This document shows, in pieces, positions 1 through 64,000 of a DNA stretch of 64,000 nt. The notes under the pieces are model-generated. The model did not search any database. It was not told the DNA's origin and worked only from the letters and a program-made list of their open reading frames with translations. The translations under genes and the position numbers were made by a program. This stretch comes from Rhizorhabdus phycosphaerae (GTDB lineage: Bacteria > Pseudomonadota > Alphaproteobacteria > Sphingomonadales > Sphingomonadaceae): NCBI RefSeq assembly GCF_011044255.1, contig NZ_CP049107.1:2939501-3003500 (forward strand). Direction: 5' to 3'. The first letter of the stretch is position 1. Each line of letters begins with the position of its first letter.

Positions 1-1227
1 GAAGCCGGCCAGACCATAGTCGCTGTCATTGGCGATCGCGACCGCCTCGTCTTCGTCGCGATAGGGCAGGATCGACAGGACGGGGCCGAAAATCTCCTCG
101 CGCGCGATCGTCATGTCCGGGCGCACGTCGGCGAACACGGTCGGGCGCACATAATAGCCGGCGTCGAAGCCGTCGGGCCGGCCCTCGCCGCCCGCGACCA
201 GCGCGGCACCTTCTGAAATGCCGATGCCGATCAGATGCTGGACCTTGGCCCACTGCGCCTCGGACACGACCGGACCCATCGCGCCGGGCTGCTCCTCCTG
301 GCCGATTGGGATGGCGGCGGCGGTTTCGGCGGCGATCGCCTTGGCTTCCTCCATGCGGTCTGCGGGGACGAGCATGCGCGTCGGTGCGCTGCAGGTCTGG
401 CCGCTATTGTTCATCACCGCGCGCACGCCGCGCGCGATGGCGAGCGGGAAATCCGCGTCGGGCAGGACGATATTGGCGGACTTGCCGCCCAGTTCCTGAT
501 GCACGCGCTTGATCGTCGGCGCCGCCGCCTGCGCGACCGCGATGCCCCCGCGCGTCGATCCGGTAAACGACACCATGTCGACCTGCGGGTGCGACGACAG
601 CGCCGCCCCGGCGGTGGGGCCGTCGCCCTGGATCAGATTGAAGACGCCGGCAGGAACGCCCGCCTCCTCGATGATCTGCGCGATGATTTCGGCGGAATAG
701 GGGGAAATCTCGGACGGTTTCAGCACCATCGTGCAGCCGACCGCCAGCGCCGGCGCCACCTTGGCCGCGATCTGGTTGGCGGGCCAGTTCCACGGCGTGA
801 TCAGTCCGCACACCCCGATCGGCTCGCGGCAGAGCGTCAGCCGCCCGTCCTCGCGTTCGAAGCGGAAATGCTCGATCTCTTCATAGGCGGTGCGGAAGTG
901 GATCAGGCCCAGCGGGGCGTGGGCGGCCCTGGCCAGCATGCGGGGCGCGCCCATCTCTGCGCTGATCACGGCGGCGATCTCGTCGAGGCGGCGTTCGTAG
1001 ATGGCGACGATCGCGCCGAGCAGGTCGCGCCGGTCCTTGCGCGACAGATCGGCAAAGGCATCGAAGGCGCGTCTTGCGGCGCGAACCGCGCGGTCGACAT
1101 CCTCTGCGCCTGCCGCACCGATCCGGCCGATGCTGCGCTCGGTGCGCGGGTCGAGCACGTCGATCGTCTGGCCTGACAATGCCTCGACCCATTGCCCGTC
1201 GATGTAGAAGCGGCCCGACATCACCAT
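1..1227 (-). CDS. Aldehyde dehydrogenase, NAD(P)-dependent (C-terminus outside window)
   Basis: Oxidises an aldehyde to the acid using NAD(P). The reading frame is open for 409 codons from the ATG at 1227 to the window edge. It shows the cofactor loop VSFTGSTRGG, the LGGKSANIVL segment and the catalytic cysteine in NNSGQTCSAPTR. The last visible residues, NDSDYGLAGF, are the usual C-terminal-third ALDH motif, so only about 70 residues are missing. An in-frame ATG at 1221 is an alternative start. It lies 92 nt downstream of the acyl-CoA dehydrogenase gene on the same strand and is probably the last visible gene of the catabolic operon. The substrate cannot be told from sequence. Confidence 0.93.
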   Translation of the reverse strand, partial: MVMSGRFYIDGQWVEALSGQTIDVLDPRTERSIGRIGAAGAEDVDRAVRAARRAFDAFADLSRKDRRDLLGAIVAIYERRLDEIAAVISAEMGAPRMLARAAHAPLGLIHFRTAYEEIEHFRFEREDGRLTLCREPIGVCGLITPWNWPANQIAAKVAPALAVGCTMVLKPSEISPYSAEIIAQIIEEAGVPAGVFNLIQGDGPTAGAALSSHPQVDMVSFTGSTRGGIAVAQAAAPTIKRVHQELGGKSANIVLPDADFPLAIARGVRAVMNNSGQTCSAPTRMLVPADRMEEAKAIAAETAAAIPIGQEEQPGAMGPVVSEAQWAKVQHLIGIGISEGAALVAGGEGRPDGFDAGYYVRPTVFADVRPDMTIAREEIFGPVLSILPYRDEDEAVAIANDSDYGLAGF

Positions 1228-1319
1228 GGTTCAAAATCCTTCCGACAGTCGCCGCCATGGCACGCGATTGCTGCCGGGCGGTCAATCACCATCTGGATAG
1301 GGCCGGCAGGGCGCCCGCT

Positions 1320-2501
1320 TCAACGGGCGTCGCCGCGCGGCTCCCTCGGCAGGCCGAGTCCGCGTTCGGCGATGATGTTGCGCTGGATCTGGTTGGTCCC
1401 GCCATAGATGGTGTCGGCGCGGCTCGACAGATAGAGGTTGGTCAGCAGCGGGAAGGCATAGCCCGGCTCTTCAGACACCAGAGCCTCCTCGCCGAGGATG
1501 TCCATCGCGAGCTCGCCCAGCGCCTGATGCCAATTGGCCCAATAGACCTTCTGCGTCATCGCCTCGCGCGACAGGCTGTGCCCCTCGCCGGCGGACAAGG
1601 TGCGCAGCGCGGTGTAGCGCATGATCTTGAGCCCGGCATAGGCACGCGCGATGCGGTCGCGGATGATCGGATCGCGATTGCGGCCGGTCGCCTTCGCCGC
1701 CTCCACCACCGCCTCGAACTCGGCGACGAAGCTCATCTGCTGGCCGAGCGTGCCGACACCGCGCTCGAAGGCCAGCAGCCCCATCGCGACCTGCCAGCCA
1801 TTGCCGATCCCGCCGACGACATTGTCGCGGTGTGTCCGCGCCCCGTCGAAGAAGGTCTCGTTGAACTCGGCCTCGCCGTTCATCTGCCGGATCGGTCGCA
1901 GCGTGATGCCGGGCTGGCGGATCGGGAGCAGCAGGAAGGACAGGCCCTTGGGCCCGCGCGACCCTTCTTCGGTCCGGGCGAGGACGAAGATCCAGTCGGC
2001 ATATTGGGCAAGGCTGGTCCAGATCTTGTGCCCGTCCACGACCCATTCGTCGCCTTCGAGCCGTGCCCGCGTCCGCACATTGCCGAGGTCGGAGCCGGCA
2101 CCCGGCTCCGAATAGCCCTGCGCCCAATATTCCTCGCCGCGCGCGATCGGCGGCAGGAAGCGGGCCTTCTGCGCGTCCGACCCGAAGTGGATCAGGGTCG
2201 GGCCGGCCAGTTCGATGCCGATATGGCTCATCCGGCCGGGGGCGCCCGCGCGGGCATATTCCTCGGCGAAGATCACCTGCTCGGCCAGGCTCGCGCCCCG
2301 TCCGCCATGCGCCTTGGGCCAGCCGATCACGCTCCAGCCGGCGGCGGCGAGCGCCTTTTCCCAGGCACGGCGCTCGTCGGCCATCGCGCTGTGGCTCTTC
2401 AGGTTGCGGAGCATGGCGAAGGGGCCGTGCATCTGCGTGGCCAGCCAGTCGGCGGCCTCGCGGCGGAATGCTTCCTGTTCGGGCGTGAAGCCGAGGCGCA
2501 T
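1320..2501 (-). CDS. Acyl-CoA dehydrogenase (large-type subunit)
   Basis: FAD-dependent alpha,beta-dehydrogenation of an acyl-CoA. The 393-residue protein has the standard ACAD layout. The flavin/substrate segment GYSEPGAGSDLGNVRTRA is followed by the beta-domain stretch WVVDGHKIWTSLAQYADWIF, and the C-terminal FAD-binding signature YGGTNQIQRNIIAERGLG is present. Its ATG shares one base with the stop of the upstream acyl-CoA dehydrogenase (TAATG at 2499-2503), so the two are translationally coupled. Adjacent dissimilar ACAD pairs are known to form heteromeric enzymes for bulky CoA esters such as steroid side chains; that is an inference here. Confidence 0.93.
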   Translation of the reverse strand: MRLGFTPEQEAFRREAADWLATQMHGPFAMLRNLKSHSAMADERRAWEKALAAAGWSVIGWPKAHGGRGASLAEQVIFAEEYARAGAPGRMSHIGIELAGPTLIHFGSDAQKARFLPPIARGEEYWAQGYSEPGAGSDLGNVRTRARLEGDEWVVDGHKIWTSLAQYADWIFVLARTEEGSRGPKGLSFLLLPIRQPGITLRPIRQMNGEAEFNETFFDGARTHRDNVVGGIGNGWQVAMGLLAFERGVGTLGQQMSFVAEFEAVVEAAKATGRNRDPIIRDRIARAYAGLKIMRYTALRTLSAGEGHSLSREAMTQKVYWANWHQALGELAMDILGEEALVSEEPGYAFPLLTNLYLSSRADTIYGGTNQIQRNIIAERGLGLPREPRGDAR

Positions 2502-3550
2502 TATTGGTCCTCCTCGTCGAGACCGAGCATCGTGGCGAGCCGCGCGCGGCTTTCGGCCGGCGTGCCGAACAAAGTCGCGGATCCGCGCGCGCGCTTGAAG
2601 AAAAGGTGTGCGTCATGCTCCCAGGTGAAGCCCATGCCGCCATGGAGCTGGATCGTCCCGGCGGCACAGTCCTCGAAGGTCTCGATCGCGGTGAAATGGG
2701 CGATGGCGGCGGCGCTTGCCGTCTCGGCGCTCGCTTCGTCATGCGAGGCCGCAGCATAATAGACCGCCGACCGCGCGGCTTCGACCGCGATCATCATGTC
2801 GGCCATGCGGTGCTTGAGCGCCTGGAAGCTCCCGATGGGACGGCCGAACTGAATGCGCTGCTGGCTATAGTCGACCGTCGCGGCCAGCGCAGCGTCGGCG
2901 CCGCCGACACATTCGGCTGCCAGCGCTACGCGCGCTTCGTCGAGCGCAGTCTCGATTCCGCCAGGGTTCGCCATCGCCTCCACCGGGGTGCGGTCGAAAT
3001 ATACGCGGGCAAGCGGTCGGGTCAGGTCCATGCTCGTCAGCTTCTTGACGTTGAGCCCCTCGGTCGGGACCAGCAGTGCCTGCCCGCCGGCCATCACAAC
3101 CAGCAGGTCTGCGACATGGCCGAAGGCGACCAGCGCTTCGCCGCTCAGCGCACCGTCCTCAAGGCGCAGCGTGTCGCCATGTGCCACGGCGGCAATGCTG
3201 TCGCCGGACGAGATGGCGGCGGCATGGCGCGCGAGTTGTTCGTCGGATCCGCAGTGCCGAAGCGCGGCCAGAGCCGCGCCTATGCTGGTGAGGAAGGGCG
3301 AAGGGAAAAGCGCGCGGCCCATCTCCGTCGCCACCAGCGACAGTTCGACCAGACCGAGCCCAGCGCCGCCTTGTTCGGCTGGCAGGACGAGCGAGCCGAG
3401 ACCAAGCTCTGCCGTAATGGTGCGCCATTGCGCGCGGTCGAAACCGTCGGGATGGTCGATGGTCGCGCGGAGGGACGGGCGGAAATCCGCCATGATGCCG
3501 CGTGCGGTCTCGGCGATCATCTCCTGTTCTTGGGTCAGGGCGAATTGCAT
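2501..3550 (-). CDS. Acyl-CoA dehydrogenase (small-type subunit)
   Basis: A second acyl-CoA dehydrogenase of 349 residues, starting MQFALTQEQEMIAETARG. The C-terminal ACAD signature is IQLHGGMGFTWEHDAHLFFK. It is shorter than its neighbour and its middle flavin region is degenerate (no GxSEPxAGSD motif), which fits the non-catalytic or FAD-poor partner of a heteromeric ACAD. The open frame extends upstream through the transporter gene, but this start is preferred because the ATG at 3550 overlaps the transporter stop by one base and matches the family N-terminus. It belongs to the minus-strand catabolic operon. Confidence 0.91.
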   Translation of the reverse strand: MQFALTQEQEMIAETARGIMADFRPSLRATIDHPDGFDRAQWRTITAELGLGSLVLPAEQGGAGLGLVELSLVATEMGRALFPSPFLTSIGAALAALRHCGSDEQLARHAAAISSGDSIAAVAHGDTLRLEDGALSGEALVAFGHVADLLVVMAGGQALLVPTEGLNVKKLTSMDLTRPLARVYFDRTPVEAMANPGGIETALDEARVALAAECVGGADAALAATVDYSQQRIQFGRPIGSFQALKHRMADMMIAVEAARSAVYYAAASHDEASAETASAAAIAHFTAIETFEDCAAGTIQLHGGMGFTWEHDAHLFFKRARGSATLFGTPAESRARLATMLGLDEEDQ

Positions 3551-4842
3551 CAGGCGTGTCCGTTGGAAAAGCGTTCGGCAAGGTCGGTTCGCGCGCGATC
3601 GACCGCGTGGGAGGCGCACCAGACGGCGATGGCCGCCGGCAGGCCGGTCAGGATGCACAGCGTCATCGCCAGACGTAGCCCGTCGGCATCGCCTGCACCG
3701 ATGAGGTCGCTCAGCGCACCGACTACATAGGGGCCGAACACCATCGCGATGAAGGTCGTCACGAAGGTGAACAAGGCAGTCGAGGTTGCGCGGATCGTCG
3801 GCGGCAGCATGTTCTGCAGCGCGGTCAGGACGCCGACCGACCAGCCCCCGCCGAGCAGACCCGAGGGGATGGCGACGAGCGTCGCGACTTCGATGCTGGG
3901 CGACCAGGTCACGCACAGGATCGCGACGGTTGCGGCAAACAGCGAGAGCCCGGCGAGACGCAGCGGCCAGCGATGATTGCGCTTCACCAGCCGGTCCGAC
4001 AGCGCGCCGAACAGCAAGGCTCCGACCAGCCCGGCCGGCCCGAAGGCGAGGCCGAAGCGGGCGCTGGCCTCGGCGGCCGGGATGTCGAAACTGCGGGCGA
4101 ACAGCGCCGGCCCCCACATGCCGAAGGCGTATCCGGAGAAGCTGCCGAAGGCCATGCCGAGATTGGCGAGGACATAGGCGGGCTGGGCCCACAGCGCGCG
4201 CAGGACGATCGGCAGGCGAACGGCCGCGGCCGGTGCAAAGCTTCGGGCGGGCTCGCTTACGGTCAGCCGCAGCAGTACCGCCATCACGATGCCGAAGAGG
4301 CCGAGCGCCACGAAGGCTGCGCGCCAGCCACCCAGCAGGTGCGCAATCGCCGGGCCGCCGGCATAGCCGCCGAGCTGGCCCAAGAAGATGCCGAGCGCCA
4401 ATATCCCGAACGCCGATCCGCGCCGCTCGGGCGGGAAGCGGTCGGCGAGCAGCGAATAGGCCGGCGCGACGAAGGAGGCTTCGCCGATGCCGACGCCGAC
4501 GCGCATCAGGGCGAGGGTCCAGCCGTCCTGGGCCAGGCCCGATAGCAAGGTGAACAGCGACCACAAAGCGCAGCCGACGGCGAGGATGGTGACACGGTGG
4601 CGGCGGTCGGCAAGGCGGGCGATCGGGATCGCCGCGACGGTGAACAGCAACGCGAAGGCCGGGCCCATCAAAAGACCGAGAAAGGCGTCCGACAGGCCGA
4701 AGCTGGCTTTGATCGGATCGCCCAAGCTGGTGATCAGATAGCGATCGGCATAGCTGAGCGTATAGACCGTGGTGAGCAGCAGCAGCGCATACCATGCCGT
4801 GCCGCCCGCCCGCGCCTGCCCCTCCATGCCCGGCCTTTCCAT
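3550..4842 (-). CDS. MFS transporter
   Basis: A major facilitator superfamily permease of 430 residues with about twelve hydrophobic segments. The loop LADRRHRVTILAVG between helices 2 and 3 is the MFS signature region, and an MGPAFALLF segment precedes it. It most resembles the spinster/hexuronate-like MFS proteins often found in sphingomonad catabolic clusters. Start and stop each overlap the neighbouring genes by one base (TGATG at 4840-4844 and at 3548-3552). It probably imports the pathway substrate or exports an intermediate. An internal ATG at 4826 is an alternative start. Confidence 0.92.
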   Translation of the reverse strand: MERPGMEGQARAGGTAWYALLLLTTVYTLSYADRYLITSLGDPIKASFGLSDAFLGLLMGPAFALLFTVAAIPIARLADRRHRVTILAVGCALWSLFTLLSGLAQDGWTLALMRVGVGIGEASFVAPAYSLLADRFPPERRGSAFGILALGIFLGQLGGYAGGPAIAHLLGGWRAAFVALGLFGIVMAVLLRLTVSEPARSFAPAAAVRLPIVLRALWAQPAYVLANLGMAFGSFSGYAFGMWGPALFARSFDIPAAEASARFGLAFGPAGLVGALLFGALSDRLVKRNHRWPLRLAGLSLFAATVAILCVTWSPSIEVATLVAIPSGLLGGGWSVGVLTALQNMLPPTIRATSTALFTFVTTFIAMVFGPYVVGALSDLIGAGDADGLRLAMTLCILTGLPAAIAVWCASHAVDRARTDLAERFSNGHA

Positions 4843-5954
4843 CAGGCGCGCTTCTGGCCGGGCTGCTCGTTCTGTTCGGCGTAGAATTGCTTGTAATAGC
4901 GGCGATAGCGGATGATCGGCCCGTCCCCGTCGCAGATGATCGCGTCGTGCAGATAGGCCTGCCGGTCCCAGATGACCTTGTCCTGGTCGAACTGCTTGCA
5001 GATGTCGCGGATCAGCGCGCGGGCAAGACCCGCCCCCGGACCCTCGGCCTGACTGCGCGGCTGGGTGAAGGCGAAGCGCGCATGGACGCAGTCACGATCG
5101 ATCGGTGTGATCGCCGCCACCAGCAGCGTCTCGGAGATGCCCTCGAAGCGGGTATAGGCTTGGCCCGGCCCGTTCTGGCCGTTGACGATCCGCCCGTCGA
5201 CCTCGCCTGCGGGCGTGCCCATCTTGGCCGACACGATGCCCGAGCGGCGATGGCCGTCCCAGTGGATCTCCGCATCGGGGAAATTGGCGGTGCCGTGGAC
5301 GAACTGGAAATGGGCACTGTCGACGCCATTCTCGGCCATCGACTGGAGCGGCGCATAGACGTGCCATTCGTGGCGTTGATAGGGGGTCCAGTCCGGATCG
5401 CTCGTCTCCGGATAATGGTCGAGTTCCCATTTCGGGGCCTCGCCAAAGGGGTGATACCAGGTCCAGATGAAGCCATTGGCTTCCTCGATGACCCATTGAT
5501 GCGCGCAGGGGCGCTTTACCTGCGGCGGGATGGCGCGGGCATAGGGGATGTCCTTGACGCTGCCGTCGCCGTCATAGCGCCAGGCGTGGAATGGGCATTC
5601 GAGCAGATTGCCGTTCACGCGTCCGCCATAGCCCATATGGGCGCCGAGATGCTTGCAATAGGCGTCGAGCAGCCGCGCCTTGCCGTCTTCGCCGCGCCAC
5701 AGCGCCAGCTCGCGCCCGAAATAGCGGACGGGCTTGACCTGGCCCGGCGCCAACTCGTCCGAATAGGCGACCGCGAACCAGCCGAGCGGGAAGGGCAGGT
5801 CGATGCCGCGCTCGTCGGCGCTGGGCCGGTTGCGGACCTCGGCGACGCGCCACTGCTGCAGCGCCTCGCCCTTCAGTTCGGAAAGCATCTGCCACACCGC
5901 GACGGGGGCGGTGCGGGCGTCGGTCGCGGTGGAGGCGGTCTGGCTGTCGGTCAT
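4842..5954 (-). CDS. Rieske-type non-haem iron oxygenase, alpha subunit (KshA-like)
   Basis: The terminal oxygenase of a ring-hydroxylating or ketosteroid-hydroxylase type system. The Rieske [2Fe-2S] ligands are in YCKHLGAHMG and LLECPFHAW (CxH...CxxH). The mononuclear iron ligands are in ENGVDSAHFQFVHG (D-x2-H-x4-H). The single-subunit C-terminal part resembles KshA more than benzoate-type dioxygenases. The start at 5954 (MTDSQTAS...) has a GAGGAGCG ribosome-binding site; the frame is open further upstream to 6041 without support. No reductase or ferredoxin gene is visible nearby, so the electron donor must be encoded elsewhere. Confidence 0.93.
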   Translation of the reverse strand: MTDSQTASTATDARTAPVAVWQMLSELKGEALQQWRVAEVRNRPSADERGIDLPFPLGWFAVAYSDELAPGQVKPVRYFGRELALWRGEDGKARLLDAYCKHLGAHMGYGGRVNGNLLECPFHAWRYDGDGSVKDIPYARAIPPQVKRPCAHQWVIEEANGFIWTWYHPFGEAPKWELDHYPETSDPDWTPYQRHEWHVYAPLQSMAENGVDSAHFQFVHGTANFPDAEIHWDGHRRSGIVSAKMGTPAGEVDGRIVNGQNGPGQAYTRFEGISETLLVAAITPIDRDCVHARFAFTQPRSQAEGPGAGLARALIRDICKQFDQDKVIWDRQAYLHDAIICDGDGPIIRYRRYYKQFYAEQNEQPGQKRA

Positions 5955-5964
5955 CGGACGCTCC

Positions 5965-6834
5965 TCAATCGAGTTGGAAGACGCGGCGGGCGTTTTCGTG
6001 CAGGAATTTGGGCCAGACATGGTCCTTGAACGGGACCGCATCCATGTCGGTGAAGATGCGCTCCAGGCTCAGGCCCATCGGAAAATAGCCGGCGTAGAGG
6101 ATCTTGTCGGCGCCGCGCGTGTTGGCGAAATCGATGATCGCCTTCGGGTAGTGCTTCGGCGCGAAGGCGCTCGTCGAATAATAGAGGTTGGGATATTTGA
6201 GCATCAGCTTGACCGCCAGCTCCTCCCAGGGCTCCGCCCCGTGGCGCATGACGAACTTGAGCTCGGGGAAGAAGTAGCAGACCTCGTCGACCAGCTCGAC
6301 ATGCTGCGGCGCCATCGGCACGCGCGGCCCGGGTACGCCGACATTGACGAGCACCGGAATGTCGAGCTCGCAGGCGGTGGTGTAGACCGGCCACATCCTT
6401 TTGTCGTTGATCGGCACCTGCGGCACGCAGCCACAGGGAAAGACGCTGATGGCCTTGATGCCGACCTCGGCATGGGCGCGGCGGATCGCGCGGATCACGT
6501 CGACGCCGCCATTGGGATCGACCGGCATGTCGAAGAAGAAGCGGTCGGCGAAGCGATCGCGCACGATGTCGTTGAGCGGCGACCCCTCGACATAGCCGAT
6601 GAGCGCCTTGGCGATGCCGAAGCGGTCCATCTCCGAAACCGTCCAGCCGGGCAGGTCGTCGATCCCGTCGGCATTGGGAATGTTGCGGAACATATATTGC
6701 GCCGGCATCGAGAATTGCGACAGGCTCTCCTTGTCGCGCAGCAGCGGCTTGAAGAAGTTGAACCAGTCGGAGCGGTCCTCCTTCAGGGGCACGCCCAGCA
6801 TCGTGTCGATGACCGGAATGTCGCGGGGTCGCAT
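5965..6834 (-). CDS. Amidohydrolase_2-fold protein lacking canonical metal ligands
   Basis: A 289-residue TIM-barrel protein of the amidohydrolase 2 / ACMS decarboxylase superfamily, starting MRPRDIPVIDTMLGVP with a GGAGAGG site upstream. The N-terminal HxH metal motif of the family is replaced by DTMLG, and the usual GSDxP near the C-terminus reads LYAGYFPMG. RHGAEPWEELAVKL is retained. It may be a metal-independent hydrolase or lyase, or a non-catalytic paralogue. It lies 10 nt upstream of the Rieske oxygenase and 20 nt downstream of the acyl-CoA synthetase in the same operon. Confidence 0.85.
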   Translation of the reverse strand: MRPRDIPVIDTMLGVPLKEDRSDWFNFFKPLLRDKESLSQFSMPAQYMFRNIPNADGIDDLPGWTVSEMDRFGIAKALIGYVEGSPLNDIVRDRFADRFFFDMPVDPNGGVDVIRAIRRAHAEVGIKAISVFPCGCVPQVPINDKRMWPVYTTACELDIPVLVNVGVPGPRVPMAPQHVELVDEVCYFFPELKFVMRHGAEPWEELAVKLMLKYPNLYYSTSAFAPKHYPKAIIDFANTRGADKILYAGYFPMGLSLERIFTDMDAVPFKDHVWPKFLHENARRVFQLD

Positions 6835-6854
6835 GGGGCCTCTCCTGTTTTCGT

Positions 6855-8477
6855 TTAGGCGTGGGCGGCGCGGAGCGCGCGCTTGTCGACCTTGCCCAGC
6901 GCGTTGCGCGGCAGGCCCTCGGCGGTCGTGAAGATCTCGGTCGGTATCTTGTAGTCGGCGATCCGGCCCGACAGGCTCTGGCGCACCTGGTCGGGATCGA
7001 CCGTCGCGCCGTCGCGGCCGCGCACGATCGCCACGAGCCGCTCGCCCAGCCGCTCGTGCGGCAGGCCGTAGGCGGCCGCCTCGACGATGTCGGGATGATG
7101 CTGCAACGCGGCCTCGACTTCGGCGCAATAGATGTTCTCGCCGCCGCACAGGACCATGTCGGTGAGCCGGTCGAGGATGGTGAGATTGCCGAGGTCGTCG
7201 AGCGCGCCGACGTCGCCGGTGTGGAACCATCCGTCGACGATCGCGCGTTCGGTGGCGGCAGTGTCGTTCCAGTATCCGGACATGACCATCGGGCCGCGAA
7301 CGAGGATCTGGCCGGCACCGCCCACCGGCTGGTCATTGCCATCGGCATCGACGATGCGGACCTCGGCGAGCGGCAGCACGCGTCCCGCCGCGCGGGGATG
7401 GGCGAGATAATCGGCGCCGGTGTGCATCGCCACCGCTCCGGCGGTCTCGGTCGATCCGAAGCCGGTGCCGACGATCGCGCGCGGAAAGGCCTCGACCACC
7501 GCGTTGAGCAGATTGATCGGCTGGGCCTGGCCGCCGGTCGACACCGACACGAGCGAGTCCAGCGCGGCGCCGAGCCGGGCCTTGGTGTGGACCAGATCCC
7601 AGATCATCGCGGGCGAACCCGACACGCTGTTGATCTTCTCGCGCTCGATCAGCCCGACGATGGCCTCGGGTTCCCAGCGGGCGGCGACGACCAGGCGTCC
7701 GCCGGATGCGAGGGCCGACAGGAAGGTCGCATGGCACCCGCTGACATGGAACAGCGGGAAGGCGAGCAGGGTCGTCTGCTGTGGGCGGGGGGCGCTTAGC
7801 GCATCCGGCCCGAAATGGCGGAGCGCGATGATGGCACCGGCCATCTGCGCGAGCAGCAGCCCGGTGAGCGCTGCGCGGTGCGACAGGGTCGCGCCCTTCG
7901 AGCGACCGGTGGTGCCCGATGTGAACAGGATCATCGCCGGTTCGTCGGGGCCGGCGGACGGACGCGGCAGCGCCGGGCCGCCCGCGCCGCCATCGATCTG
8001 GGGCACGAGGCAGGGCGTCGCGTCGCCGAGCATCGCGTCTCGGCGTTCGTCGACCAGGGTGAGGCGCGCGCCGACCAGATCTATCGTTGCGAGCATCTCG
8101 GAGGCGCTGCCCCGGCTGTTGACCAGCGCCGGTATGGCTCCGACAGCGATGGCGGCGAGGAAGGCGATCATCCAGTCGGGGCTGTTACGCATGGCAATGG
8201 CGACCCGGTCGCCTGCTGCGATGCCACGGTCCGAAAGCAGGCGCGCAAGCCGGCCCGCCGCCGCTTCGACGTCGCCGTAAGTCAGCCGCCGGTCGCCATC
8301 GACGATGAACTCGCGATCGCGAAAATGCGCGAGATTGTCGAGCAGCACGCCGAGATTGGTCTCGGCGCGCCGGAAGCCGCGCATCGCATGGCTGCCGACG
8401 GTGACGTCGATCAGCTCGAAGGGCGCCCCGGCAGATGTCAGCATCTGCACGAGATTATCGTTCGGTTCAGCCAACAT
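6855..8477 (-). CDS. AMP-dependent acyl-CoA synthetase/ligase
   Basis: Activates a carboxylic acid to its CoA ester via an acyl-adenylate. The 540-residue ANL-superfamily protein has the P-loop ILFTSGTTGRSKGATLSH. The adenylate motif is WFHTGDVGALDDLGNLTILD and the hinge/CoA region is TDMVLCGGENIYCAEVEAAL. The catalytic lysine is in PRNALGKVDKRAL at the C-terminus. It is the first gene of the minus-strand catabolic operon. Its ATG lies 37 nt downstream of the palindrome at 8514-8527, a candidate TetR operator. The substrate is probably an aliphatic or cyclic acid from the same pathway; specificity is not readable. Confidence 0.94.
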   Translation of the reverse strand: MLAEPNDNLVQMLTSAGAPFELIDVTVGSHAMRGFRRAETNLGVLLDNLAHFRDREFIVDGDRRLTYGDVEAAAGRLARLLSDRGIAAGDRVAIAMRNSPDWMIAFLAAIAVGAIPALVNSRGSASEMLATIDLVGARLTLVDERRDAMLGDATPCLVPQIDGGAGGPALPRPSAGPDEPAMILFTSGTTGRSKGATLSHRAALTGLLLAQMAGAIIALRHFGPDALSAPRPQQTTLLAFPLFHVSGCHATFLSALASGGRLVVAARWEPEAIVGLIEREKINSVSGSPAMIWDLVHTKARLGAALDSLVSVSTGGQAQPINLLNAVVEAFPRAIVGTGFGSTETAGAVAMHTGADYLAHPRAAGRVLPLAEVRIVDADGNDQPVGGAGQILVRGPMVMSGYWNDTAATERAIVDGWFHTGDVGALDDLGNLTILDRLTDMVLCGGENIYCAEVEAALQHHPDIVEAAAYGLPHERLGERLVAIVRGRDGATVDPDQVRQSLSGRIADYKIPTEIFTTAEGLPRNALGKVDKRALRAAHA

Positions 8478-8513
8478 CCTCTCCTTGGCCCTGAGGGCTC
8501 GATATTAGTTATT

Positions 8514-8527
8514 TGGACTATAGTCCA
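8514..8527. promoter_or_regulatory. Candidate TetR operator, copy 1 (TGGACTATAGTCCA)
   Basis: A perfect 14-bp palindrome in the 59-nt gap between the tetR stop and the acyl-CoA synthetase start. It shares the half-sites TGGAC-N4-GTCCA with the element at 9272-9285 in front of tetR. Its position, 37 nt before the first operon gene, suits repression of the seven-gene operon. Confidence 0.7.
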
Positions 8528-8536
8528 TAAAAATTG

Positions 8537-9229
8537 TCAGGTATAATTTTCTGGCCTCGGCGGCAGGGGAGCGCGCTCCGGAAAGGGGGTGCCGGGTGCG
8601 ATCATCGTCGCCAGCAGGCGCGCCACCACATCGAGCCGGTTTGCCGCCGGATGTGCCTCGTCCATCCGCCAGGCGTGAATGACGCCCATATAGGTCTGGG
8701 CGATGATCTCCCCGGCCACGGCGCTGTCGAGATGCGGCGACAGATCGCCACCATGGCGCCCGTCGTCGAGCAGGGCGGTGAAGGCATCGACCACCCGCTG
8801 GATGCGCTGCTGGTTGCCCGGCAGCCCCCAGTTTCGCCAGGACATGCTCAGCACCACCCGCCTGCGCGCCGGGGCGCGTCGCAGATAATGGTCGGTCGCG
8901 GCGAACAGGCCCGCGATCTTCTCGACCGTGGTCAGATGCGTCGCCCGGCGCCAGCCCTCGATCGCGACGAAGAAGCCGGCATCATTCTCGGCCACCAGCG
9001 CGTCGATGATGTCGTTCTTGCTGGGGAAATAGTTGAACAATGTCGCGCGCGCGACGTCGGCGGCAGCGGCGATCTGGTCCATGGTCGCTGCCTGCACGCC
9101 GGATTCGGCCATGCAACTGATGCTCGCCTCGAGAATGGCGGTCCGGGTCCGCGCCTTGTTGCGCTCGCGGCGAGACATGTCGGGCGGCAGCGAATCCTCG
9201 TCCACAGCCGCCACCGATTTCCGCGCCAT
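8537..9229 (-). CDS. TetR-family transcriptional regulator
   Basis: A one-component repressor of 230 residues. The TetR N-terminal HTH spans roughly residues 18-65, with TRTAILEASISCMAESG, the recognition region ATMDQIAAAADVARATLFNY and FPSKNDIIDALV. The C-terminal ligand domain is variable. The ATG at 9229 is chosen because it gives a normal N-terminal arm; the frame is open to 9469 but upstream codons cross the likely promoter. It sits between the acyl-CoA operon and the divergent TonB receptor. Matching palindromes lie on both sides, so it likely controls the operon, itself and perhaps the receptor, with a pathway CoA ester as inducer (inference). Confidence 0.93.
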   Translation of the reverse strand: MARKSVAAVDEDSLPPDMSRRERNKARTRTAILEASISCMAESGVQAATMDQIAAAADVARATLFNYFPSKNDIIDALVAENDAGFFVAIEGWRRATHLTTVEKIAGLFAATDHYLRRAPARRRVVLSMSWRNWGLPGNQQRIQRVVDAFTALLDDGRHGGDLSPHLDSAVAGEIIAQTYMGVIHAWRMDEAHPAANRLDVVARLLATMIAPGTPFPERAPLPPRPENYT

Positions 9230-9271
9230 TCGTTCCGCTCCGTCAAAACCGATGGCGTGGATAGCATATGT

Positions 9272-9285
9272 TGGACGATGGTCCA
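9272..9285. promoter_or_regulatory. Candidate TetR operator, copy 2 (TGGACGATGGTCCA)
   Basis: The half-sites TGGAC and GTCCA are separated by four bases, the same architecture as the element at 8514-8527. It lies 43 nt upstream of the tetR ATG and 160 nt upstream of the divergent TonB receptor, suggesting autoregulation and possible joint control of the receptor. Confidence 0.68.
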
Positions 9286-9444
9286 TCTTTCGATTGCTGC
9301 ACCAACGACGGCTCGCTTCCATTAAGCCGCAGTCGGCGCACAGCCGCCGCGTTCCCTGCATAACTTGTGGCGGTGGAATGCTGTTCTCTTCCACCCAAGG
9401 GAATGGGTCCACCGCGATGCGGGGGCCGGAGAAGGGGACAGATA

Positions 9445-11844
9445 ATGACCAAGGGATGGAATCCGGCATTTCACGTCATGGGTGCGGTGGTCGCCGCGCT
9501 GGCCCTGCCCGCACAGGCGCAGACGACCGGTGGACCGGGTGGCGAGGTGCAGTCATCGCGGGCCGATCTGCTCGGCGAGGGCGACATCATCGTCACCGCG
9601 CGCAAGCGCGAGGAGCGTGCGCAGGACATTCCCATCGCGATGTCGGCGTTCAGCGGCGAGTCGCTGGCGGCGCGCGGTCTCGACAAGGTGGACGGCATCG
9701 CCACCTTCACCCCCAACCTGACCTTCCAGAACAACCCCAGCTTCGGTGGGGCGAGCTCGTCCGCAGCGATCTACATTCGCGGCATCGGCCAGAAGGAGTT
9801 CCTTCCCACCACCGAGCCGGGGGTCGGCGTCTATGTCGACGGCGTCTATGTGGCGCGCTCGGTGGGCGCGCTGCTCGACCTGGTCGATGTCGAGCGGATC
9901 GAGGTTCTGCGTGGACCGCAGGGAACGCTGTTCGGGCGCAACACCATTGGCGGCGCGCTGAACCTGACGACCGTCAAGCCGCGCGACCGGCTGGAGGCAT
10001 CGGCACAGGTCACCACTGGCCGCTATAGCCGCTTCGACGTGAAGGGGATGATCAATGTTCCGCTCGGCGAGACGCTTGCGGCGCGCCTGTCGGTCGGAAG
10101 CTTCATCCGCGACGGCTATGTCACCCGCACCTCGGACAAGAAGGATCTGGGCAATGTGAACACCCAGACGGGTCGGCTTCAGCTCCGCTGGACGCCCTCC
10201 TCCGATTTCGAGGTGAACATCGCGGTCGAGGGGACCGACGATCGCAGCAACGGCCCGGCGCTGACGCTGTCCGGCATCGATTATCGTTCGGCAGTGTTCA
10301 ATCCGCAGGGGCTGCCGATGCTGCCGCCCGGCAGCCCGGCCACGCCCGGCTCCTATGTGATCAATCCGCCGTTCGACGCCCCGGTCGACAATTTTGCGTT
10401 GCTGAACAACTATATCGCGACCTTCCTTGGCGGTCAGAACTGCCTGGGCTTCAACCCCTACAGCCCGAAGGGCATCGGCGCGGCCTGCTATGGCGATCAA
10501 TATGTCAGCCGCACGACCGATGCGGGCACCGCGCCGCAATATTCGCGCAACAAGATCTGGGCGGCCAGCGGTACCATCGAATGGAACCTCGGCGCGGCCA
10601 AGCTCAAGTCGATCACCGCCTATCGCCATCTGAAGGGCCGCTTCGCGCGCGACGGCGACCATTCGCCGCTGACGATCACCCATTTCTTCGACAGCCTGAC
10701 CGACGAGCAGTTCAGCCAGGAGGTTCAGCTGACCGGCGACGCCTTCGCCGATCGGGTCAAATATGCGGTCGGCGCCTATTATTTCGACGAGACCGGCAAC
10801 AATGTGAACATCCTCGATTTCACGCCGGTCAATTTCCAGTCGGGTGGTCGCTTCAAGACGCGCAGCTATGCCGCCTTCGGCCAGGCCACGGTCAAGCTGA
10901 CCGACAGCCTCGATCTGACCGCCGGGCTTCGCTACACCAAGGACGACAAGAGCTTCCTGCCCGACCAGACGATCTTCGTCGACCGGACGCCCGGCGCGCA
11001 GCTGATCGCTGGCAGCCCCAATACGCCGAAGACGCGTGTGCTGCCTTTCGTTCGGGTGAAGCGGAGCGAGGACGACCTGACCCCGATGGTCAATCTCGCC
11101 TGGAAGCCGGCCGACCGACTGATGCTCTACGGCTCCTTCTCGCGCGGTTTCAAGAGCGGGGGCTTCGTGCAGCGCGTGTTCCCGCCCCTGGCGGCGACAC
11201 CCGAATATGGTGCGGAGACGGCCTCGGCGTTCGAGGCGGGCTTCAAGTCCGAGCTGCTCGACCGTCGCCTGACGCTCAACGGCGCCGTATTCCTGACCAA
11301 ATATAATGACCTGCAGGTCCAGGTCTTCACCGGCGTGGCTCCCGTCACGAAGAATGCCGCGCGGGCGGAGATCAAGGGCGCCGAACTCGAGGCGCGCCTT
11401 TCGCCCGGCGGCGGCTTCTTCGTCGAGGCGAGCGCCGGCTATCTCGATCCGGCCTATACCTCGATCGATCCGGCCGCGACCGAGATCACCCGCGCCTCGA
11501 AGTTCGAGCGCATCTCCAAATGGACGCTCAGTGCCTCGCTGCTGAAAAGCTTCGAGCTTCCGGGCGGCGGCGAGATCACACCACGCCTCGACTGGTCCTA
11601 TCGGTCGGGCTTCTTCATGGACGCGCTCAACACGGCAGAGCTCTATCAGGGCGGCTATCATCTGCTGAACGGTTCGGTCGCCTGGGACCTGCCCGGCCGC
11701 TCGATCAGCATCGTTGCGGGCGTCACCAACATCACCAGCGAACGCTATACCCAGACCGGAATCTACGGCGCGTCCTTCCGGGTCTACGAGCAGCTCTTCG
11801 CGCGTCCGCGCGAATGGTATCTGACCGCGAAGTGGAAGATGTGA
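9445..11844 (+). CDS. TonB-dependent outer-membrane receptor
   Basis: A 799-residue TonB-dependent transporter of the sphingomonad carbon-substrate type. The signal peptide (MTKGWNPAFHVMGAVVAALA, cleaved after QAQ) is followed by a plug domain with IIVTARKREERAQDIPIA, YIRGIGQKEF and RIEVLRGPQGTLFGRNTIGG. A 22-strand barrel follows, ending in the aromatic/hydrophobic REWYLTAKWKM. The ATG at 9445 has a GGAGAAGGGG site. It is divergent from tetR and shares the operator-bearing spacer. It probably imports the hydrophobic substrate of the neighbouring catabolic genes; the ligand is unknown. Confidence 0.93.
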   Translation: MTKGWNPAFHVMGAVVAALALPAQAQTTGGPGGEVQSSRADLLGEGDIIVTARKREERAQDIPIAMSAFSGESLAARGLDKVDGIATFTPNLTFQNNPSFGGASSSAAIYIRGIGQKEFLPTTEPGVGVYVDGVYVARSVGALLDLVDVERIEVLRGPQGTLFGRNTIGGALNLTTVKPRDRLEASAQVTTGRYSRFDVKGMINVPLGETLAARLSVGSFIRDGYVTRTSDKKDLGNVNTQTGRLQLRWTPSSDFEVNIAVEGTDDRSNGPALTLSGIDYRSAVFNPQGLPMLPPGSPATPGSYVINPPFDAPVDNFALLNNYIATFLGGQNCLGFNPYSPKGIGAACYGDQYVSRTTDAGTAPQYSRNKIWAASGTIEWNLGAAKLKSITAYRHLKGRFARDGDHSPLTITHFFDSLTDEQFSQEVQLTGDAFADRVKYAVGAYYFDETGNNVNILDFTPVNFQSGGRFKTRSYAAFGQATVKLTDSLDLTAGLRYTKDDKSFLPDQTIFVDRTPGAQLIAGSPNTPKTRVLPFVRVKRSEDDLTPMVNLAWKPADRLMLYGSFSRGFKSGGFVQRVFPPLAATPEYGAETASAFEAGFKSELLDRRLTLNGAVFLTKYNDLQVQVFTGVAPVTKNAARAEIKGAELEARLSPGGGFFVEASAGYLDPAYTSIDPAATEITRASKFERISKWTLSASLLKSFELPGGGEITPRLDWSYRSGFFMDALNTAELYQGGYHLLNGSVAWDLPGRSISIVAGVTNITSERYTQTGIYGASFRVYEQLFARPREWYLTAKWKM

Positions 11845-11856
11845 CGCAGGCGTTGC

Positions 11857-11889
11857 GCGCCGGCGGGAATCGTGAAACCCTGCCGGCGC
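11857..11889 (+). terminator. GC-rich hairpin after TonB receptor
   Basis: GCGCCGGC-GGG pairs with CCC-T-GCCGGCGC, an 11-bp stem with one bulge and a loop of about 10 nt, just after the receptor stop. No T-tract follows, so factor-independent termination is uncertain. Confidence 0.4.
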
Positions 11890-11931
11890 TGATTGCAGGA
11901 GCATAACCGACCATCTGACGGGGATCGAACC

Positions 11932-12909
11932 ATGCTGGGCATCAATCCGCCTTCACTCGCGGCGCATCGCTATTTCCGCTCGATCGACGTCGACGAGACG
12001 CGCGAAAAAGTGTCGAAGGTCTATTGCTCGCATCGTCTCGATCCCATCGGGGGCACGGGCCGCCTGGATGCTTGGCAGAACAGCGTGGCGCTCGACCGGA
12101 TCAGCGTGGGGATGATGAGCTATGGCGCGGACGTCGAGATCGACCCCGGCTGCCTGGAGGATTTCTATCTGTTGATGCTGCCGGTCGCCGGCAGCGCCAC
12201 GATTACCTCCGAGGGCAACAGCTTCCGCGCAGACCGGGCGACGGCGACGCTGCTCAACCCCACCGACCCGGTCCGCATGGTCTGGGATCAGGCTTGCACC
12301 AAGGCGATGGTGCGGATCGAGCGCGACGCGCTCGAACAGCAGCTGGCGATATTGCTCGACAAGCCGATCCGCGCGCCCGTTCGCTTCGCCACGACGATGC
12401 CGATGGAAGGAACCGTCGCGATCTGGTGGCAATATGTCGCCGCGCTGATGGGAGAGCTCGACCGCGCGACGCCGGCGCGCGCTACCACGCGCCAGCTCGA
12501 GGCGCTGCTGCTCACCAATCTGCTGGAAACCCAGCCGCACAATTATTCGGAGGCGCTGCAGCGCGGCGGCTGCGCGATCGCGCCGCGCCATGTCCGCCTC
12601 GTCGAACGCTATATCGAGGAACATGCCGACGAGCCGATCGACATGGCCCGCCTCGTCGCCGTCAGCGGCGTCAGCAGCCGGACATTGTTCGAAGGCTTTC
12701 AGCGCTTCCGCGACATCTCTCCCATGGCCTATCTGCGGCTGACCCGGCTTCGCCGCGTCCATGAGGAACTGACCAGCGCGCCGCTGCCGCTCGGCGTCGC
12801 GGATGTCGCCAGCCGCTGGGGCTTTTACGAGCTCGGCCGCTTCGCCGGCCAGTATCGCTCGCTGTTCGGCGAGACCCCGTCCGAGACGCTGCGCCGCCGC
12901 GCCAGCTGA
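11932..12909 (+). CDS. AraC-family transcriptional regulator
   Basis: A 325-residue AraC/XylS-type regulator. The N-terminal half resembles the AraC-binding-like sensor domain (about residues 20-200). The C-terminal double HTH (about residues 220-322) contains IDMARLVAVSGVSSRTLFEG and VADVASRWGFYELGRFAGQY, ending FGETPSETLRRR. It lies 87 nt after the TonB receptor and 122 nt before the monooxygenase operon, all on the plus strand. It most likely activates one or both in response to a pathway compound. The start at 11932 (MLGINPPSLAAH) is preferred over the longer open frame. Confidence 0.9.
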   Translation: MLGINPPSLAAHRYFRSIDVDETREKVSKVYCSHRLDPIGGTGRLDAWQNSVALDRISVGMMSYGADVEIDPGCLEDFYLLMLPVAGSATITSEGNSFRADRATATLLNPTDPVRMVWDQACTKAMVRIERDALEQQLAILLDKPIRAPVRFATTMPMEGTVAIWWQYVAALMGELDRATPARATTRQLEALLLTNLLETQPHNYSEALQRGGCAIAPRHVRLVERYIEEHADEPIDMARLVAVSGVSSRTLFEGFQRFRDISPMAYLRLTRLRRVHEELTSAPLPLGVADVASRWGFYELGRFAGQYRSLFGETPSETLRRRAS

Positions 12910-13031
12910 AGCCCGTTTCCGGTGCGAGCGGCGCGAAACGTTGCCGCACTCAGCGGACAATCTCGGCAGTGCGCGCATAACGCTCCCGGCAGCGCCGCCC
13001 TAGCCTGTCTCCCAGGAATATGGGGAGACGC

Positions 13032-14540
13032 ATGGTTCACGACATCGCGATCATCGGGGCGGGGCTCGCGGGACTGAGCACCGCCAAGACGCTCAGGCAG
13101 TTCGGCTTCGAGGTTACCGTCTTCGAAAAGGAGGCGGATATCGGCGGCGTGTGGTCGGCATCGCGGCGCTATCCGGGACTGACGACGCAGAACCCGCGCG
13201 AGACCTATGCCTTTTCCGACTGGCCGATGCCGGCCGACTATCCCGAATGGCCGACCGGCGCGCAGGTCCAGGCCTATCTGGAAACCTATGTCGACCATTT
13301 CGGCCTGCGCAGTTCGATCCGTCTCGGGCGCGAGGTCACCGCCGCCCGGCCGGTGGGCGACGGCAGCGGCCAGTGGACGATCGAGAGCCGCTCGGTCGCC
13401 GACGGCAGCGTCGAGACCCGGACCTTCGACTATCTGATCGTCTGCAACGGCATCTTTTCTATCCCCGCCATTCCGCCCTATCCGGGCAGCGACGCCTTTC
13501 GTGAGGCGGGCGGGCAGATTCTCCATACGAGCCAGTTCACCGATCCGGAGATCGCGCGGGGGCGCAATCTGCTGGTGGTGGGCTATGGCAAGTCGTCCTG
13601 CGACGTGGCGCGTGCCTGCTTGGAGGTCGCTGCTTCGACCCGTGTCGTCGCGCGCAGCATCATCTGGAAGATTCCCAAGAAGCTCGCCAACAAGCTCAAC
13701 TTCAAGCACCTCTTCCTCAATCGCCTGGGCGAGGGGCTGTTCCGCTATATCGAGGTCAGGGGCTTCGAGCGCTTCTTGCACGGCCCCGGCAAGCCGATTC
13801 GCAATGCGATGATGAACAGCGTGCAGGGCGTCATTGCCCGGCAGCTGCGGTTGAAGGAGATCGGACTGGAGCCGGACGGTAAGCTCGAGACGATCGCCCG
13901 CAGCACCGTCAGCCTCGTTACCGACGGCTTTTACGAGGCGATCGGCGACGGGCGCATCGGCTTCCACCGTGGCGAGATCGCCGAGCTTTCGCCGGGGCAG
14001 GCGCGCCTGTCCGATGGCCGCACCGTTCCCGCCGACGTCATCATCTGCGGGACCGGCTGGCACCAGCGCTGCGACTTCCTCGATCGGGAGGTTCTGTCGA
14101 AGGTCACCGACGACCGCGGCAATTTCCGCCTCTACCGGTCGATGCTCCCGCTCGGCGTGCCGGGGCTGGCCTTCAACGGCTACAACTCTTCCTTCTTCAG
14201 CCAGCTCAATGCCGAGGTCAGCGCGCTGTGGATCGCCAATATGCTGGTGGGGGGCCTCGTTTTGCCGCCCGAGGCAGAACAGCGCCGCTATATCGATAGC
14301 CGGCTCGCCTGGATGGAACAGCGCACCAACGGCAAGCACTCGAAGGGGACCAACATCATCCCCTTCTCGGTTCACCATATGGATGAGCTACTGGCCGAAA
14401 TCGACCTGCGGCTGCCGCTGCTGACGCGCATTCGGCAGTGGTTCGTGTCGATCGACGCCGCCGAATATGCCGGCCTGCTGCCGCGCCTGCTCAAGCGCCA
14501 CGGCCGCCCCCTTTCCACGACCAGCACCGGGAGAAAATGA
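13032..14540 (+). CDS. Flavin-containing monooxygenase
   Basis: A class B-type FAD/NADPH monooxygenase of 502 residues. The FAD Rossmann motif IAIIGAGLAGLSTA is at the N-terminus. HTSQFTD lies where the FMO/BVMO fingerprint falls, and the NADPH motif VVGYGKSSCDVA follows. The full BVMO fingerprint FxGxxxHxxxW is not evident, so N/S-oxygenation, Baeyer-Villiger chemistry or another oxidation all remain possible. The start at 13032 (MVHDIAIIG) has a GGGGAG site at 13021-13026; 13020 is an alternative. Its stop overlaps the SDR start (ATGA), so the trio is co-translated. Confidence 0.9.
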   Translation: MVHDIAIIGAGLAGLSTAKTLRQFGFEVTVFEKEADIGGVWSASRRYPGLTTQNPRETYAFSDWPMPADYPEWPTGAQVQAYLETYVDHFGLRSSIRLGREVTAARPVGDGSGQWTIESRSVADGSVETRTFDYLIVCNGIFSIPAIPPYPGSDAFREAGGQILHTSQFTDPEIARGRNLLVVGYGKSSCDVARACLEVAASTRVVARSIIWKIPKKLANKLNFKHLFLNRLGEGLFRYIEVRGFERFLHGPGKPIRNAMMNSVQGVIARQLRLKEIGLEPDGKLETIARSTVSLVTDGFYEAIGDGRIGFHRGEIAELSPGQARLSDGRTVPADVIICGTGWHQRCDFLDREVLSKVTDDRGNFRLYRSMLPLGVPGLAFNGYNSSFFSQLNAEVSALWIANMLVGGLVLPPEAEQRRYIDSRLAWMEQRTNGKHSKGTNIIPFSVHHMDELLAEIDLRLPLLTRIRQWFVSIDAAEYAGLLPRLLKRHGRPLSTTSTGRK

Positions 14541-15334
14541 TGGGACAGCATGAAGGCCGCGTGGCCATCGTCACCGGGGGCGCCGCATCGATCGGCGCCG
14601 CGATCACCCGCAAGCTCCACGCCGAGGGCGCGACCGTGCTCGTCGCCGCGCGCAGCGTCGACAAGGGGAGGGCGATCGAAACCGAACTCGGCGCCCGGGC
14701 CCGCTTCGTCGCGACCGACATCACCGACGACGCCGCGCTCGCGGCGCTGGTCGACGCCGCCGTCTCGGGCTTCGGCCGGCTCGACATCCTCGTCAACAAT
14801 GCGTGCAGCTATGGCGACGAAGGCCCCGCGACATCGCGGGCGACCTGGCTCGAGACGCTCAACGTGTCGGCGGTCTCTGCGGCTATTCTCGGCGAGCTCG
14901 CGCGCCCGCATCTGGCTGCGGCCGGGGGCACGATTGTCAATATCGGTTCGGTCTCGGGCGTGTTCCCGCATGTCGGCCGCTGGGCCTATCCGGTCGCCAA
15001 GGCTGCGCTGCGCCACCTGACCAAGGCGCAGGCGCTCGACTATGCCGCCGACGGCATCCGCGTGAACATGGTCACCCTCGGCCATATCTGGTCCGATCCG
15101 TTCGACGGGCTGACCGCAGGCGACCGCGCCCATGCCGACGCGGTGTCGGCCGATCTCAACCTGCTCGGCCGGGTCGCCGATGCGGCCGAAGTGGCCGAGG
15201 TGGTGAGCTTCGTCGCCTCGGCCGCGGCCAGCTACATGACTGGCAGCGAGACGAACGTCGACGGAGGCTATGGCGTCCTCGGACCCGAACGGCGTATCCC
15301 GCTGATGCCGCTGCTGTCGGGCGCGCACGGATGA
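14537..15334 (+). CDS. Short-chain dehydrogenase/reductase (SDR)
   Basis: An NAD(P)-dependent alcohol/ketone oxidoreductase of 265 residues. The cofactor motif is VAIVTGGAASIGAAI, with DILVNNA after it. The catalytic serine is in NIGSVSG and the Tyr-Lys pair in WAYPVAKAAL. A classical C-terminus with ETNVDGGYGV is present. Double ATG codons at 14537 and 14540 both follow a GGGAG site. It overlaps the monooxygenase by 4 nt and the downstream oxidoreductase by 4 nt, so the three enzymes probably act on one substrate series. Confidence 0.93.
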   Translation: MMGQHEGRVAIVTGGAASIGAAITRKLHAEGATVLVAARSVDKGRAIETELGARARFVATDITDDAALAALVDAAVSGFGRLDILVNNACSYGDEGPATSRATWLETLNVSAVSAAILGELARPHLAAAGGTIVNIGSVSGVFPHVGRWAYPVAKAALRHLTKAQALDYAADGIRVNMVTLGHIWSDPFDGLTAGDRAHADAVSADLNLLGRVADAAEVAEVVSFVASAAASYMTGSETNVDGGYGVLGPERRIPLMPLLSGAHG

Positions 15335-16917
15335 GCGACGCCGACGTCGTCATCATCGGGAGCGGCATCAACGCGCTCGTCTGCGGATCCCTGTTGGCCA
15401 TGAAGGGGCAGCGCGTCCTTCTGCTGGAACGCAACGATGTGGCCGGGGGCTGCATCCGGACCGAGGAGCTGACGCTTCCGGGCTTCCGCCACGACACGCT
15501 GTCGACGCTCTACCCGCTGTTCGTGACGTCACCCCATTATGCAGAGCTCGGCCCGGCGCTTGCGCGCCACGGGCTGCGCTTCGTCAACACCGATGCGCCG
15601 ACCGCGCTGCTCCGCCCGGACGGATCGGCGCTGTTGTTCCGCACCGACCGCGAGGCCAATGTCGCCGCGCTCGATGCGGCGGCACCCGGCGACGGCGAGG
15701 CTTATCGTCGCGCGATGCAGGCGGTCGAGGCCGATGCGGGGCTGATCTTCGGCCTGCTCGGCGGCGAACTCTGGTCGTGGCCGACGATCAAGCTGTTGTT
15801 GGGCGAAGCGCGACGGCGCGGGCTCAAGGGGCTTGCGGCCTTCTTCGGCAAGGCGCTGCGCTCGACCCGTGGCTGGCTCTCGCAGGACTTCGTCTCGCCG
15901 GCCGCGCGCGGCCTATTCGCGCCCTGGGTGCTGCATGTCGGCCTTTCGCCAGAAAGCAGCATGTCGGCGCTGATGAACCGGCTCGTCCTCTTCTCGCTCG
16001 AAGCGGTCGGTGCGCCGATGGTCGAGGGCGGCAGCGACCGCATCGTCGCCGCCTTCCGCGCGCTGATCGAGGAGCATGGTGGCGCGATCCGCACCGGCGC
16101 CGACGTGCAGGCGATCGAGGTTGCGGGCGGCAAGGCGACCGGCGTGCGGCTGGCCGGCGGCGAGCGCATCGCGGCGCGGCGCGCGGTCGTCGCCTCGGTC
16201 ACGCCGACGCAACTTTACGACCGCCTGCTCGCCGATGTCGACGTGCCGCAGCCGGTGCGCCAGGAGGCCGCCGCCTTCCAATATGGCCGGGGCGAGATGC
16301 AGATCCATCTCGCGCTGTCGTCACCGCCCGAGTGGCCCGACCCGTCGCTGGCAAAGGTCGCGATGCTCCATGTGACCGACGGGCTCGATGCGGTGTCGCG
16401 CGCGGTGAACGAGGCCGAGCGCGGCCTGCTCCCCGCCGAGGCGACGATCGTGGTCGCGCAGCCCACCGCGATCGACCCGAGCCGCGCGCCCGAGGGCAAG
16501 GCGATCCTCTGGATCCAGTTGCAGGAGCTGCCGCGTAACGGCGAACTGAAAGGCGACGCTGCGGGCGAGATCGCGGTGCCCGCCGACGGGCGCTGGACCG
16601 AGGCGGTGCGCGAGGCCTATGCCGATCGCATCGTCGACCGCCTGTGCGCGCTGAGCCCCGGCCTGCGCGAAAGGATCATCGGTCGCCACGTCATTTCGCC
16701 CGCCGATCTCGAGGCGCTGAACTGCAATCTGGTCGGCGGCGATCCCTATGGCGGGCTCTGCTCGATCGACCAGTTCATGCTGTGGCGCCCGCAGGCGGTG
16801 CCGAGCCGCCACGACACGCCGGTCAAGGCGCTCTACCAGATCGGCGCCTCGACCCATCCGGGGCCGGGGCTGGGCGGCATGTCGGGCTATATGGCCGCGC
16901 GGCGAATTGCTGGCTGA
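15331..16917 (+). CDS. Phytoene desaturase-like FAD-dependent oxidoreductase
   Basis: An NAD(P)/FAD-binding oxidoreductase of 528 residues in the CrtI/phytoene-dehydrogenase-like superfamily. The dinucleotide motif VVIIGSGINALVCGSLLAMK leads into LLLERNDVAGGCIRTEEL. The C-terminal FAD contact is ASTHPGPGLGGMSGYMAAR. The start at 15331 overlaps the SDR stop (ATGA); the upstream open frame is a shadow of the SDR gene. No other carotenoid genes are near, so a desaturase or isomerase role in terpenoid-like catabolism is likelier than carotenoid synthesis (inference). Confidence 0.9.
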   Translation: MSDADVVIIGSGINALVCGSLLAMKGQRVLLLERNDVAGGCIRTEELTLPGFRHDTLSTLYPLFVTSPHYAELGPALARHGLRFVNTDAPTALLRPDGSALLFRTDREANVAALDAAAPGDGEAYRRAMQAVEADAGLIFGLLGGELWSWPTIKLLLGEARRRGLKGLAAFFGKALRSTRGWLSQDFVSPAARGLFAPWVLHVGLSPESSMSALMNRLVLFSLEAVGAPMVEGGSDRIVAAFRALIEEHGGAIRTGADVQAIEVAGGKATGVRLAGGERIAARRAVVASVTPTQLYDRLLADVDVPQPVRQEAAAFQYGRGEMQIHLALSSPPEWPDPSLAKVAMLHVTDGLDAVSRAVNEAERGLLPAEATIVVAQPTAIDPSRAPEGKAILWIQLQELPRNGELKGDAAGEIAVPADGRWTEAVREAYADRIVDRLCALSPGLRERIIGRHVISPADLEALNCNLVGGDPYGGLCSIDQFMLWRPQAVPSRHDTPVKALYQIGASTHPGPGLGGMSGYMAARRIAG

Positions 16918-16921
16918 CGAG

Positions 16922-16955
16922 AAGGGGGCGCCACGCAGATGTGGGACGGCCCCTT
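16922..16955 (+). terminator. Possible terminator after the FMO-SDR-oxidoreductase operon
   Basis: AAGGGGGC pairs imperfectly with GGCCCCTT across a loop of about 18 nt, starting five bases after the operon stop. Only a short T run follows, so this is a weak candidate. Confidence 0.35.
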
Positions 16956-17037
16956 TCGTCCCTCGTGGTAGGCGAATATAAGTGGCCTGTCCGATAGCGA
17001 CCATTGCAGACGTTAGGTGTGTTGCTAATCTGGTCGG

Positions 17038-17292
17038 ATGAATGGGGGGTATCAGTCCGGCGGTTCGGCTGGTGGTCGATGGGGCTGTGCTTTGGCTGCA
17101 TTGGTGGGCTTACCCGTGCTCGGCCTAGCCATTCTCGTGAGTGCCCTTGGAGATTGCGCCCCGGACACGCCGTGTAATCATGACTTGGATTGGCTTCTAA
17201 TTTTAGCCGCGCTAGCTATAGCAGCCTCGGTCGGCTTCGGTAGTCGCGCTCTGATCAACTGGGCGATCCGCCGCTGTTCTCAAGGCCGCTAA
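17038..17292 (+). CDS. Small two-helix membrane protein, unknown function
   Basis: An 84-residue predicted inner-membrane protein. Hydrophobic segments lie at about residues 16-36 (CALAALVGLPVLGLAILVSA) and 52-70 (WLLILAALAIAASVGFGS). A short loop between them holds two cysteines (CAPDTPC). No family was recognised. It is the first gene of an AT-richer stretch that also holds two immunity-like genes, suggesting an acquired island. A clear ribosome-binding site is not visible, so the start is uncertain. Confidence 0.55.
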   Translation: MNGGYQSGGSAGGRWGCALAALVGLPVLGLAILVSALGDCAPDTPCNHDLDWLLILAALAIAASVGFGSRALINWAIRRCSQGR

Positions 17293-17407
17293 CCACCCCG
17301 TTGCGGCCATAGAAGAGCCTAACGCCGTTTTCCTAACAGCTGACATGCGGCTTTAGACATTTCGTCGCCCGAACCTGCCATTCATCCACCGACCCCATTG
17401 CGGTCCT

Positions 17408-17797
17408 TCACGCCGTTATCGGGGTAACTCGCATGCACTGGAGTGCCGACGCCATGCCGGTAAAACTATAAGCTGGGTCAATCCCGTCCACTGCCATTGT
17501 GAAGGTATCGAGATAGCCCCGATAGTTCCGTCCTTCCCAGCACCAGCCGAGCCGCCGGGCAACAATCGCTTGAAGCTGTTCCAGCGTCTGCCATCCCGCA
17601 CGCGCATCGCCAAAAGGCTCAAGAGATACAATCACTTCATCTGTATCGTCATTCACCCGCAGGATCACTGCTGACGACCCCACTACCAAAGCGATCTCCT
17701 CGCATTCGAGCCTTCCGTCACTCAACCCGCGTACGCCTTTGGCAACCACCGCCTCCACGGTAGCGCCCTGAACTTCTTCCCAGTCGAATTGGAGCAT
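17408..17797 (-). CDS. Small conserved protein, DUF6334-like
   Basis: A 129-residue soluble acidic protein starting MLQFDWEEVQG. ATG at 17815 and TTG at 17821 are alternative starts. The C-terminal part GWCWEGRNYRGYLDTFTMAV and the ending resemble proteins I recall as DUF6334. These are small stand-alone proteins sometimes near polymorphic-toxin immunity genes; this comes from memory of the family and was not checked. It is encoded opposite to the neighbouring Imm27-like gene, in a region of lower GC than its surroundings. Confidence 0.62.
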   Translation of the reverse strand: MLQFDWEEVQGATVEAVVAKGVRGLSDGRLECEEIALVVGSSAVILRVNDDTDEVIVSLEPFGDARAGWQTLEQLQAIVARRLGWCWEGRNYRGYLDTFTMAVDGIDPAYSFTGMASALQCMRVTPITA

Positions 17798-17840
17798 GGT
17801 TGCCGGATTACACATCTGCAAAATCTAGCGGCGAGAAAAG

Positions 17841-17902
17841 CCGCTTTCCACCCCATCTCGGTCATCGCGGTCTGCGGGCGCTAGCATCGACATCTGACAG
17901 GC
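17841..17902. repeat. 62-bp imperfect direct repeat, copy 1
   Basis: Begins CCGCTTTCCACCCCAT and ends CTGACAGGC. The copy at 18279-18340 has the same length, the first 16 bases identical, and GTCAT, GCGGTCTG, GGCG and CTGACAGGC in register. It lies upstream of the Imm27-like gene. Confidence 0.8.
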
Positions 17903-17985
17903 TGCTATCCTGCCCTTTCGGCCGAAAGCAGAATTCCCACTCCCGACCCCATGGCAGACTTTCGCGACAGCTGTTATTTTGCCAC

Positions 17986-18276
17986 ATGACCGCGCTAGCA
18001 CCGCATGAAACCAGCCTCATAGGGAATTGGGTCGTTTTCCAAGGTCGAATGGTCGCCGATGCTATCTGCGATCGTATTTATTGGCTGGTGCATACGCAAC
18101 TTGAGGCCGTAGCAGCGCGTGAAGCGGGCTGGACAACACTCTACCGTGATCCGCGAGATGGACGGTTATGGGAGCATAGCTATCCAAAAAGCGAGATGCA
18201 CGGGGGAGGCCCACCTATGTTGCAATTCATCGACGAGACGGCATTCACGGATCGCTATTGCCCGATCTCCTCGTAG
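17986..18276 (+). CDS. Imm27-like orphan immunity protein
   Basis: A 96-residue protein starting MTALAPHETSLIGNWV. It carries the features I associate with the Imm27 immunity family: ETSLIGNWVVFQGRMVADAI, then CDRIYWL, and the tail segments GWTTLYRDPRDGRLWEHSYP and MHGGGPPMLQFID. Such proteins normally neutralise a polymorphic or contact-dependent toxin, but no toxin gene is visible in the window. It is flanked by the two copies of the 62-bp repeat. The frame is open upstream to 17800 without support; ATG at 17986 matches the family N-terminus. Confidence 0.75.
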   Translation: MTALAPHETSLIGNWVVFQGRMVADAICDRIYWLVHTQLEAVAAREAGWTTLYRDPRDGRLWEHSYPKSEMHGGGPPMLQFIDETAFTDRYCPISS

Positions 18277-18278
18277 GT

Positions 18279-18340
18279 CCGCTTTCCACCCCATTCCTGT
18301 CATAGCGGTCTGATGGCGTGAGCGCCGGCAACTGACAGGC
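18279..18340. repeat. 62-bp imperfect direct repeat, copy 2
   Basis: The partner of the repeat at 17841-17902. It starts two bases after the stop codon of the Imm27-like gene. Together the copies bracket that gene in the same orientation, as expected for a duplicated insertion site or cassette-like unit. Confidence 0.8.
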
Positions 18341-18423
18341 AGCTGACCACCCGATCCCGGCCGTTCCAGCCTTGGGCTGGAAGCGGCCGTTTGTGGGTTA
18401 CGATCTGTTCTTGGAAGCCCGCC

Positions 18424-19350
18424 CTATTTGAGGTCTTCGACCGAGACCCAGCCCTTCGTGCCATAAGCATCGCTGACTTCGACGAAGAGGCCTTCGCGGC
18501 CGCCTGTAGGGGTGAGCGAGGTGCCGGCCCTGACCGCGCGGACCACCTCGGCCTTGGCGGCCTTCGCGTAGAGCTTGGTGTCGATGGCCGTCACATAGGC
18601 TGCGGCGGTCGTCATCGGGGTGACCGCCGTCGTCGCTGCCGGCTTCACCGCAACCAGCGCGGCCTTCTGCGCCACGACCGCGTTGAACGCGGTGACGAAG
18701 GCGGCGGCCAGCATCTGCCCATCCTTGGAATTGGCATAGCCGCCATTGGCATAGTCGCCATAACCCATCGACGTCATCTGCGCCTTGGCGGCATCGGCCC
18801 AGGGATTGCCCCCGATCCCGCCGAAGCCGCCGATCGAAATCTGCGACTTCGTCTGGGTGCCGCTGCCCGAGGCGATCGTCTGGCCGGTCGCCGGACTGAT
18901 CACGCGCAGGCCTGCGGCGATCGTCTTCTTCTTGCCGCCGAGGCCGCCGAGCATGCCGAAAGCCTGCCCGCCGAATCCGCCCATGCTGCCGAGCAGCGAC
19001 CCGGCCGCACCCGAGCGGACCAGCGCTTCGGTGGCCAGGCCCTTGGCGGTGTTGACGGTCTTGTCGATCTCTTCCTTGTCGCCCGCGACCGCGTTCACCA
19101 GGAAGTCGGCGGGCTTGTTGCTGCCGGTCGCCTGCAGCGTGAAGCAATTGCTCTGCACCGCCATCGCCGCGATCAGGTCGCGCGGGCTCGACAGGCCATA
19201 TTTGGTCCAGCCCTGGGATTCGCCATCGACCACGGCGATGCTGCCGATCGGCGCATCACATTTGGCGAGCGCGACGGGCTCTTCCTTGGCGGCGAGCGCC
19301 GGCTGGAGTGCGACCGTGGCGAGCAGGGCCGCCGGAATCAGATGCTTCAT
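18424..19350 (-). CDS. Exported protein, CsgG/curli-assembly-like, unknown role
   Basis: A 308-residue secreted protein with a clear signal peptide (MKHLIPAALLATVALQPALA). An N-terminal domain (CDAPIGSIAVVDGESQGWTK, then PRDLIAAMAVQS-NCF) recalls the CsgG/HfaB-type fold. A glycine-rich middle (SLLGSMGGFGGQAFGMLGGL) follows. The end, LFVEVSDAYGTKGWVSVEDL, looks like a bacterial SH3 segment. I am not sure of the family. It is transcribed away from lepA and probably monocistronic. Its ATG at 19350 is preferred over an upstream open frame because it begins the signal peptide. Confidence 0.72.
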   Translation of the reverse strand: MKHLIPAALLATVALQPALAAKEEPVALAKCDAPIGSIAVVDGESQGWTKYGLSSPRDLIAAMAVQSNCFTLQATGSNKPADFLVNAVAGDKEEIDKTVNTAKGLATEALVRSGAAGSLLGSMGGFGGQAFGMLGGLGGKKKTIAAGLRVISPATGQTIASGSGTQTKSQISIGGFGGIGGNPWADAAKAQMTSMGYGDYANGGYANSKDGQMLAAAFVTAFNAVVAQKAALVAVKPAATTAVTPMTTAAAYVTAIDTKLYAKAAKAEVVRAVRAGTSLTPTGGREGLFVEVSDAYGTKGWVSVEDLK

Positions 19351-19538
19351 GACATTCCCCCGTTGCAAGCGAGCCGCAGCCCGACCGCTCCGAGGTAAGC
19401 GATTCCCGTGCCCTGCTGGTCTGACGTTTCCTGAAATCCGTCCCACGCGAAGCCGCTGCGCTCTATTTGCCGGGAGTCTTTTGCTTCGCGGCGCCAGCAT
19501 TGCTATGGCCCCCGCCAACCGCTCCCGCTTATTCAGAG

Positions 19539-21368
19539 ATGTCCGTGACAGTTCCGATCGACCGCATCCGCAATTTCTCGATCATCGCCCATATCGACCA
19601 TGGCAAGTCGACGCTGGCCGACCGGCTCATCCAGCGCACCGGGGGCCTGACCGATCGCGAGATGTCGGCGCAGGTTCTCGACAATATGGACATCGAGAAG
19701 GAGCGCGGGATCACCATCAAGGCGCAGACCGTGCGCCTCGACTACACCGCCCGCGACGGCAAGGACTATGTCCTCAACCTGATGGACACGCCGGGCCATG
19801 TCGACTTCGCTTATGAGGTGTCGCGCAGCCTGGCCGCCTGCGAGGGTGCGCTGCTGGTGGTCGACGCCGCGCAGGGCGTCGAGGCGCAGACGCTCGCCAA
19901 TGTCTACCAGTCGATCGAGCATGACCATGAGATCGTGCCCGTCATCAACAAGATCGACCTGCCCGCCGCCGAGCCCGAGAAGGTGAAGATGGAGATCGAG
20001 GACATCATCGGCCTGCCCGCCGACGATGCCGTCCTCGCCAGTGCCAAGTCGGGTATCGGCATCGACGAGATTCTCGAGGCGATCGTCACCCGCATCCCCC
20101 CGCCCAAGGGCGACGCGGCGGCACCGCTCAAGGCGATGCTGGTCGACAGCTGGTACGATCCCTATCTCGGCGTCGTCATCCTCATCCGCATCGTCGAGGG
20201 CACGATCAAGAAGGGCCAGCAGATCCGGTTCATGCAGGCGGACACGGTCCACCTCGTCGACCGGGTCGGTTGCTTCCGGCCGAAGATCGAGCAACTCGGC
20301 GAGATGGGGCCGGGCGAGATCGGCTTCATCACCGCGCAGATCAAGGAGGTCAGCCAGACCGCCGTCGGCGACACGATCACCGATGCGAAGAAGCCGACCG
20401 CCGAGCCGCTGCCGGGCTTCAAGGAAGTGCAGCCGGTGGTGTTCTGCGGCCTGTTCCCGGTCGACGCCGCCGACTTCGAGAAGCTGCGCGAGAGCCTCTA
20501 CAAGCTGCGCCTCAACGATGCTTCGTTCAGCTTCGAGGCCGAGTCCTCGGCTGCGCTCGGCTTCGGCTTCCGCTGCGGTTTCCTCGGCCTGTTGCATCTT
20601 GAAATCATCCAGGAGCGGCTGACCCGCGAATATGATCTCGACCTGATCACGACAGCGCCGTCGGTGGTCTATCGCCTGTCGCTGAGCCATTCGAAGAACG
20701 AGGATGCGAAGGTCATCGAGCTCCACAATCCGGCCGATATGCCCGATCCCAACCGGATCGAAATGATCGAGGAGCCGTGGATCGAGGCGACCATCTACGT
20801 CCCCGACGAATATCTCGGCTCGTTGCTGAAGCTCTGTCAGGATCGTCGTGGCATCCAGAAGAACCTGACCTATGTCGGCGGGCGCGCGCAGATCACCTAT
20901 GAACTGCCGCTCAACGAAGTGGTGTTCGACTTCTACGACCGGCTGAAGTCGATCAGCCGTGGCTATGCCAGCTTCGACTATCACCAGATCGGCCACCGCG
21001 AGGGCGACCTCGTCAAGATGAGCATCATGGTCAATGGCGAGCCGGTCGATGCGCTGAGCATGATCGTCCACCGCGCCGCCGCCGAAGCGCGCGGCCGGCA
21101 CATGTGCGAGCGGCTCAAGGATCTGATCCCGCGCCACATGTTCAAGATCCCGATCCAGGCCGCCATCGGCGGCAAGGTCATAGCGCGCGAGACGATCGCC
21201 GCCATGCGCAAGGACGTCACCGCCAAATGCTATGGCGGCGACGCCACCCGCAAGCGCAAGCTCCTCGAGAAGCAGAAGGAGGGCAAGAAGCGGATGCGCG
21301 AATATGGCAACGTCAACATCCCGCAGGAGGCCTTCATCGCCGCGCTGCGCATGGGCGACGAGGCGTAG
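19539..21368 (+). CDS. lepA: Elongation factor 4 (LepA), translational GTPase
   Basis: A ribosome-associated GTPase of 609 residues, the normal LepA length. GTPase motifs: [13 protein letters not shown] (G1), [12 protein letters not shown] (G2), [11 protein letters not shown] (G3) and NKIDLP (G4). The LepA-specific C-terminal domain has [17 protein letters not shown] and [20 protein letters not shown]. The start at 19539 ([16 protein letters not shown]) is chosen as the family start; the frame is open a little further upstream. It is a single gene convergent with the J-like protein gene, with 17 nt between stops. Confidence 0.98.
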
Positions 21369-21385
21369 GGCGGGGTTTCGGGGGG

Positions 21386-22987
21386 CTATTTGTCCTCCGG
21401 ATCCCGGCCCATCATCTGCCGCCGTAAGGGGGCTCCGTTGGGTGCGGCAAGAATAGCGCGGAACAGCGCCTTCCTTGCCGTGCAGCGGTCGGGAGCAGGA
21501 GCATCCCACCGCTCCAGCGTCTCTGCAAATTTCGAGGGTTGCATTCCGGCATCGCGGGCGCCGTCCGCCATGACGTCGCCAGGGATTTCGAACCTGGCGA
21601 AATCAGGATCCGCTACCTCATGTGAAGCGGCTGGAGCCTGGAGCAGTACACGGCTGAGCAGGGCCTGTTTCTCACGTTGGAGGTCGGCAGCCGCTGCGTC
21701 GTCGGTATGGCGGCCTCGCAGGATATCGGCGCATGCACCCGGATCTTTTTTCCCGACGGCCTCGGCTTCCCGGAGCATCAACCTGAGATGCTCGTCGATG
21801 GTAGCGATGTCCGAGTGGACGAGGTTCTGGCTATACCGGGCGGCTATCGTGCCGCTGGCGGCGGCGAGAAGGTTGTCGGCGGAGCCGCCATCTCGACGAA
21901 TGGCAAACCAGGATTTCTCGAGGCGTTCGACCAATTTGGGGTCCTTGGCCTCAAGTTCGGCAAGCCCATATTTTCCGTTCGACACGTGTCGGACGATGCG
22001 GCTGAGATCGTCGCGTCCCGCTTCAGGCAATGATGGCGGATCTTCGGCCCCGGTATAAATGCTGCTGGGCATAGGGAGGGGATCGGCCGGCATGTTCCGC
22101 TCCAATGCCTTGATTCCCTGCATCAATGCGATCACGACGATCATCGCGACGAGGCCGCGCCATCGTTGCCAGCCATGATCGACCGGATTGTCCCACAGGC
22201 TCACCCGGTACCAGTCGAACTGTTCTTCCAGATGGGGGTAGCGCGTCCGGACCAGGGCAAGGAGGTCGCGGATCTGCTCTGCCGGCACCTTGCCGCGTTT
22301 CGATTTTTCTCCCGCTGGTCGGGTCAGTTCGCTCCACGCCTTGTGTAGTGCGTGCTGCTTTGTTTTGAGCTGCCCGGCGAAGGCGTCCCCCTCGATCCTG
22401 CTGAGCAAAAAGCCAATTGCCGGAGAGCGCCGGAGTTCATCCTGAGCCGCCCAGCTGAAAAAATCCGCAGCCGGCTCGAACAGAATCTGCGATCGGGGCA
22501 GGGAGCGGGCAAGCGTCTCGGCGAACCATTCCGACGCCTCCGCATACCAACTGATGTCATGAAGGCGCGGATCTTCGATCAGCGCCGAAAAATGGCTTCG
22601 GAGTTGGTTCGATTCCTCGTTCGTCAGAGGCACGTCGCTGGGTTCCCCATTCGGGAACAGAATGTCGATGAGTGCACGATGATGAAGCAGGGTCGGATCG
22701 ACAGGATCTTCAGGAGCCGGTTGAGGTTGTTCGTCGGAGAGACTGTCGCCGTGGCTCTCGCCTCGACCACCGGCGGTGTCGAACGCGGTACCCGTAGCCT
22801 CCGCATTATCGGACATCGTCGTCGCGATGTGCGTGGCGATTTCTCTTGCTGCCCGCAGGCGGGCATAGCTTTCGGGATCGGCATCGACATCAAGCTGCTT
22901 CAGCGAACGGGCATAGGCCCGGCGGATCGTCGAAAGATCATCGGTGGGCGCGATGCCCAAGAGGGTCCACGCCCAGCTTTCGTTCAT
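21386..22987 (-). CDS. J-domain-like partner of HscC, HPD motif absent
   Basis: A 533-residue protein. An N-terminal J-like helix pair (WTLLGIAPTDDLSTIRRAYA, then LRAAREIATHI) occupies about residues 6-55. Where a J domain has HPD this protein reads DVDADP. A long middle and a hydrophobic segment (LVAMIVVIALMQGIKAL) suggest a single membrane span before the C-terminal domain. Its ATG overlaps the hscC stop by 4 nt (ATGA), so it is made together with that Hsp70. In E. coli HscC works with the membrane J proteins DjlB/DjlC; a similar partnership is inferred. Confidence 0.75.
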   Translation of the reverse strand: MNESWAWTLLGIAPTDDLSTIRRAYARSLKQLDVDADPESYARLRAAREIATHIATTMSDNAEATGTAFDTAGGRGESHGDSLSDEQPQPAPEDPVDPTLLHHRALIDILFPNGEPSDVPLTNEESNQLRSHFSALIEDPRLHDISWYAEASEWFAETLARSLPRSQILFEPAADFFSWAAQDELRRSPAIGFLLSRIEGDAFAGQLKTKQHALHKAWSELTRPAGEKSKRGKVPAEQIRDLLALVRTRYPHLEEQFDWYRVSLWDNPVDHGWQRWRGLVAMIVVIALMQGIKALERNMPADPLPMPSSIYTGAEDPPSLPEAGRDDLSRIVRHVSNGKYGLAELEAKDPKLVERLEKSWFAIRRDGGSADNLLAAASGTIAARYSQNLVHSDIATIDEHLRLMLREAEAVGKKDPGACADILRGRHTDDAAAADLQREKQALLSRVLLQAPAASHEVADPDFARFEIPGDVMADGARDAGMQPSKFAETLERWDAPAPDRCTARKALFRAILAAPNGAPLRRQMMGRDPEDK

Positions 22988-24693
22988 AGGAAGCGCTCGC
23001 CTTCCAGGCTGTCGAGCCATTCGGTGAAGGCAAGGCGTTGTTCGGCGATCGTTCGGGGGTTCTGACTGTTCAGCGCCGATTCCCACAGCGTGATGTTTCT
23101 GCCGATCGCTTCGCGCGTCGCGCCGACGAAGCTTTCGTAGCAACGCGCCGCGCGCGCGCTCACCGCAATGTTCAGGGCTTCCTCGCGAGGGTGAATTTTC
23201 AGCGCGGCCAAGGCCTTGCGGCGTTCCGCCAAATCGGGCGGAACACCATCACCATCATGTTCGGTCAGCACGAGATTGCGCGTCACTCCTGTCTCCGGAT
23301 TGCTCACGTCGATTTCGAGCAACCCATTCGAATCATAGCTGAAGCGGCACTCGACCACGACCTCTCCAGCCGGCTTCGGGGGAACCGGTATTCGGATCTC
23401 GCCCAAACGGACATTGCTGGTCACGTCGCGGGATTCGCCCTGATAAATGCCGAACATTAGCTCTCGCTGATTGTCGACGATCGTCTGGTAATAGTTCACC
23501 CGACTTGCGGGTATCGGGGTGTTCCGCTCGATGATGGGAGAAAATATTCCCTCGTACAGACGGCCCCTCTCATCGATCTGGGCATTGTCCACCCCGAGGG
23601 TGAAAGGGCAGACATCGGAAAGGCGTATTTCCTCCAGGGCCTTGTCGCCCATGAGGAGGCCGGCCTGAACCGAAGCCCCTAAAGCGACGGCATGATCCGG
23701 ATGAACCGATTGGTTCGGAAAGCGTCCGAACATGCGGGTGATGGCTCGACGAACGACCGGCATGCGCGTCGCACCTCCGACGAGCACGATCTCACTGAGC
23801 TTGCTGACCTGGATATTGCTGTCGCGCAGTGACCTCAGCACCGGCTCCCGCAACCGAGCGAGAAGCGGACCGGCATGTTCCTCGAAGGCTCTTTCGCTTA
23901 TCTCGCAGGTGAATGCTTCTTCCCCCTCCGTCACCGTAAACGACGCGATTGCGGTATCACTGAGCGCGCGGCGCGTGCGCTCGGCGGCTGCGCGGAGCTT
24001 TTCGCCCATCTCGTTTCCCGAAGAGGAGCGCAACTGCTTCCAGCGATCATCCTGTCGCGAGACGAGATCGATCAGGCAGTCGTTGAAGTCCTCGCCTCCC
24101 AGCCGGTTATCGCCCGCAGAGGCGCGGACTTCGACGATGCCCTCGAACATTTCCACGATGGAAACATCGAAAGTCCCTCCGCCGAGATCGAAAACGAGGA
24201 ATGCCTCGCGATCGCTACGGTCATGGATTCCGAAAGCAAGTGCCGCTGCCGTAGGTTCGTTGAGGAGCCGTGAGACTTTGAAGCCCGCCAGTTCGCCGGC
24301 CCGTCGCGTCGCCTTTCGCTGACGGTCATTGAAATAGGCCGGAACGGTAATCACCGCTCCCTCGACCTCGACGCCCAGAAAGGCCTCCGCATCGGCCTTG
24401 AGACCGCGCAGCACGAGCGCCGATAGGTCCTCAGCGGTGAATTCTTGTTGTGGCCCCAGCTTCGTTTTCTGCCGGGTTCCCATATAGCGTTTGAAAGAGG
24501 TCGCCGTGTGTCGCGGATGGGTGACCTGGCGATCTCGTGCGGCAACGCCGGTCAGCAGTTCTCCATTCTCGCAGAGACTGACGGCGGACGGCGTGAGCAC
24601 ATCGCCCATTGCGTTGGGAATGAGCGTTGGCGTGCCGTCTTTCCACGCCGCTATCGCGCAGTTGGTCGTTCCCAGATCTATTCCGACGATCAT
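22984..24693 (-). CDS. hscC: Hsp70-class molecular chaperone HscC
   Basis: A 569-residue Hsp70 of the short HscC (Hsp62) type rather than DnaK. It starts MIVGIDLGTTNCAIAAWKDG and has the phosphate-2 motif FDLGGGTFDVSIVE, the connect region VPAYFNDRQRKATRRAGELA and the adenosine motif IVLVGGATRMPVVR. The C-terminus lacks the long lid tail of DnaK. It forms an overlapping pair with the downstream J-like gene. The two genes look less GC-rich than lepA, hinting at acquisition, though I did not compute this. Confidence 0.9.
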   Translation of the reverse strand: MIVGIDLGTTNCAIAAWKDGTPTLIPNAMGDVLTPSAVSLCENGELLTGVAARDRQVTHPRHTATSFKRYMGTRQKTKLGPQQEFTAEDLSALVLRGLKADAEAFLGVEVEGAVITVPAYFNDRQRKATRRAGELAGFKVSRLLNEPTAAALAFGIHDRSDREAFLVFDLGGGTFDVSIVEMFEGIVEVRASAGDNRLGGEDFNDCLIDLVSRQDDRWKQLRSSSGNEMGEKLRAAAERTRRALSDTAIASFTVTEGEEAFTCEISERAFEEHAGPLLARLREPVLRSLRDSNIQVSKLSEIVLVGGATRMPVVRRAITRMFGRFPNQSVHPDHAVALGASVQAGLLMGDKALEEIRLSDVCPFTLGVDNAQIDERGRLYEGIFSPIIERNTPIPASRVNYYQTIVDNQRELMFGIYQGESRDVTSNVRLGEIRIPVPPKPAGEVVVECRFSYDSNGLLEIDVSNPETGVTRNLVLTEHDGDGVPPDLAERRKALAALKIHPREEALNIAVSARAARCYESFVGATREAIGRNITLWESALNSQNPRTIAEQRLAFTEWLDSLEGERFL

Positions 24694-24846
24694 CCGGCTT
24701 TTCCCCCAAGACTATCCTAGCCATGGTCAGGGCGTGGACAAAGCAGGCGCCGTCAAAAGAAAGGTCCAAATCGGATGGGGATGGTCTGGTGATGCACCGG
24801 GCCGAACTGTCGCACGGCTCTCGGCTATCCCTCCCGTCCGCCCTAT

Positions 24847-24887
24847 GGGCGGCGGATCGCAAAAGCCCCTTTTCCGATCCGCCGCCC
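24847..24887. terminator. Strong hairpin upstream of hscC
   Basis: A perfect 13-bp stem (GGGCGGCGGATCG with CGATCCGCCGCCC) is extended inside by AAAAG/CTTTT around a CCC loop. It sits in the roughly 300-nt gap between hscC and the 78-codon gene. It probably ends transcription of the upstream radC-like unit, or acts as an mRNA barrier before hscC. Confidence 0.55.
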
Positions 24888-24916
24888 CGTGGGGGCTGGA
24901 AGTCCTCCCTGGTGTG

Positions 24917-24954
24917 CCCGGCCGGTCGGATCGGGGGGAGGACGACCGGCCGGG
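24917..24954. terminator. Second strong hairpin upstream of hscC
   Basis: A perfect 12-bp stem (CCCGGCCGGTCG with CGACCGGCCGGG) around a 14-nt loop, 41 nt from the stop of the small upstream gene. An overlapping alternative pairing exists (GTCCTCCC near 24902 with GGGAGGAC near 24936-24943). No T-tract is evident. Confidence 0.5.
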
Positions 24955-24994
24955 TACTCGTGCGCCGCGGCGATGCGCGGCCCGTGATGGTTGC

Positions 24995-25231
24995 TCAGTG
25001 CCGGCTGTGCGGCACCGTCTTTTCCGGCAGGCGCAGGCGTTCGATTTCGGTGGCGACGGCCTTCCACAGGCCGACGCCATAGCTGTCGCCATCGCGGATC
25101 AATATGCCGATCCGGCTCGCCACATAGCTGTCGGTCTGATCGCCGAAATCGTCGATCACCCTCCTGGCGAAGTCGCGGATCATACTCGTCTCCATTACGC
25201 TGCTACTCTTCTTGCCCTCCACGCCGGACAT
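24995..25231 (-). CDS. Small conserved protein, DUF6961-like
   Basis: Up to 78 residues. A second ATG at 25183 (MIRDFARRVIDDFGDQ) has a GGAGAC site six bases upstream and may be the true start, giving 62 residues. The pattern SYVASRIGILIRDGDSYGVG followed by LWKAVATEIERL resembles short sphingomonad proteins I recall as DUF6961, often beside RadC-like genes (from memory). No catalytic motif is seen. The gap to the upstream RadC-like stop is only 4 nt, so the genes are co-transcribed. Confidence 0.68.
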   Translation of the reverse strand: MSGVEGKKSSSVMETSMIRDFARRVIDDFGDQTDSYVASRIGILIRDGDSYGVGLWKAVATEIERLRLPEKTVPHSRH

Positions 25232-25235
25232 GGCC

Positions 25236-25931
25236 TCACACCAACCCTTCGGCGCGTAGGCTGCGCCAGCCGGTCCGGGCGATGATCAGATGGTCGTGGA
25301 CGGCGATGTCGAGCGTCCGGGCGGCGGCAACGAGATGCGCCGTCGCCTTGACGTCGGCCTGGCAAGGCGTCGGATCACCCGACGGATGGTTGTGGACCAG
25401 AATCAGCGCGGTGGCGCCGAGTTCGAGTGCCCGCTTCAATATCTCCCGGGGATAGAGCGGCGCCTGATTGACGGTGCCACGCGACATGAGTTCGTCGCGC
25501 AACAGACGGTTGCTGGAGTTCAGGTAGAGCACCCGCAGATGCTCGATCGTGTTGTAGGCCAGGCTGGCGAACAGATAGTTGGTCAGCGCCTCGGAGGTCG
25601 AAAGGATCGGGCTCTCGCTGAGCCGCGTGCGCAGCGAGTGCAGCATCGCGACGCGCATCGCCACCAGCAGGTCGGCAACATGGCCGTCCTCGGGCAGGCA
25701 GGCGTGCAGTTGCGCGGGCTCTGCGGCGAGGATCGCCGGCAATGTCCCGAACTCGTCGAGCAATTCGTCGACGATGGCGCCGCCATGATCGAGCCCGAGC
25801 GGCTCGATGAGCGATTCTAATATCGCACGACATTCGGCCGCCGGACCGAAGCCCGCGCCCGTCGCCGGTGATTCCAGGTGCCCGCCGCTATGCCGACCAG
25901 CATCGGATAGGCCCAGAACTCCGCCGCCCAT
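25236..25931 (-). CDS. RadC-like JAB-domain protein
   Basis: A RadC/UPF0758-type protein. The N-terminal helical segment (ILESLIEPLGLDHGGAIVDE, then LLDEFGTLPAI) is followed by the JAMM/MPN domain with LILVHNHPSGDPTPCQAD. The metal-binding HxHP...D pattern is intact, but the serine of the usual PTPSxxD is cysteine here. The start is uncertain: ATG at 25931 and ATG at 26024 both lie inside the upstream membrane-protein gene in another frame, while clear RadC similarity begins only near 25843. Despite the name, a DNA-repair role for RadC proteins is doubtful. Confidence 0.85.
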   Translation of the reverse strand: MGGGVLGLSDAGRHSGGHLESPATGAGFGPAAECRAILESLIEPLGLDHGGAIVDELLDEFGTLPAILAAEPAQLHACLPEDGHVADLLVAMRVAMLHSLRTRLSESPILSTSEALTNYLFASLAYNTIEHLRVLYLNSSNRLLRDELMSRGTVNQAPLYPREILKRALELGATALILVHNHPSGDPTPCQADVKATAHLVAAARTLDIAVHDHLIIARTGWRSLRAEGLV

Positions 25932-26266
25932 GCGTAGGGCAGCGCTGCGACCGAGCGATCGGCGAGTGTGGCCAGATGGATGGTCACTGCGATCAAATGG
26001 AAGGATGTTACCCATAGAGGCCAATATCGATCGCTATTGAGGGCGAGATTGCCGAACGCCGCGAGAACGAGCAGGTCCACGATGAAGATACCTGCCTGCG
26101 GCGTCTGCCATCCCGGATAGAAGGACATCGCTGCGATCACGGTGAGGATCGAACCTACAACCATGATCGTTGCGCCGATCCGCTCGGGCCAACCGCCCTG
26201 CCATCCCGCATAGGAGGCGACGGCGATCAGCACGAACAGGTAGAAGAGCTGGTTTAGGAGGGCCAT
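25817..26266 (-). CDS. Four-helix inner-membrane protein, unknown function
   Basis: A 149-residue membrane protein starting MALLNQLFYLFVLIAVASYA, with four hydrophobic segments and a basic tail (NHRRRARASVRRPN). Proteins like this are common in sphingomonads; no function is known to me. The ATG at 26266 is preceded by GGAGGG across the reverse strand (good Shine-Dalgarno). Its last part overlaps the RadC-like frame by up to about 115 nt, which is unusual and leaves the downstream start unresolved. Confidence 0.75.
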   Translation of the reverse strand: MALLNQLFYLFVLIAVASYAGWQGGWPERIGATIMVVGSILTVIAAMSFYPGWQTPQAGIFIVDLLVLAAFGNLALNSDRYWPLWVTSFHLIAVTIHLATLADRSVAALPYAWAAEFWAYPMLVGIAAGTWNHRRRARASVRRPNVVRY

Positions 26267-26337
26267 GGCCCGACCGGATCATATCGGTTCCGGTCGGTCA
26301 AGCACGGCATGGCCGCTCCCGGCCAGGCTCTTCCCGA

Positions 26338-26691
26338 TCAGGCGACTTCGGCGAGGTGGCGGACTTCCGAGTTGTACGGCTTGCCGACGAGACCACCCAG
26401 TGCATAGGTCTTGAGACCGATCTGGTCCTTGGTCGCGGCGAGCTCGCGGTGGCTGGCGATGATCTTGGCACGGGCCTTGACCAGCGTGGAGAAGCTTTCC
26501 GCCGCATATTCGAGCGCTTCCTGGCCGACTTCGCAGGCAAGGTCGGCTTCGGCGCGAGCGGAGGGAATGAATCCGGTGAGTTCGGCGGTGCGGGCGATCG
26601 CCTGGTCGATGGCATGCTCGGCCGCCATCAGACGGTCGGCGACTTCCTGGGCAACTTCGCGGCGCTTCAGAATGGTCTGGCGATTGAACAT
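26338..26691 (-). CDS. Conserved small helical protein, unknown function
   Basis: A 117-residue, probably all-helical soluble protein starting MFNRQTILKRREVAQEVADR, rich in Ala/Glu/Lys and without cysteine clusters. An LGGLVGKPYNSEVRHLAEVA tail follows a heptad-like region that could form a coiled coil. No family was recognised. It lies 73 nt downstream of the LuxR-type regulator gene on the same strand, so it may be under the same control. Confidence 0.72.
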   Translation of the reverse strand: MFNRQTILKRREVAQEVADRLMAAEHAIDQAIARTAELTGFIPSARAEADLACEVGQEALEYAAESFSTLVKARAKIIASHRELAATKDQIGLKTYALGGLVGKPYNSEVRHLAEVA

Positions 26692-26764
26692 GTGCTGCTC
26701 CCTTCGCGCAGCCTGTCCGAGGCCGCGCGTCCCTGTCTGGCAATGATGAAAGTCCGGGTAGCGC

Positions 26765-27319
26765 TTAGGCCTGGAACAGGCGCTTCAGCGCATCGAGGCC
26801 GGCGAGAAGTCCGCCGAATGCAAGGGCCGAGGCGATGGCGATCGAAAGGATCCATCCCAGCCGTTGCACGATACTCAGATCATTACGTTCCCTCCCCGGG
26901 GTGGGGACGGGCAGGTTTACGAAGCCGCCGCCGGTTACGAACGCAGGGGTTCGAAAAGCCAGCTGTTCCTCGCGAACCGAACTTCCGTGAAAGTCCGTTT
27001 CGGCCTGCCGCATCCCGTGGATATCGGACAGGTCGACAGTGGCATGTACGGCCGATTGAGCAACGTGCGGCGATTGATATACGGCCGATTGATATGCGTT
27101 CGGGGTCTCATATTTGGCGAGCAGCCGGGCCGCTTCGAAGCGGTTGGCGACACCCAGTATCTGGATCGCCATGCGCAGGCGCTGATCGACCGTATGGGGG
27201 GAAATGCCCAGTTCGCGGGCGATGTCCTTGGACGACAGATGCATGAGAACCATGCGCAGGCAGATGCGCTGCGCCTCGGTCAGTTTCTCGATGCGGCCCG
27301 ATTCCATGGCGCTGATCAT
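26765..27319 (-). CDS. LuxR-type HTH regulator with C-terminal membrane segment
   Basis: A 184-residue protein. The LuxR/GerE HTH is at the N-terminus: LTEAQRICLRMVLMHLSSKD, then IARELGISPHTVDQRLRMAI. A low-complexity middle with repeated YQSAVYQSPHVAQSAV follows. A hydrophobic C-terminal helix (WILSIAIASALAFGGLLAGL) would anchor it in the membrane. There is no receiver or autoinducer domain. The ATG at 27319 (MISAMESGRIEKL) is chosen; the longer frame to 27487 runs through the promoter area. A membrane-tethered regulator of this build is typical of sphingomonads, but its signal is unknown. Confidence 0.82.
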   Translation of the reverse strand: MISAMESGRIEKLTEAQRICLRMVLMHLSSKDIARELGISPHTVDQRLRMAIQILGVANRFEAARLLAKYETPNAYQSAVYQSPHVAQSAVHATVDLSDIHGMRQAETDFHGSSVREEQLAFRTPAFVTGGGFVNLPVPTPGRERNDLSIVQRLGWILSIAIASALAFGGLLAGLDALKRLFQA

Positions 27320-27521
27320 ATCGCCAATCCCCGTCGCTGTAAAACCCGTCGCAACATCGTCGTGTAACGGTCGCGTTACGCCCCTATGACGGGGTGGCTG
27401 AGCCGCCTCGACGACGGCCTTCAACGCCCGTTGAAGTGGCCCGCGCCGCGGGCGTTGATATGCCATTGATATGCGGCAGCTGCCCATTGCGCGGACGGGC
27501 GCCGCCTCCTAGCATCGCAAA

Positions 27522-28646
27522 ATGGCATCGGGGGACAGCCAGTCGACGGGGCGAATCGCCATCATAGGCGCCGGCTATGTGGCCGACCTCTACATGGCCT
27601 CGCTATGCGCCTTTCCGGAACTGGAGGTCGTCGGTGTGTGGGACAGGGATGCATCGCGTCTCGCTCACTTCGCTGCGCACTGGTCGCTGCCGGCGCTCGC
27701 CGGTTTCGAGGCCGTGGTCGAAACCAGACCGGACATCGTGCTCAACCTCACCAATCCCGCCTCCCATGCGGCAGTCAGCCGCGAGGCGCTCGAGGCCGGG
27801 TTCCACGTGTGGAGCGAGAAGCCCCTCGCGCTCGACATGGACGAGGCCGTCGCCCTGACCGCGCTCGCGCGGGAACGCGGGCTGCACCTCGCCTCGGCAC
27901 CGTGCAGCGTCCTCGGCCGGGCGGCGCAAACCCTCTGGCGGGCGGTGCGCGATGGTCGCGTCGGGCGCCCCCGGCTGGTCTATGCCGAGCTCGACGACGA
28001 TTTCGTGAGCAGCGCACCCTATCCGCGTTGGGCATCGGCCAGCGGTGCGCCCTGGCCGGCGGAGGACGAGTTTCGAACCGGATGCACGCTCGAGCATGCC
28101 GGCTATTATCTGACCTGGCTGATGGCGATCTTCGGTCCCGTGCGCCGCATCGTCGGCGGATCGGCGCGATGCCTGGACGACGAGCAGACCGGCTCCGGCC
28201 ATGATGCCCCCGACTATGCCTCGGCCACGCTCTATTTCGACGGGATCGTCGCCCGTCTGACCTGCTCGATCGTCGCCCGCCACGACCATCGGATCCGCAT
28301 CTTCGGTGATACCGGCATATTGGAGGTCGACGACGCCTGGGCCAATGGCACGGCCGTGCGGGTGCGCCGACGCCATGTCATACGACGTCGCCTGGTCAAC
28401 AGCCCGCTGGCGCGGCGGGTCCCCTGGGCCGGGGATGGCCATCCGATGGTCGGGCGACGGGGCGCGGCGTCGATGAACTTCGCGCTCGGCGTGGCGGAGA
28501 TGATGCGGGCGATCGCGGACGGCCGGTCGCCGCGCCTCGCCGGCGATTTCGCGCTGCATCTGACCGAAGCCAGTCTCGCCATGCAGGCCGGAGGCGATCA
28601 TCGGCTGGTAACCAGTTTCGCGGCGATGGAGCCGATGTCCTGGTGA
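27522..28646 (+). CDS. Gfo/Idh/MocA family oxidoreductase (first of pair)
   Basis: A 374-residue NAD(P)-dependent sugar or cyclitol oxidoreductase. The N-terminal Rossmann motif is IAIIGAGYVADLYMASLCAF and the catalytic-lysine region EKPLAL is present. A C-terminal alpha/beta domain follows. No good ribosome-binding site precedes the ATG at 27522, so initiation may be on a very short leader. Its stop overlaps the next gene (GTGA). Together with the downstream oxidoreductase and glycosyltransferase it likely makes and transfers a modified sugar for a cell-surface glycan. Confidence 0.88.
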   Translation: MASGDSQSTGRIAIIGAGYVADLYMASLCAFPELEVVGVWDRDASRLAHFAAHWSLPALAGFEAVVETRPDIVLNLTNPASHAAVSREALEAGFHVWSEKPLALDMDEAVALTALARERGLHLASAPCSVLGRAAQTLWRAVRDGRVGRPRLVYAELDDDFVSSAPYPRWASASGAPWPAEDEFRTGCTLEHAGYYLTWLMAIFGPVRRIVGGSARCLDDEQTGSGHDAPDYASATLYFDGIVARLTCSIVARHDHRIRIFGDTGILEVDDAWANGTAVRVRRRHVIRRRLVNSPLARRVPWAGDGHPMVGRRGAASMNFALGVAEMMRAIADGRSPRLAGDFALHLTEASLAMQAGGDHRLVTSFAAMEPMSW

Positions 28647-29566
28647 GTGTCGCGACGCCGTTGCGTTTCGCCGTGATCGGGCGGGGCCGCATGGCGGCCA
28701 CCATGCGCGGGTTGGTGGGCGACGTCCCGCTCGACCTCGCCGACGCCGTCTATGTCGCCTGTGGCAATGCCGACCACGTGCGCCAGTCGCGTCTTGCGCT
28801 GGAAGCCGGCAAGCCGGTGCTGTGCGAGAAGCCTTTGTCGCTGCGCGGCGATGAGGCTCAAGCGCTGACCGTGCTGGCGCGCGAGCGGGGCCTGACCTTC
28901 ATGGAAGCGGTCGCGACCCCCTTTCTGCCTGCGGTATCGCGGGCCATCGGTATCGCGGCAACCGGGGGGATCGGCCGGGCCCGACGGTTGGAGGCGAGCT
29001 TCGGCTATCCGGTGTCGCGCCGCCACTTTCCCCGGCTTTTCGCGCCCGATGCCGGGGTGCTCGCGGATCGCGCCGTCTATCCGCTGATGCTTGCGCGGAT
29101 CATCCTTGGTCCGGTGACCGCGATGGAGTGCCGTGTCGACCGCGACCGTGCAGGCATCGACGTCGCGGCACGGCTGTCGCTGGTCCATGACGGCGGTGCG
29201 CGGTCCGACCTGTCGGTGTCCTTCGTCGGGACGCTCGGCAACGATCTCCGAATCGAGGGCGAGGATGCGACGCTCGAGCTGATGCCGCCACTTCTTACGG
29301 CGCAGCGCCTGCGCCTTCGGCCGGCGGACGCCCGGGGTCCTTCGCGGCTGCGTTCCGCGCTCCGGCAGAACCCGCTGCTTAGGCGGATGGGCGATGTCGG
29401 CGGACGCCTGACCGGCAGCTTCCATTCGCATGGTGGGTCGATCTACCGCCACGAGCTGGAGCATTTCGCGGACCTCGTGCGAAACGGATGCGTTGAAAGC
29501 CCCGTGGTCACGCATGCGCGCATGGTGGATGTCGCCCGGCTGATCGAGGAGGCCCGGCAGCGGTGA
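28643..29566 (+). CDS. Gfo/Idh/MocA family oxidoreductase (second of pair)
   Basis: A 307-residue paralogue using a GTG start that overlaps the preceding stop (GTGA at 28643). The cofactor motif is degenerate (RFAVIGRGRMAATMRG) but the EKPLSL lysine motif is intact (VLCEKPLSLRGDEAQAL). Its stop again overlaps the next gene's GTG. Two adjacent non-identical Gfo/Idh/MocA proteins before a glycosyltransferase suggest sequential or heteromeric redox steps on a nucleotide sugar; substrates are not readable. Confidence 0.88.
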   Translation: MSVATPLRFAVIGRGRMAATMRGLVGDVPLDLADAVYVACGNADHVRQSRLALEAGKPVLCEKPLSLRGDEAQALTVLARERGLTFMEAVATPFLPAVSRAIGIAATGGIGRARRLEASFGYPVSRRHFPRLFAPDAGVLADRAVYPLMLARIILGPVTAMECRVDRDRAGIDVAARLSLVHDGGARSDLSVSFVGTLGNDLRIEGEDATLELMPPLLTAQRLRLRPADARGPSRLRSALRQNPLLRRMGDVGGRLTGSFHSHGGSIYRHELEHFADLVRNGCVESPVVTHARMVDVARLIEEARQR

Positions 29567-30765
29567 AGCTCGCTTATCTCCTCAACAGCTATCCGATGAC
29601 GAGTACCACCTTCATCCGGCGCGAGATCGCGGCGATCGAGCGGGCCGGCGTGCCGGTCAAGCGCTTCGCGGTGCGGCGCTGGAGCGGGCCGCTGGTCGAT
29701 CCCGCCGATCGCGCGGAGCAGGAGCGGACCGAATATCTGCTGAGCGACAGGATACCCGCGCTGCTGGCCGGATTGTTTGTGGAGGCGGCGCGCAACCCCA
29801 CGGGATTGATGCGCGCCTTGCGGCATTGCTGGGGCCTGTACCGTCGGGCCGGTGCGGGACTTGTCCGCCATGTCGCCTATCTGGCGCAGGCGGTGCGGTT
29901 GCGCCGTCGGTGCGCGGCGCTCGGGATAGAGCATCTCCATGCGCATTTTTCCACCAACGCGGCGGCGGTGGCGCTGCTTGCCCGACTGCTGGGCGGGCCT
30001 CGCTACAGCTTCACGGTTCACGGGCCCGACGAACTCGAGGTGCTGGGCCGTAACCGTTTCGTCGAAAAGGCCCGCCATGCCGAGCATGTCGTTGCGATCA
30101 GCCGCTATTGCCGCGACCGTCTGGTCCGCCATCTCCCCGGGGCGCTGGCGGACCGCGTCGAGATTCTGTCCTGCGGTCTCGACTTGCGCGACTATCCCGA
30201 CGAGGTGGAGGCGCCAGCGCCGGGGAGCACGCTGCTCTGTGTAGGCCGGCTCTGTCCCCAAAAAGGACAGGTCGACATCGCGCCGGCGGTGGCGATGGTC
30301 CGTTCGCGCTATCCCGACATCAGGGTGCTTCTCGTCGGCGACGGCGAGGACCGCTCGGCGGTCGAGCGGGCGATCGTCGAGGCGGGGGTGGCCGAGCATG
30401 TCCGCCTTCTCGGCTGGCGCAGCAACGACGAAGTGCGGAGGCTGATCGTCGAGGCGCGGGCGCTGTTGCTTCCCAGCCGCGCGGAAGGGTTGCCGATCGT
30501 GCTCATGGAGGCCCTGGCGCTCTGCCGGCCGGTGGTGACCACGCCCGTGGCGGGCATTACCGAACTGGTGGACGAGGGCTGTGGCTGGCTCATTCCACCC
30601 GGCGACGTCGGCGCGTTCGCCGACGCGATGGCCAGCGCGCTCGACTGTTCACCGGAGCGTCTGGCCGCGCTCGGCCGCGAGGGGCGCGCCCGGGTGGTCG
30701 CGCGCCACGATGTCGACCGGCTCGCCGCAGGGCTGCTGGCACTGTTCGCTCGCCCTCGCGCCTGA
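29563..30765 (+). CDS. GT4-type glycosyltransferase
   Basis: A 400-residue GT-B glycosyltransferase resembling colanic acid/amylovoran-type GT4 enzymes. It starts (GTG) VKLAYLLNSYPMTSTTFIRR. A central HLHAHFSTNAAAVALLA precedes TVHGPDEL. The C-terminal nucleotide-sugar domain has LLCVGRLCPQKGQ and the E-x7-E type signature SRAEGLPIVLMEALALCRPV. It is the last gene of the coupled three-gene operon. It probably adds a sugar to an exopolysaccharide or lipid-linked glycan at the inner membrane. Confidence 0.9.
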   Translation: MKLAYLLNSYPMTSTTFIRREIAAIERAGVPVKRFAVRRWSGPLVDPADRAEQERTEYLLSDRIPALLAGLFVEAARNPTGLMRALRHCWGLYRRAGAGLVRHVAYLAQAVRLRRRCAALGIEHLHAHFSTNAAAVALLARLLGGPRYSFTVHGPDELEVLGRNRFVEKARHAEHVVAISRYCRDRLVRHLPGALADRVEILSCGLDLRDYPDEVEAPAPGSTLLCVGRLCPQKGQVDIAPAVAMVRSRYPDIRVLLVGDGEDRSAVERAIVEAGVAEHVRLLGWRSNDEVRRLIVEARALLLPSRAEGLPIVLMEALALCRPVVTTPVAGITELVDEGCGWLIPPGDVGAFADAMASALDCSPERLAALGREGRARVVARHDVDRLAAGLLALFARPRA

Positions 30766-31381
30766 CACAGGGTGCCGCCCAGTCGGCGACCAGATCAACC
30801 GCCCGCAGCAATCGCCGAAACGTCGACGCATTGTCCACGATCGGGATTGTTACCCTGGACGGAGCCGGTCAGCCCCGACTTTGCGGGAAGGCTGCAACCG
30901 GCTCGTCCTGACACCTGGTTTGATCGGTGCCGTTGCCGGCGCAGACGGCGGACGGCCTAGGTAGAAGACCGGAGAGGCCACTCCCCGCTCATTTCGCATA
31001 GCGGCAAGGGGCTGGGTGAGAGCAACCGCGTTCAGCGGATCCCAGCCCAAAGAGACTTCAGGGTGTCCCCCATATACTCGAGGGTTACCGTCAAAATTCT
31101 CTGTAAAAGAGAAATAAAATTAACGGATGGGGAAATAACGATCTGGGTTCCAGGGAAGCTTCCTGGACACAAAAATGAACATTTGACATAAATTTCCGAA
31201 CCAGGATTTTTGGCTGTCGGAAAATCGGAAGCGGTCGGATATTCTTTGTGTGAATCGCATGCGAAATTTCGGCATTTTTTAATTTTATGTTGCGACCGAA
31301 AATGTGCCGATTACCTAGTGATCTGTGTCAGTGGTGCTGTTTGGAGGCAAGCGTGGCGTTGGGTGTGGTCGTCCTGCGGAG
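30766..31381. other. Intergenic region with AT-rich half
   Basis: No convincing gene was found here. The first half is GC-rich and resembles surrounding DNA. From about 31066 to 31330 the sequence turns AT-rich, with the imperfect palindrome CCAGGGAAGCTTCCTGG at 31150-31166 and TTCCGA/TCGGAA inverted copies near 31193-31221. It probably carries the promoter region of the response-regulator gene. Confidence 0.5.
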
Positions 31382-31993
31382 ATGACAAGCAAAAGGCTTT
31401 ATCTCATCGACGATGAAGCGGTCGTGCGGGCATCGATTGTCAGCCTGTTGCAGGTGGACGGTGTTTGGGACCATGTCGAATTCGCCACCGCCGACGATTT
31501 TCTCGAGGCGCTGGCAGGCCTGTCGCCGGGCTGCGTGCTGGTAGACCTGCAACTGCCCGGTTCCAGCGGCAGCGTGGTGGTGGAGGCGCTGGCGACGGGG
31601 CCCCAGCGCTTTCCGTTCATTGTGGTGACCGGCTTCAGCGATTTTTCCACGGCCGTTCATATGTTCCGCCGTGGCGCTGTCGACTTTCTTCACAAACCTT
31701 TCGATCCCGTCGCGCTGATCGATGCGCTCGATCGTGCGCTTCATCGCCTGCAATATGGCGGCGAGCGGCGGGAGGTCGCCGAAGACGTGCGGCAACGCAT
31801 CGCCGGGTTGTCGGAGGATGAACGCCGGTTGATGGCGTTGGTCTTCGAGGGGGCCTCGAACGCCGAGATAGCGATCGAACTTCACGCCGATCCGCGCGAT
31901 GTGCAACGCGCCCGGGCGATGGTGCTCGCCAAGATCGGAGCGCCGTCGATCTTCGATGCGATGCGCGTCTTCGCCCTGGCCGGCGCACTTTGA
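31382..31993 (+). CDS. Orphan FixJ-type response regulator
   Basis: A 203-residue two-domain regulator. The receiver domain (about residues 5-115) has the acidic pair LIDDEAVV, the phospho-Asp in CVLVDLQLPG, the Thr/Ser position VVTGFSD and the conserved lysine in FLHKPFDP. A C-terminal LuxR-like HTH (LSEDERRLMALVFEGASNAE, then DPRDVQRARAMVLAKI) follows. In-frame GTG codons at 31325-31334 could extend the N-terminus, but ATG at 31382 matches the family. No histidine kinase gene is nearby, so its partner is encoded elsewhere. Confidence 0.87.
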   Translation: MTSKRLYLIDDEAVVRASIVSLLQVDGVWDHVEFATADDFLEALAGLSPGCVLVDLQLPGSSGSVVVEALATGPQRFPFIVVTGFSDFSTAVHMFRRGAVDFLHKPFDPVALIDALDRALHRLQYGGERREVAEDVRQRIAGLSEDERRLMALVFEGASNAEIAIELHADPRDVQRARAMVLAKIGAPSIFDAMRVFALAGAL

Positions 31994-32008
31994 TCTCCGC
32001 GGCGGCGG

Positions 32009-32035
32009 GGCGGCGGGTAAAGGCCACCCGCCGCC
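32009..32035. terminator. Bidirectional hairpin between convergent genes
   Basis: GGCGGCGGGT pairs perfectly with ACCCGCCGCC around a 7-nt loop between the response-regulator stop and the receptor stop. Outer bases can extend the stem. The convergent placement supports termination of both transcripts. Confidence 0.6.
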
Positions 32036-32051
32036 GCCCGTCTGGGTGGGC

Positions 32052-33935
32052 TCAATAACGCAGTCTCGCGCCGGCCGTCGCCGCCCTGCCCGGCTGCCCA
32101 TAGCCGGACGCGGTCTGGTAGCGTTCGTCGAACAGATTCTCGATCCGGCCGTAAAGCTCGATGCTCTCGTTCAGCGGGAAGCTCGCCCGGATGTCGACGA
32201 GGGCGTAGCCCTGCAGCCTTGTGCTGTTCGCGGCATTGTCGAAGCTGTTCGACACATGCGTGACGGTCGCCCCGACCGAACCCTTGCTCCAGGCATAGTC
32301 GGCGGTCACGCTGACCGCGTTGCGCGGGCGACGCGGGAGGGAGTTGCCGAAATTGGCACTGCTGCGCTCGCGGTTCTGCGCCTTGGTGTAGGTGTAGTTG
32401 GCGCGCACCTCGAAACCGGCCGTGGGATGCATCACCAGTTCGAGCTCGGCGCCTCGTGCCCGCGCACGGGCGATATTGGCATAGGTGTAGCTGTTGAGGT
32501 CGAAATCGATCTGGTTGGTCACACGACGCTCGAACCAGGTCGCGCGGACCTGCAGCAGGTCGCCGATGAGCGATTGTTCGATGCCGGCATCCCAGCTTTT
32601 CGCTTCCTCCGGCCGAAGCTTGTCGAAGCCGAAGTCGCCATATAACTGGTAGAGCGACGGCGCCTTGAAACCCTCGCTATAGGTCGCGCGCAGAACCGTG
32701 GCGCCGCGATTGGGTGTCCAGACAAGGCTGGCATTCGCACTGCTCTTGCCGCCGAACTGGCTATGGTCGTCGTGGCGCAAACCGGCCGCCGCCGTCAGCC
32801 CCGAAACGGGGCGCAGGGTCAGCAGCCCATAGACGCTGTCGATATTCGCCTTCCTGTGGTCGAGCGGCGAATAGATGCTCTCGGTCCGGTAACGCTGGCC
32901 TTCATGCTCCGCGCCGAAGGTGGCGTCGACCCAGTCGGCGAGTTGCGCCCCGCCCTGATATTCGAACCGCAGATTGCGCCCCACCGCGTCGAAGGTCAGG
33001 ACCGGCGTGCCGGCCGGGTCGTAATTCTGCCGATCGATCCGGGTCCAGGCCACCGCCAGGCGGTTCTTGAGCCGGCCGTCGAACAGGCCGGCGTTCAGCC
33101 CGGCATAGCCGACGATCTGTTCCTGCCGCGCATATTCGTCGGTATCGCCGAGCGAGAAGTCGGGCGGGGGGAAGCCGTCGAGATCGACCTTGCTCTTGGT
33201 GTAGAAGCCGCGCAGGTCGAGCGACAGATCGTCCGCGAGCGTGACCTGTGCCTTCGCATGCGCACCGAACAGATGATAGCCGTCCGGTTCGCTCCCGCCG
33301 CCGCTGCGATCGGCGACCGATATGCCGTTGGTCGTCAGGTAGCCCGCGCCAGCGCTTAGCGCGACCGGACCAACGGTACCGGAGACGTTGGCGACCGCGC
33401 GACCGGCGTCGTAGCGGCCATATTCGCCGCTCGCCTTGATCTGCAGCGCTTGCGTGGGCGCGGACGTGATCAGATTGACCACCCCGCCGATCGCCTGGCT
33501 GCCCCACAGCACCGACTGTGCGCCACGCAGAACTTCGATGCGGTCGAGATTGTCGGTCAGCAGGTCGGCGAAGTTGAAGCCGCCGCCGGGTGCGGACGGG
33601 TCGTTGAGCTTGACCCCGTCGATCAGCGCCACGGTCTGGTCGCTTTCCGCGCCGCGGATGAAGACGCTGGTGGTGGAGCCCAGGCCGCCATTGCGGACGA
33701 TGGTGACGCCCGGCAGCGTGCGCAACAGCTCCGCAACCGATGGCGTCTGCCGCAATTCCAGCGCCCTCGCATCCACGACGGAGATCGATTGGGCGACCTG
33801 GGAAAGCGGGGTGTCGGTCCGCGTCGCGGTGACGACGATGGTGTCGGCGTCCTCGCCCGCGGCGTCTGCATGGGCCGCCGTGGGTACGACCGCCGTCGCG
33901 AACAGCAGTGTGTGCAGGATTGATATTCTGGACAT
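32052..33935 (-). CDS. btuB: BtuB-like TonB-dependent vitamin B12 receptor
   Basis: A 627-residue outer-membrane TonB transporter. Signal peptide MSRISILHTLLFATAVVPTA is followed by the TonB box region TIVVTATRTDTPLSQVAQSI. The plug has SVFIRGAESDQTVALIDGVK and RIEVLRGAQSVLWGSQAIGG. A short BtuB-type barrel ends PGRAATAGARLRY. The ATG at 33935 has a perfect GGAGG site; the longer frame to 34052 is leader. A cobalamin riboswitch sits 140 nt upstream on the same strand, which makes cobalamin or a related corrinoid the likely cargo. Confidence 0.92.
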   Translation of the reverse strand: MSRISILHTLLFATAVVPTAAHADAAGEDADTIVVTATRTDTPLSQVAQSISVVDARALELRQTPSVAELLRTLPGVTIVRNGGLGSTTSVFIRGAESDQTVALIDGVKLNDPSAPGGGFNFADLLTDNLDRIEVLRGAQSVLWGSQAIGGVVNLITSAPTQALQIKASGEYGRYDAGRAVANVSGTVGPVALSAGAGYLTTNGISVADRSGGGSEPDGYHLFGAHAKAQVTLADDLSLDLRGFYTKSKVDLDGFPPPDFSLGDTDEYARQEQIVGYAGLNAGLFDGRLKNRLAVAWTRIDRQNYDPAGTPVLTFDAVGRNLRFEYQGGAQLADWVDATFGAEHEGQRYRTESIYSPLDHRKANIDSVYGLLTLRPVSGLTAAAGLRHDDHSQFGGKSSANASLVWTPNRGATVLRATYSEGFKAPSLYQLYGDFGFDKLRPEEAKSWDAGIEQSLIGDLLQVRATWFERRVTNQIDFDLNSYTYANIARARARGAELELVMHPTAGFEVRANYTYTKAQNRERSSANFGNSLPRRPRNAVSVTADYAWSKGSVGATVTHVSNSFDNAANSTRLQGYALVDIRASFPLNESIELYGRIENLFDERYQTASGYGQPGRAATAGARLRY

Positions 33936-34074
33936 GGTCGAAACCTCCAATGACAAGTCATCAGGGTCCCGAGCGGAAGGATGAGCATCTCCCGCGCGCG
34001 ACCCGTTACGATCGTCGTCACGCGAGGATTTCGCCTCGATCATGTGGTGCACCCCGCCCGCATGATGGAACGAC

Positions 34075-34251
34075 CGCGACGGGCAGGTCTCCTGGCTCTC
34101 GGGTCATCGCGGTCGCCCAGCCTTCCCGGATGTCGGACATCCAGTGGCATGCGCGGACGATCGCTCGCCGATCACAGTTGCGGGGGCAGCTCCGGCTGAC
34201 GGTTTCCCGTTTCCGAATTCCCTTTTAGTCCCGTCTCCGGGACCCGTCGCG
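34075..34251 (-). promoter_or_regulatory. Cobalamin riboswitch
   Basis: The closing stem pairs CGCGACGGG (34243-34251, read on the minus strand) with CCCGTCGCG (34075-34083). Inside, on the minus strand, are GCCGGAGCTGCCCCCGCAAC, the B12 box core GCCACTG (34142-34148) and GAGAGCCAGGAGACCTGCCC. This is the standard cobalamin aptamer layout and it precedes the btuB-like gene, which it should repress when cobalamin is abundant. Confidence 0.93.
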
Positions 34252-34484
34252 AGCGGGCCTGTAGGTAAAGTGGCCTTAGGGCGCAAGCGCCAAGCGATGA
34301 GCCTTGTTTCGGAAACGTGACGACAAAGTCTGCCCCGCGACAGCGTGACGCTACGGCAGAAGGCTGTGCTGAAACGCACAAACTATTGATCGGGATTGAA
34401 CTATTCCGATGACAAGCCCCCGGCGGGGGGATATTGAGACCGCTGGCGAAGGGGATCGCCGAACAGGGGAAATCGGGGGACGTC

Positions 34485-36236
34485 TTGCGCAGTCCGTTCA
34501 GGCCCGCTGCCATATTGGCAGCTTCTTTCGTTGCTTCGTCGATGAGTTCGGCGGTGCTGGCGCAGATCCAGACACCGACGGGCCAGCAGATCGCGCCTGG
34601 CCGTGACGAGCTCAATCGCACGACGCAGCAGCCCGCCCCCGGGCCCTCGCGCCTCACCATCGACGGCGATATCGAGCGGGCGCCCTGCGCGCTCGACGCG
34701 CCCGCCTACGCCAATATCAAGGTGACGATCACCGAGGCGCAGTTCGCCAATCTTCAGGGGCTATCGGCGGAGGAGCTGAAGGCCTCCTACGCCTCGCTGC
34801 TTGGGCCCGATCGCCCGATCGCCACGATCTGTACGATCCGTGACGCTGCCGCCACCGCGCTTCGCCGCAAGGGCTATCTCGCCGCCGTGCAGGTGCCGGT
34901 GCAGCGGATCGAGAATGGCGTCGTCAAGTTCCAGGTGCTGTTCGCCAAGATCGTCGCGGTTCGCGTCCGTGGTGATGCCGGCCCCGCCGAAAAGCTCCTC
35001 GCGGGCTATCTCTCGCACCTGACCGAGGACGCCGTCTTCAACCGCTATAATGCGGAGCGCTACCTGATCCTCGCGCGCGACGTACCCGGCTTCGACGTGC
35101 GCCTTGCGCTCAAGCCGGCCGGCGGCGCACCGGGCGAACTGATCGGCGAAGTCAGCGTGACGCGAACGCCGGTCGAGCTGAACTACAGCCTTCAGAATTT
35201 CTCCGCGCGCAGTTCGGGCCGGTGGAACGGCACGCTCCAGGGGCAGGCCTATGGCCTGCTCGGCGGCGACCGGCTGACCGCGTCGGTTTCCAGCACCGCC
35301 GACTTCAAGGAGCAGCGGCTCGTTCAGCTGGGCTACGACACGCGCCTGGGCTCCGAGGGGCTCACGCTCAGCGGCAATTTCACCTACGCCTGGTCGAAGC
35401 CCGATGTCGGCGGCGCGATTAGGCTGCGCGCGCGGACGCTGTTCGCGACCGGCGAGACGCGTTTTCCCTTCATTCGCACCCAGGCTTTCAGTCTCTCCGG
35501 TGCGGCCGGCCTCGACTATCTGAATCAGGTCGTTATCTTCAACGGACTTGACCTGACGCGCGATCGCTTGCGCGTTGGCTATCTACGCCTCGATTTCGAT
35601 GCGGCGGACATCGCCGAGCGTCGCTTTCCGACATGGCGCGCCTCGGGTTCGGTCGAGTTCAGGCAAGGGCTCGATATCTTCGGCGCTTCACCGCGGGTGC
35701 CGGCTACGATCCCGACCGGCTATGTTCCGCCCGCGCGCCTCGACGGCGACAAGACGTCACGCCTCGTTCGCGCGTCCGCATCGCTCGAATATAGTCTTGG
35801 CAAAGGTTTCTGGATCGCTGCGACGCCGCGCGCGCAATATGCGTTCGATCCGCTGTTCAGCTTCGAGGAATTCTCGGGCGGCAACTTCTCGATCGGTCGC
35901 GGCTATGATCCCGGTACGATCATCGGCGACAGCGGTCTCGGCAGCGGTTTCGAGCTGCGCTTTCCGCGGATGCAGCCGCTGCCCAAGGTGAACCTCAACG
36001 TCCTGCCCTATGTGTTCACCGACGTCGCGCTGACCTGGAACAAGCAGTTGGGGCCGGACGATCTCGACGCGCTCTATTCGGTGGGCGGCGGCCTTCGCGC
36101 GATCCTCAACAACCGCTTCCGGATCGACGGTACGATTGCCGTGCCGCTCAGGAAGGCTGGGTTCCAGACGAAGAACAAGGATCCGCGCTTCCTCATATCC
36201 CTCACGACCAAGCTCTGGCCCTGGGAGCAGCGTTGA
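34485..36236 (+). CDS. Two-partner secretion transporter, TpsB (ShlB/FhaC-like)
   Basis: An outer-membrane Omp85-superfamily transporter of about 583 residues. TTG at 34485 has a GGGGGA site and gives a clean signal peptide (LRSPFRPAAILAASFVASSM...VLAQ); TTG at 34434 is the alternative. POTRA domains follow (IKVTITEAQFANLQGLSAEE, then LRRKGYLAAVQVPVQ), and a 16-strand barrel carries the loop-6 type motif SIGRGYDPG. It ends FLISLTTKLWPWEQ. It should export the TpsA-like giant encoded two genes downstream. Its stop overlaps a 41-codon frame (TGATG) that runs into the CHAT gene. Confidence 0.9.
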   Translation: MRSPFRPAAILAASFVASSMSSAVLAQIQTPTGQQIAPGRDELNRTTQQPAPGPSRLTIDGDIERAPCALDAPAYANIKVTITEAQFANLQGLSAEELKASYASLLGPDRPIATICTIRDAAATALRRKGYLAAVQVPVQRIENGVVKFQVLFAKIVAVRVRGDAGPAEKLLAGYLSHLTEDAVFNRYNAERYLILARDVPGFDVRLALKPAGGAPGELIGEVSVTRTPVELNYSLQNFSARSSGRWNGTLQGQAYGLLGGDRLTASVSSTADFKEQRLVQLGYDTRLGSEGLTLSGNFTYAWSKPDVGGAIRLRARTLFATGETRFPFIRTQAFSLSGAAGLDYLNQVVIFNGLDLTRDRLRVGYLRLDFDAADIAERRFPTWRASGSVEFRQGLDIFGASPRVPATIPTGYVPPARLDGDKTSRLVRASASLEYSLGKGFWIAATPRAQYAFDPLFSFEEFSGGNFSIGRGYDPGTIIGDSGLGSGFELRFPRMQPLPKVNLNVLPYVFTDVALTWNKQLGPDDLDALYSVGGGLRAILNNRFRIDGTIAVPLRKAGFQTKNKDPRFLISLTTKLWPWEQR

Positions 36237-36361
36237 TGCTCGCCGGAACCGCGCCTTGGTCGATGTCGGCGGCGCGGTTCGCGCCGATCGACCTTCATGT
36301 CAATTTCGCGTCGGGGGCCAGCGCTCCTGTGACGCTCCGGGAGGAAGTCCTTCATGCGTAA
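36236..36361 (+). CDS. Possible 41-codon coupling ORF between tpsB and the CHAT gene
   Basis: The tpsB stop and this ATG form TGATG, and this frame's TAA (36359-36361) falls just inside the CHAT gene, whose ATG is at 36354. The peptide would start MLAGTAPWSMSAARFAPIDL. It has no recognisable domain, and its codon use is only moderately GC-biased at third positions. It may serve only to carry ribosomes from tpsB to the CHAT start, or may not be translated. Confidence 0.3.
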   Translation: MLAGTAPWSMSAARFAPIDLHVNFASGASAPVTLREEVLHA

Positions 36362-39300
36362 CCGCCGCCCAGCGCTCGGCGCCGTGTTGATCGCCTCTTT
36401 GGCCCTGGCGCTTCCCTCGGCAGTGCCGGCTGCCACCAGCACGCCGCTTTCGCTGCGCAACAGCTTCCGGATCGGCACGACCGGCGTGCTGTGCACCGCG
36501 CAGAACCGCTCGATCGGACCGGTCCTCGCGACGATGTTCGACCGTGGCTATCGCGTCGTCTGTCGCGACGCGGCGTCGCCGGTGGGACGCCTTTTCGCGC
36601 TGCGGAAGAGCGGTGGCGGCGACCCCGTCCAGCGCGTCATCGCCAGTGCCGATGCGCCGCTGACCTGTCAGCGCCCGGAGGCGGTCGACATCGAGGGGCT
36701 CGGCAAGGTGCAGACGCGCGAATGCGTCGACGCCAACCAGCTGTCCTACAAGATCTATATCCACTCGGATGCGCGGACCGACTATGTCGCGGCGGGTCTC
36801 GGCGGCTATGACAGCGCTATGCAGCTGGGATTGCGGACGCTCGTCGCGGACCGCATCGTCAAGGGCGAGGTGCAGGTCGCAACGACCTCGGCCGGCGATC
36901 CTGCCGCCTTCGCTCGCGTGCAGGCGGGGGCGCTGGATAGCGAGAGCGCGCTCGCCGAAGCCTATGCGCGCAACAATGACGGCTCCTATGCCGAGGCAGC
37001 CGAATTCTTCGAGGCCCTGGTCGAGCGCGACGCCGGCTCGTCCAAGTCGGAATCGCGCCTGGCCGAGTATCTCGCCAACCAGGCGCTTCAGGAATCGAAC
37101 CAGCGAAACTTCTCCTCGGCGGATGCGATCTTCGCGCGCGCGGCGACCCCGTCCGCGCTGGCCGACCCGGTCGTCGGGCGCATGCTGCGCAACTTCTACG
37201 CGATCCATTTTCTGAACCAGGGCAAGCTCGACCGGGCGCTCGAGGAACTCGCCAAGCCGGTCGCCGAGATCGAGGCGGTCAAGTCCGCCGACGCCCGGCT
37301 CGCATCGGGTGAAATCAGCGAGACCGTGGCCGATGACCTCAACCGCGAGGGTGGGGCACTCAACCAGGTGGCCGGCCTCGATGGGTCGATCCAGCCGTTC
37401 GAGCGGGCGCAGATACTCGATGCGCAGGCGCTGCTCCTGCGCGGCGTCGTGTTCCGTGCGCAGAAGAAATATGTCGAAGCCCGCACCAGTTTCGACGAGG
37501 CCGTCACGGCGATGCAGGGCGTGCGTGAGGGCAAGATCAACAGCACCGGCTGGCTTCGCTCCAGCGTGCAGAGCGAACTGGCGCTGACCGCCGAGGCCGA
37601 GGGCCGTATCGAGGAGGCCGAGCGGCTGTTTGCCGACTCGCTTCAGGTGGTCGAGATCCAATATCCGAACACCGCCGTCGCGCTCGGCGCCAAGGCGCGT
37701 TTCGCCGGCTTCCTCAGCCGCCATGGCCAGGGCGACCGCGCCATGACGCTGTACGGCGAGCTCATCACCGCATCGGAGAATGTCCCCGGCGCGATGTCGT
37801 CGATCCGGACGCTTCTGCGCCCCTATTTCCGGCTGCTCGCCGAACGCTCCGCCAGCGATCCCAAGGCGGTCGCGCAGATGTTCACCGCGAGCCAGCTGAT
37901 GCTGCGCCCCGGTATCGCGCAGACCCAGGCTCTGCTGGCCCGCGAACTGTCCGGCGGCGACGACGAAGCGGCCGGGCTGTTCCGTCAGTCGGTCACGCTG
38001 TCGCGCTACATCGCGCGGGCGACCGGCGACGTCGCGCGCCTGGCCTCGCTCGCCGCGCCGACGCCGGCCGATCGCACGGCGCTGGAAGAAGCACGTGCGC
38101 GTCTCGCCCGCTACTCGCGCGACCAGACAGCCCTGCAGGCCAAGCTCGCGAAATTCCCGCGCTACCGCGTGTTGTCGCCTTCGACCATGGGTGTGGAGGA
38201 ACTGCAAAAGGCTCTTCGCCCCGGCGACGGCTATTACAAGGTCACGCTGGTCGGCCAGGACGCTTATGCGATGTTCGTTGCGCCGGGCGTGGCGAAGGCC
38301 TGGCGGCTCGACGCGACCACCAAGGATCTGGAAGACACCGTCGCCAAGATCCGCGACTCGGTCGTGAAGGTCGAGAACGGCCAGGTCGCGACCTATCCGT
38401 TCGACGTGGTACTGGCGCGCAAACTGTACGTGACGCTGATGGGGCCGGTCGACGCCGAGCTTCACCAGGTGCGCAACTTCATTTTCGAGCCCGATGGTCC
38501 GCTGCTGCAGCTTCCGGCGAACCTGCTTCCGATCGAGCAGGCCGGTGTCGACGCCTATCTCGCCCGGCTCAAGAAGCCGAACGCAGATGATTTCGACTTC
38601 CGTGGCGTGGCCTGGCTTGGCCGCGAGCGCGACGTCTCGACCGTGGTCAGCCCGCGCTCCTTCGTCGACGGCCGAGACGTCGCCAGCTCGAAGGCTGCAA
38701 TGGGCTATCTGGGCATGGGCGAGAACAGCCGTCCGGCGCTCAACCCCTTCTTCGTGCCGCCGCCGTCGCAGGCTGACGAATGCGCCTGGCCGCTGAGCAA
38801 CTGGAACAACCCGATTTCCTCGTCCGAGCTCTATCTCGCCAGCGGGATCATCGGTCAGGACAAGTCGAAGCTCGTGGTCGGCCAGGATTTCTCGGACTCC
38901 ACCATCATCGGCATGTCCGATCTGGCGCAGTATCGGATCATCCATTTCGCGACGCACGGCCTGGTCACTGCGCCGCGCCCGGAATGCCCGGCGCGTCCGG
39001 CGCTGCTGACCTCGTTCGGAGGCGGGACATCCGATGGCCTGTTGTCGTTCAAGGAGATTTTCGATCTCAAGCTCGACGCCGACGTGGTCGTGCTCTCGGC
39101 CTGCGACACCGCCGGCATGGCGACCGTGGGCGCGACGCGTGAGGCGGGCGTCACGACCGGCGGCAACTTTGCGCTCGATGGTCTCGTACGTGCTTTCGTG
39201 GGCGCAGGTGCACGGACCGTCGTCGCCAGCCACTGGCCGGTGCCGGACGATTTCAACGCCACGAAGCGGCTGATCACCGGCCTCTTCACGGCGCCTCCGG

Positions 39301-39464
39301 GGACGCCGATGGCCACGGCCATGCGGAACGCACAGGTGGGACTGATGGACGACCCGAATACGTCCCACCCTTATTACTGGTCGGCCTTCGCGATCGTGGG
39401 CGACGGCCAGCGGGCGCTGCTGCCGGCCACGGCGGCGGCAGGGTCTACATCGACGGCGCAGTAA
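36354..39464 (+). CDS. Exported TPR-CHAT caspase-like protease
   Basis: A 1036-residue protein with a signal peptide (MRNRRPALGAVLIASLALAL...AVPAA). A long helical region with TPR-like units (LAEAYARNNDGSYAEAAEFF, and similar units to about residue 600) precedes a C-terminal CHAT domain (about residues 700-1030). The clan CD dyad is visible as His868 in IIHFATHG and Cys917 in VVLSACDTAG; WPVPDD and YYWSAFAIVGDG follow as in CHAT proteins. A GGGAGG site precedes ATG 36354. It lies between tpsB and tpsA, so proteolytic maturation of the exoprotein in the periplasm or at the surface is the likeliest role (inference). Confidence 0.9.
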   Translation: MRNRRPALGAVLIASLALALPSAVPAATSTPLSLRNSFRIGTTGVLCTAQNRSIGPVLATMFDRGYRVVCRDAASPVGRLFALRKSGGGDPVQRVIASADAPLTCQRPEAVDIEGLGKVQTRECVDANQLSYKIYIHSDARTDYVAAGLGGYDSAMQLGLRTLVADRIVKGEVQVATTSAGDPAAFARVQAGALDSESALAEAYARNNDGSYAEAAEFFEALVERDAGSSKSESRLAEYLANQALQESNQRNFSSADAIFARAATPSALADPVVGRMLRNFYAIHFLNQGKLDRALEELAKPVAEIEAVKSADARLASGEISETVADDLNREGGALNQVAGLDGSIQPFERAQILDAQALLLRGVVFRAQKKYVEARTSFDEAVTAMQGVREGKINSTGWLRSSVQSELALTAEAEGRIEEAERLFADSLQVVEIQYPNTAVALGAKARFAGFLSRHGQGDRAMTLYGELITASENVPGAMSSIRTLLRPYFRLLAERSASDPKAVAQMFTASQLMLRPGIAQTQALLARELSGGDDEAAGLFRQSVTLSRYIARATGDVARLASLAAPTPADRTALEEARARLARYSRDQTALQAKLAKFPRYRVLSPSTMGVEELQKALRPGDGYYKVTLVGQDAYAMFVAPGVAKAWRLDATTKDLEDTVAKIRDSVVKVENGQVATYPFDVVLARKLYVTLMGPVDAELHQVRNFIFEPDGPLLQLPANLLPIEQAGVDAYLARLKKPNADDFDFRGVAWLGRERDVSTVVSPRSFVDGRDVASSKAAMGYLGMGENSRPALNPFFVPPPSQADECAWPLSNWNNPISSSELYLASGIIGQDKSKLVVGQDFSDSTIIGMSDLAQYRIIHFATHGLVTAPRPECPARPALLTSFGGGTSDGLLSFKEIFDLKLDADVVVLSACDTAGMATVGATREAGVTTGGNFALDGLVRAFVGAGARTVVASHWPVPDDFNATKRLITGLFTAPPGTPMATAMRNAQVGLMDDPNTSHPYYWSAFAIVGDGQRALLPATAAAGSTSTAQ

Positions 39465-39509
39465 CGGGGCGCATTCATACGGACGGGGATTGGTTCGTTG
39501 GGGGACGGC

Positions 39510-42500
39510 ATGACTAAGCGGGGCACGGGACGCGGTAACGGACAGCTCGGAAGCGGGCAGGCAGCGCTGCGACGAGGCGCGGTCGATCCGTTCGGGCGCG
39601 CGGCGCGCGGCGGCGGCAATACGCGGACGCTGACCTCAGCCCTCGCCATGGCGACGATCCTCGCCTTTCCCGCACGCGAGACGCTGGCTGCGAACGGAGC
39701 CTTCGCTGGCAGCGCGAGCGCGACCCCGGGCGTCGTCTTCTCGCAGAGCGAGAGCACCGACACGATCACCGTCAGCAATGCGACGTCGATCATCACCTGG
39801 ACCCCTACCGACACCCAGTCCGGCGGCGGTGCGATCGATTTCCTCCCGTCGGGCACCACCGTCAATTACCGCAATGATCCCTCGCTCCAGGGCGGCTTCA
39901 CCGTCCTCAACCGCATCCTGCCAAACGATCCCACCCGCGCGGTCGCGCTGAACGGTGCGATCAACAGCCGGCTTTACGACGGCAGCAACAACCTGCTCGG
40001 TACCGGCGGCAATGTCTGGTTCTACAGCCCGGGCGGCATTCTCGTCGGCAGCACCGCGGCGATCGACGTCGGCGGGATCATATTGTCGAGCATTCCGATC
40101 GACTTCGGCGGATCGGGGCCGAACCCCAATGTCGTCTCGCTGGGCTCCAGCGATGCCGGGCGGACGATCGAGATCCAGACCACCAACTTCCAGGCGTCCA
40201 ACTATGTCGGTGTGCTGGCGCCGCGCATCGTCCAGTCAGGCAGCGTGGCTTCGCAGGGCAGCGTCGCCTATGTCGCGGCGGAACAGGCGGACCTGACCTT
40301 CTCCAACGGCCTGTTCGATATTTCCGTGCCGGTGGGCACCGGCTCTGCCGACGCCATCACGCACAGCGGGACCACTGTGGTGACGCCACAGGGATCGGGC
40401 ACGTCGAGAGGGATCTACCTCGTGGCGGTTCCGAAGAACCAGGCGCTGACCATGCTGCTGAGCGGTGGGTCGCTGGAGTTCTCGGAGGCGGGCGGAGCCT
40501 CCGTCACCGACCAGGGCGTCGTCCTGTCCGCCGGCAACGATGTCGTGTCCGGGGGCTTCGGTCCGTCTGGTCCCCCTGCAGCCGCGGGCACCGGTACGGT
40601 CCGGGTCGAAGGCGGATCCTTTGGTGCTCGTGCTTATATCGGCGCATCGCGTGATCTCACCATCTCTGGCACTACGTTCACGGACGAGGTTACGATCGAT
40701 GCCGCTAATGGCAGCGGCGCGGATATCGTTATCGATACGTCAGCCGGCAATGTCAGCGTGGCTGGGCTTCTCTCGATCGAGACCGGCGTAGTGGAGAGCA
40801 GCAGCTCGGTAACGGGCGGCAACGTCTCGCTGCTCGCGGGCATTGGCAACACCATTTCGGCGGGATCGGTCAGCATCGCGACCAGCGCGAATGGCGGCGA
40901 TGGCGGAACGGGTACGGCCGGCAACGTTACGATTCAGGCCCTGGGCACCGGCGCAGCCGTAAATATCGGAGCGATCCTTTCCATCGAGGCCAATGGCGGC
41001 AGCGGTGCCGTGTCTGGCAGCACCAATGGCGGCAACGGTGTCGGCGGGCGTGTGCTCGTCAATGCGCTGACCGGTGGCGCGATCGAATTGGGTGCGCTCG
41101 ATGTCAGCGCGTCCGGGTTCGGTGGCGGAGCCATGTCGGGCAATGGCGGCAACGCGCTGGCGGGTGAGATCCTGCTTACGGCGACCGACGGGCAGATCAC
41201 GGTCACCGCGGGTGGTTCCGCTTCGCTCGTCGCGACGGGCCGCGGCGGTGGCAGCAGCGGCGGTGTCGGCGGCGATGCGCTCTCGGTATTTCCCGGAGAG
41301 GGTACGGAGCGCGGATATATCGGGATAACCGCGTCGGGCGCTAACGCCAGTATCGCTTTCGGCACCGCCCAGAACCCGATTAGCCTGTTGGTCGACACCT
41401 CCGCCGATGGCGGCGACTCGCTGGGTGGCAGTTCGTCCGGCAATGCGCGGGGCGGAGGACTCGACATCGTTGCGGCCAATGGGGCGACGGTCACCGTTGG
41501 AGACAATCTCGGCTTTTCCGGCAACGCGACGATCGCGAACGGGGAATCGAACGCCGGCGGCAGCGCCACCGGCGGTCGGTTCGGTCTGCGCTCGGACGGC
41601 GGCACGCTCTCGGTCGGCGGGTTAAGCGTCTCCATGAACGCTACCGGCGGCAACAACCTGTCGGGGGCTGGTGGCATAGGTGTGGGCGGCAACGCCAGCG
41701 TGGTGGTTGCAGCCAGCGGAACGATAGACTTCGGCGGCGCCGTGACCATGTCGGCAACGGGCATGGGCGGAGGCTCCCCCGCGACCGATGGCGGGTCCGG
41801 TGCCGGAGGCGAGCTGATCTTCGGCGGTGGCGCTGGCTCGATCACCGCTTCTTCGGGCGTCAGCCTGGTTGCCAATGGCTCTGGAGGCCAGGGCGAAACG
41901 AGCGGGGGAGAGGGGCAGGGCGGCACGGCCCATATCTCGGCAATGGGAGGCACCACCCTAGCGGTCGGCAGCGTGCTTCTGATCGCCGATGGTGTCGGTG
42001 GCGACGCCGTCACCGGGGGTATTGCCCTGACGAACTCGGTCGGCGGTTCGGGGACGGGTGGCTTCGCGGGCGTGAGCGCGCGCACAGGCGGCTCGGTCAG
42101 CATGAGCGGCGCGACGATTCAGGCCAATGGCCAGGGCGGCGCCGGCTATAGCGGCGGCACGGGCCAGGCCGGTTTCGACCTGATCAACGGCGGCGGCGGG
42201 GCTGCCATCACGGCAGCGGACGGCACGATCGACATCAACGGCGTGGCGGTAACGCTTAACGCGAACGGGCAGGGTGGCTCGAGCTTCCAGGACGCAGCGG
42301 GCACTGTCGGCGATGCCGGTGAAGGCCTTGGCGGCGATGCGAACATCGCCGGGCTGACCGGTGGCAGCACGATCGGCAGCGTGACCGCGAGCACCACCCA
42401 GTTCTTCCTCAACGCAAACGGGCAGGGTGGCTTTGGCGGGAACGCGGCCAGTGGTGCCGTCGGCGGAGCTGGTGGCGCCGGCACCGGTGGTACGGTCTTC

Positions 42501-45500
42501 GTCGGTGCGCAAGCCGGCCTTGGCCAGCTGAATCTAGGCGGTTCCGTTACGGCCAATTTGAACGGGTTCGGCGGAAGCGGTGGAAGCGGTGGACAGGTTC
42601 CTTCCGGTCCGACCCAGGGCGGCGCAGGCGGTGCTGGCGGCAGTGCGTCCGGCGGTTTCGCGCAGATCGGCCTCGTCAGCGGTCCCGAAACGGTCGACAC
42701 GCAGGGCCGCGTGCAACTCGCCGGCGTGACCGTCAACGCCAATGCGGACGGCGGCGATGGCGGCGAGGGCGGGCCTTCGCTCCAATCCGTGCAGGGCGAT
42801 GGCGGCGCAGGCGGTCTGGCAACGGGTGGCCAGCTCGCTCTGCTGTCGCGCGGCGCAACCATATCCGATCCGGGTCTGAGCGTGTCGGGACTGGTGAGCT
42901 TCTCCGCAATCGGCACCGGCGGGAATGGCGGAAGCAGCGAGACGCCGGGTGCTGGCGGCAGCGGTACCGGCGGTTCGCTGGGCATTGAATCGACGATCCG
43001 CTTTAATCAGCCGTCGGTTCGAGGCGAAATCCAGCTTTCGGGTGTCAACGCGATTCTGAGTGGCAGCTCCGGCTCCGGCAGTGAGCCGGGGACGTCGACG
43101 GTCGGCTCTTTCTCGATCATTGCCAATGGCGGCGATATAACGTCGACGAACACCGTCTTCATTACCGGAAGCGGTGTCGATGTCCCGCAAGGCGATCCGG
43201 ACAATCTCATCAGCGCCACCGATGGCACGATTCTTTTCGACAATCCATCGGGAGGCGATCTCACGGTCGACATGCCTGACCGCGGCATCACATTCGCGGT
43301 CGCCGGGACCGGCGTCATCACGGCGGCCGAATATTCCCTGAGCACGGGCACGGTAACCGGCGAGTGCAACATCAACGCGACGTGCAATCCGCCGCCGCCG
43401 CCGCCTGGCCCGATCGGCTTCGACACGCCCAGCTCGCTCCCTGATGGCGAAACGGACACGAGCTATTCGCAGTTCATCGCTGCCGTCGGTGGCACCGGGC
43501 CCTATACGTTCGCAGTGACCGGCGGGACCGTTCCTCCGGGACTGACGGTCGATTCGGCCGGCAACATCACCGGCATCCCGACCCAGACCGGACCCTATAC
43601 GTTTGAAGTGACGGCAACCGACGCCAACAACCAGACGGGGTCGATGATGTTCTCGATCACCGTCCAGCAGGGCGCGATCTCGCCTCCTCCTCCTCCGCCC
43701 CCGCCCCCGCCTCCGGGGGGCTTCGGCTTTGCCGGCACGCCGGGGCAGCTGTCGACGGCAGACTATGACATCGTCCGCAACCCCGACAGCGACACGATCA
43801 CGATCAACGCGCCAACGGCGATCATCAACTGGACCCCGGATGATACGGGCGTCGGTGGCGGTGACATCGTCTTCCTGCCCTCGAGTTCGTCGGTTCTGTT
43901 CCGTAACTCGGTGACGAACACCGGCGGCTTCACCGTCCTCAACCGGATCCTTCCCAATGATCCGTCCCGCCGGATCGCGCTGAACGGCACAATCCAGAGT
44001 CGGTTGTACGATTCGAGCAACAATCTCACCGGCCCGGGCGGCAACGTCTGGTTCTACAGCCCTGGCGGCATATTGGTCGGGTCGACGGCGCTGATCGACG
44101 TGGGCGGCCTCGTGCTGTCGACCGTCGATATTGGCTTCTCGAGCCAGATCAGCTCCACTCCCGACCTGATTTCCTTCGGACCCAGCGACTCCGCTGCGTC
44201 GATCGGGATCACCTCCGACGATGTCAGCGCGACCGACTATGTGGTGGCGTTGGCGCCATCGATCAACCAGGGCGGAACGGTCAACGCTGGCGGCAATGTT
44301 TCCTACGTCGCGGCGGAACAGGCGAATATCGATCTCTCCGGCCCCACCGACATTACCGTCGTTGCCGGAACCTCCGCCATCAACGCGCTGACCCATGGCG
44401 GCACGACGACCGTCCTGGCGGACGGAGAAGTCGCTCGTCGGGTTGCGCTGGTCGTCGCGCCCAAGACCCAGACAGCCGTGCTCGACATGGGGGGCGGCAA
44501 CATCGATTTCACCCTCGCCAACGGCGCGGCGGCCTTCGCACAGTCGATCCTGATCGGCGCTGGCGCCAATCTGGCGCCGGCTCGGCTCACCCAGTCGAGC
44601 GGTGGCCTTGCGGGTGGCAGTGTCGTCATCCGTGGGGGCGAGTTTAGTGGCTTGGGCCAGGTCGGCACGAGCATCTTCTCTGGGGCGCCCCTCTCGCTGA
44701 CCGGTGGCAGCAGATTCGGCGGGGATTTGTCCATCGAGTCGGTCGGCGGTGGGGTGACCTTTGGGGTCACCGATGGTTCGAACTTCTTCGATGGCGATGT
44801 TTCGATCAGTTCGGCGGGTAACGTCGTTCTCGCTGCAAGTGGTGCGACGGGTTCGCTGAACTTCGCCGGCGACGTGTCGGTCAGCACATCGCGGTCGGAG
44901 TCCGGCGATGGCGCAGGGGCGACCGCCTCCTCCGTGACGATCGAGGCCAATGGGGCGGGTTCGTCGGTCGAGATTCTCGGCAACCTTACCGTCGATACAT
45001 CGGCTTTCGGCGGTGTTTCGGCGAGCGGCGCGGGCGGCACCGGTACCGGTGGGGCGATTCTGATCTCGGCCATCAACGGAACGATCGGTCTGAACGGCGC
45101 CGATCTGACCGCTAGCGGCTTCGGCGGTTCGGGCGGTACGGTCGGCGGCGTCGGTATGGGTGGCGCCGTCACGATCAACGCAAGCGGCGGGGCAATCAGC
45201 TTTGCCGGACCGGTGCAGGTCAATGCAAGCGGTGCGGGTGGAGGCGCATCGGGCGGGGCTGGCGGAGCAGGCAATGGCGGCAGCTTCGCAGCTACGGCCG
45301 GTGCAGGGACGCTCAGCTTCGGAACCCTCAACGTCGCCGCCAACGGTGACGGTGGCATGTCGTTGGGCGGTGCCGGCGGCATCGGTACGGGCGGCAACGC
45401 GTTCGTGACTGCCGCCAACCAGAATGTCACGCTGGGCGTGACGACGATCGGCGCGACCGGTTTCGGCGGCATGGGGCGTGACGCTGGCGGCGAAGGCCGA

Positions 45501-47660
45501 GGGGGTGTCGTCGTCGTAGAGGCCAATGCGGGTACCACGATCAATGCGACCACGCTGGCCTTGTCGGCGCTTGGCGTGGGCGGCAACAGTGGCTTCAATT
45601 CCTTCTCCAACGCGCCCGAGGGGGCAGCCGGCGGTCAGGGACGTGGCGGTGCCGTGGCCATCCGAGCCAATCGCGCCACGATCACGGTGTCGAGCAGCGC
45701 TCAGGCCGATACGAGCGGCCAGGGTGGCAGCGGCGATAATGGCGGTGACGGTCTTGGCGGTATCGCGGCAGATTTCTCGCTCGGCTCCTATGTCGATACG
45801 ACCTCAGGCACTCTGAACTTCAACGGCTCGGGCATCACGATCCTGTCGAACGGCACGGGCGGGCAGGCAAGGGCGAGCGCTAGCGGCGTCGTCGGAACGG
45901 CCGGTGCCGGACGCGGTGGCTATGCCGAACTGTTGTCGTTCCGCGACGCGGCCAATCCCTCGACCAGCACTATAAATGCCTCGACGGCTACCGTTTCGGC
46001 CAGCGGCTTCGGCGCCTCTGCGGGGGCCGCTGTCGCGGATGGTGCGACGGGTGGCGTCGGTGGCGAGGCGTCCGGCGGCACGGTCGTGATCGGCGGCTAT
46101 GCCGGGTATTCCAACGTCACCATCGGCAGCACGTCGGCCCAGGCGATTGCGGTCGCCGGCGCTGGCGGTAACGGCGTTACCGGCGCCACTGGTGGTGCGG
46201 GCGGACGGGGCGGCGACGCCACCGGCGGTCGCGTCGACATCGGTATCTTCAGCGGCCCCACGACCGCCGTGACCCAGGGAACGGCCAGCTTCGGCAATAC
46301 GCAGATAAACGTCTATGCTGAGGCGGGCGACGGAGGCACGGGCGCGCCAACGAGCGCTGCCGGGACCAATGGTATCGGCGGGGCGAGCGGCAATGCGGTC
46401 GGCGGCTCTGCTGCCCTTCTTGCGAGAGGCGTGCCGGTGACATTCGGTACAACGCTGATCAATGCCAGCGCGGACGGCGGAAGCGGGGGCACGGGAGCAG
46501 GAGGCCCGGGCGCCTCCGGTACCGCTCAGGGCGGCAGCTTCGCCGCCATTGCCTCCTATCGCTTCGACGGTGACAGCGGCAGCAACTTCCTGCCGCTGGT
46601 GGCCGGCGATCTGACGATCAGTTCGATCACGGCGGACGTGTCGGGCTATGGACCGCTCTCGGCCGCTGGCAGTTTCCTGATCAACACCGCGGGCGGCGAC
46701 CTGGAAGTCCTCTCCAATGTTCAGGTGACTGCGAACGGCACCGCGACGTCTCAGGAGCCATCGGAGGTTTCGTCGGGCAATGGCACGCTTGCCATCAATA
46801 CCTTCGAACTGAACGGCAACACGACGGTTGGCTTCTTGCTCGATCCCAATGGTAGCCTGACGATCCAGACCTGCACGGTGAACAGCCAGGCCTGTGCGGC
46901 ACCCGTTCCGCGGAACCCGCCACCGCCGCCACCACCGCCGCCACCGCCACCGCCGCCGCCGGTGTCGCCGCCACCTCCGCCCGAGGTGCCGCCGCCGCCA
47001 CCTCCGCCGGTGTCTCCGCCGCCGCCTCCCGAGGTGCCGCCGCCACCGCCTCCGCCGGTGTCGCCGCCACCGCCGCCCGAGGTGCCACCGCCACCGCCAC
47101 CGCCGGTGTCGCCGCCGCCTCCGCCCGAGGTGCCGCCGCCACCCCCGCCGCCGCCCCCGCCGCCGCCGCCTCTGGCACAACCGGTGGTGATGCAGACGGT
47201 CACGCGCGAGACCACGATCATCACGACGAACATCCAGTCGTCGCTCACGGGGACGCGTGTCGCCGGCGGCAGCGTCGGGACCAGTAGCGGAAGCGGGACC
47301 GGACTCGGCGGTTTGTCGGGCAGCGGGTCTGGATCGACATCGGGATCGGACTCTTCCTCTTCCGGCTCATCGGGCGGCGGATCGTCTTCCTCGGAGTCGG
47401 CGAGCAGCGCCGCCGGCAGCAGCAATTCGTCCGAATCCGGTTCGGGCGACAGTGCCGTGGCCGACGAGGGCGGCGACGAGGACAGCAGCGAATCGACCAG
47501 CGCGACGAACTCCGGCAACAGCGTTTCCGGCCCCAACGTCCTGATCGATGTGAGCCGGATCGGAACGACCAATGTCGAGATCGACACGCCGATAACCTCG
47601 GGCGGCAACAGCAGCTTGTGGCCCGGCGCGGATGGTGTGGCGGACACCCCGGGCAGCTGA
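39510..47660 (+). CDS. Giant TpsA-like exoprotein with two TPS domains
   Basis: A 2716-residue surface or secreted beta-helical protein. The extended N-terminal signal region ends near ALAMATILAFPARETLA. The first TPS/haemagglutinin domain (about residues 65-290) contains FTVLNRILPNDPTRAVALNG and NVWFYSPGGILVGS. A Gly-rich beta-roll with ANGxGG-type repeats runs to about 1290. An Ig-like (He_PIG) module at about 1310-1390 (GGTVPPGLTVDSAGNITGIP) precedes a proline run. A second TPS domain at about 1410-1640 has FTVLNRILPNDPSRRIALNG. More Gly-rich repeats, a Pro-rich stalk at about 2469-2556 and a Ser/Gly/acidic tail complete it. ATG 39510 has a GGGGGAC site; TTG 39498 is an alternative. Confidence 0.9.
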   Translation: MTKRGTGRGNGQLGSGQAALRRGAVDPFGRAARGGGNTRTLTSALAMATILAFPARETLAANGAFAGSASATPGVVFSQSESTDTITVSNATSIITWTPTDTQSGGGAIDFLPSGTTVNYRNDPSLQGGFTVLNRILPNDPTRAVALNGAINSRLYDGSNNLLGTGGNVWFYSPGGILVGSTAAIDVGGIILSSIPIDFGGSGPNPNVVSLGSSDAGRTIEIQTTNFQASNYVGVLAPRIVQSGSVASQGSVAYVAAEQADLTFSNGLFDISVPVGTGSADAITHSGTTVVTPQGSGTSRGIYLVAVPKNQALTMLLSGGSLEFSEAGGASVTDQGVVLSAGNDVVSGGFGPSGPPAAAGTGTVRVEGGSFGARAYIGASRDLTISGTTFTDEVTIDAANGSGADIVIDTSAGNVSVAGLLSIETGVVESSSSVTGGNVSLLAGIGNTISAGSVSIATSANGGDGGTGTAGNVTIQALGTGAAVNIGAILSIEANGGSGAVSGSTNGGNGVGGRVLVNALTGGAIELGALDVSASGFGGGAMSGNGGNALAGEILLTATDGQITVTAGGSASLVATGRGGGSSGGVGGDALSVFPGEGTERGYIGITASGANASIAFGTAQNPISLLVDTSADGGDSLGGSSSGNARGGGLDIVAANGATVTVGDNLGFSGNATIANGESNAGGSATGGRFGLRSDGGTLSVGGLSVSMNATGGNNLSGAGGIGVGGNASVVVAASGTIDFGGAVTMSATGMGGGSPATDGGSGAGGELIFGGGAGSITASSGVSLVANGSGGQGETSGGEGQGGTAHISAMGGTTLAVGSVLLIADGVGGDAVTGGIALTNSVGGSGTGGFAGVSARTGGSVSMSGATIQANGQGGAGYSGGTGQAGFDLINGGGGAAITAADGTIDINGVAVTLNANGQGGSSFQDAAGTVGDAGEGLGGDANIAGLTGGSTIGSVTASTTQFFLNANGQGGFGGNAASGAVGGAGGAGTGGTVFVGAQAGLGQLNLGGSVTANLNGFGGSGGSGGQVPSGPTQGGAGGAGGSASGGFAQIGLVSGPETVDTQGRVQLAGVTVNANADGGDGGEGGPSLQSVQGDGGAGGLATGGQLALLSRGATISDPGLSVSGLVSFSAIGTGGNGGSSETPGAGGSGTGGSLGIESTIRFNQPSVRGEIQLSGVNAILSGSSGSGSEPGTSTVGSFSIIANGGDITSTNTVFITGSGVDVPQGDPDNLISATDGTILFDNPSGGDLTVDMPDRGITFAVAGTGVITAAEYSLSTGTVTGECNINATCNPPPPPPGPIGFDTPSSLPDGETDTSYSQFIAAVGGTGPYTFAVTGGTVPPGLTVDSAGNITGIPTQTGPYTFEVTATDANNQTGSMMFSITVQQGAISPPPPPPPPPPPGGFGFAGTPGQLSTADYDIVRNPDSDTITINAPTAIINWTPDDTGVGGGDIVFLPSSSSVLFRNSVTNTGGFTVLNRILPNDPSRRIALNGTIQSRLYDSSNNLTGPGGNVWFYSPGGILVGSTALIDVGGLVLSTVDIGFSSQISSTPDLISFGPSDSAASIGITSDDVSATDYVVALAPSINQGGTVNAGGNVSYVAAEQANIDLSGPTDITVVAGTSAINALTHGGTTTVLADGEVARRVALVVAPKTQTAVLDMGGGNIDFTLANGAAAFAQSILIGAGANLAPARLTQSSGGLAGGSVVIRGGEFSGLGQVGTSIFSGAPLSLTGGSRFGGDLSIESVGGGVTFGVTDGSNFFDGDVSISSAGNVVLAASGATGSLNFAGDVSVSTSRSESGDGAGATASSVTIEANGAGSSVEILGNLTVDTSAFGGVSASGAGGTGTGGAILISAINGTIGLNGADLTASGFGGSGGTVGGVGMGGAVTINASGGAISFAGPVQVNASGAGGGASGGAGGAGNGGSFAATAGAGTLSFGTLNVAANGDGGMSLGGAGGIGTGGNAFVTAANQNVTLGVTTIGATGFGGMGRDAGGEGRGGVVVVEANAGTTINATTLALSALGVGGNSGFNSFSNAPEGAAGGQGRGGAVAIRANRATITVSSSAQADTSGQGGSGDNGGDGLGGIAADFSLGSYVDTTSGTLNFNGSGITILSNGTGGQARASASGVVGTAGAGRGGYAELLSFRDAANPSTSTINASTATVSASGFGASAGAAVADGATGGVGGEASGGTVVIGGYAGYSNVTIGSTSAQAIAVAGAGGNGVTGATGGAGGRGGDATGGRVDIGIFSGPTTAVTQGTASFGNTQINVYAEAGDGGTGAPTSAAGTNGIGGASGNAVGGSAALLARGVPVTFGTTLINASADGGSGGTGAGGPGASGTAQGGSFAAIASYRFDGDSGSNFLPLVAGDLTISSITADVSGYGPLSAAGSFLINTAGGDLEVLSNVQVTANGTATSQEPSEVSSGNGTLAINTFELNGNTTVGFLLDPNGSLTIQTCTVNSQACAAPVPRNPPPPPPPPPPPPPPPVSPPPPPEVPPPPPPPVSPPPPPEVPPPPPPPVSPPPPPEVPPPPPPPVSPPPPPEVPPPPPPPPPPPPPLAQPVVMQTVTRETTIITTNIQSSLTGTRVAGGSVGTSSGSGTGLGGLSGSGSGSTSGSDSSSSGSSGGGSSSSESASSAAGSSNSSESGSGDSAVADEGGDEDSSESTSATNSGNSVSGPNVLIDVSRIGTTNVEIDTPITSGGNSSLWPGADGVADTPGS
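46962..47153 (+). repeat. Four tandem 48-bp units encoding a proline-rich stalk
   Basis: Units start at 46962, 47010, 47058 and 47106, exactly 48 bp apart, each encoding VSPPPPPEVPPPPPPP with synonymous differences. They lie within a longer proline run (about 46915-47176) of the TpsA-like gene and could vary in number between strains. Confidence 0.9.
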
Positions 47661-47724
47661 TCCGCTGCCTTGGGGGAACTGGCTGTTGGCCGTGTATCGA
47701 TCCCCCGGCCGCTCGACTCTTGAA

Positions 47725-47758
47725 GCGTCCAGTCTTCCCCCATGGGCAGGCTGGACGC
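47725..47758 (+). terminator. Hairpin after the TpsA-like gene
   Basis: GCGTCCAG (47725-47732) pairs perfectly with CTGGACGC (47751-47758) around an 18-nt loop in the gap between tpsA and the radical SAM gene. No T-tract follows, so termination is only probable. Confidence 0.4.
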
Positions 47759-47769
47759 CGGAGGGTGAA

Positions 47770-47784
47770 GAACATATAAAGAAC
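47770..47784 (+). promoter_or_regulatory. Candidate LexA (SOS) box, GAAC-N7-GAAC
   Basis: GAACATATAAAGAAC matches the direct-repeat LexA site GAAC-N7-GAAC known for alphaproteobacteria. It ends two bases before the ATG of the radical SAM repair gene, so bound LexA would block the start region of the repair operon. Confidence 0.65.
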
Positions 47785-47786
47785 GA

Positions 47787-49025
47787 ATGGCCCAGCTGGA
47801 CGTTCGTCAAAAACTCGAAATCCTCGCCGACGCGGCGAAATATGACGCGTCGTGCGCCTCGTCGGGAACGAGCAAGCGCGATTCACGGGGGGCGACCAAG
47901 GGCATAGGCTCGACCGAAGGCATGGGCATCTGCCACGCCTATGCGCCCGACGGCCGCTGTATCTCGCTGCTCAAGATATTGCTGACCAACAGCTGCATCT
48001 TCGACTGCCATTATTGCATCAACCGCAAGAGCTCGAACGTCCGGCGCGCCCGTTTCACGGCGCGGGAGGTCGTCGACCTCACTTTGGCCTTCTACCGCCG
48101 CAACTATATCGAAGGGCTGTTCCTCTCCTCCGGCATCATCCGGTCCTCGGACTATACGATGGAGCAGCTCGTCGAGGTTGCGCGCAGCCTGCGCGAGGAT
48201 CATCACTTCCGAGGCTATATCCACCTCAAGACGATTCCCGACGCCGACCCGGGCCTGATCGAGGCTGCCGGCCGCCATGCCGATCGCATCTCCATCAACG
48301 TCGAACTGCCGACGGCGGCGGGCCTCGAGCGACTGGCCCCGGAAAAGTCCGCCTCGCGGATCCAGGGCGCCATGGCTGGCATGAAGACCGCGATCGAAGA
48401 CGGCAAGGATGCGTCGCGCCGCTACCCATCGGCTCCGAAATTCGCGCCTGCGGGGCAGTCGACCCAGATGATCGTCGGCGCCGACGCGGCGAACGATCGC
48501 GACATCGTCCACACCGCCAGCGGCCTTTACGATCGCTTTGCGCTGCGCCGCGTCTATTATTCGGCTTTCAGCCCGATTCCCGATGCATCCGCTGTGCTTC
48601 CGCTGAAGCGTCCGCCGCTGCTGCGCGAGCATCGGCTCTACCAGTCGGACTGGCTGATGCGATTCTATGGCTATCGCCCGGGCGAGGTCGCGCAGGCGAC
48701 CGACGAGCAGGGCATGTTGCCGCTCGACATCGATCCCAAGCTCGCCTGGGCGCTCAAGGCGCGCGAGCAGTTCCCGGTCGACGTCAATCGTGCGCCGCGC
48801 GAACTGCTGCTGCGCGTGCCGGGCCTCGGTGTGAAGGCGGTCGATGCGGTGATCGCCTCGCGCCGATGGCGCAAGCTGTCGCTTGCCGATATCGGGCGGC
48901 TGTCGCGATCGATCACCAAGTTGCGGCCGTTCATCGTCACCACCGACTGGCGGCCGACTGCGCTGATCGACCGGATAGACCTGCGCGCGCGGGTGACCGA
49001 GCAGCTGGAATTGTTCGGCGCGTGA
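47787..49025 (+). CDS. Putative DNA modification/repair radical SAM protein
   Basis: A 412-residue radical SAM enzyme of the family usually annotated as putative DNA modification/repair radical SAM protein (SplB-related). The N-terminus MAQLDVRQKLEILADAAKYD is family-like. The [4Fe-4S] motif CIFDCHYC gives CxxxCxxC, and the C-terminal helix-hairpin-helix has VNRAPRELLLRVPGLGVKAV. The reaction is not known. It is translationally coupled (GTGA) to the UdgX fusion gene; that pair is a recurrent bacterial unit. A GAAC-N7-GAAC box just before the start suggests SOS control. Confidence 0.9.
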   Translation: MAQLDVRQKLEILADAAKYDASCASSGTSKRDSRGATKGIGSTEGMGICHAYAPDGRCISLLKILLTNSCIFDCHYCINRKSSNVRRARFTAREVVDLTLAFYRRNYIEGLFLSSGIIRSSDYTMEQLVEVARSLREDHHFRGYIHLKTIPDADPGLIEAAGRHADRISINVELPTAAGLERLAPEKSASRIQGAMAGMKTAIEDGKDASRRYPSAPKFAPAGQSTQMIVGADAANDRDIVHTASGLYDRFALRRVYYSAFSPIPDASAVLPLKRPPLLREHRLYQSDWLMRFYGYRPGEVAQATDEQGMLPLDIDPKLAWALKAREQFPVDVNRAPRELLLRVPGLGVKAVDAVIASRRWRKLSLADIGRLSRSITKLRPFIVTTDWRPTALIDRIDLRARVTEQLELFGA

Positions 49026-50398
49026 TCCCGCAACCCATGTATCGCATTCTTCTTCCCCGTCCCGACGATGTCGCTGCCTGGCGTGATGCCGCCCGGCAGG
49101 CTGCGCTGGCGAATATTGCTGCGAGCGACCTGCTGTGGGACGTCGAGGGGGCAGGGCAGGACCTGTTCGGCGCGTCATCGTCGCCCCTGCCACCCGCCAG
49201 TCCGGGGGCCTTCGCTATATCGCGGCATTTCCTGAGGCTTGTCGACGATGTCGTGCCGCACCGCGATCCCGAACGCTTTTCGCTGCTCTACAGAATGTTG
49301 CTGCGCTTGCTCGAACAGCCCGGGGCGCTGGCGGATGAGGCCGACCCGCTCCGGCGGCGCCTCGACCTGCTCGCCAAGGAGGTGCGCCGCGATATCCACA
49401 AGATGCGCGCCTTTGTCCGGTTCCGAGAACTCGGCGAGCGCTTTGTCGCCTGGTTCGAGCCCGACCATCACATCGTCCGCGTCAATGCGGGCTTCTTCGT
49501 TCGACGCTTCTCGACGATGCGCTGGTCGATCCTCACGCCGGATCTCTCTATCCATTGGGATGGCAGCAGTCTTGCCGAAGGGCCCGGCGCCATCCGCGCC
49601 GACGCGCCCGACGGCGACCCCGTCGAAGCGCTGTGGAAGGGCTATTATGCGTCGATCTTCAACCCCGCCCGGCTGAAGGTCGGAGCGATGCTCAAGGAGA
49701 TGCCGCGAAAATACTGGGCGAATATGCCGGAGACCGCGTTGATCCCGGAGCTTATCGCGGGCGCCCGTGCGCGCGAAACCCGAATGGTCGAGCAGGTCAC
49801 GCCGCGAGGCAATGCAGACGTTGCATGGCAGGCGCTGCGCGAGGAGGCTTCCCATTGCACGCGATGCGACCTGCATCGATGCGCGACGCAGACGGTGTTC
49901 GGTGAGGGGCCGGTCGATGCCGACATCATGGTGGTGGGCGAGCAGCCGGGTGATCAGGAGGATGTGGCGGGGCGCCCCTTTGTGGGGCCTGCCGGCCAGC
50001 TGTTCAATCGAGCTCTGGATGAGGCAGGAATCGATCGGTCGAGATTATACGTCACCAATGCGGTGAAACATTTCAAGTTCGAGCCGCGCGGGAAGCGCAG
50101 GATCCATGCCCGACCCAATGCCGGGGAGATCAAGGCCTGTCGCTGGTGGCTGGATCAGGAGCGCGCGATCGTCTCACCGCGCCGGATCATCCTGTTGGGA
50201 ACGACGGCGATACACGCGGTGACCGGCAAGGCCAGTTCGCTCGCTTCGGTGCGGGAGAGCCCTATCGAGCTTGGCGGTGGCGTCGTAGCGCTGGCGACAA
50301 TCCATCCGAGTTATTTGCTGCGGCTGCCCGACAAGGCGCAGGCGGAGCAGGACTATGCGCGCTTTGTCGACGACCTCAGATCGGCGACATCGCCCTGA
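49022..50398 (+). CDS. udgX: UdgX-type uracil-DNA binding/crosslinking protein, fused to a repair-associated N-terminal domain
   Basis: A 458-residue fusion. Residues 1 to about 250 match the putative repair domain (TIGR03915-type) that normally accompanies the radical SAM partner (FWYASIFNPARL-like WKGYYASIFNPARL, MPRKYWANMP). The rest is a UdgX-family uracil-DNA glycosylase: [4Fe-4S]-type CTRCDLHRCA, motif VVGEQPGDQEDVAGRPFVGP and the R-loop GKRRIHARPN, whose histidine forms the covalent uracil-DNA adduct in characterised UdgX, then ATIHPSYLLR. GTG at 49022 overlaps the previous stop; ATG 49037 is an alternative. Confidence 0.92.
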   Translation: MIPQPMYRILLPRPDDVAAWRDAARQAALANIAASDLLWDVEGAGQDLFGASSSPLPPASPGAFAISRHFLRLVDDVVPHRDPERFSLLYRMLLRLLEQPGALADEADPLRRRLDLLAKEVRRDIHKMRAFVRFRELGERFVAWFEPDHHIVRVNAGFFVRRFSTMRWSILTPDLSIHWDGSSLAEGPGAIRADAPDGDPVEALWKGYYASIFNPARLKVGAMLKEMPRKYWANMPETALIPELIAGARARETRMVEQVTPRGNADVAWQALREEASHCTRCDLHRCATQTVFGEGPVDADIMVVGEQPGDQEDVAGRPFVGPAGQLFNRALDEAGIDRSRLYVTNAVKHFKFEPRGKRRIHARPNAGEIKACRWWLDQERAIVSPRRIILLGTTAIHAVTGKASSLASVRESPIELGGGVVALATIHPSYLLRLPDKAQAEQDYARFVDDLRSATSP

Positions 50399-50411
50399 AC
50401 ATAAGGGCGAA

Positions 50412-50443
50412 GGCCCTCGCGCTGCTGTGGACAGGCGAGGGCC
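50412..50443. terminator. Bidirectional hairpin between convergent genes
   Basis: GGCCCTCGC (50412-50420) pairs perfectly with GCGAGGGCC (50435-50443) around a 14-nt loop between the udgX stop and the stop of the small membrane-protein gene. Confidence 0.6.
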
Positions 50444-50451
50444 CCCTAGCG

Positions 50452-50625
50452 TCAGATTCCGAGGCCGGACAGAAGGCCAAAGGCACGCAGCAGCCAGAGA
50501 ATGACAATGATCACGACCACGACGTTCAGAATGCTTTTGATCTTGGCATCCATCGGGACGTAGTTGTTGATCAGCCACAACAGCACGCCGACAATGATCA
50601 AGACGACGATTACGTTGATTAGCAT
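50452..50625 (-). CDS. 57-residue membrane protein, Thivi_2564-like
   Basis: A short two-helix membrane protein, MLINVIVVLIIVGVLLWLIN, then NYVPMDAKIKSILNVVVVI and a second hydrophobic helix ending GLLSGLGI. The central motif MDAKIKSILN between two helices matches a small conserved family I recall as Thivi_2564-type. A GAGG lies 11 nt before the ATG at 50625. It is single and convergent with udgX; its role is unknown. Confidence 0.82.
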   Translation of the reverse strand: MLINVIVVLIIVGVLLWLINNYVPMDAKIKSILNVVVVIIVILWLLRAFGLLSGLGI

Positions 50626-50729
50626 GGCGATCCAACCTCGATTTGTGTGATTCTATCGCTACGAACCCGGAATGGCGGTGAATGTTCCCCACGCGCTTGA
50701 TAAGCAGGTTAACTTTCTACGGGGGATCG

Positions 50730-51905
50730 ATGCATAGACGCCATTTTCTGGGCAGCAGTTTGGCGGCTATGGCCGGTGGCGCGCTGCCGGACCTCGGGCG
50801 GCTGGCCGCCCAGATGCCGTCTCCGATGTTCGATCCGATCGGCCCGATCACGCCGATCCGCGCCCTGGTCGATCGGATTTTTCGGATAACCGTCTGTCTG
50901 CGCCCCTTTCGGGCGCAAGGGCCGCGGCTGGATGTCGAAAAGGTGGGTCGGAAGCTGGTCGTCCACAATTACGGGCATGGCGGCAGCGGCTGGTCGCTCA
51001 GCTGGGGCTCGGCCGAAATCGCGGTCCGCAGGGCGATGGCCACGAGCCCGCGGGACATCGCTATCATGGGGGCCGGCGCGATCGGGCTCACCAGCGCCAT
51101 CACCGCGCAGCGCGCCGGAGCGCGGGTTACCATCTATACCCGGGATCGTTTCCCCGATGTGCCTTCTGCACGTGCCACTGGCAGCTGGACCCCCGACTCC
51201 CGCGTGGCGATGGCCGACGCCGTGGGATCCGAGTTCGCGACCCTCTGGAGCGGCATGGCGCATTCCAGCTTCGCCCGGTGGCAGAGCTATGTCGGCCTTC
51301 CGGCGCATCCGGTCGCCTGGAGCGATCGCTATACCTTGTCCGATCTGGCGCCCGATGAGATGCGTGCCGAGCTGCGCGCGCACGACGTTGCTGGCTTTGC
51401 GCATTTCTCCGACCTGATCGGGGATATCAGCCCCCGATCGCAAGTCTTCGGACCGGGCACGCATCCCTTCGCCACGCGCTATGCGCTGCGCAACAGCCAG
51501 ATGACCTTCAACATCGCCAGCCTCGCCCATTTGCTGATGCAGGATTTTCTCGCTGCCGGTGGCCGTATCGAGACGATGACCTTCGAACAGCCATCGGACA
51601 TTGGTCGCCTGCGCGAGAAGGTGGTGATCAACTGCACCGGCTATGGCGCACGCGCGCTCTTCCGCGACGAGACGGTGCATCCTGTGCGTGGTCAGATCGC
51701 CTGGCTGTTGCCCCAGCCGGGGGTCGACTATGGCCTGTTCTACAGCAATGTCAGCGTAGTTGGTCGATCCGACGGCATCGTTATCCAGGACCTTGGCCCG
51801 GACGACCGTTTCGGCTTCGATGATGCTGACGAGCGCCCGGATCGTGCCGCAGCCGAGGCATCGGTGCGGCGTATCGCCGAGCTTTTCGACGGCACGCGGC
51901 GCTGA
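50730..51905 (+). CDS. Tat-exported FAD-dependent oxidoreductase (D-amino-acid oxidase-like)
   Basis: A 391-residue DAO-family flavoprotein with a twin-arginine signal (MHRRHFLGSSLAAMAGGALP). The FAD motif DIAIMGAGAIGLTSAITAQR falls unusually late (about residue 110) after a long N-terminal segment. The C-terminus has the DAO-type VNCTGYG-like VVINCTGYGARALF and HPVRGQIAWLL. It should act in the periplasm. ATG 50730 has a GGGGGA site; the longer frame from 50682 is leader. The substrate is probably a D-amino acid or similar amine (inference). Confidence 0.85.
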   Translation: MHRRHFLGSSLAAMAGGALPDLGRLAAQMPSPMFDPIGPITPIRALVDRIFRITVCLRPFRAQGPRLDVEKVGRKLVVHNYGHGGSGWSLSWGSAEIAVRRAMATSPRDIAIMGAGAIGLTSAITAQRAGARVTIYTRDRFPDVPSARATGSWTPDSRVAMADAVGSEFATLWSGMAHSSFARWQSYVGLPAHPVAWSDRYTLSDLAPDEMRAELRAHDVAGFAHFSDLIGDISPRSQVFGPGTHPFATRYALRNSQMTFNIASLAHLLMQDFLAAGGRIETMTFEQPSDIGRLREKVVINCTGYGARALFRDETVHPVRGQIAWLLPQPGVDYGLFYSNVSVVGRSDGIVIQDLGPDDRFGFDDADERPDRAAAEASVRRIAELFDGTRR

Positions 51906-51909
51906 AGAC

Positions 51910-52386
51910 TCAATTCTTCCAACCGATCCGGCCCAGTTCGAGCGCGACCAGTTTCGCGAGCAGGTCGAAGCTTAGCAGGGCATTGCTGTTGGATAGCCGC
52001 GCCGGCGCCACGTCGACGGCGAAGAGCGTGCCGAAGATTTCACCGTCGGCCAGTTGGATCGGCGCCGAGATATAGCTGCGGAAACCATAGAGGCGGGGTG
52101 TGGGATGATCGCGGTACAGGGGATCCGCTGCGACATCGTCGATGATGACCGCCTGGCCATGGCCGCGTACCTCGTCGCAAATGGTCGTCTTCAGGTCCAG
52201 TTCGTCGCCCGCATTCAGATCAATGCCGATCCTGTTCAGCAGAGCGCAGGCCATCCAGCGGTCGGGGGTTACCCGTGCTATGGCGACGAAGCGCATGCTG
52301 CTGCGGGTTAGGGCCAGTTCGAGTATCGATGGAACGGCCTCGATCGAGCGGATTGCGACGAGATCCTTTTGCAAGCTACTGGTCAC
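51910..52386 (-). CDS. Stand-alone GAF-domain protein
   Basis: A 158-residue single GAF domain. It contains RSSMRFVAIARVTPDRWMAC, DLKTTICDEVRGHGQAVIID and YRDHPTPRLYGFRSYISAPI, as in the GAF domains in front of sphingomonad histidine kinases, but no output domain follows. GTG at 52386 has a GGAGGG site and is preferred over the ATG at 52464. It is convergent with the oxidoreductase gene, with 4 nt between stops. It may bind a small ligand and signal through another protein. Confidence 0.82.
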   Translation of the reverse strand: MTSSLQKDLVAIRSIEAVPSILELALTRSSMRFVAIARVTPDRWMACALLNRIGIDLNAGDELDLKTTICDEVRGHGQAVIIDDVAADPLYRDHPTPRLYGFRSYISAPIQLADGEIFGTLFAVDVAPARLSNSNALLSFDLLAKLVALELGRIGWKN

Positions 52387-52511
52387 GACGGGCCCTCCCT
52401 CGGCTGGCACCGAAGTTCGGGAATGTAGGCGCTGCCTTCCGTTACGGCAATCGAGCAGGCGCATGTTTTAGGAAGACGGTTCCCAAAATGGGATTGGCCG
52501 GAATATTCCAC

Positions 52512-52546
52512 GAAAAAGGGGACGGAAATCAGCGATCTCCGTCCCC
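52512..52546 (-). terminator. Rho-independent terminator of etfBA
   Basis: Read on the minus strand, GGGGACGGA pairs perfectly with TCCGTCCCC (9 bp, 11-nt loop) and is followed by TTTTTC. It starts 23 nt after the etfA stop and has the full stem plus T-tract form. Confidence 0.88.
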
Positions 52547-52569
52547 CAATTCTTTGTGTTCGATCGGGC

Positions 52570-53499
52570 TCAGAGCTTGCCGGTAAGCTCCGGCACGACC
52601 TTGAACAGATCGCCGACCAGGCCGACATCGGCCACCTGGAAGATCGGCGCTTCCTCGTCCTTGTTGATCGCGATGATCGTCTTCGAGTCCTTCATGCCGG
52701 CGAGATGCTGAATCGCACCCGAGATGCCGACCGCGATATAGACTTCCGGGGCGACGATCTTGCCGGTCTGGCCGACCTGATAGTCGTTCGGCACATAGCC
52801 GGCGTCGACCGCGGCGCGCGACGCGCCGACGGCAGCGCCGAGCTTGTCGGCCAGTGGCTCGATGATCGCGTGGAAGTTCTCACTGTTCTGCAGCGCGCGA
52901 CCGCCGGATACGATGATCTTCGCCGAGGTGAGCTCGGGACGCTCGGACTTGCTGATCTCGGCGCCGACGAAGCTCGAGAGACCCGCGTCGCCTGCACCGG
53001 AAACGGCTTCGACCGCACCCGAACCACCCTCGCGGGCGGCCTTCTCGAACGAGGTCGCGCGGACCGTGATCACCTTCTTCGCGTCCGACGACTGCACGGT
53101 CGCGATCGCGTTGCCGGCATAGGTCGGGCGGGTGAAGGTGTCGGCGCTTTCCACCGACAGGATCTCGGAGATCTGCATCACGTCGAGCAGTGCTGCGACG
53201 CGCGGCGCGATATTCTTGCCGTTGGCGGTCGCGGGCGCGACGAAGGCATCATGATGCCCCATCAGCTCGACGACGAGCGGCGCGACATTCTCGGCCAGTG
53301 CATTGGCGTAGGCCGCGCCGTCGGCGACATGGACCTTGCCCACACCGGCGATCTTCGCGGCCGCTTCGGCCACCGTGCCGACGCCTTCGCCGGCGACGAG
53401 CAGGTGGACTTCACCGAGCTTCGAGGCGGCGGTCACCGCCGACAGGGTGGCGTCCTTGACGGCGCCGCCATCATGTTCGACCCAAACGAGCGTCTTCAT
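52570..53499 (-). CDS. etfA: Electron transfer flavoprotein alpha subunit
   Basis: A 309-residue FAD-carrying ETF subunit that passes electrons from acyl-CoA dehydrogenases to ETF-quinone oxidoreductase. It starts [20 protein letters not shown]. The C-terminal FAD domain has [35 protein letters not shown] and [20 protein letters not shown]. Its ATG overlaps the etfB stop by 4 nt (ATGA), a standard etfBA pair. A terminator at 52512-52546 closes the operon. It probably also serves the two acyl-CoA dehydrogenases at 1320-3550. Confidence 0.98.
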
Positions 53500-54245
53500 G
53501 CCGCAACTCCCAGAGCCTTGAGCTTGGCCGCCAGTTCATCGACGTCGGCCACCTTGATGCCGGCCGAACGCTTCGGCGGCTCGGAAACCTTGAGCGTCTT
53601 GAGGCGCGGGGTAACGTCCACGCCGTAATCCGCCGGGGTCTTCTGTGCGAGCGGCTTGGACTTCGCCTTCATGATGTTCGGCAGCGAAGCATAGCGCGGC
53701 TCGTTGAGGCGCAGGTCGGTGGTCACGATCGCGGGGGTCTTCAGGCTGACCGTCTCGAGGCCGCCATCGACTTCGCGGGTAACCTTGACGCTGTCGCCCT
53801 CGACTTCGACCTTCGAAGCGAAGGTGCCCTGCGGCCGGCCGGTGAGCGCGGCGAGCATCTGACCCGTCTGGTTCGAATCGTCGTCGATCGCCTGCTTGCC
53901 GAGGATGACGAGGCCGGGGGCCTCTTCCTCGACGATCTTGGCGAGCAGCTTGGCGACGCCGAGCGGTTCGACCTCGGTCTCGCTGACGATCAGGATCGCA
54001 CGATCGGCGCCCATCGCCAGCGCCGTGCGCAGCGTTTCCTGGGCCTTCGGTTCGCCGATCGACACGGCGACGATCTCCGTCGCAATGCCTTTTTCCTTCA
54101 GACGGATGGCTTCTTCGACGGCGATTTCGTCGAAGGGGTTCATCGACATCTTGACGTTGGCCAGGTCGACGCCGGTGCCGTCCATCTTGACGCGAGGCTT
54201 CACGTTGTAATCGATGACCCGCTTAACGGGCACGAGGACTTTCAT
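53496..54245 (-). CDS. etfB: Electron transfer flavoprotein beta subunit
   Basis: A 249-residue ETF beta subunit starting [20 protein letters not shown]. The ETF-beta signature region reads [20 protein letters not shown] and the AMP-binding [20 protein letters not shown] is present. Start at 54245; the frame stays open to 54344 but the family N-terminus begins here. It precedes etfA with a 4-nt overlap. A symmetrical pair of TTTGCAAA motifs lies 130-160 nt upstream, possibly an acyl-CoA-responsive operator. Confidence 0.98.
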
Positions 54246-54374
54246 AGCTTCACTCCTTGGCCTTGGCACTTGCCCTGGGGAGGCCGAATCCCTTGCTGTC
54301 GGCGGGCCGGATCCAGCGGATCCGGCGCCATAGCCGATCGCCATTGCGGTTCGGGGCAGTCAAATCAAATGTGA

Positions 54375-54407
54375 ATTTGCAAAACTGCGAAATACCGTTT
54401 TGCAAAT
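54375..54407. promoter_or_regulatory. Inverted TTTGCAAA operator candidate upstream of etfBA
   Basis: ATTTGCAAAAC (54375-54385) and GTTTTGCAAAT (54397-54407) form a perfect 11-bp inverted repeat with an 11-nt spacer. Each arm holds TTTGCAAA, the motif I recall for PccR/ScfR-type short-chain acyl-CoA regulators in alphaproteobacteria. It could alternatively be a hairpin after sucC (29 nt past its stop). Confidence 0.6.
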
Positions 54408-54435
54408 CGGATCGACTGCGCCCGGACCCGGCGGA

Positions 54436-55635
54436 TCAGGCCGCCTTCTTCACTTCCGCGACGATCTTGCGAGCGGCGTCGCCCAGGTCGTCGGCCGCCA
54501 CGATCGGCAGACCCGAACCGGCCAGCAGGTCCTTGCCCTGCTGAACGTTGGTGCCCTCGAGGCGGACGACCAGCGGAACCGAGAGGTTCACTTCCTTCGC
54601 CGCCGCGATGATGCCTTCTGCGATGATGTCGCAGCGCATGATCCCGCCGAAGATGTTGACGAGGATGCCCTTCACCGCCGGGTCGCTCAGGATGATCTTG
54701 AACGCTGCGGTGACCTTCTCCTTCGTGGCGCCGCCGCCGACGTCGAGGAAGTTGGCCGGGAACATCCCGTTCAGCTTGATGATGTCCATCGTTGCCATGG
54801 CCAGGCCTGCGCCGTTGACCATGCAGCCGATGTCGCCATCGAGCTTGATATAGGCGAGGTCGTACTTCGACGCCTCGATCTCGGCCGGATCCTCTTCGGT
54901 CTCGTCGCGCAGCGCGAGAACGTCGGGATGGCGATAGAGCGCGTTCGAGTCGAAGCTGACCTTGGCATCGAGGACGAGCAGCTTGCCGTCGGTGGTCTCG
55001 ACCAGCGGATTGACCTCGAGCATCGACATGTCGGTCGCGATGAACGCGTTGTAGAGCTGCTCGGCCAGCTTGACGGCCTGCTTGTTCAGGTCGCCCTTCA
55101 GCTTCAGCGCGAAGGCCACGGCGCGTCCGTGGTGCGGCTGGAAGCCCTCGGCCGGATCGATCACGATGGTACGGATCTTCTCGGGCGTGTCATGAGCGAC
55201 CTGCTCGATGTCCATGCCGCCTTCGGTCGACACGATCATCGCGATGCGGCCGGTCTTCCGGTCGACCAGCATCGACAGATAATATTCGGATTTGATGTCG
55301 GCGCCGTCGGTCACATAGAGGCGGTTGACCTGCTTGCCGGCTTCGCCCGTCTGGATGGTGACCAGGGTGTTGCCGAGCATCTCCTGCGCATTGGCGCGGA
55401 CTTCCTCGATCGACTTGGACAGGCGCACGCCGCCCTTGGCATCGGCCGGCAATTCCTTGAACTTGCCCTTGCCGCGGCCACCGGCGTGGATCTGTGCCTT
55501 GACCACCCAGATCGGCCCGGGAAGCTTCTTGGCCGCCTCGACGGCTTCGTCGACGGTCAGTGCCGCATGGCCGGCGGGCACAGCCGCACCGAACTTCGCC
55601 AGCAGCTCCTTGGCCTGATATTCATGGATGTTCAT
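54436..55635 (-). CDS. sucC: Succinyl-CoA synthetase, ADP-forming, beta subunit
   Basis: A 399-residue ATP-grasp subunit of the TCA-cycle succinyl-CoA ligase. It starts [37 protein letters not shown] is the nucleotide-binding segment, [20 protein letters not shown] the metal site region, and [17 protein letters not shown] the CoA-ligase domain. No sucD is visible in this window, so the alpha subunit lies elsewhere on the chromosome. It is a single gene with its own upstream region of about 180 nt. Confidence 0.98.
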
Positions 55636-55822
55636 GGGCGAGCCTGTCCTTCAGAGTCCAACGGATTTGCAGGCGCTAAAGCATGAAAGATGCGCCTTGA
55701 AAACCCCATCCGCACCAAATCAAACGATGCGGCGGGGATAGGCAAACTTTGTTCTGCGGGTAAGCTGTGCGGAAGGACAGTGTCCGATCGGGTCGTCGCG
55801 TCCGGCCGGTCGCCGCAGTGTC

Positions 55823-56143
55823 TCAGCTGGCGATCGAGCAGCCGATCCCGGCCTTGAGAACGACCGACACGATCTCCGGGTCCTGCAATGCGCGCAGGCG
55901 CCGCACCAGCTCATCCACGCTCATCTCGCGGACGTCGCGATTGCCGAGGCCGCCCAATGATTGCAAACGGCGCAGCTGCACCAGCGACAGCCGGTCGACC
56001 ATGCGTTCTGCCATGCAGGAGGCGACCGGCGGGCGGATGCCCGCGTCTATCAGCTTGGTCCGGACCTTTGCTTCGGGCGAGACCGAGGCGCAGCCGGCGA
56101 GCATCATCGCGGCAAGGGCGGGGAGCAGGGCGAGACGGTTCAT
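55823..56143 (-). CDS. Small lipoprotein, unknown function
   Basis: A 106-residue predicted lipoprotein. MNRLALLPALAAMMLAGCAS is a signal peptide with lipobox LAGC, so the mature protein starts at Cys18. The rest is helical with two more cysteines (VASCMAERM and IGCSIAS). The ATG at 56143 is chosen because it begins the signal sequence; the frame is open to 56206. It is downstream of a second small exported protein on the same strand. No function known. Confidence 0.78.
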   Translation of the reverse strand: MNRLALLPALAAMMLAGCASVSPEAKVRTKLIDAGIRPPVASCMAERMVDRLSLVQLRRLQSLGGLGNRDVREMSVDELVRRLRALQDPEIVSVVLKAGIGCSIAS

Positions 56144-56242
56144 CGATCGTTTTCCGGATGGCGGCATCATGCCGAGCCATCTGCCAAAAGCCCGATTGAT
56201 CCGCAATGAACGAGCGGAACGGTCAGCCTCGCCAGGGTGGGA

Positions 56243-56641
56243 TCAGAATTTGATCCCGCATTTCTTGCCGTCGGCCTTGTCCTCGTCGCAGGCCTTGCGG
56301 GCCAGCTCGCGGAAACAGCCCGAGGCTCCGCCGACCCCGCTGGTCGAGCAGCTCTGCGTGCCGCTGCGCCCGACATATTCGAGGCTCGACGCACGATCGC
56401 CCCAATTGTCGTTCTTCGGTTCGGTCCGGCGTAGCTGCTCCGGGATGCGATAGCGCTCGGATTCGGGCATGCGCTGGCACACGACGATCTCGTCGCCATT
56501 GCTGGTCGGGCAGGGATCGGTTCCGAAGATCGTCAGCACGCGCTGCGCCCGCTGAGCCTGGACCGGGGCGACAGCGGGCAGTGCCGCCATTGCCGTGGCA
56601 AGGATTGCCAGCGCCGGGGTGAAGATGCGGTTCCTGATCAT
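56243..56641 (-). CDS. Exported cysteine-containing protein, unknown function
   Basis: A 132-residue protein with a signal peptide (MIRNRIFTPALAILATAMAA...PVQAQ). The mature part has five or so cysteines (FGTDPCP, IVVCQRMPESERYRIP, TQSCSTSG, GCFRELARKAC, GKKCGIKF). The IVVCQRMPESERYRIP block is a pattern common to small exported sphingomonad proteins. The role is unknown. It sits between the lipoprotein gene and coq7 on the same strand. Confidence 0.78.
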   Translation of the reverse strand: MIRNRIFTPALAILATAMAALPAVAPVQAQRAQRVLTIFGTDPCPTSNGDEIVVCQRMPESERYRIPEQLRRTEPKNDNWGDRASSLEYVGRSGTQSCSTSGVGGASGCFRELARKACDEDKADGKKCGIKF

Positions 56642-56671
56642 CGGCGCGGGTCCTGTTCTGTGGTCAAGTCT

Positions 56672-57190
56672 TTATATGTGCCGGGAAAGTCCGATGGCAA
56701 TGCGACAGCCGAGCCGAATTGCGCCCGACAGCAGCGGATAGGCCGGAGCCTGTTCCGCGCCGGCCGCGAGGGCCGTATCGCGATGCTCGACCTCTTCTGC
56801 GCGAAAGTCGCGAATGGTCTCGGCGAGTTCGGGATCCTCGTCGCCCAACTGATCGAGCTGTTCGCCATAATGGCGATCGATCTCGGTTTCGATCGCGGCG
56901 GTACACGCCATCGCGGCCTTGGGGCCGATCAGTGCGGTTGCCGCGCCAAGCGCAAAACCGGCGATGTCCCATAGCGGCCGCAACGCAGTGGGACGGACCC
57001 CGCGTTCGGAAATCATTCTGTCGAAGATGACGCGATGGCGGGCTTCCTGGTGCGCCATGCGGGCGATGGCGCGCGCCTCTGGGCTGCGCTGGCCCATCAC
57101 AGCCAGCTGGCCGGCATAGATGCGGGTGGCGCCGAACTCACCGGCCTGGTCGACGCGGAGCATTGCCGCACGGCGGCTGTCGCTGGTCAT
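56672..57190 (-). CDS. coq7: Demethoxyubiquinone hydroxylase, COQ7-type
   Basis: A 172-residue di-iron hydroxylase for a late step in ubiquinone biosynthesis. Metal-ligand motifs are visible in order: DQAGEFGATRIYAGQLAVMG, ARMAHQEARHRVIFDRMI, AIETEIDRHYGEQLDQL and RAEEVEHRDTAL. The ATG at 57190 overlaps the dsbB stop by 4 nt, so it is co-translated with a quinone-dependent redox protein. The longer frame to 57391 is a shadow of dsbB. It is membrane-associated. Confidence 0.96.
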   Translation of the reverse strand: MTSDSRRAAMLRVDQAGEFGATRIYAGQLAVMGQRSPEARAIARMAHQEARHRVIFDRMISERGVRPTALRPLWDIAGFALGAATALIGPKAAMACTAAIETEIDRHYGEQLDQLGDEDPELAETIRDFRAEEVEHRDTALAAGAEQAPAYPLLSGAIRLGCRIAIGLSRHI

Positions 57191-57660
57191 GGCTTGCGCT
57201 TCCACATCAGGAGGATTCCGATCGCGCCCAAAGTCGATATCAGCGCATTGTATCCGGCGAGCGAAATGCCGAACAGCGTCCATTGGGGCACGTCGCACTG
57301 AATCATCGGTGTGGCCATGATCTGCGCCATCAGGTCGTCGGGCGAGCCGCCGGCGATGGGGGCGGAGCAGCGGGTGATCCCTTCCCACCATTTATACTCG
57401 ACGCCGGCGTGGAAGACCCCGATCAGGCCGCTGGCCAGAATCCCCAGGATCGCCAGCCACAAGGCGGCGCGACCGGCCGGCTTGTCGCCCAGCGGAAAGG
57501 CGAAAAGCGCGGCGGCAATGGCGATCTCGTGCGGCCAGCGCTGCCAGTGGCACATCTCGCACGGGAAAAGGCCGCCGATATATTGCGATCCCAGTGCGCC
57601 GGTCATCAGCGCGGAGGGCAGGAGGAGCGCGGCAAGCCGCGCCTGAGCGAAGCGTGTCAT
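57187..57660 (-). CDS. dsbB: Disulfide bond formation protein B
   Basis: A 157-residue inner-membrane protein with four hydrophobic helices. The first periplasmic loop has the CxxC pair in GLFPCEMCHWQRWPHEIAIA. A second cysteine pair lies in EGITRCSAPIAGG and TPMIQCDVPQWTLFG. This matches DsbB, which reoxidises DsbA and passes electrons to ubiquinone. It overlaps coq7 by 4 nt and follows the ctpA gene by 84 nt on the same strand. It should maintain periplasmic disulfides of exported proteins. Confidence 0.95.
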   Translation of the reverse strand: MTRFAQARLAALLLPSALMTGALGSQYIGGLFPCEMCHWQRWPHEIAIAAALFAFPLGDKPAGRAALWLAILGILASGLIGVFHAGVEYKWWEGITRCSAPIAGGSPDDLMAQIMATPMIQCDVPQWTLFGISLAGYNALISTLGAIGILLMWKRKP

Positions 57661-57744
57661 GAGGGCGGCCTTAGCACATATACCCGGCCGGACCAGCCCG
57701 GCCGAAGAGGCCGGGCGACGAGGAAGGCCCCGTCATGGCCCGGT

Positions 57745-59097
57745 TCAGCGAGCGCCGGTCTTCTTTGCGGCGCCCAGCGCGGTACGCAGCGGCGGCTGCG
57801 ACATGCGGGCGATCGTCTTGACCGCATAATCGAGCTGGAAGTCTTCGACACCCTGCTTCTTCAGCTCGGCCGCAGTCAGCTGGAAGCGGGGGTCGGGCTT
57901 GCCGTCGTCCTCCAGCACCTTGTCGTCGACCTTGGCCTCGTTGATGAGGTGGCGACGCAGGTCGGACTCGCGAAGCCTCGGGCGATCCTTATAGTCTGCA
58001 TCGCTGAGCTGCGGCACGCGGAGGTCGGGCTTGATGCCGCCCTCCTGCACCGAGCGGCCCGAAGGCGTGTAGTAGCGTGCGGTGGTGAGCTTGAGAGCGG
58101 TCTCGTCGGACAGGTCGATCACGGTCTGCACCGAGCCCTTGCCGAAGGTCTTCTCGCCCATCACCAGCGCCCGCTTCTGGTCCTGCAGCGCGCCGGCGAC
58201 GATCTCCGCCGCCGAGGCCGAGCCGGCGTCGACCAGCACGATAATCGGCAGGCCATGGGCGAGGTCGGGGGGAGAGGCGGTGGCATAACGACGCTCGATG
58301 TCGTTCTTCTCCCGCCCGCGCTGCGACACGATCTCGCCCCGGTCGAGGAAGATGTCGGCGACGTCGATCGCCTGGTCGAGCAGGCCGCCCGGATTGGAGC
58401 GCAGGTCGATCACATAGCCCAGCGGGTCATGGCCCAGCGATTTCTGGATGCCGGCGATCGCCGCCCGCACCGAATCGCCGGTGTTGGCATTGACGAAGGT
58501 GTTGATGTTGATGACGCCGACCTGGTCCTTCACCTCCCATTTCACGGGCTTCATCTGGATGAGCTCGCGGGTGAGGCTGATATCGAAAGGCTTTTCGCGG
58601 CCGGGACGGACGATCGTCAGCAGGATCTTCGAGCCCGGCTTGCCGCGCATCTGATCGACCGCTTCGTCCAGCGTTCCGCCGTAAAGCAGCTTGCTGTCGA
58701 TATGGGTGATGTAGTCGCCGGTCTTCAGGCCCGCGCGGCCGGCCGGCGTGTCTTCCTGCGCCGTCATGATCTTGACCGCGCCGTCCTCCATCGTGACCGA
58801 GAGGCCAAGGCCGCCGTAGGCGCCCTGCGTCTGCGTCCGCATATTCTGCCGGTCGCGCGCATCGAGATAGGAGCTGTGGGGATCGAGGCTTGCGAGCATG
58901 CCGTCGATCGCACCCTTGATCAGGGTGCGGTCATCGACCTTCTCGACATAGTCCGAGCGGACCCGCTCGAACACGCTCATGAACTGGTCGAGCTCCTTGT
59001 AGGTGCTTACGTCCACCGCCCCGATGGCAGGGGCAATGGTGGCAACGATCATGCCGGCGCCGAACAATCCAACCGAACGCAACAGGGTCTTCGTCAT
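57745..59097 (-). CDS. ctpA: Carboxyl-terminal processing peptidase, S41 family
   Basis: A 450-residue periplasmic or membrane-anchored serine protease. An N-terminal hydrophobic anchor (RSVGLFGAGMIVATIAPAIG) is followed by a PDZ domain (LGLSVTMEDGAVKIMTAQED, then GRAGLKTGDYITHIDSKLLY). The Ser-Lys dyad lies in VLVDAGSASAAEIVAGALQ and MGEKTFGKGSVQ. Members trim C-termini or regulate cell-wall hydrolases. Start at 59097 fits the signal. Transcribed alone or with dsbB/coq7. Confidence 0.96.
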   Translation of the reverse strand: MTKTLLRSVGLFGAGMIVATIAPAIGAVDVSTYKELDQFMSVFERVRSDYVEKVDDRTLIKGAIDGMLASLDPHSSYLDARDRQNMRTQTQGAYGGLGLSVTMEDGAVKIMTAQEDTPAGRAGLKTGDYITHIDSKLLYGGTLDEAVDQMRGKPGSKILLTIVRPGREKPFDISLTRELIQMKPVKWEVKDQVGVININTFVNANTGDSVRAAIAGIQKSLGHDPLGYVIDLRSNPGGLLDQAIDVADIFLDRGEIVSQRGREKNDIERRYATASPPDLAHGLPIIVLVDAGSASAAEIVAGALQDQKRALVMGEKTFGKGSVQTVIDLSDETALKLTTARYYTPSGRSVQEGGIKPDLRVPQLSDADYKDRPRLRESDLRRHLINEAKVDDKVLEDDGKPDPRFQLTAAELKKQGVEDFQLDYAVKTIARMSQPPLRTALGAAKKTGAR

Positions 59098-59445
59098 CTT
59101 TCAGCCCGCTCCCGGGAAACGTCGCACCGTACAGGCAATTTGCCTGTAGTTAAATGGCCAGCCCGCGAAGGTGGGGCCGTCGACATGGCCATGGCATGAA
59201 CATGGTTGGCAAATGCTTATCGGTCAATGACCGGAGGGCTTCCCCTTCGTGCTTTGCTCCACCCCTCGACGATCTGCCGAATGGTGGAGGGGTAGGCGGG
59301 TCTCCGCGCCGGCGCCCATGGCCTGGGGCCGCGAATTCCCCTGTGCTGGCTATGCCGGTCACATCTCTACTCTGACGAGGAATGGCGGCGGTTGCACGGG
59401 AGGCGGGGCTTGCGGCCTGACCCCCGGACATGGTCTGGTGCCGGC
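59098..59445. other. Divergent intergenic region, no gene seen
   Basis: 348 nt between the divergently transcribed ctpA and nucleosidase-like genes. No conserved reading frame, structured RNA or clear repeat was recognised. It presumably carries both promoters. Confidence 0.5.
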
Positions 59446-60378
59446 ATGCGCCTTATTCTTCCGCTGCTCGCCGCCCTCGCTTTTGCCCCGACCGCCGCTT
59501 TGGCTGCACCGCCGCCCGTGGCGAAAGCGGCAAGCGCCCGTCCGCCGGTGACCGCGATCATCTCCGCCTTCGCGCCCGAAATGGAACTGCTCGAGGGTCA
59601 GCTGTCCGACCGCCGCGAAAGCCGGATCGGCGGCGTTCGCTTCGTCGAGGGCCGGCTGGACGGACGCCCCGTGCTGTTGTTCCTGTCGGGTATGAGCATG
59701 GTCAACGCAGCGATGACGACGCAGCTCGCGCTCGATCATTTTCCGGTCCGGCGGATCGTCTTTTCGGGGATAGCGGGCGGGCTCGATCCCGCGCTCGACG
59801 TCGGCGACGTGGTCGTCCCCGACGCCTGGGCCAATTATCTGGAATCGGTGTTCGCACGCGCCGATGAACGGGGTGGCTATGCCCTGCCGACGGACATGGA
59901 GGGCCGGGTCCCCCTCGAAAATTGGCAGATGATTTTCCCGCGCGCCGCTCTGGTTCAGACGGCGGAGGGAGGCGCCATAGAGCCGAAGCTCTGGTTCGAG
60001 GTCGACCCGGCTCTTCTCGCCGCCGCCCGCAAGGCTGCCGGCAAGGTCCGTCTGGAGCGCTGCGTCGAGGCTCTATGTCTTACGGTCCAGCCCCGCATCC
60101 TCGTCGGCGGCAAGGGGGTCTCCGCGTCCGTGTTCATGGATAATGCCGAGTTTCGCGCCTATCTGCACCGCGTGTTCGGCGCGCAGGCGACCGACATGGA
60201 GAGCGCGGCGGTGGCACATGTCGCGCATGTGCACGGGATTGCCTTCATCGCCTTCCGCTCGCTGTCGGATCTGGCGGGGGCGGACCCGGAACATAATCAG
60301 GCGGGGACCTTCTTCCGGCTAGCCTCGGCCAATGCCGCGACCGTGGTCCGCGCCTTCATGTCCGAGCTCAAGGACTGA
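59446..60378 (+). CDS. Exported phosphorylase-superfamily nucleosidase-like protein
   Basis: A 310-residue protein of the MTA/SAH nucleosidase (PNP_UDP_1) superfamily. Signal peptide MRLILPLLAALAFAPTAALA is followed by the core with AIISAFAPEMELLEGQL, SGIAGGLDPALDVGDVVVPD and the catalytic-type TDMESAAVAHVAHVHGIAF, FRSLSDLAG. The protein is longer than cytoplasmic MTAN (about 230 residues) and should act in the periplasm, perhaps on extracellular nucleosides. ATG 59446 begins the signal; the longer open frame is leader. Confidence 0.87.
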   Translation: MRLILPLLAALAFAPTAALAAPPPVAKAASARPPVTAIISAFAPEMELLEGQLSDRRESRIGGVRFVEGRLDGRPVLLFLSGMSMVNAAMTTQLALDHFPVRRIVFSGIAGGLDPALDVGDVVVPDAWANYLESVFARADERGGYALPTDMEGRVPLENWQMIFPRAALVQTAEGGAIEPKLWFEVDPALLAAARKAAGKVRLERCVEALCLTVQPRILVGGKGVSASVFMDNAEFRAYLHRVFGAQATDMESAAVAHVAHVHGIAFIAFRSLSDLAGADPEHNQAGTFFRLASANAATVVRAFMSELKD

Positions 60379-60385
60379 ATCGAAA

Positions 60386-60415
60386 CGGGCGACGTATCCC
60401 TCGATCCGCCGCCCG
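60386..60415. terminator. Hairpin between convergent genes
   Basis: CGGGCGACG (60386-60394) pairs with CGCCGCCCG (60407-60415) with one mismatch around a 12-nt loop, between the nucleosidase stop and the TonB-receptor stop. It may terminate both. Confidence 0.45.
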
Positions 60416-60432
60416 CTTCCTGGTGAGACCTT

Positions 60433-62697
60433 TTAGAACTTATAGCCGACCGTCAGCTGCCAGGTCCGCGGCATGTTGTAGAAGGCGAAGCCCGGCGGGA
60501 AGTTGCTGGCTACGAACAGGTTGTTGAAGCAGTTGGCGCATTCGATCGAGGCCTTCCAGGGGCCGTCCTGCGGCTTGAAGGTCAGGCTCGCGCCGACCAG
60601 CCATTCGCCATCGACATAGTCGAGCGGTACCCCGGCGGTGCCGACCGTGTTGCGCGACTGATAGGAGGCGTTGGCCGCCGGCGTCAGGAAGAAGTCGCCG
60701 ATCGGCAGGTCATAGGCGCCACCGAAGGCGGTGGTGAACTTCGGCGTGCGCTGCGGCTGCGCCAGATTGCCGTTGGGGTCGACGATGCCCTGTCCGCAGC
60801 TGGCGGCGACGCCGGCGCGGCACGAAGCCTGCTGGGCGGTGATCGTGGGGTCGGGGTTCAGATATTTGGCGCGCTGCAGGCCGATATTGGCGAACAGCGA
60901 CAGGCCCCTGACCGGTGCCCACACCAGTTCGGACTCGAGCCCGTAATTGCGGAAGTCCGACCCGTTCTGCGTGACGAAGTTGATCGCGCCGGTGCTGTCG
61001 ACGAAGCCGAGCGGAACCTGGAAGCCCTTCACGTCGGTGTAGAAGACGGTGGTGTTGAAACGCAGCGTGCGGTCGAACAGCTCGGTGCGGAAACCGCCTT
61101 CATAGGACCAGACCTTCTCCGGCCCGAACTCCAGGAAATTCTCGGCCGAGAGCGAGCGGGCGTTCCAGCCGCCCGACCGGAAGCCGCGCGTCGCCGAGGC
61201 GAACAGCATCACGTCCTGCATCGGCCGGTATTCGACGGCGAAGCGCGGCGTGAACTCCTTCGTCCGGTTGCGCAGCGGGACCCCGGCAGCGGCGATATCG
61301 GCCGAACCATAGGGCACGCCCGCAAGCGCCGGATTGGCATTGGCGGTCACGCCCACCGTCTTCTTCTCGGTCGTGTAGCGCCCGCCGACGGTCAGGGTGA
61401 GGCTGTCGACCGGCTTCCAGTCGAACTGGAGATAGGCCGCCGGCGCCGAGGTCTTGTTCTTCAGCACGCGGTCGGCCAGCACCAGCGGCAGGCCGACGGT
61501 GCCGAGATCGAGCGTGAAGACGTCGGCGAAGTCGGTGCGGTTGTCCTCGTGAATGTAGAAGAGGCCGGCGGTGTACTGCAGACCTTCGGCGATCTTGCCG
61601 TTGATCTTCACTTCCTGCGAGAATTGCTTGAAGCGGCCGGCATTGGCGAGAGCGAAGCCGCCCGTCGAATATTTGCCGTCGAAGACGTCGGACAGATAAT
61701 CCTGCTTCAGGTCGCGATAGCCGGTGATCAGCGCCAGCGTCGCGTCGCCCAGGTCGATCTGGACGTTCGACGCGAAGGACAGGCTCTTCGTCACATTCTT
61801 GAGGTGGAAGTTCGCCTTGCGGCCGGCGACGAGGCCGGCCAGCCCGGCGGTCTTGGTGCTGAGGCCGGTGTTGTTGAACAGGTCGCCGCCGACCTTGACC
61901 GACGGCAGGTTGAGTGTGTTGTCGCGCACATAGTCGGCCGACAGATCCCAGGTCACCGCATCGGTCGGCAGCAGGCGCACCGCGCCGCGCAGGCCGAAGC
62001 TCTTGGTGCCGTTGTTCTTCTCGCCCGTGGTCAGGTTCTTGACATAGCCGTCGGCCTCGGTCGCGAAGCCTGACAGCTTGGTTAGCACCTTTTCGCTGAT
62101 CGGTGCGTCGACCGAACCGCGTATGATCCACTTGTCATAGGCGCCATAGCCCGCCTCGACATAGCCGCCGAAGCTGTCCGCCGGCTTCTTGAGGACGACG
62201 TTGATCGCGCCACCCGTGGTGTTGCGGCCGAACAGCGTGCCCTGCGGCCCACGCAGCACTTCGATCCGATCGACGTCGAAAAAGGCGAAGTTGTTGGCGT
62301 TCTGTCGGCTGACATAGATGTCGTCGACATAGGTGCCTACCGGCGGATCGAAGGTTGCGATGGACTCGGTATTGCCGAGGCCGCGAATGAAATAGCTGTT
62401 GGCCGAGCCGATACCCACATTGGTCGCGCCGACCATGTTGGGGACCATGCGGGGGATGTCGATCGTGGTGCGGATCTGCTTTGCCGCCAGTTCCTGGCCC
62501 GAGAAGGCCGAAACCGCGATCGGCACGTCCTGCAGGCTCTGCTGACGACGCTGGGCCGTGACGACGATCTCACCGAGCGTGCTGCCGTCGGCCGTATCAT
62601 CGGCGGCGCCTGCCTGCTGGGCTATCGAGGGCGAGGCCGTCAGGGCCAGCGAGGCGACCGCGACGGATGCATGCAACCACATTCCCAAACGACGCAT
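60433..62697 (-). CDS. TonB-dependent receptor
   Basis: A 754-residue outer-membrane receptor of the sphingomonad catabolic type. Signal peptide MRRLGMWLHASVAVASLALT precedes the TonB-box/plug IVVTAQRRQQSLQDVPIAVS, YFIRGLGNTESIATFDPPVG and RIEVLRGPQGTLFGRNTTGG. The barrel ends RTWQLTVGYKF. It is transcribed in the same direction as the VOC gene 113 nt upstream, so the two may respond to the same substrate. The ligand is not known. Confidence 0.93.
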   Translation of the reverse strand: MRRLGMWLHASVAVASLALTASPSIAQQAGAADDTADGSTLGEIVVTAQRRQQSLQDVPIAVSAFSGQELAAKQIRTTIDIPRMVPNMVGATNVGIGSANSYFIRGLGNTESIATFDPPVGTYVDDIYVSRQNANNFAFFDVDRIEVLRGPQGTLFGRNTTGGAINVVLKKPADSFGGYVEAGYGAYDKWIIRGSVDAPISEKVLTKLSGFATEADGYVKNLTTGEKNNGTKSFGLRGAVRLLPTDAVTWDLSADYVRDNTLNLPSVKVGGDLFNNTGLSTKTAGLAGLVAGRKANFHLKNVTKSLSFASNVQIDLGDATLALITGYRDLKQDYLSDVFDGKYSTGGFALANAGRFKQFSQEVKINGKIAEGLQYTAGLFYIHEDNRTDFADVFTLDLGTVGLPLVLADRVLKNKTSAPAAYLQFDWKPVDSLTLTVGGRYTTEKKTVGVTANANPALAGVPYGSADIAAAGVPLRNRTKEFTPRFAVEYRPMQDVMLFASATRGFRSGGWNARSLSAENFLEFGPEKVWSYEGGFRTELFDRTLRFNTTVFYTDVKGFQVPLGFVDSTGAINFVTQNGSDFRNYGLESELVWAPVRGLSLFANIGLQRAKYLNPDPTITAQQASCRAGVAASCGQGIVDPNGNLAQPQRTPKFTTAFGGAYDLPIGDFFLTPAANASYQSRNTVGTAGVPLDYVDGEWLVGASLTFKPQDGPWKASIECANCFNNLFVASNFPPGFAFYNMPRTWQLTVGYKF

Positions 62698-62810
62698 GAG
62701 CGTTTCCCATTGGATGGCGGCTCGTGCCGCTTTTGTGATTACAAGCTGTCAAAGTCTTTTACGGCAGTCCTACACTTTTTTGTTGTTTTGATTCTGATCA
62801 AGGGCGGCGT

Positions 62811-63638
62811 TCAGGGCCGCAACTCGATCCATTCGCCCGCACCACCGACAAATCGCTCCGCTCCGGCGGCGGCGGTGCCGTGAAAATGTGCGATCGCGAT
62901 CCCGCTCGGCAGCCCGATCGAGGAAGCGGGGCGATCGATCGCGGTGGACGGAAAGGCATCGATCTCGATCAGGCTCGCCTCGTCGAACGCGACCGTTGCC
63001 AGCCGGTGCCGGTGCAGCGAATCGATCCCGTGGGCTTCGGACAGGACGTCGATCCGCGCCTCGAAAATCGGGCTGAGCGCCCGTCCCCGCTCGACATAGG
63101 GACGCGCCGCAGCCTCGATGTCGCGCGATCCCATCACCATGATGAAGGGCTGGCCAACGAAACTCTTCGCTTCGGGAAGGTCGAACCCCGGCACCGGTTC
63201 CGCCACCTCGGTCAGATAGAGGACCTCACCGCCCGGCCCCGCGACCTGCATCGCCTTGATCTTGTCGGTGAAGTCGAAATCCAGGACCGCTGGCGCGCCG
63301 ATGATGGCGAAAGGCGAGCCCGGACGAGACAGCCTTGTCGCAAGCGCTTCCACGTCCTGCACGATGATCTCGACCGCATTCCAGCCCAAGGCTGCCATCG
63401 GCCGAAAGGCCGGGTCGGGACGTCCTTCGACAAGGCGCAGGAAACGCGCCTCGCCACTTTCGGGGTTGAGCGTGGACATCCGCGCGCCGGCGGCCGTCGG
63501 GGCTTTCCACGCATCCGCCTCGGCGGCATCGAAGGATCCGACCGGCGACGGCTGGTAGCCCAGCCAGTCGCGATAGGCGGCGATGGCGGCGTCGAGATCG
63601 GGCACGACGATGGTGGCACCGGCAAGCGACTTGATCAT
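62811..63638 (-). CDS. VOC-family (glyoxalase/dioxygenase fold) protein
   Basis: A 275-residue two-module vicinal-oxygen-chelate protein. The N-terminal module starts MIKSLAGATIVVPDLDAAIA and YRDWLGYQP, with LGWNAVEIIVQDVEALATRL in the second half. A C-terminal part has FIMVMGSRDIEAAARPYVER. Clear metal ligands could not be assigned. Such proteins near TonB receptors often take part in aromatic or terpenoid catabolism. It lies between the receptor and a LysR-type gene on one strand. Confidence 0.85.
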   Translation of the reverse strand: MIKSLAGATIVVPDLDAAIAAYRDWLGYQPSPVGSFDAAEADAWKAPTAAGARMSTLNPESGEARFLRLVEGRPDPAFRPMAALGWNAVEIIVQDVEALATRLSRPGSPFAIIGAPAVLDFDFTDKIKAMQVAGPGGEVLYLTEVAEPVPGFDLPEAKSFVGQPFIMVMGSRDIEAAARPYVERGRALSPIFEARIDVLSEAHGIDSLHRHRLATVAFDEASLIEIDAFPSTAIDRPASSIGLPSGIAIAHFHGTAAAGAERFVGGAGEWIELRP

Positions 63639-63677
63639 GGCAGAACCTCTTGGAGCGGCCGCTCTCGGCCGGGACGA

Positions 63678-64000
63678 TCAGGGAAAGGCGGGGGTGCCGA
63701 GTTCGGCGGGGCTGCCATAGGCCCGCTCCGCCTCGAACGTGATTTCTTCTGTCAGCCGCGCGGCCGCGGGGCTCAGCTTCACGTCGCGGCGCGTGATCAG
63801 GCAGGCGTGGCGCAAGATCGTGGTCTCGGTCAAATCGAGCGTCACGAGCGCGCCGAACTCGATCAGCGTCCCCACCATGTCGGGCGAGACGGTGATGATA
63901 TAGTCGTCGTCGATGCAGAGCCACGAGCCGATGGTGACGGCATCGCTGCGGATGATGCGCTTGGGCGGCGGCAATTTGGCGCGCATGTGCGCGACCTGGA
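63678..64000 (-). CDS. LysR-family regulator, C-terminal part (cut by window edge)
   Basis: The C-terminal 107 codons of a frame that stays open to the edge (upstream codons Q-V-A-H precede MRAKLPPPKRIIRSDAVTIG). The pattern IVSPDMVGTLIEFGA-like ITVSPDMVGTLIEFGALVTL, with ACLITRRDVKLSPAAARLTE, resembles the end of a LysR substrate-binding domain. It would regulate the VOC gene and perhaps the TonB receptor gene (inference). Confidence 0.72.
   Translation of the reverse strand, partial: QVAHMRAKLPPPKRIIRSDAVTIGSWLCIDDDYIITVSPDMVGTLIEFGALVTLDLTETTILRHACLITRRDVKLSPAAARLTEEITFEAERAYGSPAELGTPAFP

Follow-up and report, generated by a model that had tools for sequence, protein, structure and literature searches.

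Predicted TetR operators at a putative steroid-type side-chain degradation operon of Rhizorhabdus phycosphaerae and their conservation in Sphingomonadaceae

In Rhizorhabdus phycosphaerae, a tetR gene is flanked by two palindromes of the same form, TGGAC-N4-GTCCA, one on the side of a seven-gene operon and the other on the side of a gene for a TonB-dependent receptor. Does the TetR protein whose gene they enclose use these palindromes as its operators and, if so, what might it control? The window referred to below is the whole stretch of 64,000 nucleotides that was analysed, and the features that matter for the question are the following.

1..1227, minus strand: aldehyde dehydrogenase, operon gene 7, continuing left of the window (whole gene, L021:10809-12227)
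1320..2501, minus strand: acyl-CoA dehydrogenase (Scd4A-like), operon gene 6
2501..3550, minus strand: acyl-CoA dehydrogenase (Scd4B/IpdE2-like), operon gene 5; IpdE2 is the nearest for the small dehydrogenase
3550..4842, minus strand: MFS transporter, operon gene 4, by profile match
4842..5954, minus strand: KshA-like Rieske oxygenase, operon gene 3, 61-63% identical to oxygenases of Lrp-type clusters
5965..6834, minus strand: member of the Amidohydrolase_2 family, operon gene 2, sharing 62-66% identity with amidohydrolases from bile-salt-type clusters
6855..8477, minus strand: acyl-CoA synthetase, operon gene 1; best NCBIfam model steroid-24-oyl-CoA synthetase CasG, below cut-off
8514..8527, no strand: candidate operator O2, TGGACTATAGTCCA, between the tetR stop and operon gene 1
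8537..9229, minus strand: tetR, 230 aa, predicted repressor (Pfam TetR_N, 52 bits; TetR-like model)
9272..9285, no strand: candidate operator O1, TGGACGATGGTCCA, upstream of tetR and facing the divergent TonB-receptor gene
9445..11844, plus strand: TonB-dependent receptor, divergent from tetR, a possible further target of O1

Both 14-mers described in the first-pass annotation are found exactly at these positions, and the seven-gene operon that it proposed is borne out, its last gene extending past the left end of the window. O2, in the gap between tetR and the synthetase gene, is separated by 9 nt from the stop codon of the former and by 36 nt from the ATG of the latter, and O1 is 42 nt 5' of the tetR ATG and 159 nt 5' of the ATG of the divergent receptor gene. 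The tetR start codon is a judgement, because the reading frame stays open farther upstream; it was set by where the protein of the closest relative begins. No other exact match to TGGAC-N4-GTCCA occurs in the window. A scan of the genome (4,327,794 bp, one contig), the check that had been suggested for the motif, returned four places compared with two for the reversed-pattern control, so that the motif is not abundant at random positions. The remaining two copies are inside a glycosyltransferase-like ORF and a 475-aa ORF. For the extended pattern WTGGACN4GTCCAW, O1 and O2 are the only exact matches in the whole genome, and with one mismatch there are seven genomic sites, six of them in ORFs with coding-type composition and the seventh at locus L032. 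The sister form TAGAC-N4-GTCYA is present in two places, both within ORFs. Since the other exact and sister-form sites fall in ORFs, as do the one-mismatch sites except L032, a dispersed regulon was rejected, and genome-wide the predicted regulon appears to be the tetR locus alone. A sigma-70 scan at O1 and O2 recognised no good promoter at either site.

The protein itself has the domain and the predicted fold of a TetR-family repressor. Its N-terminal helix-turn-helix matches PF00440 well above the cut-off of 24 bits, and the predicted structure is a confident all-helical TetR fold with a C-terminal ligand-binding domain (pLDDT 87.8). The model is close to SmeT (Z 19.5) and to Thermus FadR (Foldseek E 3.6e-6), and the nearest solved structures include FadR-acyl-CoA complexes, SmeT, TtgR and steroid-bound MtrR. 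With KstR/KstR2 and FadR, which act in cholesterol and fatty acid catabolism, it shares the TetR fold and the acyl-CoA catabolic context, but it falls far below the cut-offs of both families (35.6 bits against 280 for the NCBIfam KstR equivalog, 41 against 200 for the equivalog of Bacillus-type FadR). The operator sequences of KstR/KstR2 and FadR also differ from TGGAC-N4-GTCCA. Another relevant regulator is EdcR, the TetR repressor of estradiol degradation in Caenibius tardaugens, which has palindromic operators, TnnCnnTACnAnTnGTAnnGnnA (PMC8700777). EdcR likewise governs a steroid cluster in a sphingomonad, but its operator is different and its C-terminal domain, TetR_C_11, is not detected in the window TetR. 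The cluster is accessory, because this TetR is present in only 2 of the 14 genomes of the genus.

Orthologues of the TetR protein were compared at four loci. One of them, L025 (92% identity), belongs to a metagenome-assembled genome of Rhizorhabdus, and the others come from three further genera of the same family (G244, 58%; G057, 58%; G084, 54%); apparently the same 41,827-base contig as that of L025 turns up again in the window's genus as L035/L072. No further orthologues were found at strict cut-offs in order- and class-wide samples, and a TetR search on named plasmids found nothing. The synthetase gene follows tetR in all four loci, and in the three longer ones the amidohydrolase, the Rieske oxygenase and both dehydrogenases are also downstream. 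Between tetR and the synthetase gene the palindrome is always present, once with a single mismatch. In an ungapped comparison the arms of the sites are 90-100% identical and the 45-bp flanks 20-44%, except in the closest pair, where the tetR-side flank reaches 71%. Upstream of tetR, the palindrome is also found in L025 and G057. Because the two other orthologues have no upstream site, autoregulation would not be universal, although at the window locus TetR probably does regulate its own gene. Could the two copies simply be unrelated palindromes? Isolated copies do arise by chance, as indicated by the four genomic and two reversed-control matches. However, the two non-coding copies stand on either side of a single gene, and the same arrangement is seen again in other genera, where the surrounding DNA mostly shows no more than background identity; this leaves coincidence with next to no probability.

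The relationship extends to more distant proteins. We took 20 homologous TetR proteins (31-100% identity) and looked for the motif from 20 bp before to 150 bp after the tetR stop. Exact TRGAC-N4-GTCYA is present there in 16 of the 20, and 300 dinucleotide-preserving shuffles of the same stretches gave none, although the 16 are not independent events because the homologues are related by descent. Upstream of tetR the same form occurs in 4 of the 20, again with none in the shuffles. The R/Y degeneracy was chosen after the distant sites had been seen; the TGGAC form had been fixed beforehand by the first-pass annotation and holds in the orthologues. Two of the four homologues that lack the TRGAC form have TGAAC-N4-GTTCA at the same place; the other two (L010 and L054) have neither form near the tetR stop. 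In the set of 22 sites, position 2 is occupied by G or A and position 3 almost always by G; the invariance of the remaining letters is partly a product of the pattern search that supplied the sites. In the protein alignment, the subfamily keeps the recognition-helix region (A/S)RxTLF, which fits a shared operator core with dialects. The TGAAC dialect, the third one, is found in L059 near 12198 and in L064 near 2883, in each case after a related tetR gene with no more than a distant Rieske gene in its neighbourhood. In L059, apparently from the C. tardaugens genome, TAGACATTGGTCCA at position 9940 is about 2 kb from a related TetR gene and 1 kb from a Rieske gene, and it is possibly a further regulon member.

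It might be argued that the sites are bound by a different protein, such as the AraC-type regulator whose gene (11932-12909) lies nearby, downstream of that for the TonB receptor. Yet the motif accompanies the TetR subfamily across genomes, and among the fetched loci an AraC gene is beside the tetR of the closest relative only. A short symmetric palindrome is also better suited to a TetR dimer than to AraC, which prefers direct repeats. We regard a different regulator as very improbable.

Homologous enzyme clusters that carry a different regulator provide a negative control. Bile-salt side-chain clusters such as that of Sphingobium Chol11 encode SclA, an amidohydrolase, a Rieske monooxygenase and Scd4AB (PMC8399759, PMC12175502). 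We analysed five clusters of this type on named Novosphingobium and Sphingobium plasmids (L073-L077, about 17 kb each). They share with the window the order ligase, amidohydrolase, Rieske oxygenase, and their enzymes are 44-66% identical to those of the window, but they differ in having paired Lrp/AsnC regulators in place of a TetR, in lacking the TRGAC motif and in carrying an amidase gene that is absent from the window's operon. Paired Lrp/AsnC genes and no annotated TetR are seen in the four annotated clusters; the fifth (PP1Y), a locus without annotation, has the same enzymes. Neither motif form occurs in any of the five over their approximately 17 kb. In the Rieske oxygenase tree, the TAGAC-TetR type and the Lrp type are apart from each other with strong support, and both are also separate from the four TGGAC-TetR rows, which join at an open fork. 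In these comparisons, then, the motif tracks the regulator rather than the enzymes.

This bears on yet another possibility, namely that the palindromes act at the RNA level, as hairpins of weak intrinsic terminators downstream of tetR or ahead of the operon. It is true that O2 and the majority of homologous sites sit just past the tetR stop, that a terminator scan picks O1 with T-rich DNA behind it on the plus strand, and that A-tracts precede and T-tracts follow some of the homologous sites. However, folding of O1 and O2 as RNA on both strands is no better than that of shuffles (z -0.5 to -1.1), and an Rfam search of window positions 1-20000 gave no match; on these grounds the hairpin reading was rejected. 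Moreover, the arm letters themselves, not merely their pairing, are conserved across divergent genomes, the motif is found upstream of tetR as well, and it is missing from the homologous clusters without TetR. Taken together, this makes a terminator role very unlikely. The first-pass annotation had taken the palindromes as strongly suggesting a specific operator, and its view is supported by the conservation, by the co-occurrence with the TetR subfamily and by the absence from the Lrp/AsnC-linked clusters.

What does the operon degrade? The CoA ligase, amidohydrolase, Rieske oxygenase and paired acyl-CoA dehydrogenases that make up the bsd I/Chol11 set are all present together. The synthetase scores 380 bits with CasG against a cut-off of 750, and C. 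tardaugens SclA itself scores only 420. Five KshA_C oxygenases are encoded in the window's genome; in 14 control genomes no protein exceeds the cut-off. Because of the gene set match and these five oxygenases, a steroid-like carboxylic acid is the likely substrate, although it may instead be a terpenoid or other polycyclic acid. The description of the cluster as uncharacterised thus needs qualification: being homologous to sphingomonad bile-salt side-chain clusters, it is not wholly so, and its predicted regulon appears to be the locus alone. A second KshA-like Rieske oxygenase, 43% identical to that of the operon, is encoded to the left of the window (L021:3653-4657), about 7 kb beyond the operon end, with MFS and other genes.

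The role of the TonB receptor is less convincing. O1 does face the receptor gene, as originally described, but among the compared loci this arrangement is common only to L025/L072, the relative with 92% identity, and in G057 a GroEL-like gene occupies the place upstream of tetR. The receptor as a conserved target was accordingly rejected, and control of it by O1 is possible but weakly supported. The receptor gene is followed on the plus strand (11932-16917) by a row of genes for an AraC-type regulator (nearest AndR), a flavin monooxygenase-like protein, an SDR and a phytoene-dehydrogenase-like protein, kept in L025 at 95-98% identity. Farther along the same strand (34434-47660), a row encoding a ShlB/FhaC-type outer-membrane protein, a 1036-aa TPR/CHAT-domain protein and a 2720-aa ORF resembles a two-partner secretion system with a CHAT protein.

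The best-studied relative, and one of the closest known, is the bsd I cluster of C. tardaugens, which encodes the TetR EGO55_16300 and is induced by cholate; its amidohydrolase gene is reported to be induced by cholate approximately 21-fold, and ATAGGGCCATTG and GCATGCGGGATGC have been put forward as candidate operators of the TetR (PMC12882949). By sequence, our locus L068 is this cluster. Its gene order is as reported, with an MFS or other gene, TetR, amidohydrolase, Rieske oxygenase, two acyl-CoA dehydrogenases and ligase, followed by a 157-aa ORF (in the paper, a MaoC-like hydratase) and an alpha/beta hydrolase. Both published 12-13-base palindromes are present (L068:2128 and L068:7269) in the two gaps named, each in the opposite gap from that stated, and both are absent from all fetched loci of other genomes. 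L068 also has a perfect TAGACTTAAGTCTA 52 bp after the tetR stop, just 5' of the amidohydrolase gene. Like the window, bsd I thus has a TetR (34% identical) followed by an amidohydrolase, a Rieske oxygenase, two acyl-CoA dehydrogenases and a CoA ligase, with TAGACTTAAGTCTA as the candidate operator palindrome between tetR and the first enzyme gene. It differs in that the arms are TAGAC rather than TGGAC, there is no site upstream of tetR, the ligase gene is last and no MFS gene lies within the operon. Because the footprint conserves the motif of TAGACTTAAGTCTA and not the published strings, we predict TAGACTTAAGTCTA to be the true bsd I operator, and the published ones look wrong.

As a rule, TetR-family dimers repress at their sites until a pathway ligand lifts the repression. 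Here, palindromes stand beside the regulator's own gene and the operon, O1 and O2 are rare in the genome, their placement is conserved and they go together with one TetR subfamily. All this points to O1 and O2 as a real, locally acting TetR operator pair, and we consider it very likely that they are the operators of the TetR encoded between them, repressing tetR and the operon until a steroid-type acid or CoA thioester binds. A TetR dimer on TGGAC-N4-GTCCA at O1 would repress its own gene and a dimer on O2 the downstream operon, from the CoA ligase through the aldehyde dehydrogenase. A steroid-type carboxylic acid, or the CoA thioester made from it by operon gene 1, would occupy the TetR pocket, and the ligand-bound repressor would then leave O1 and O2, allowing the enzymes of side-chain degradation to be produced. 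It is reasonable to expect a hydrophobic acid or its CoA ester as the ligand because the nearest structures include the complexes with acyl-CoA and steroid named above together with SmeT and TtgR.

An operator pair of this type is in itself ordinary. The new elements are the motif and the finding that it is conserved across a TetR subfamily associated with steroid-type side-chain clusters, neither of which was found in the literature searched. It is tempting to go one step further, and we think it probable that a single TetR subfamily with the code TRRAC-N4-GTYYA controls several steroid-type side-chain lineages in Sphingomonadaceae, with TGGAC, TAGAC and TGAAC as dialects that track clades; the published C. 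tardaugens bsd I operators would then be wrong, and the motif offers a testable correction to them. The dialect series, with a near-identical recognition helix and G or A at positions 2 and 3, represents a natural set for studying change of TetR specificity, and the TetR with its operator could serve as a component of a steroid-acid biosensor. For the sphingomonad side-chain degradation pathway, in which the Rieske oxygenase and amidohydrolase steps are still unsettled and ideas about regulation have so far been no more than guesses, the analysis provides a concrete predicted operator that lends itself to testing with short DNA probes.
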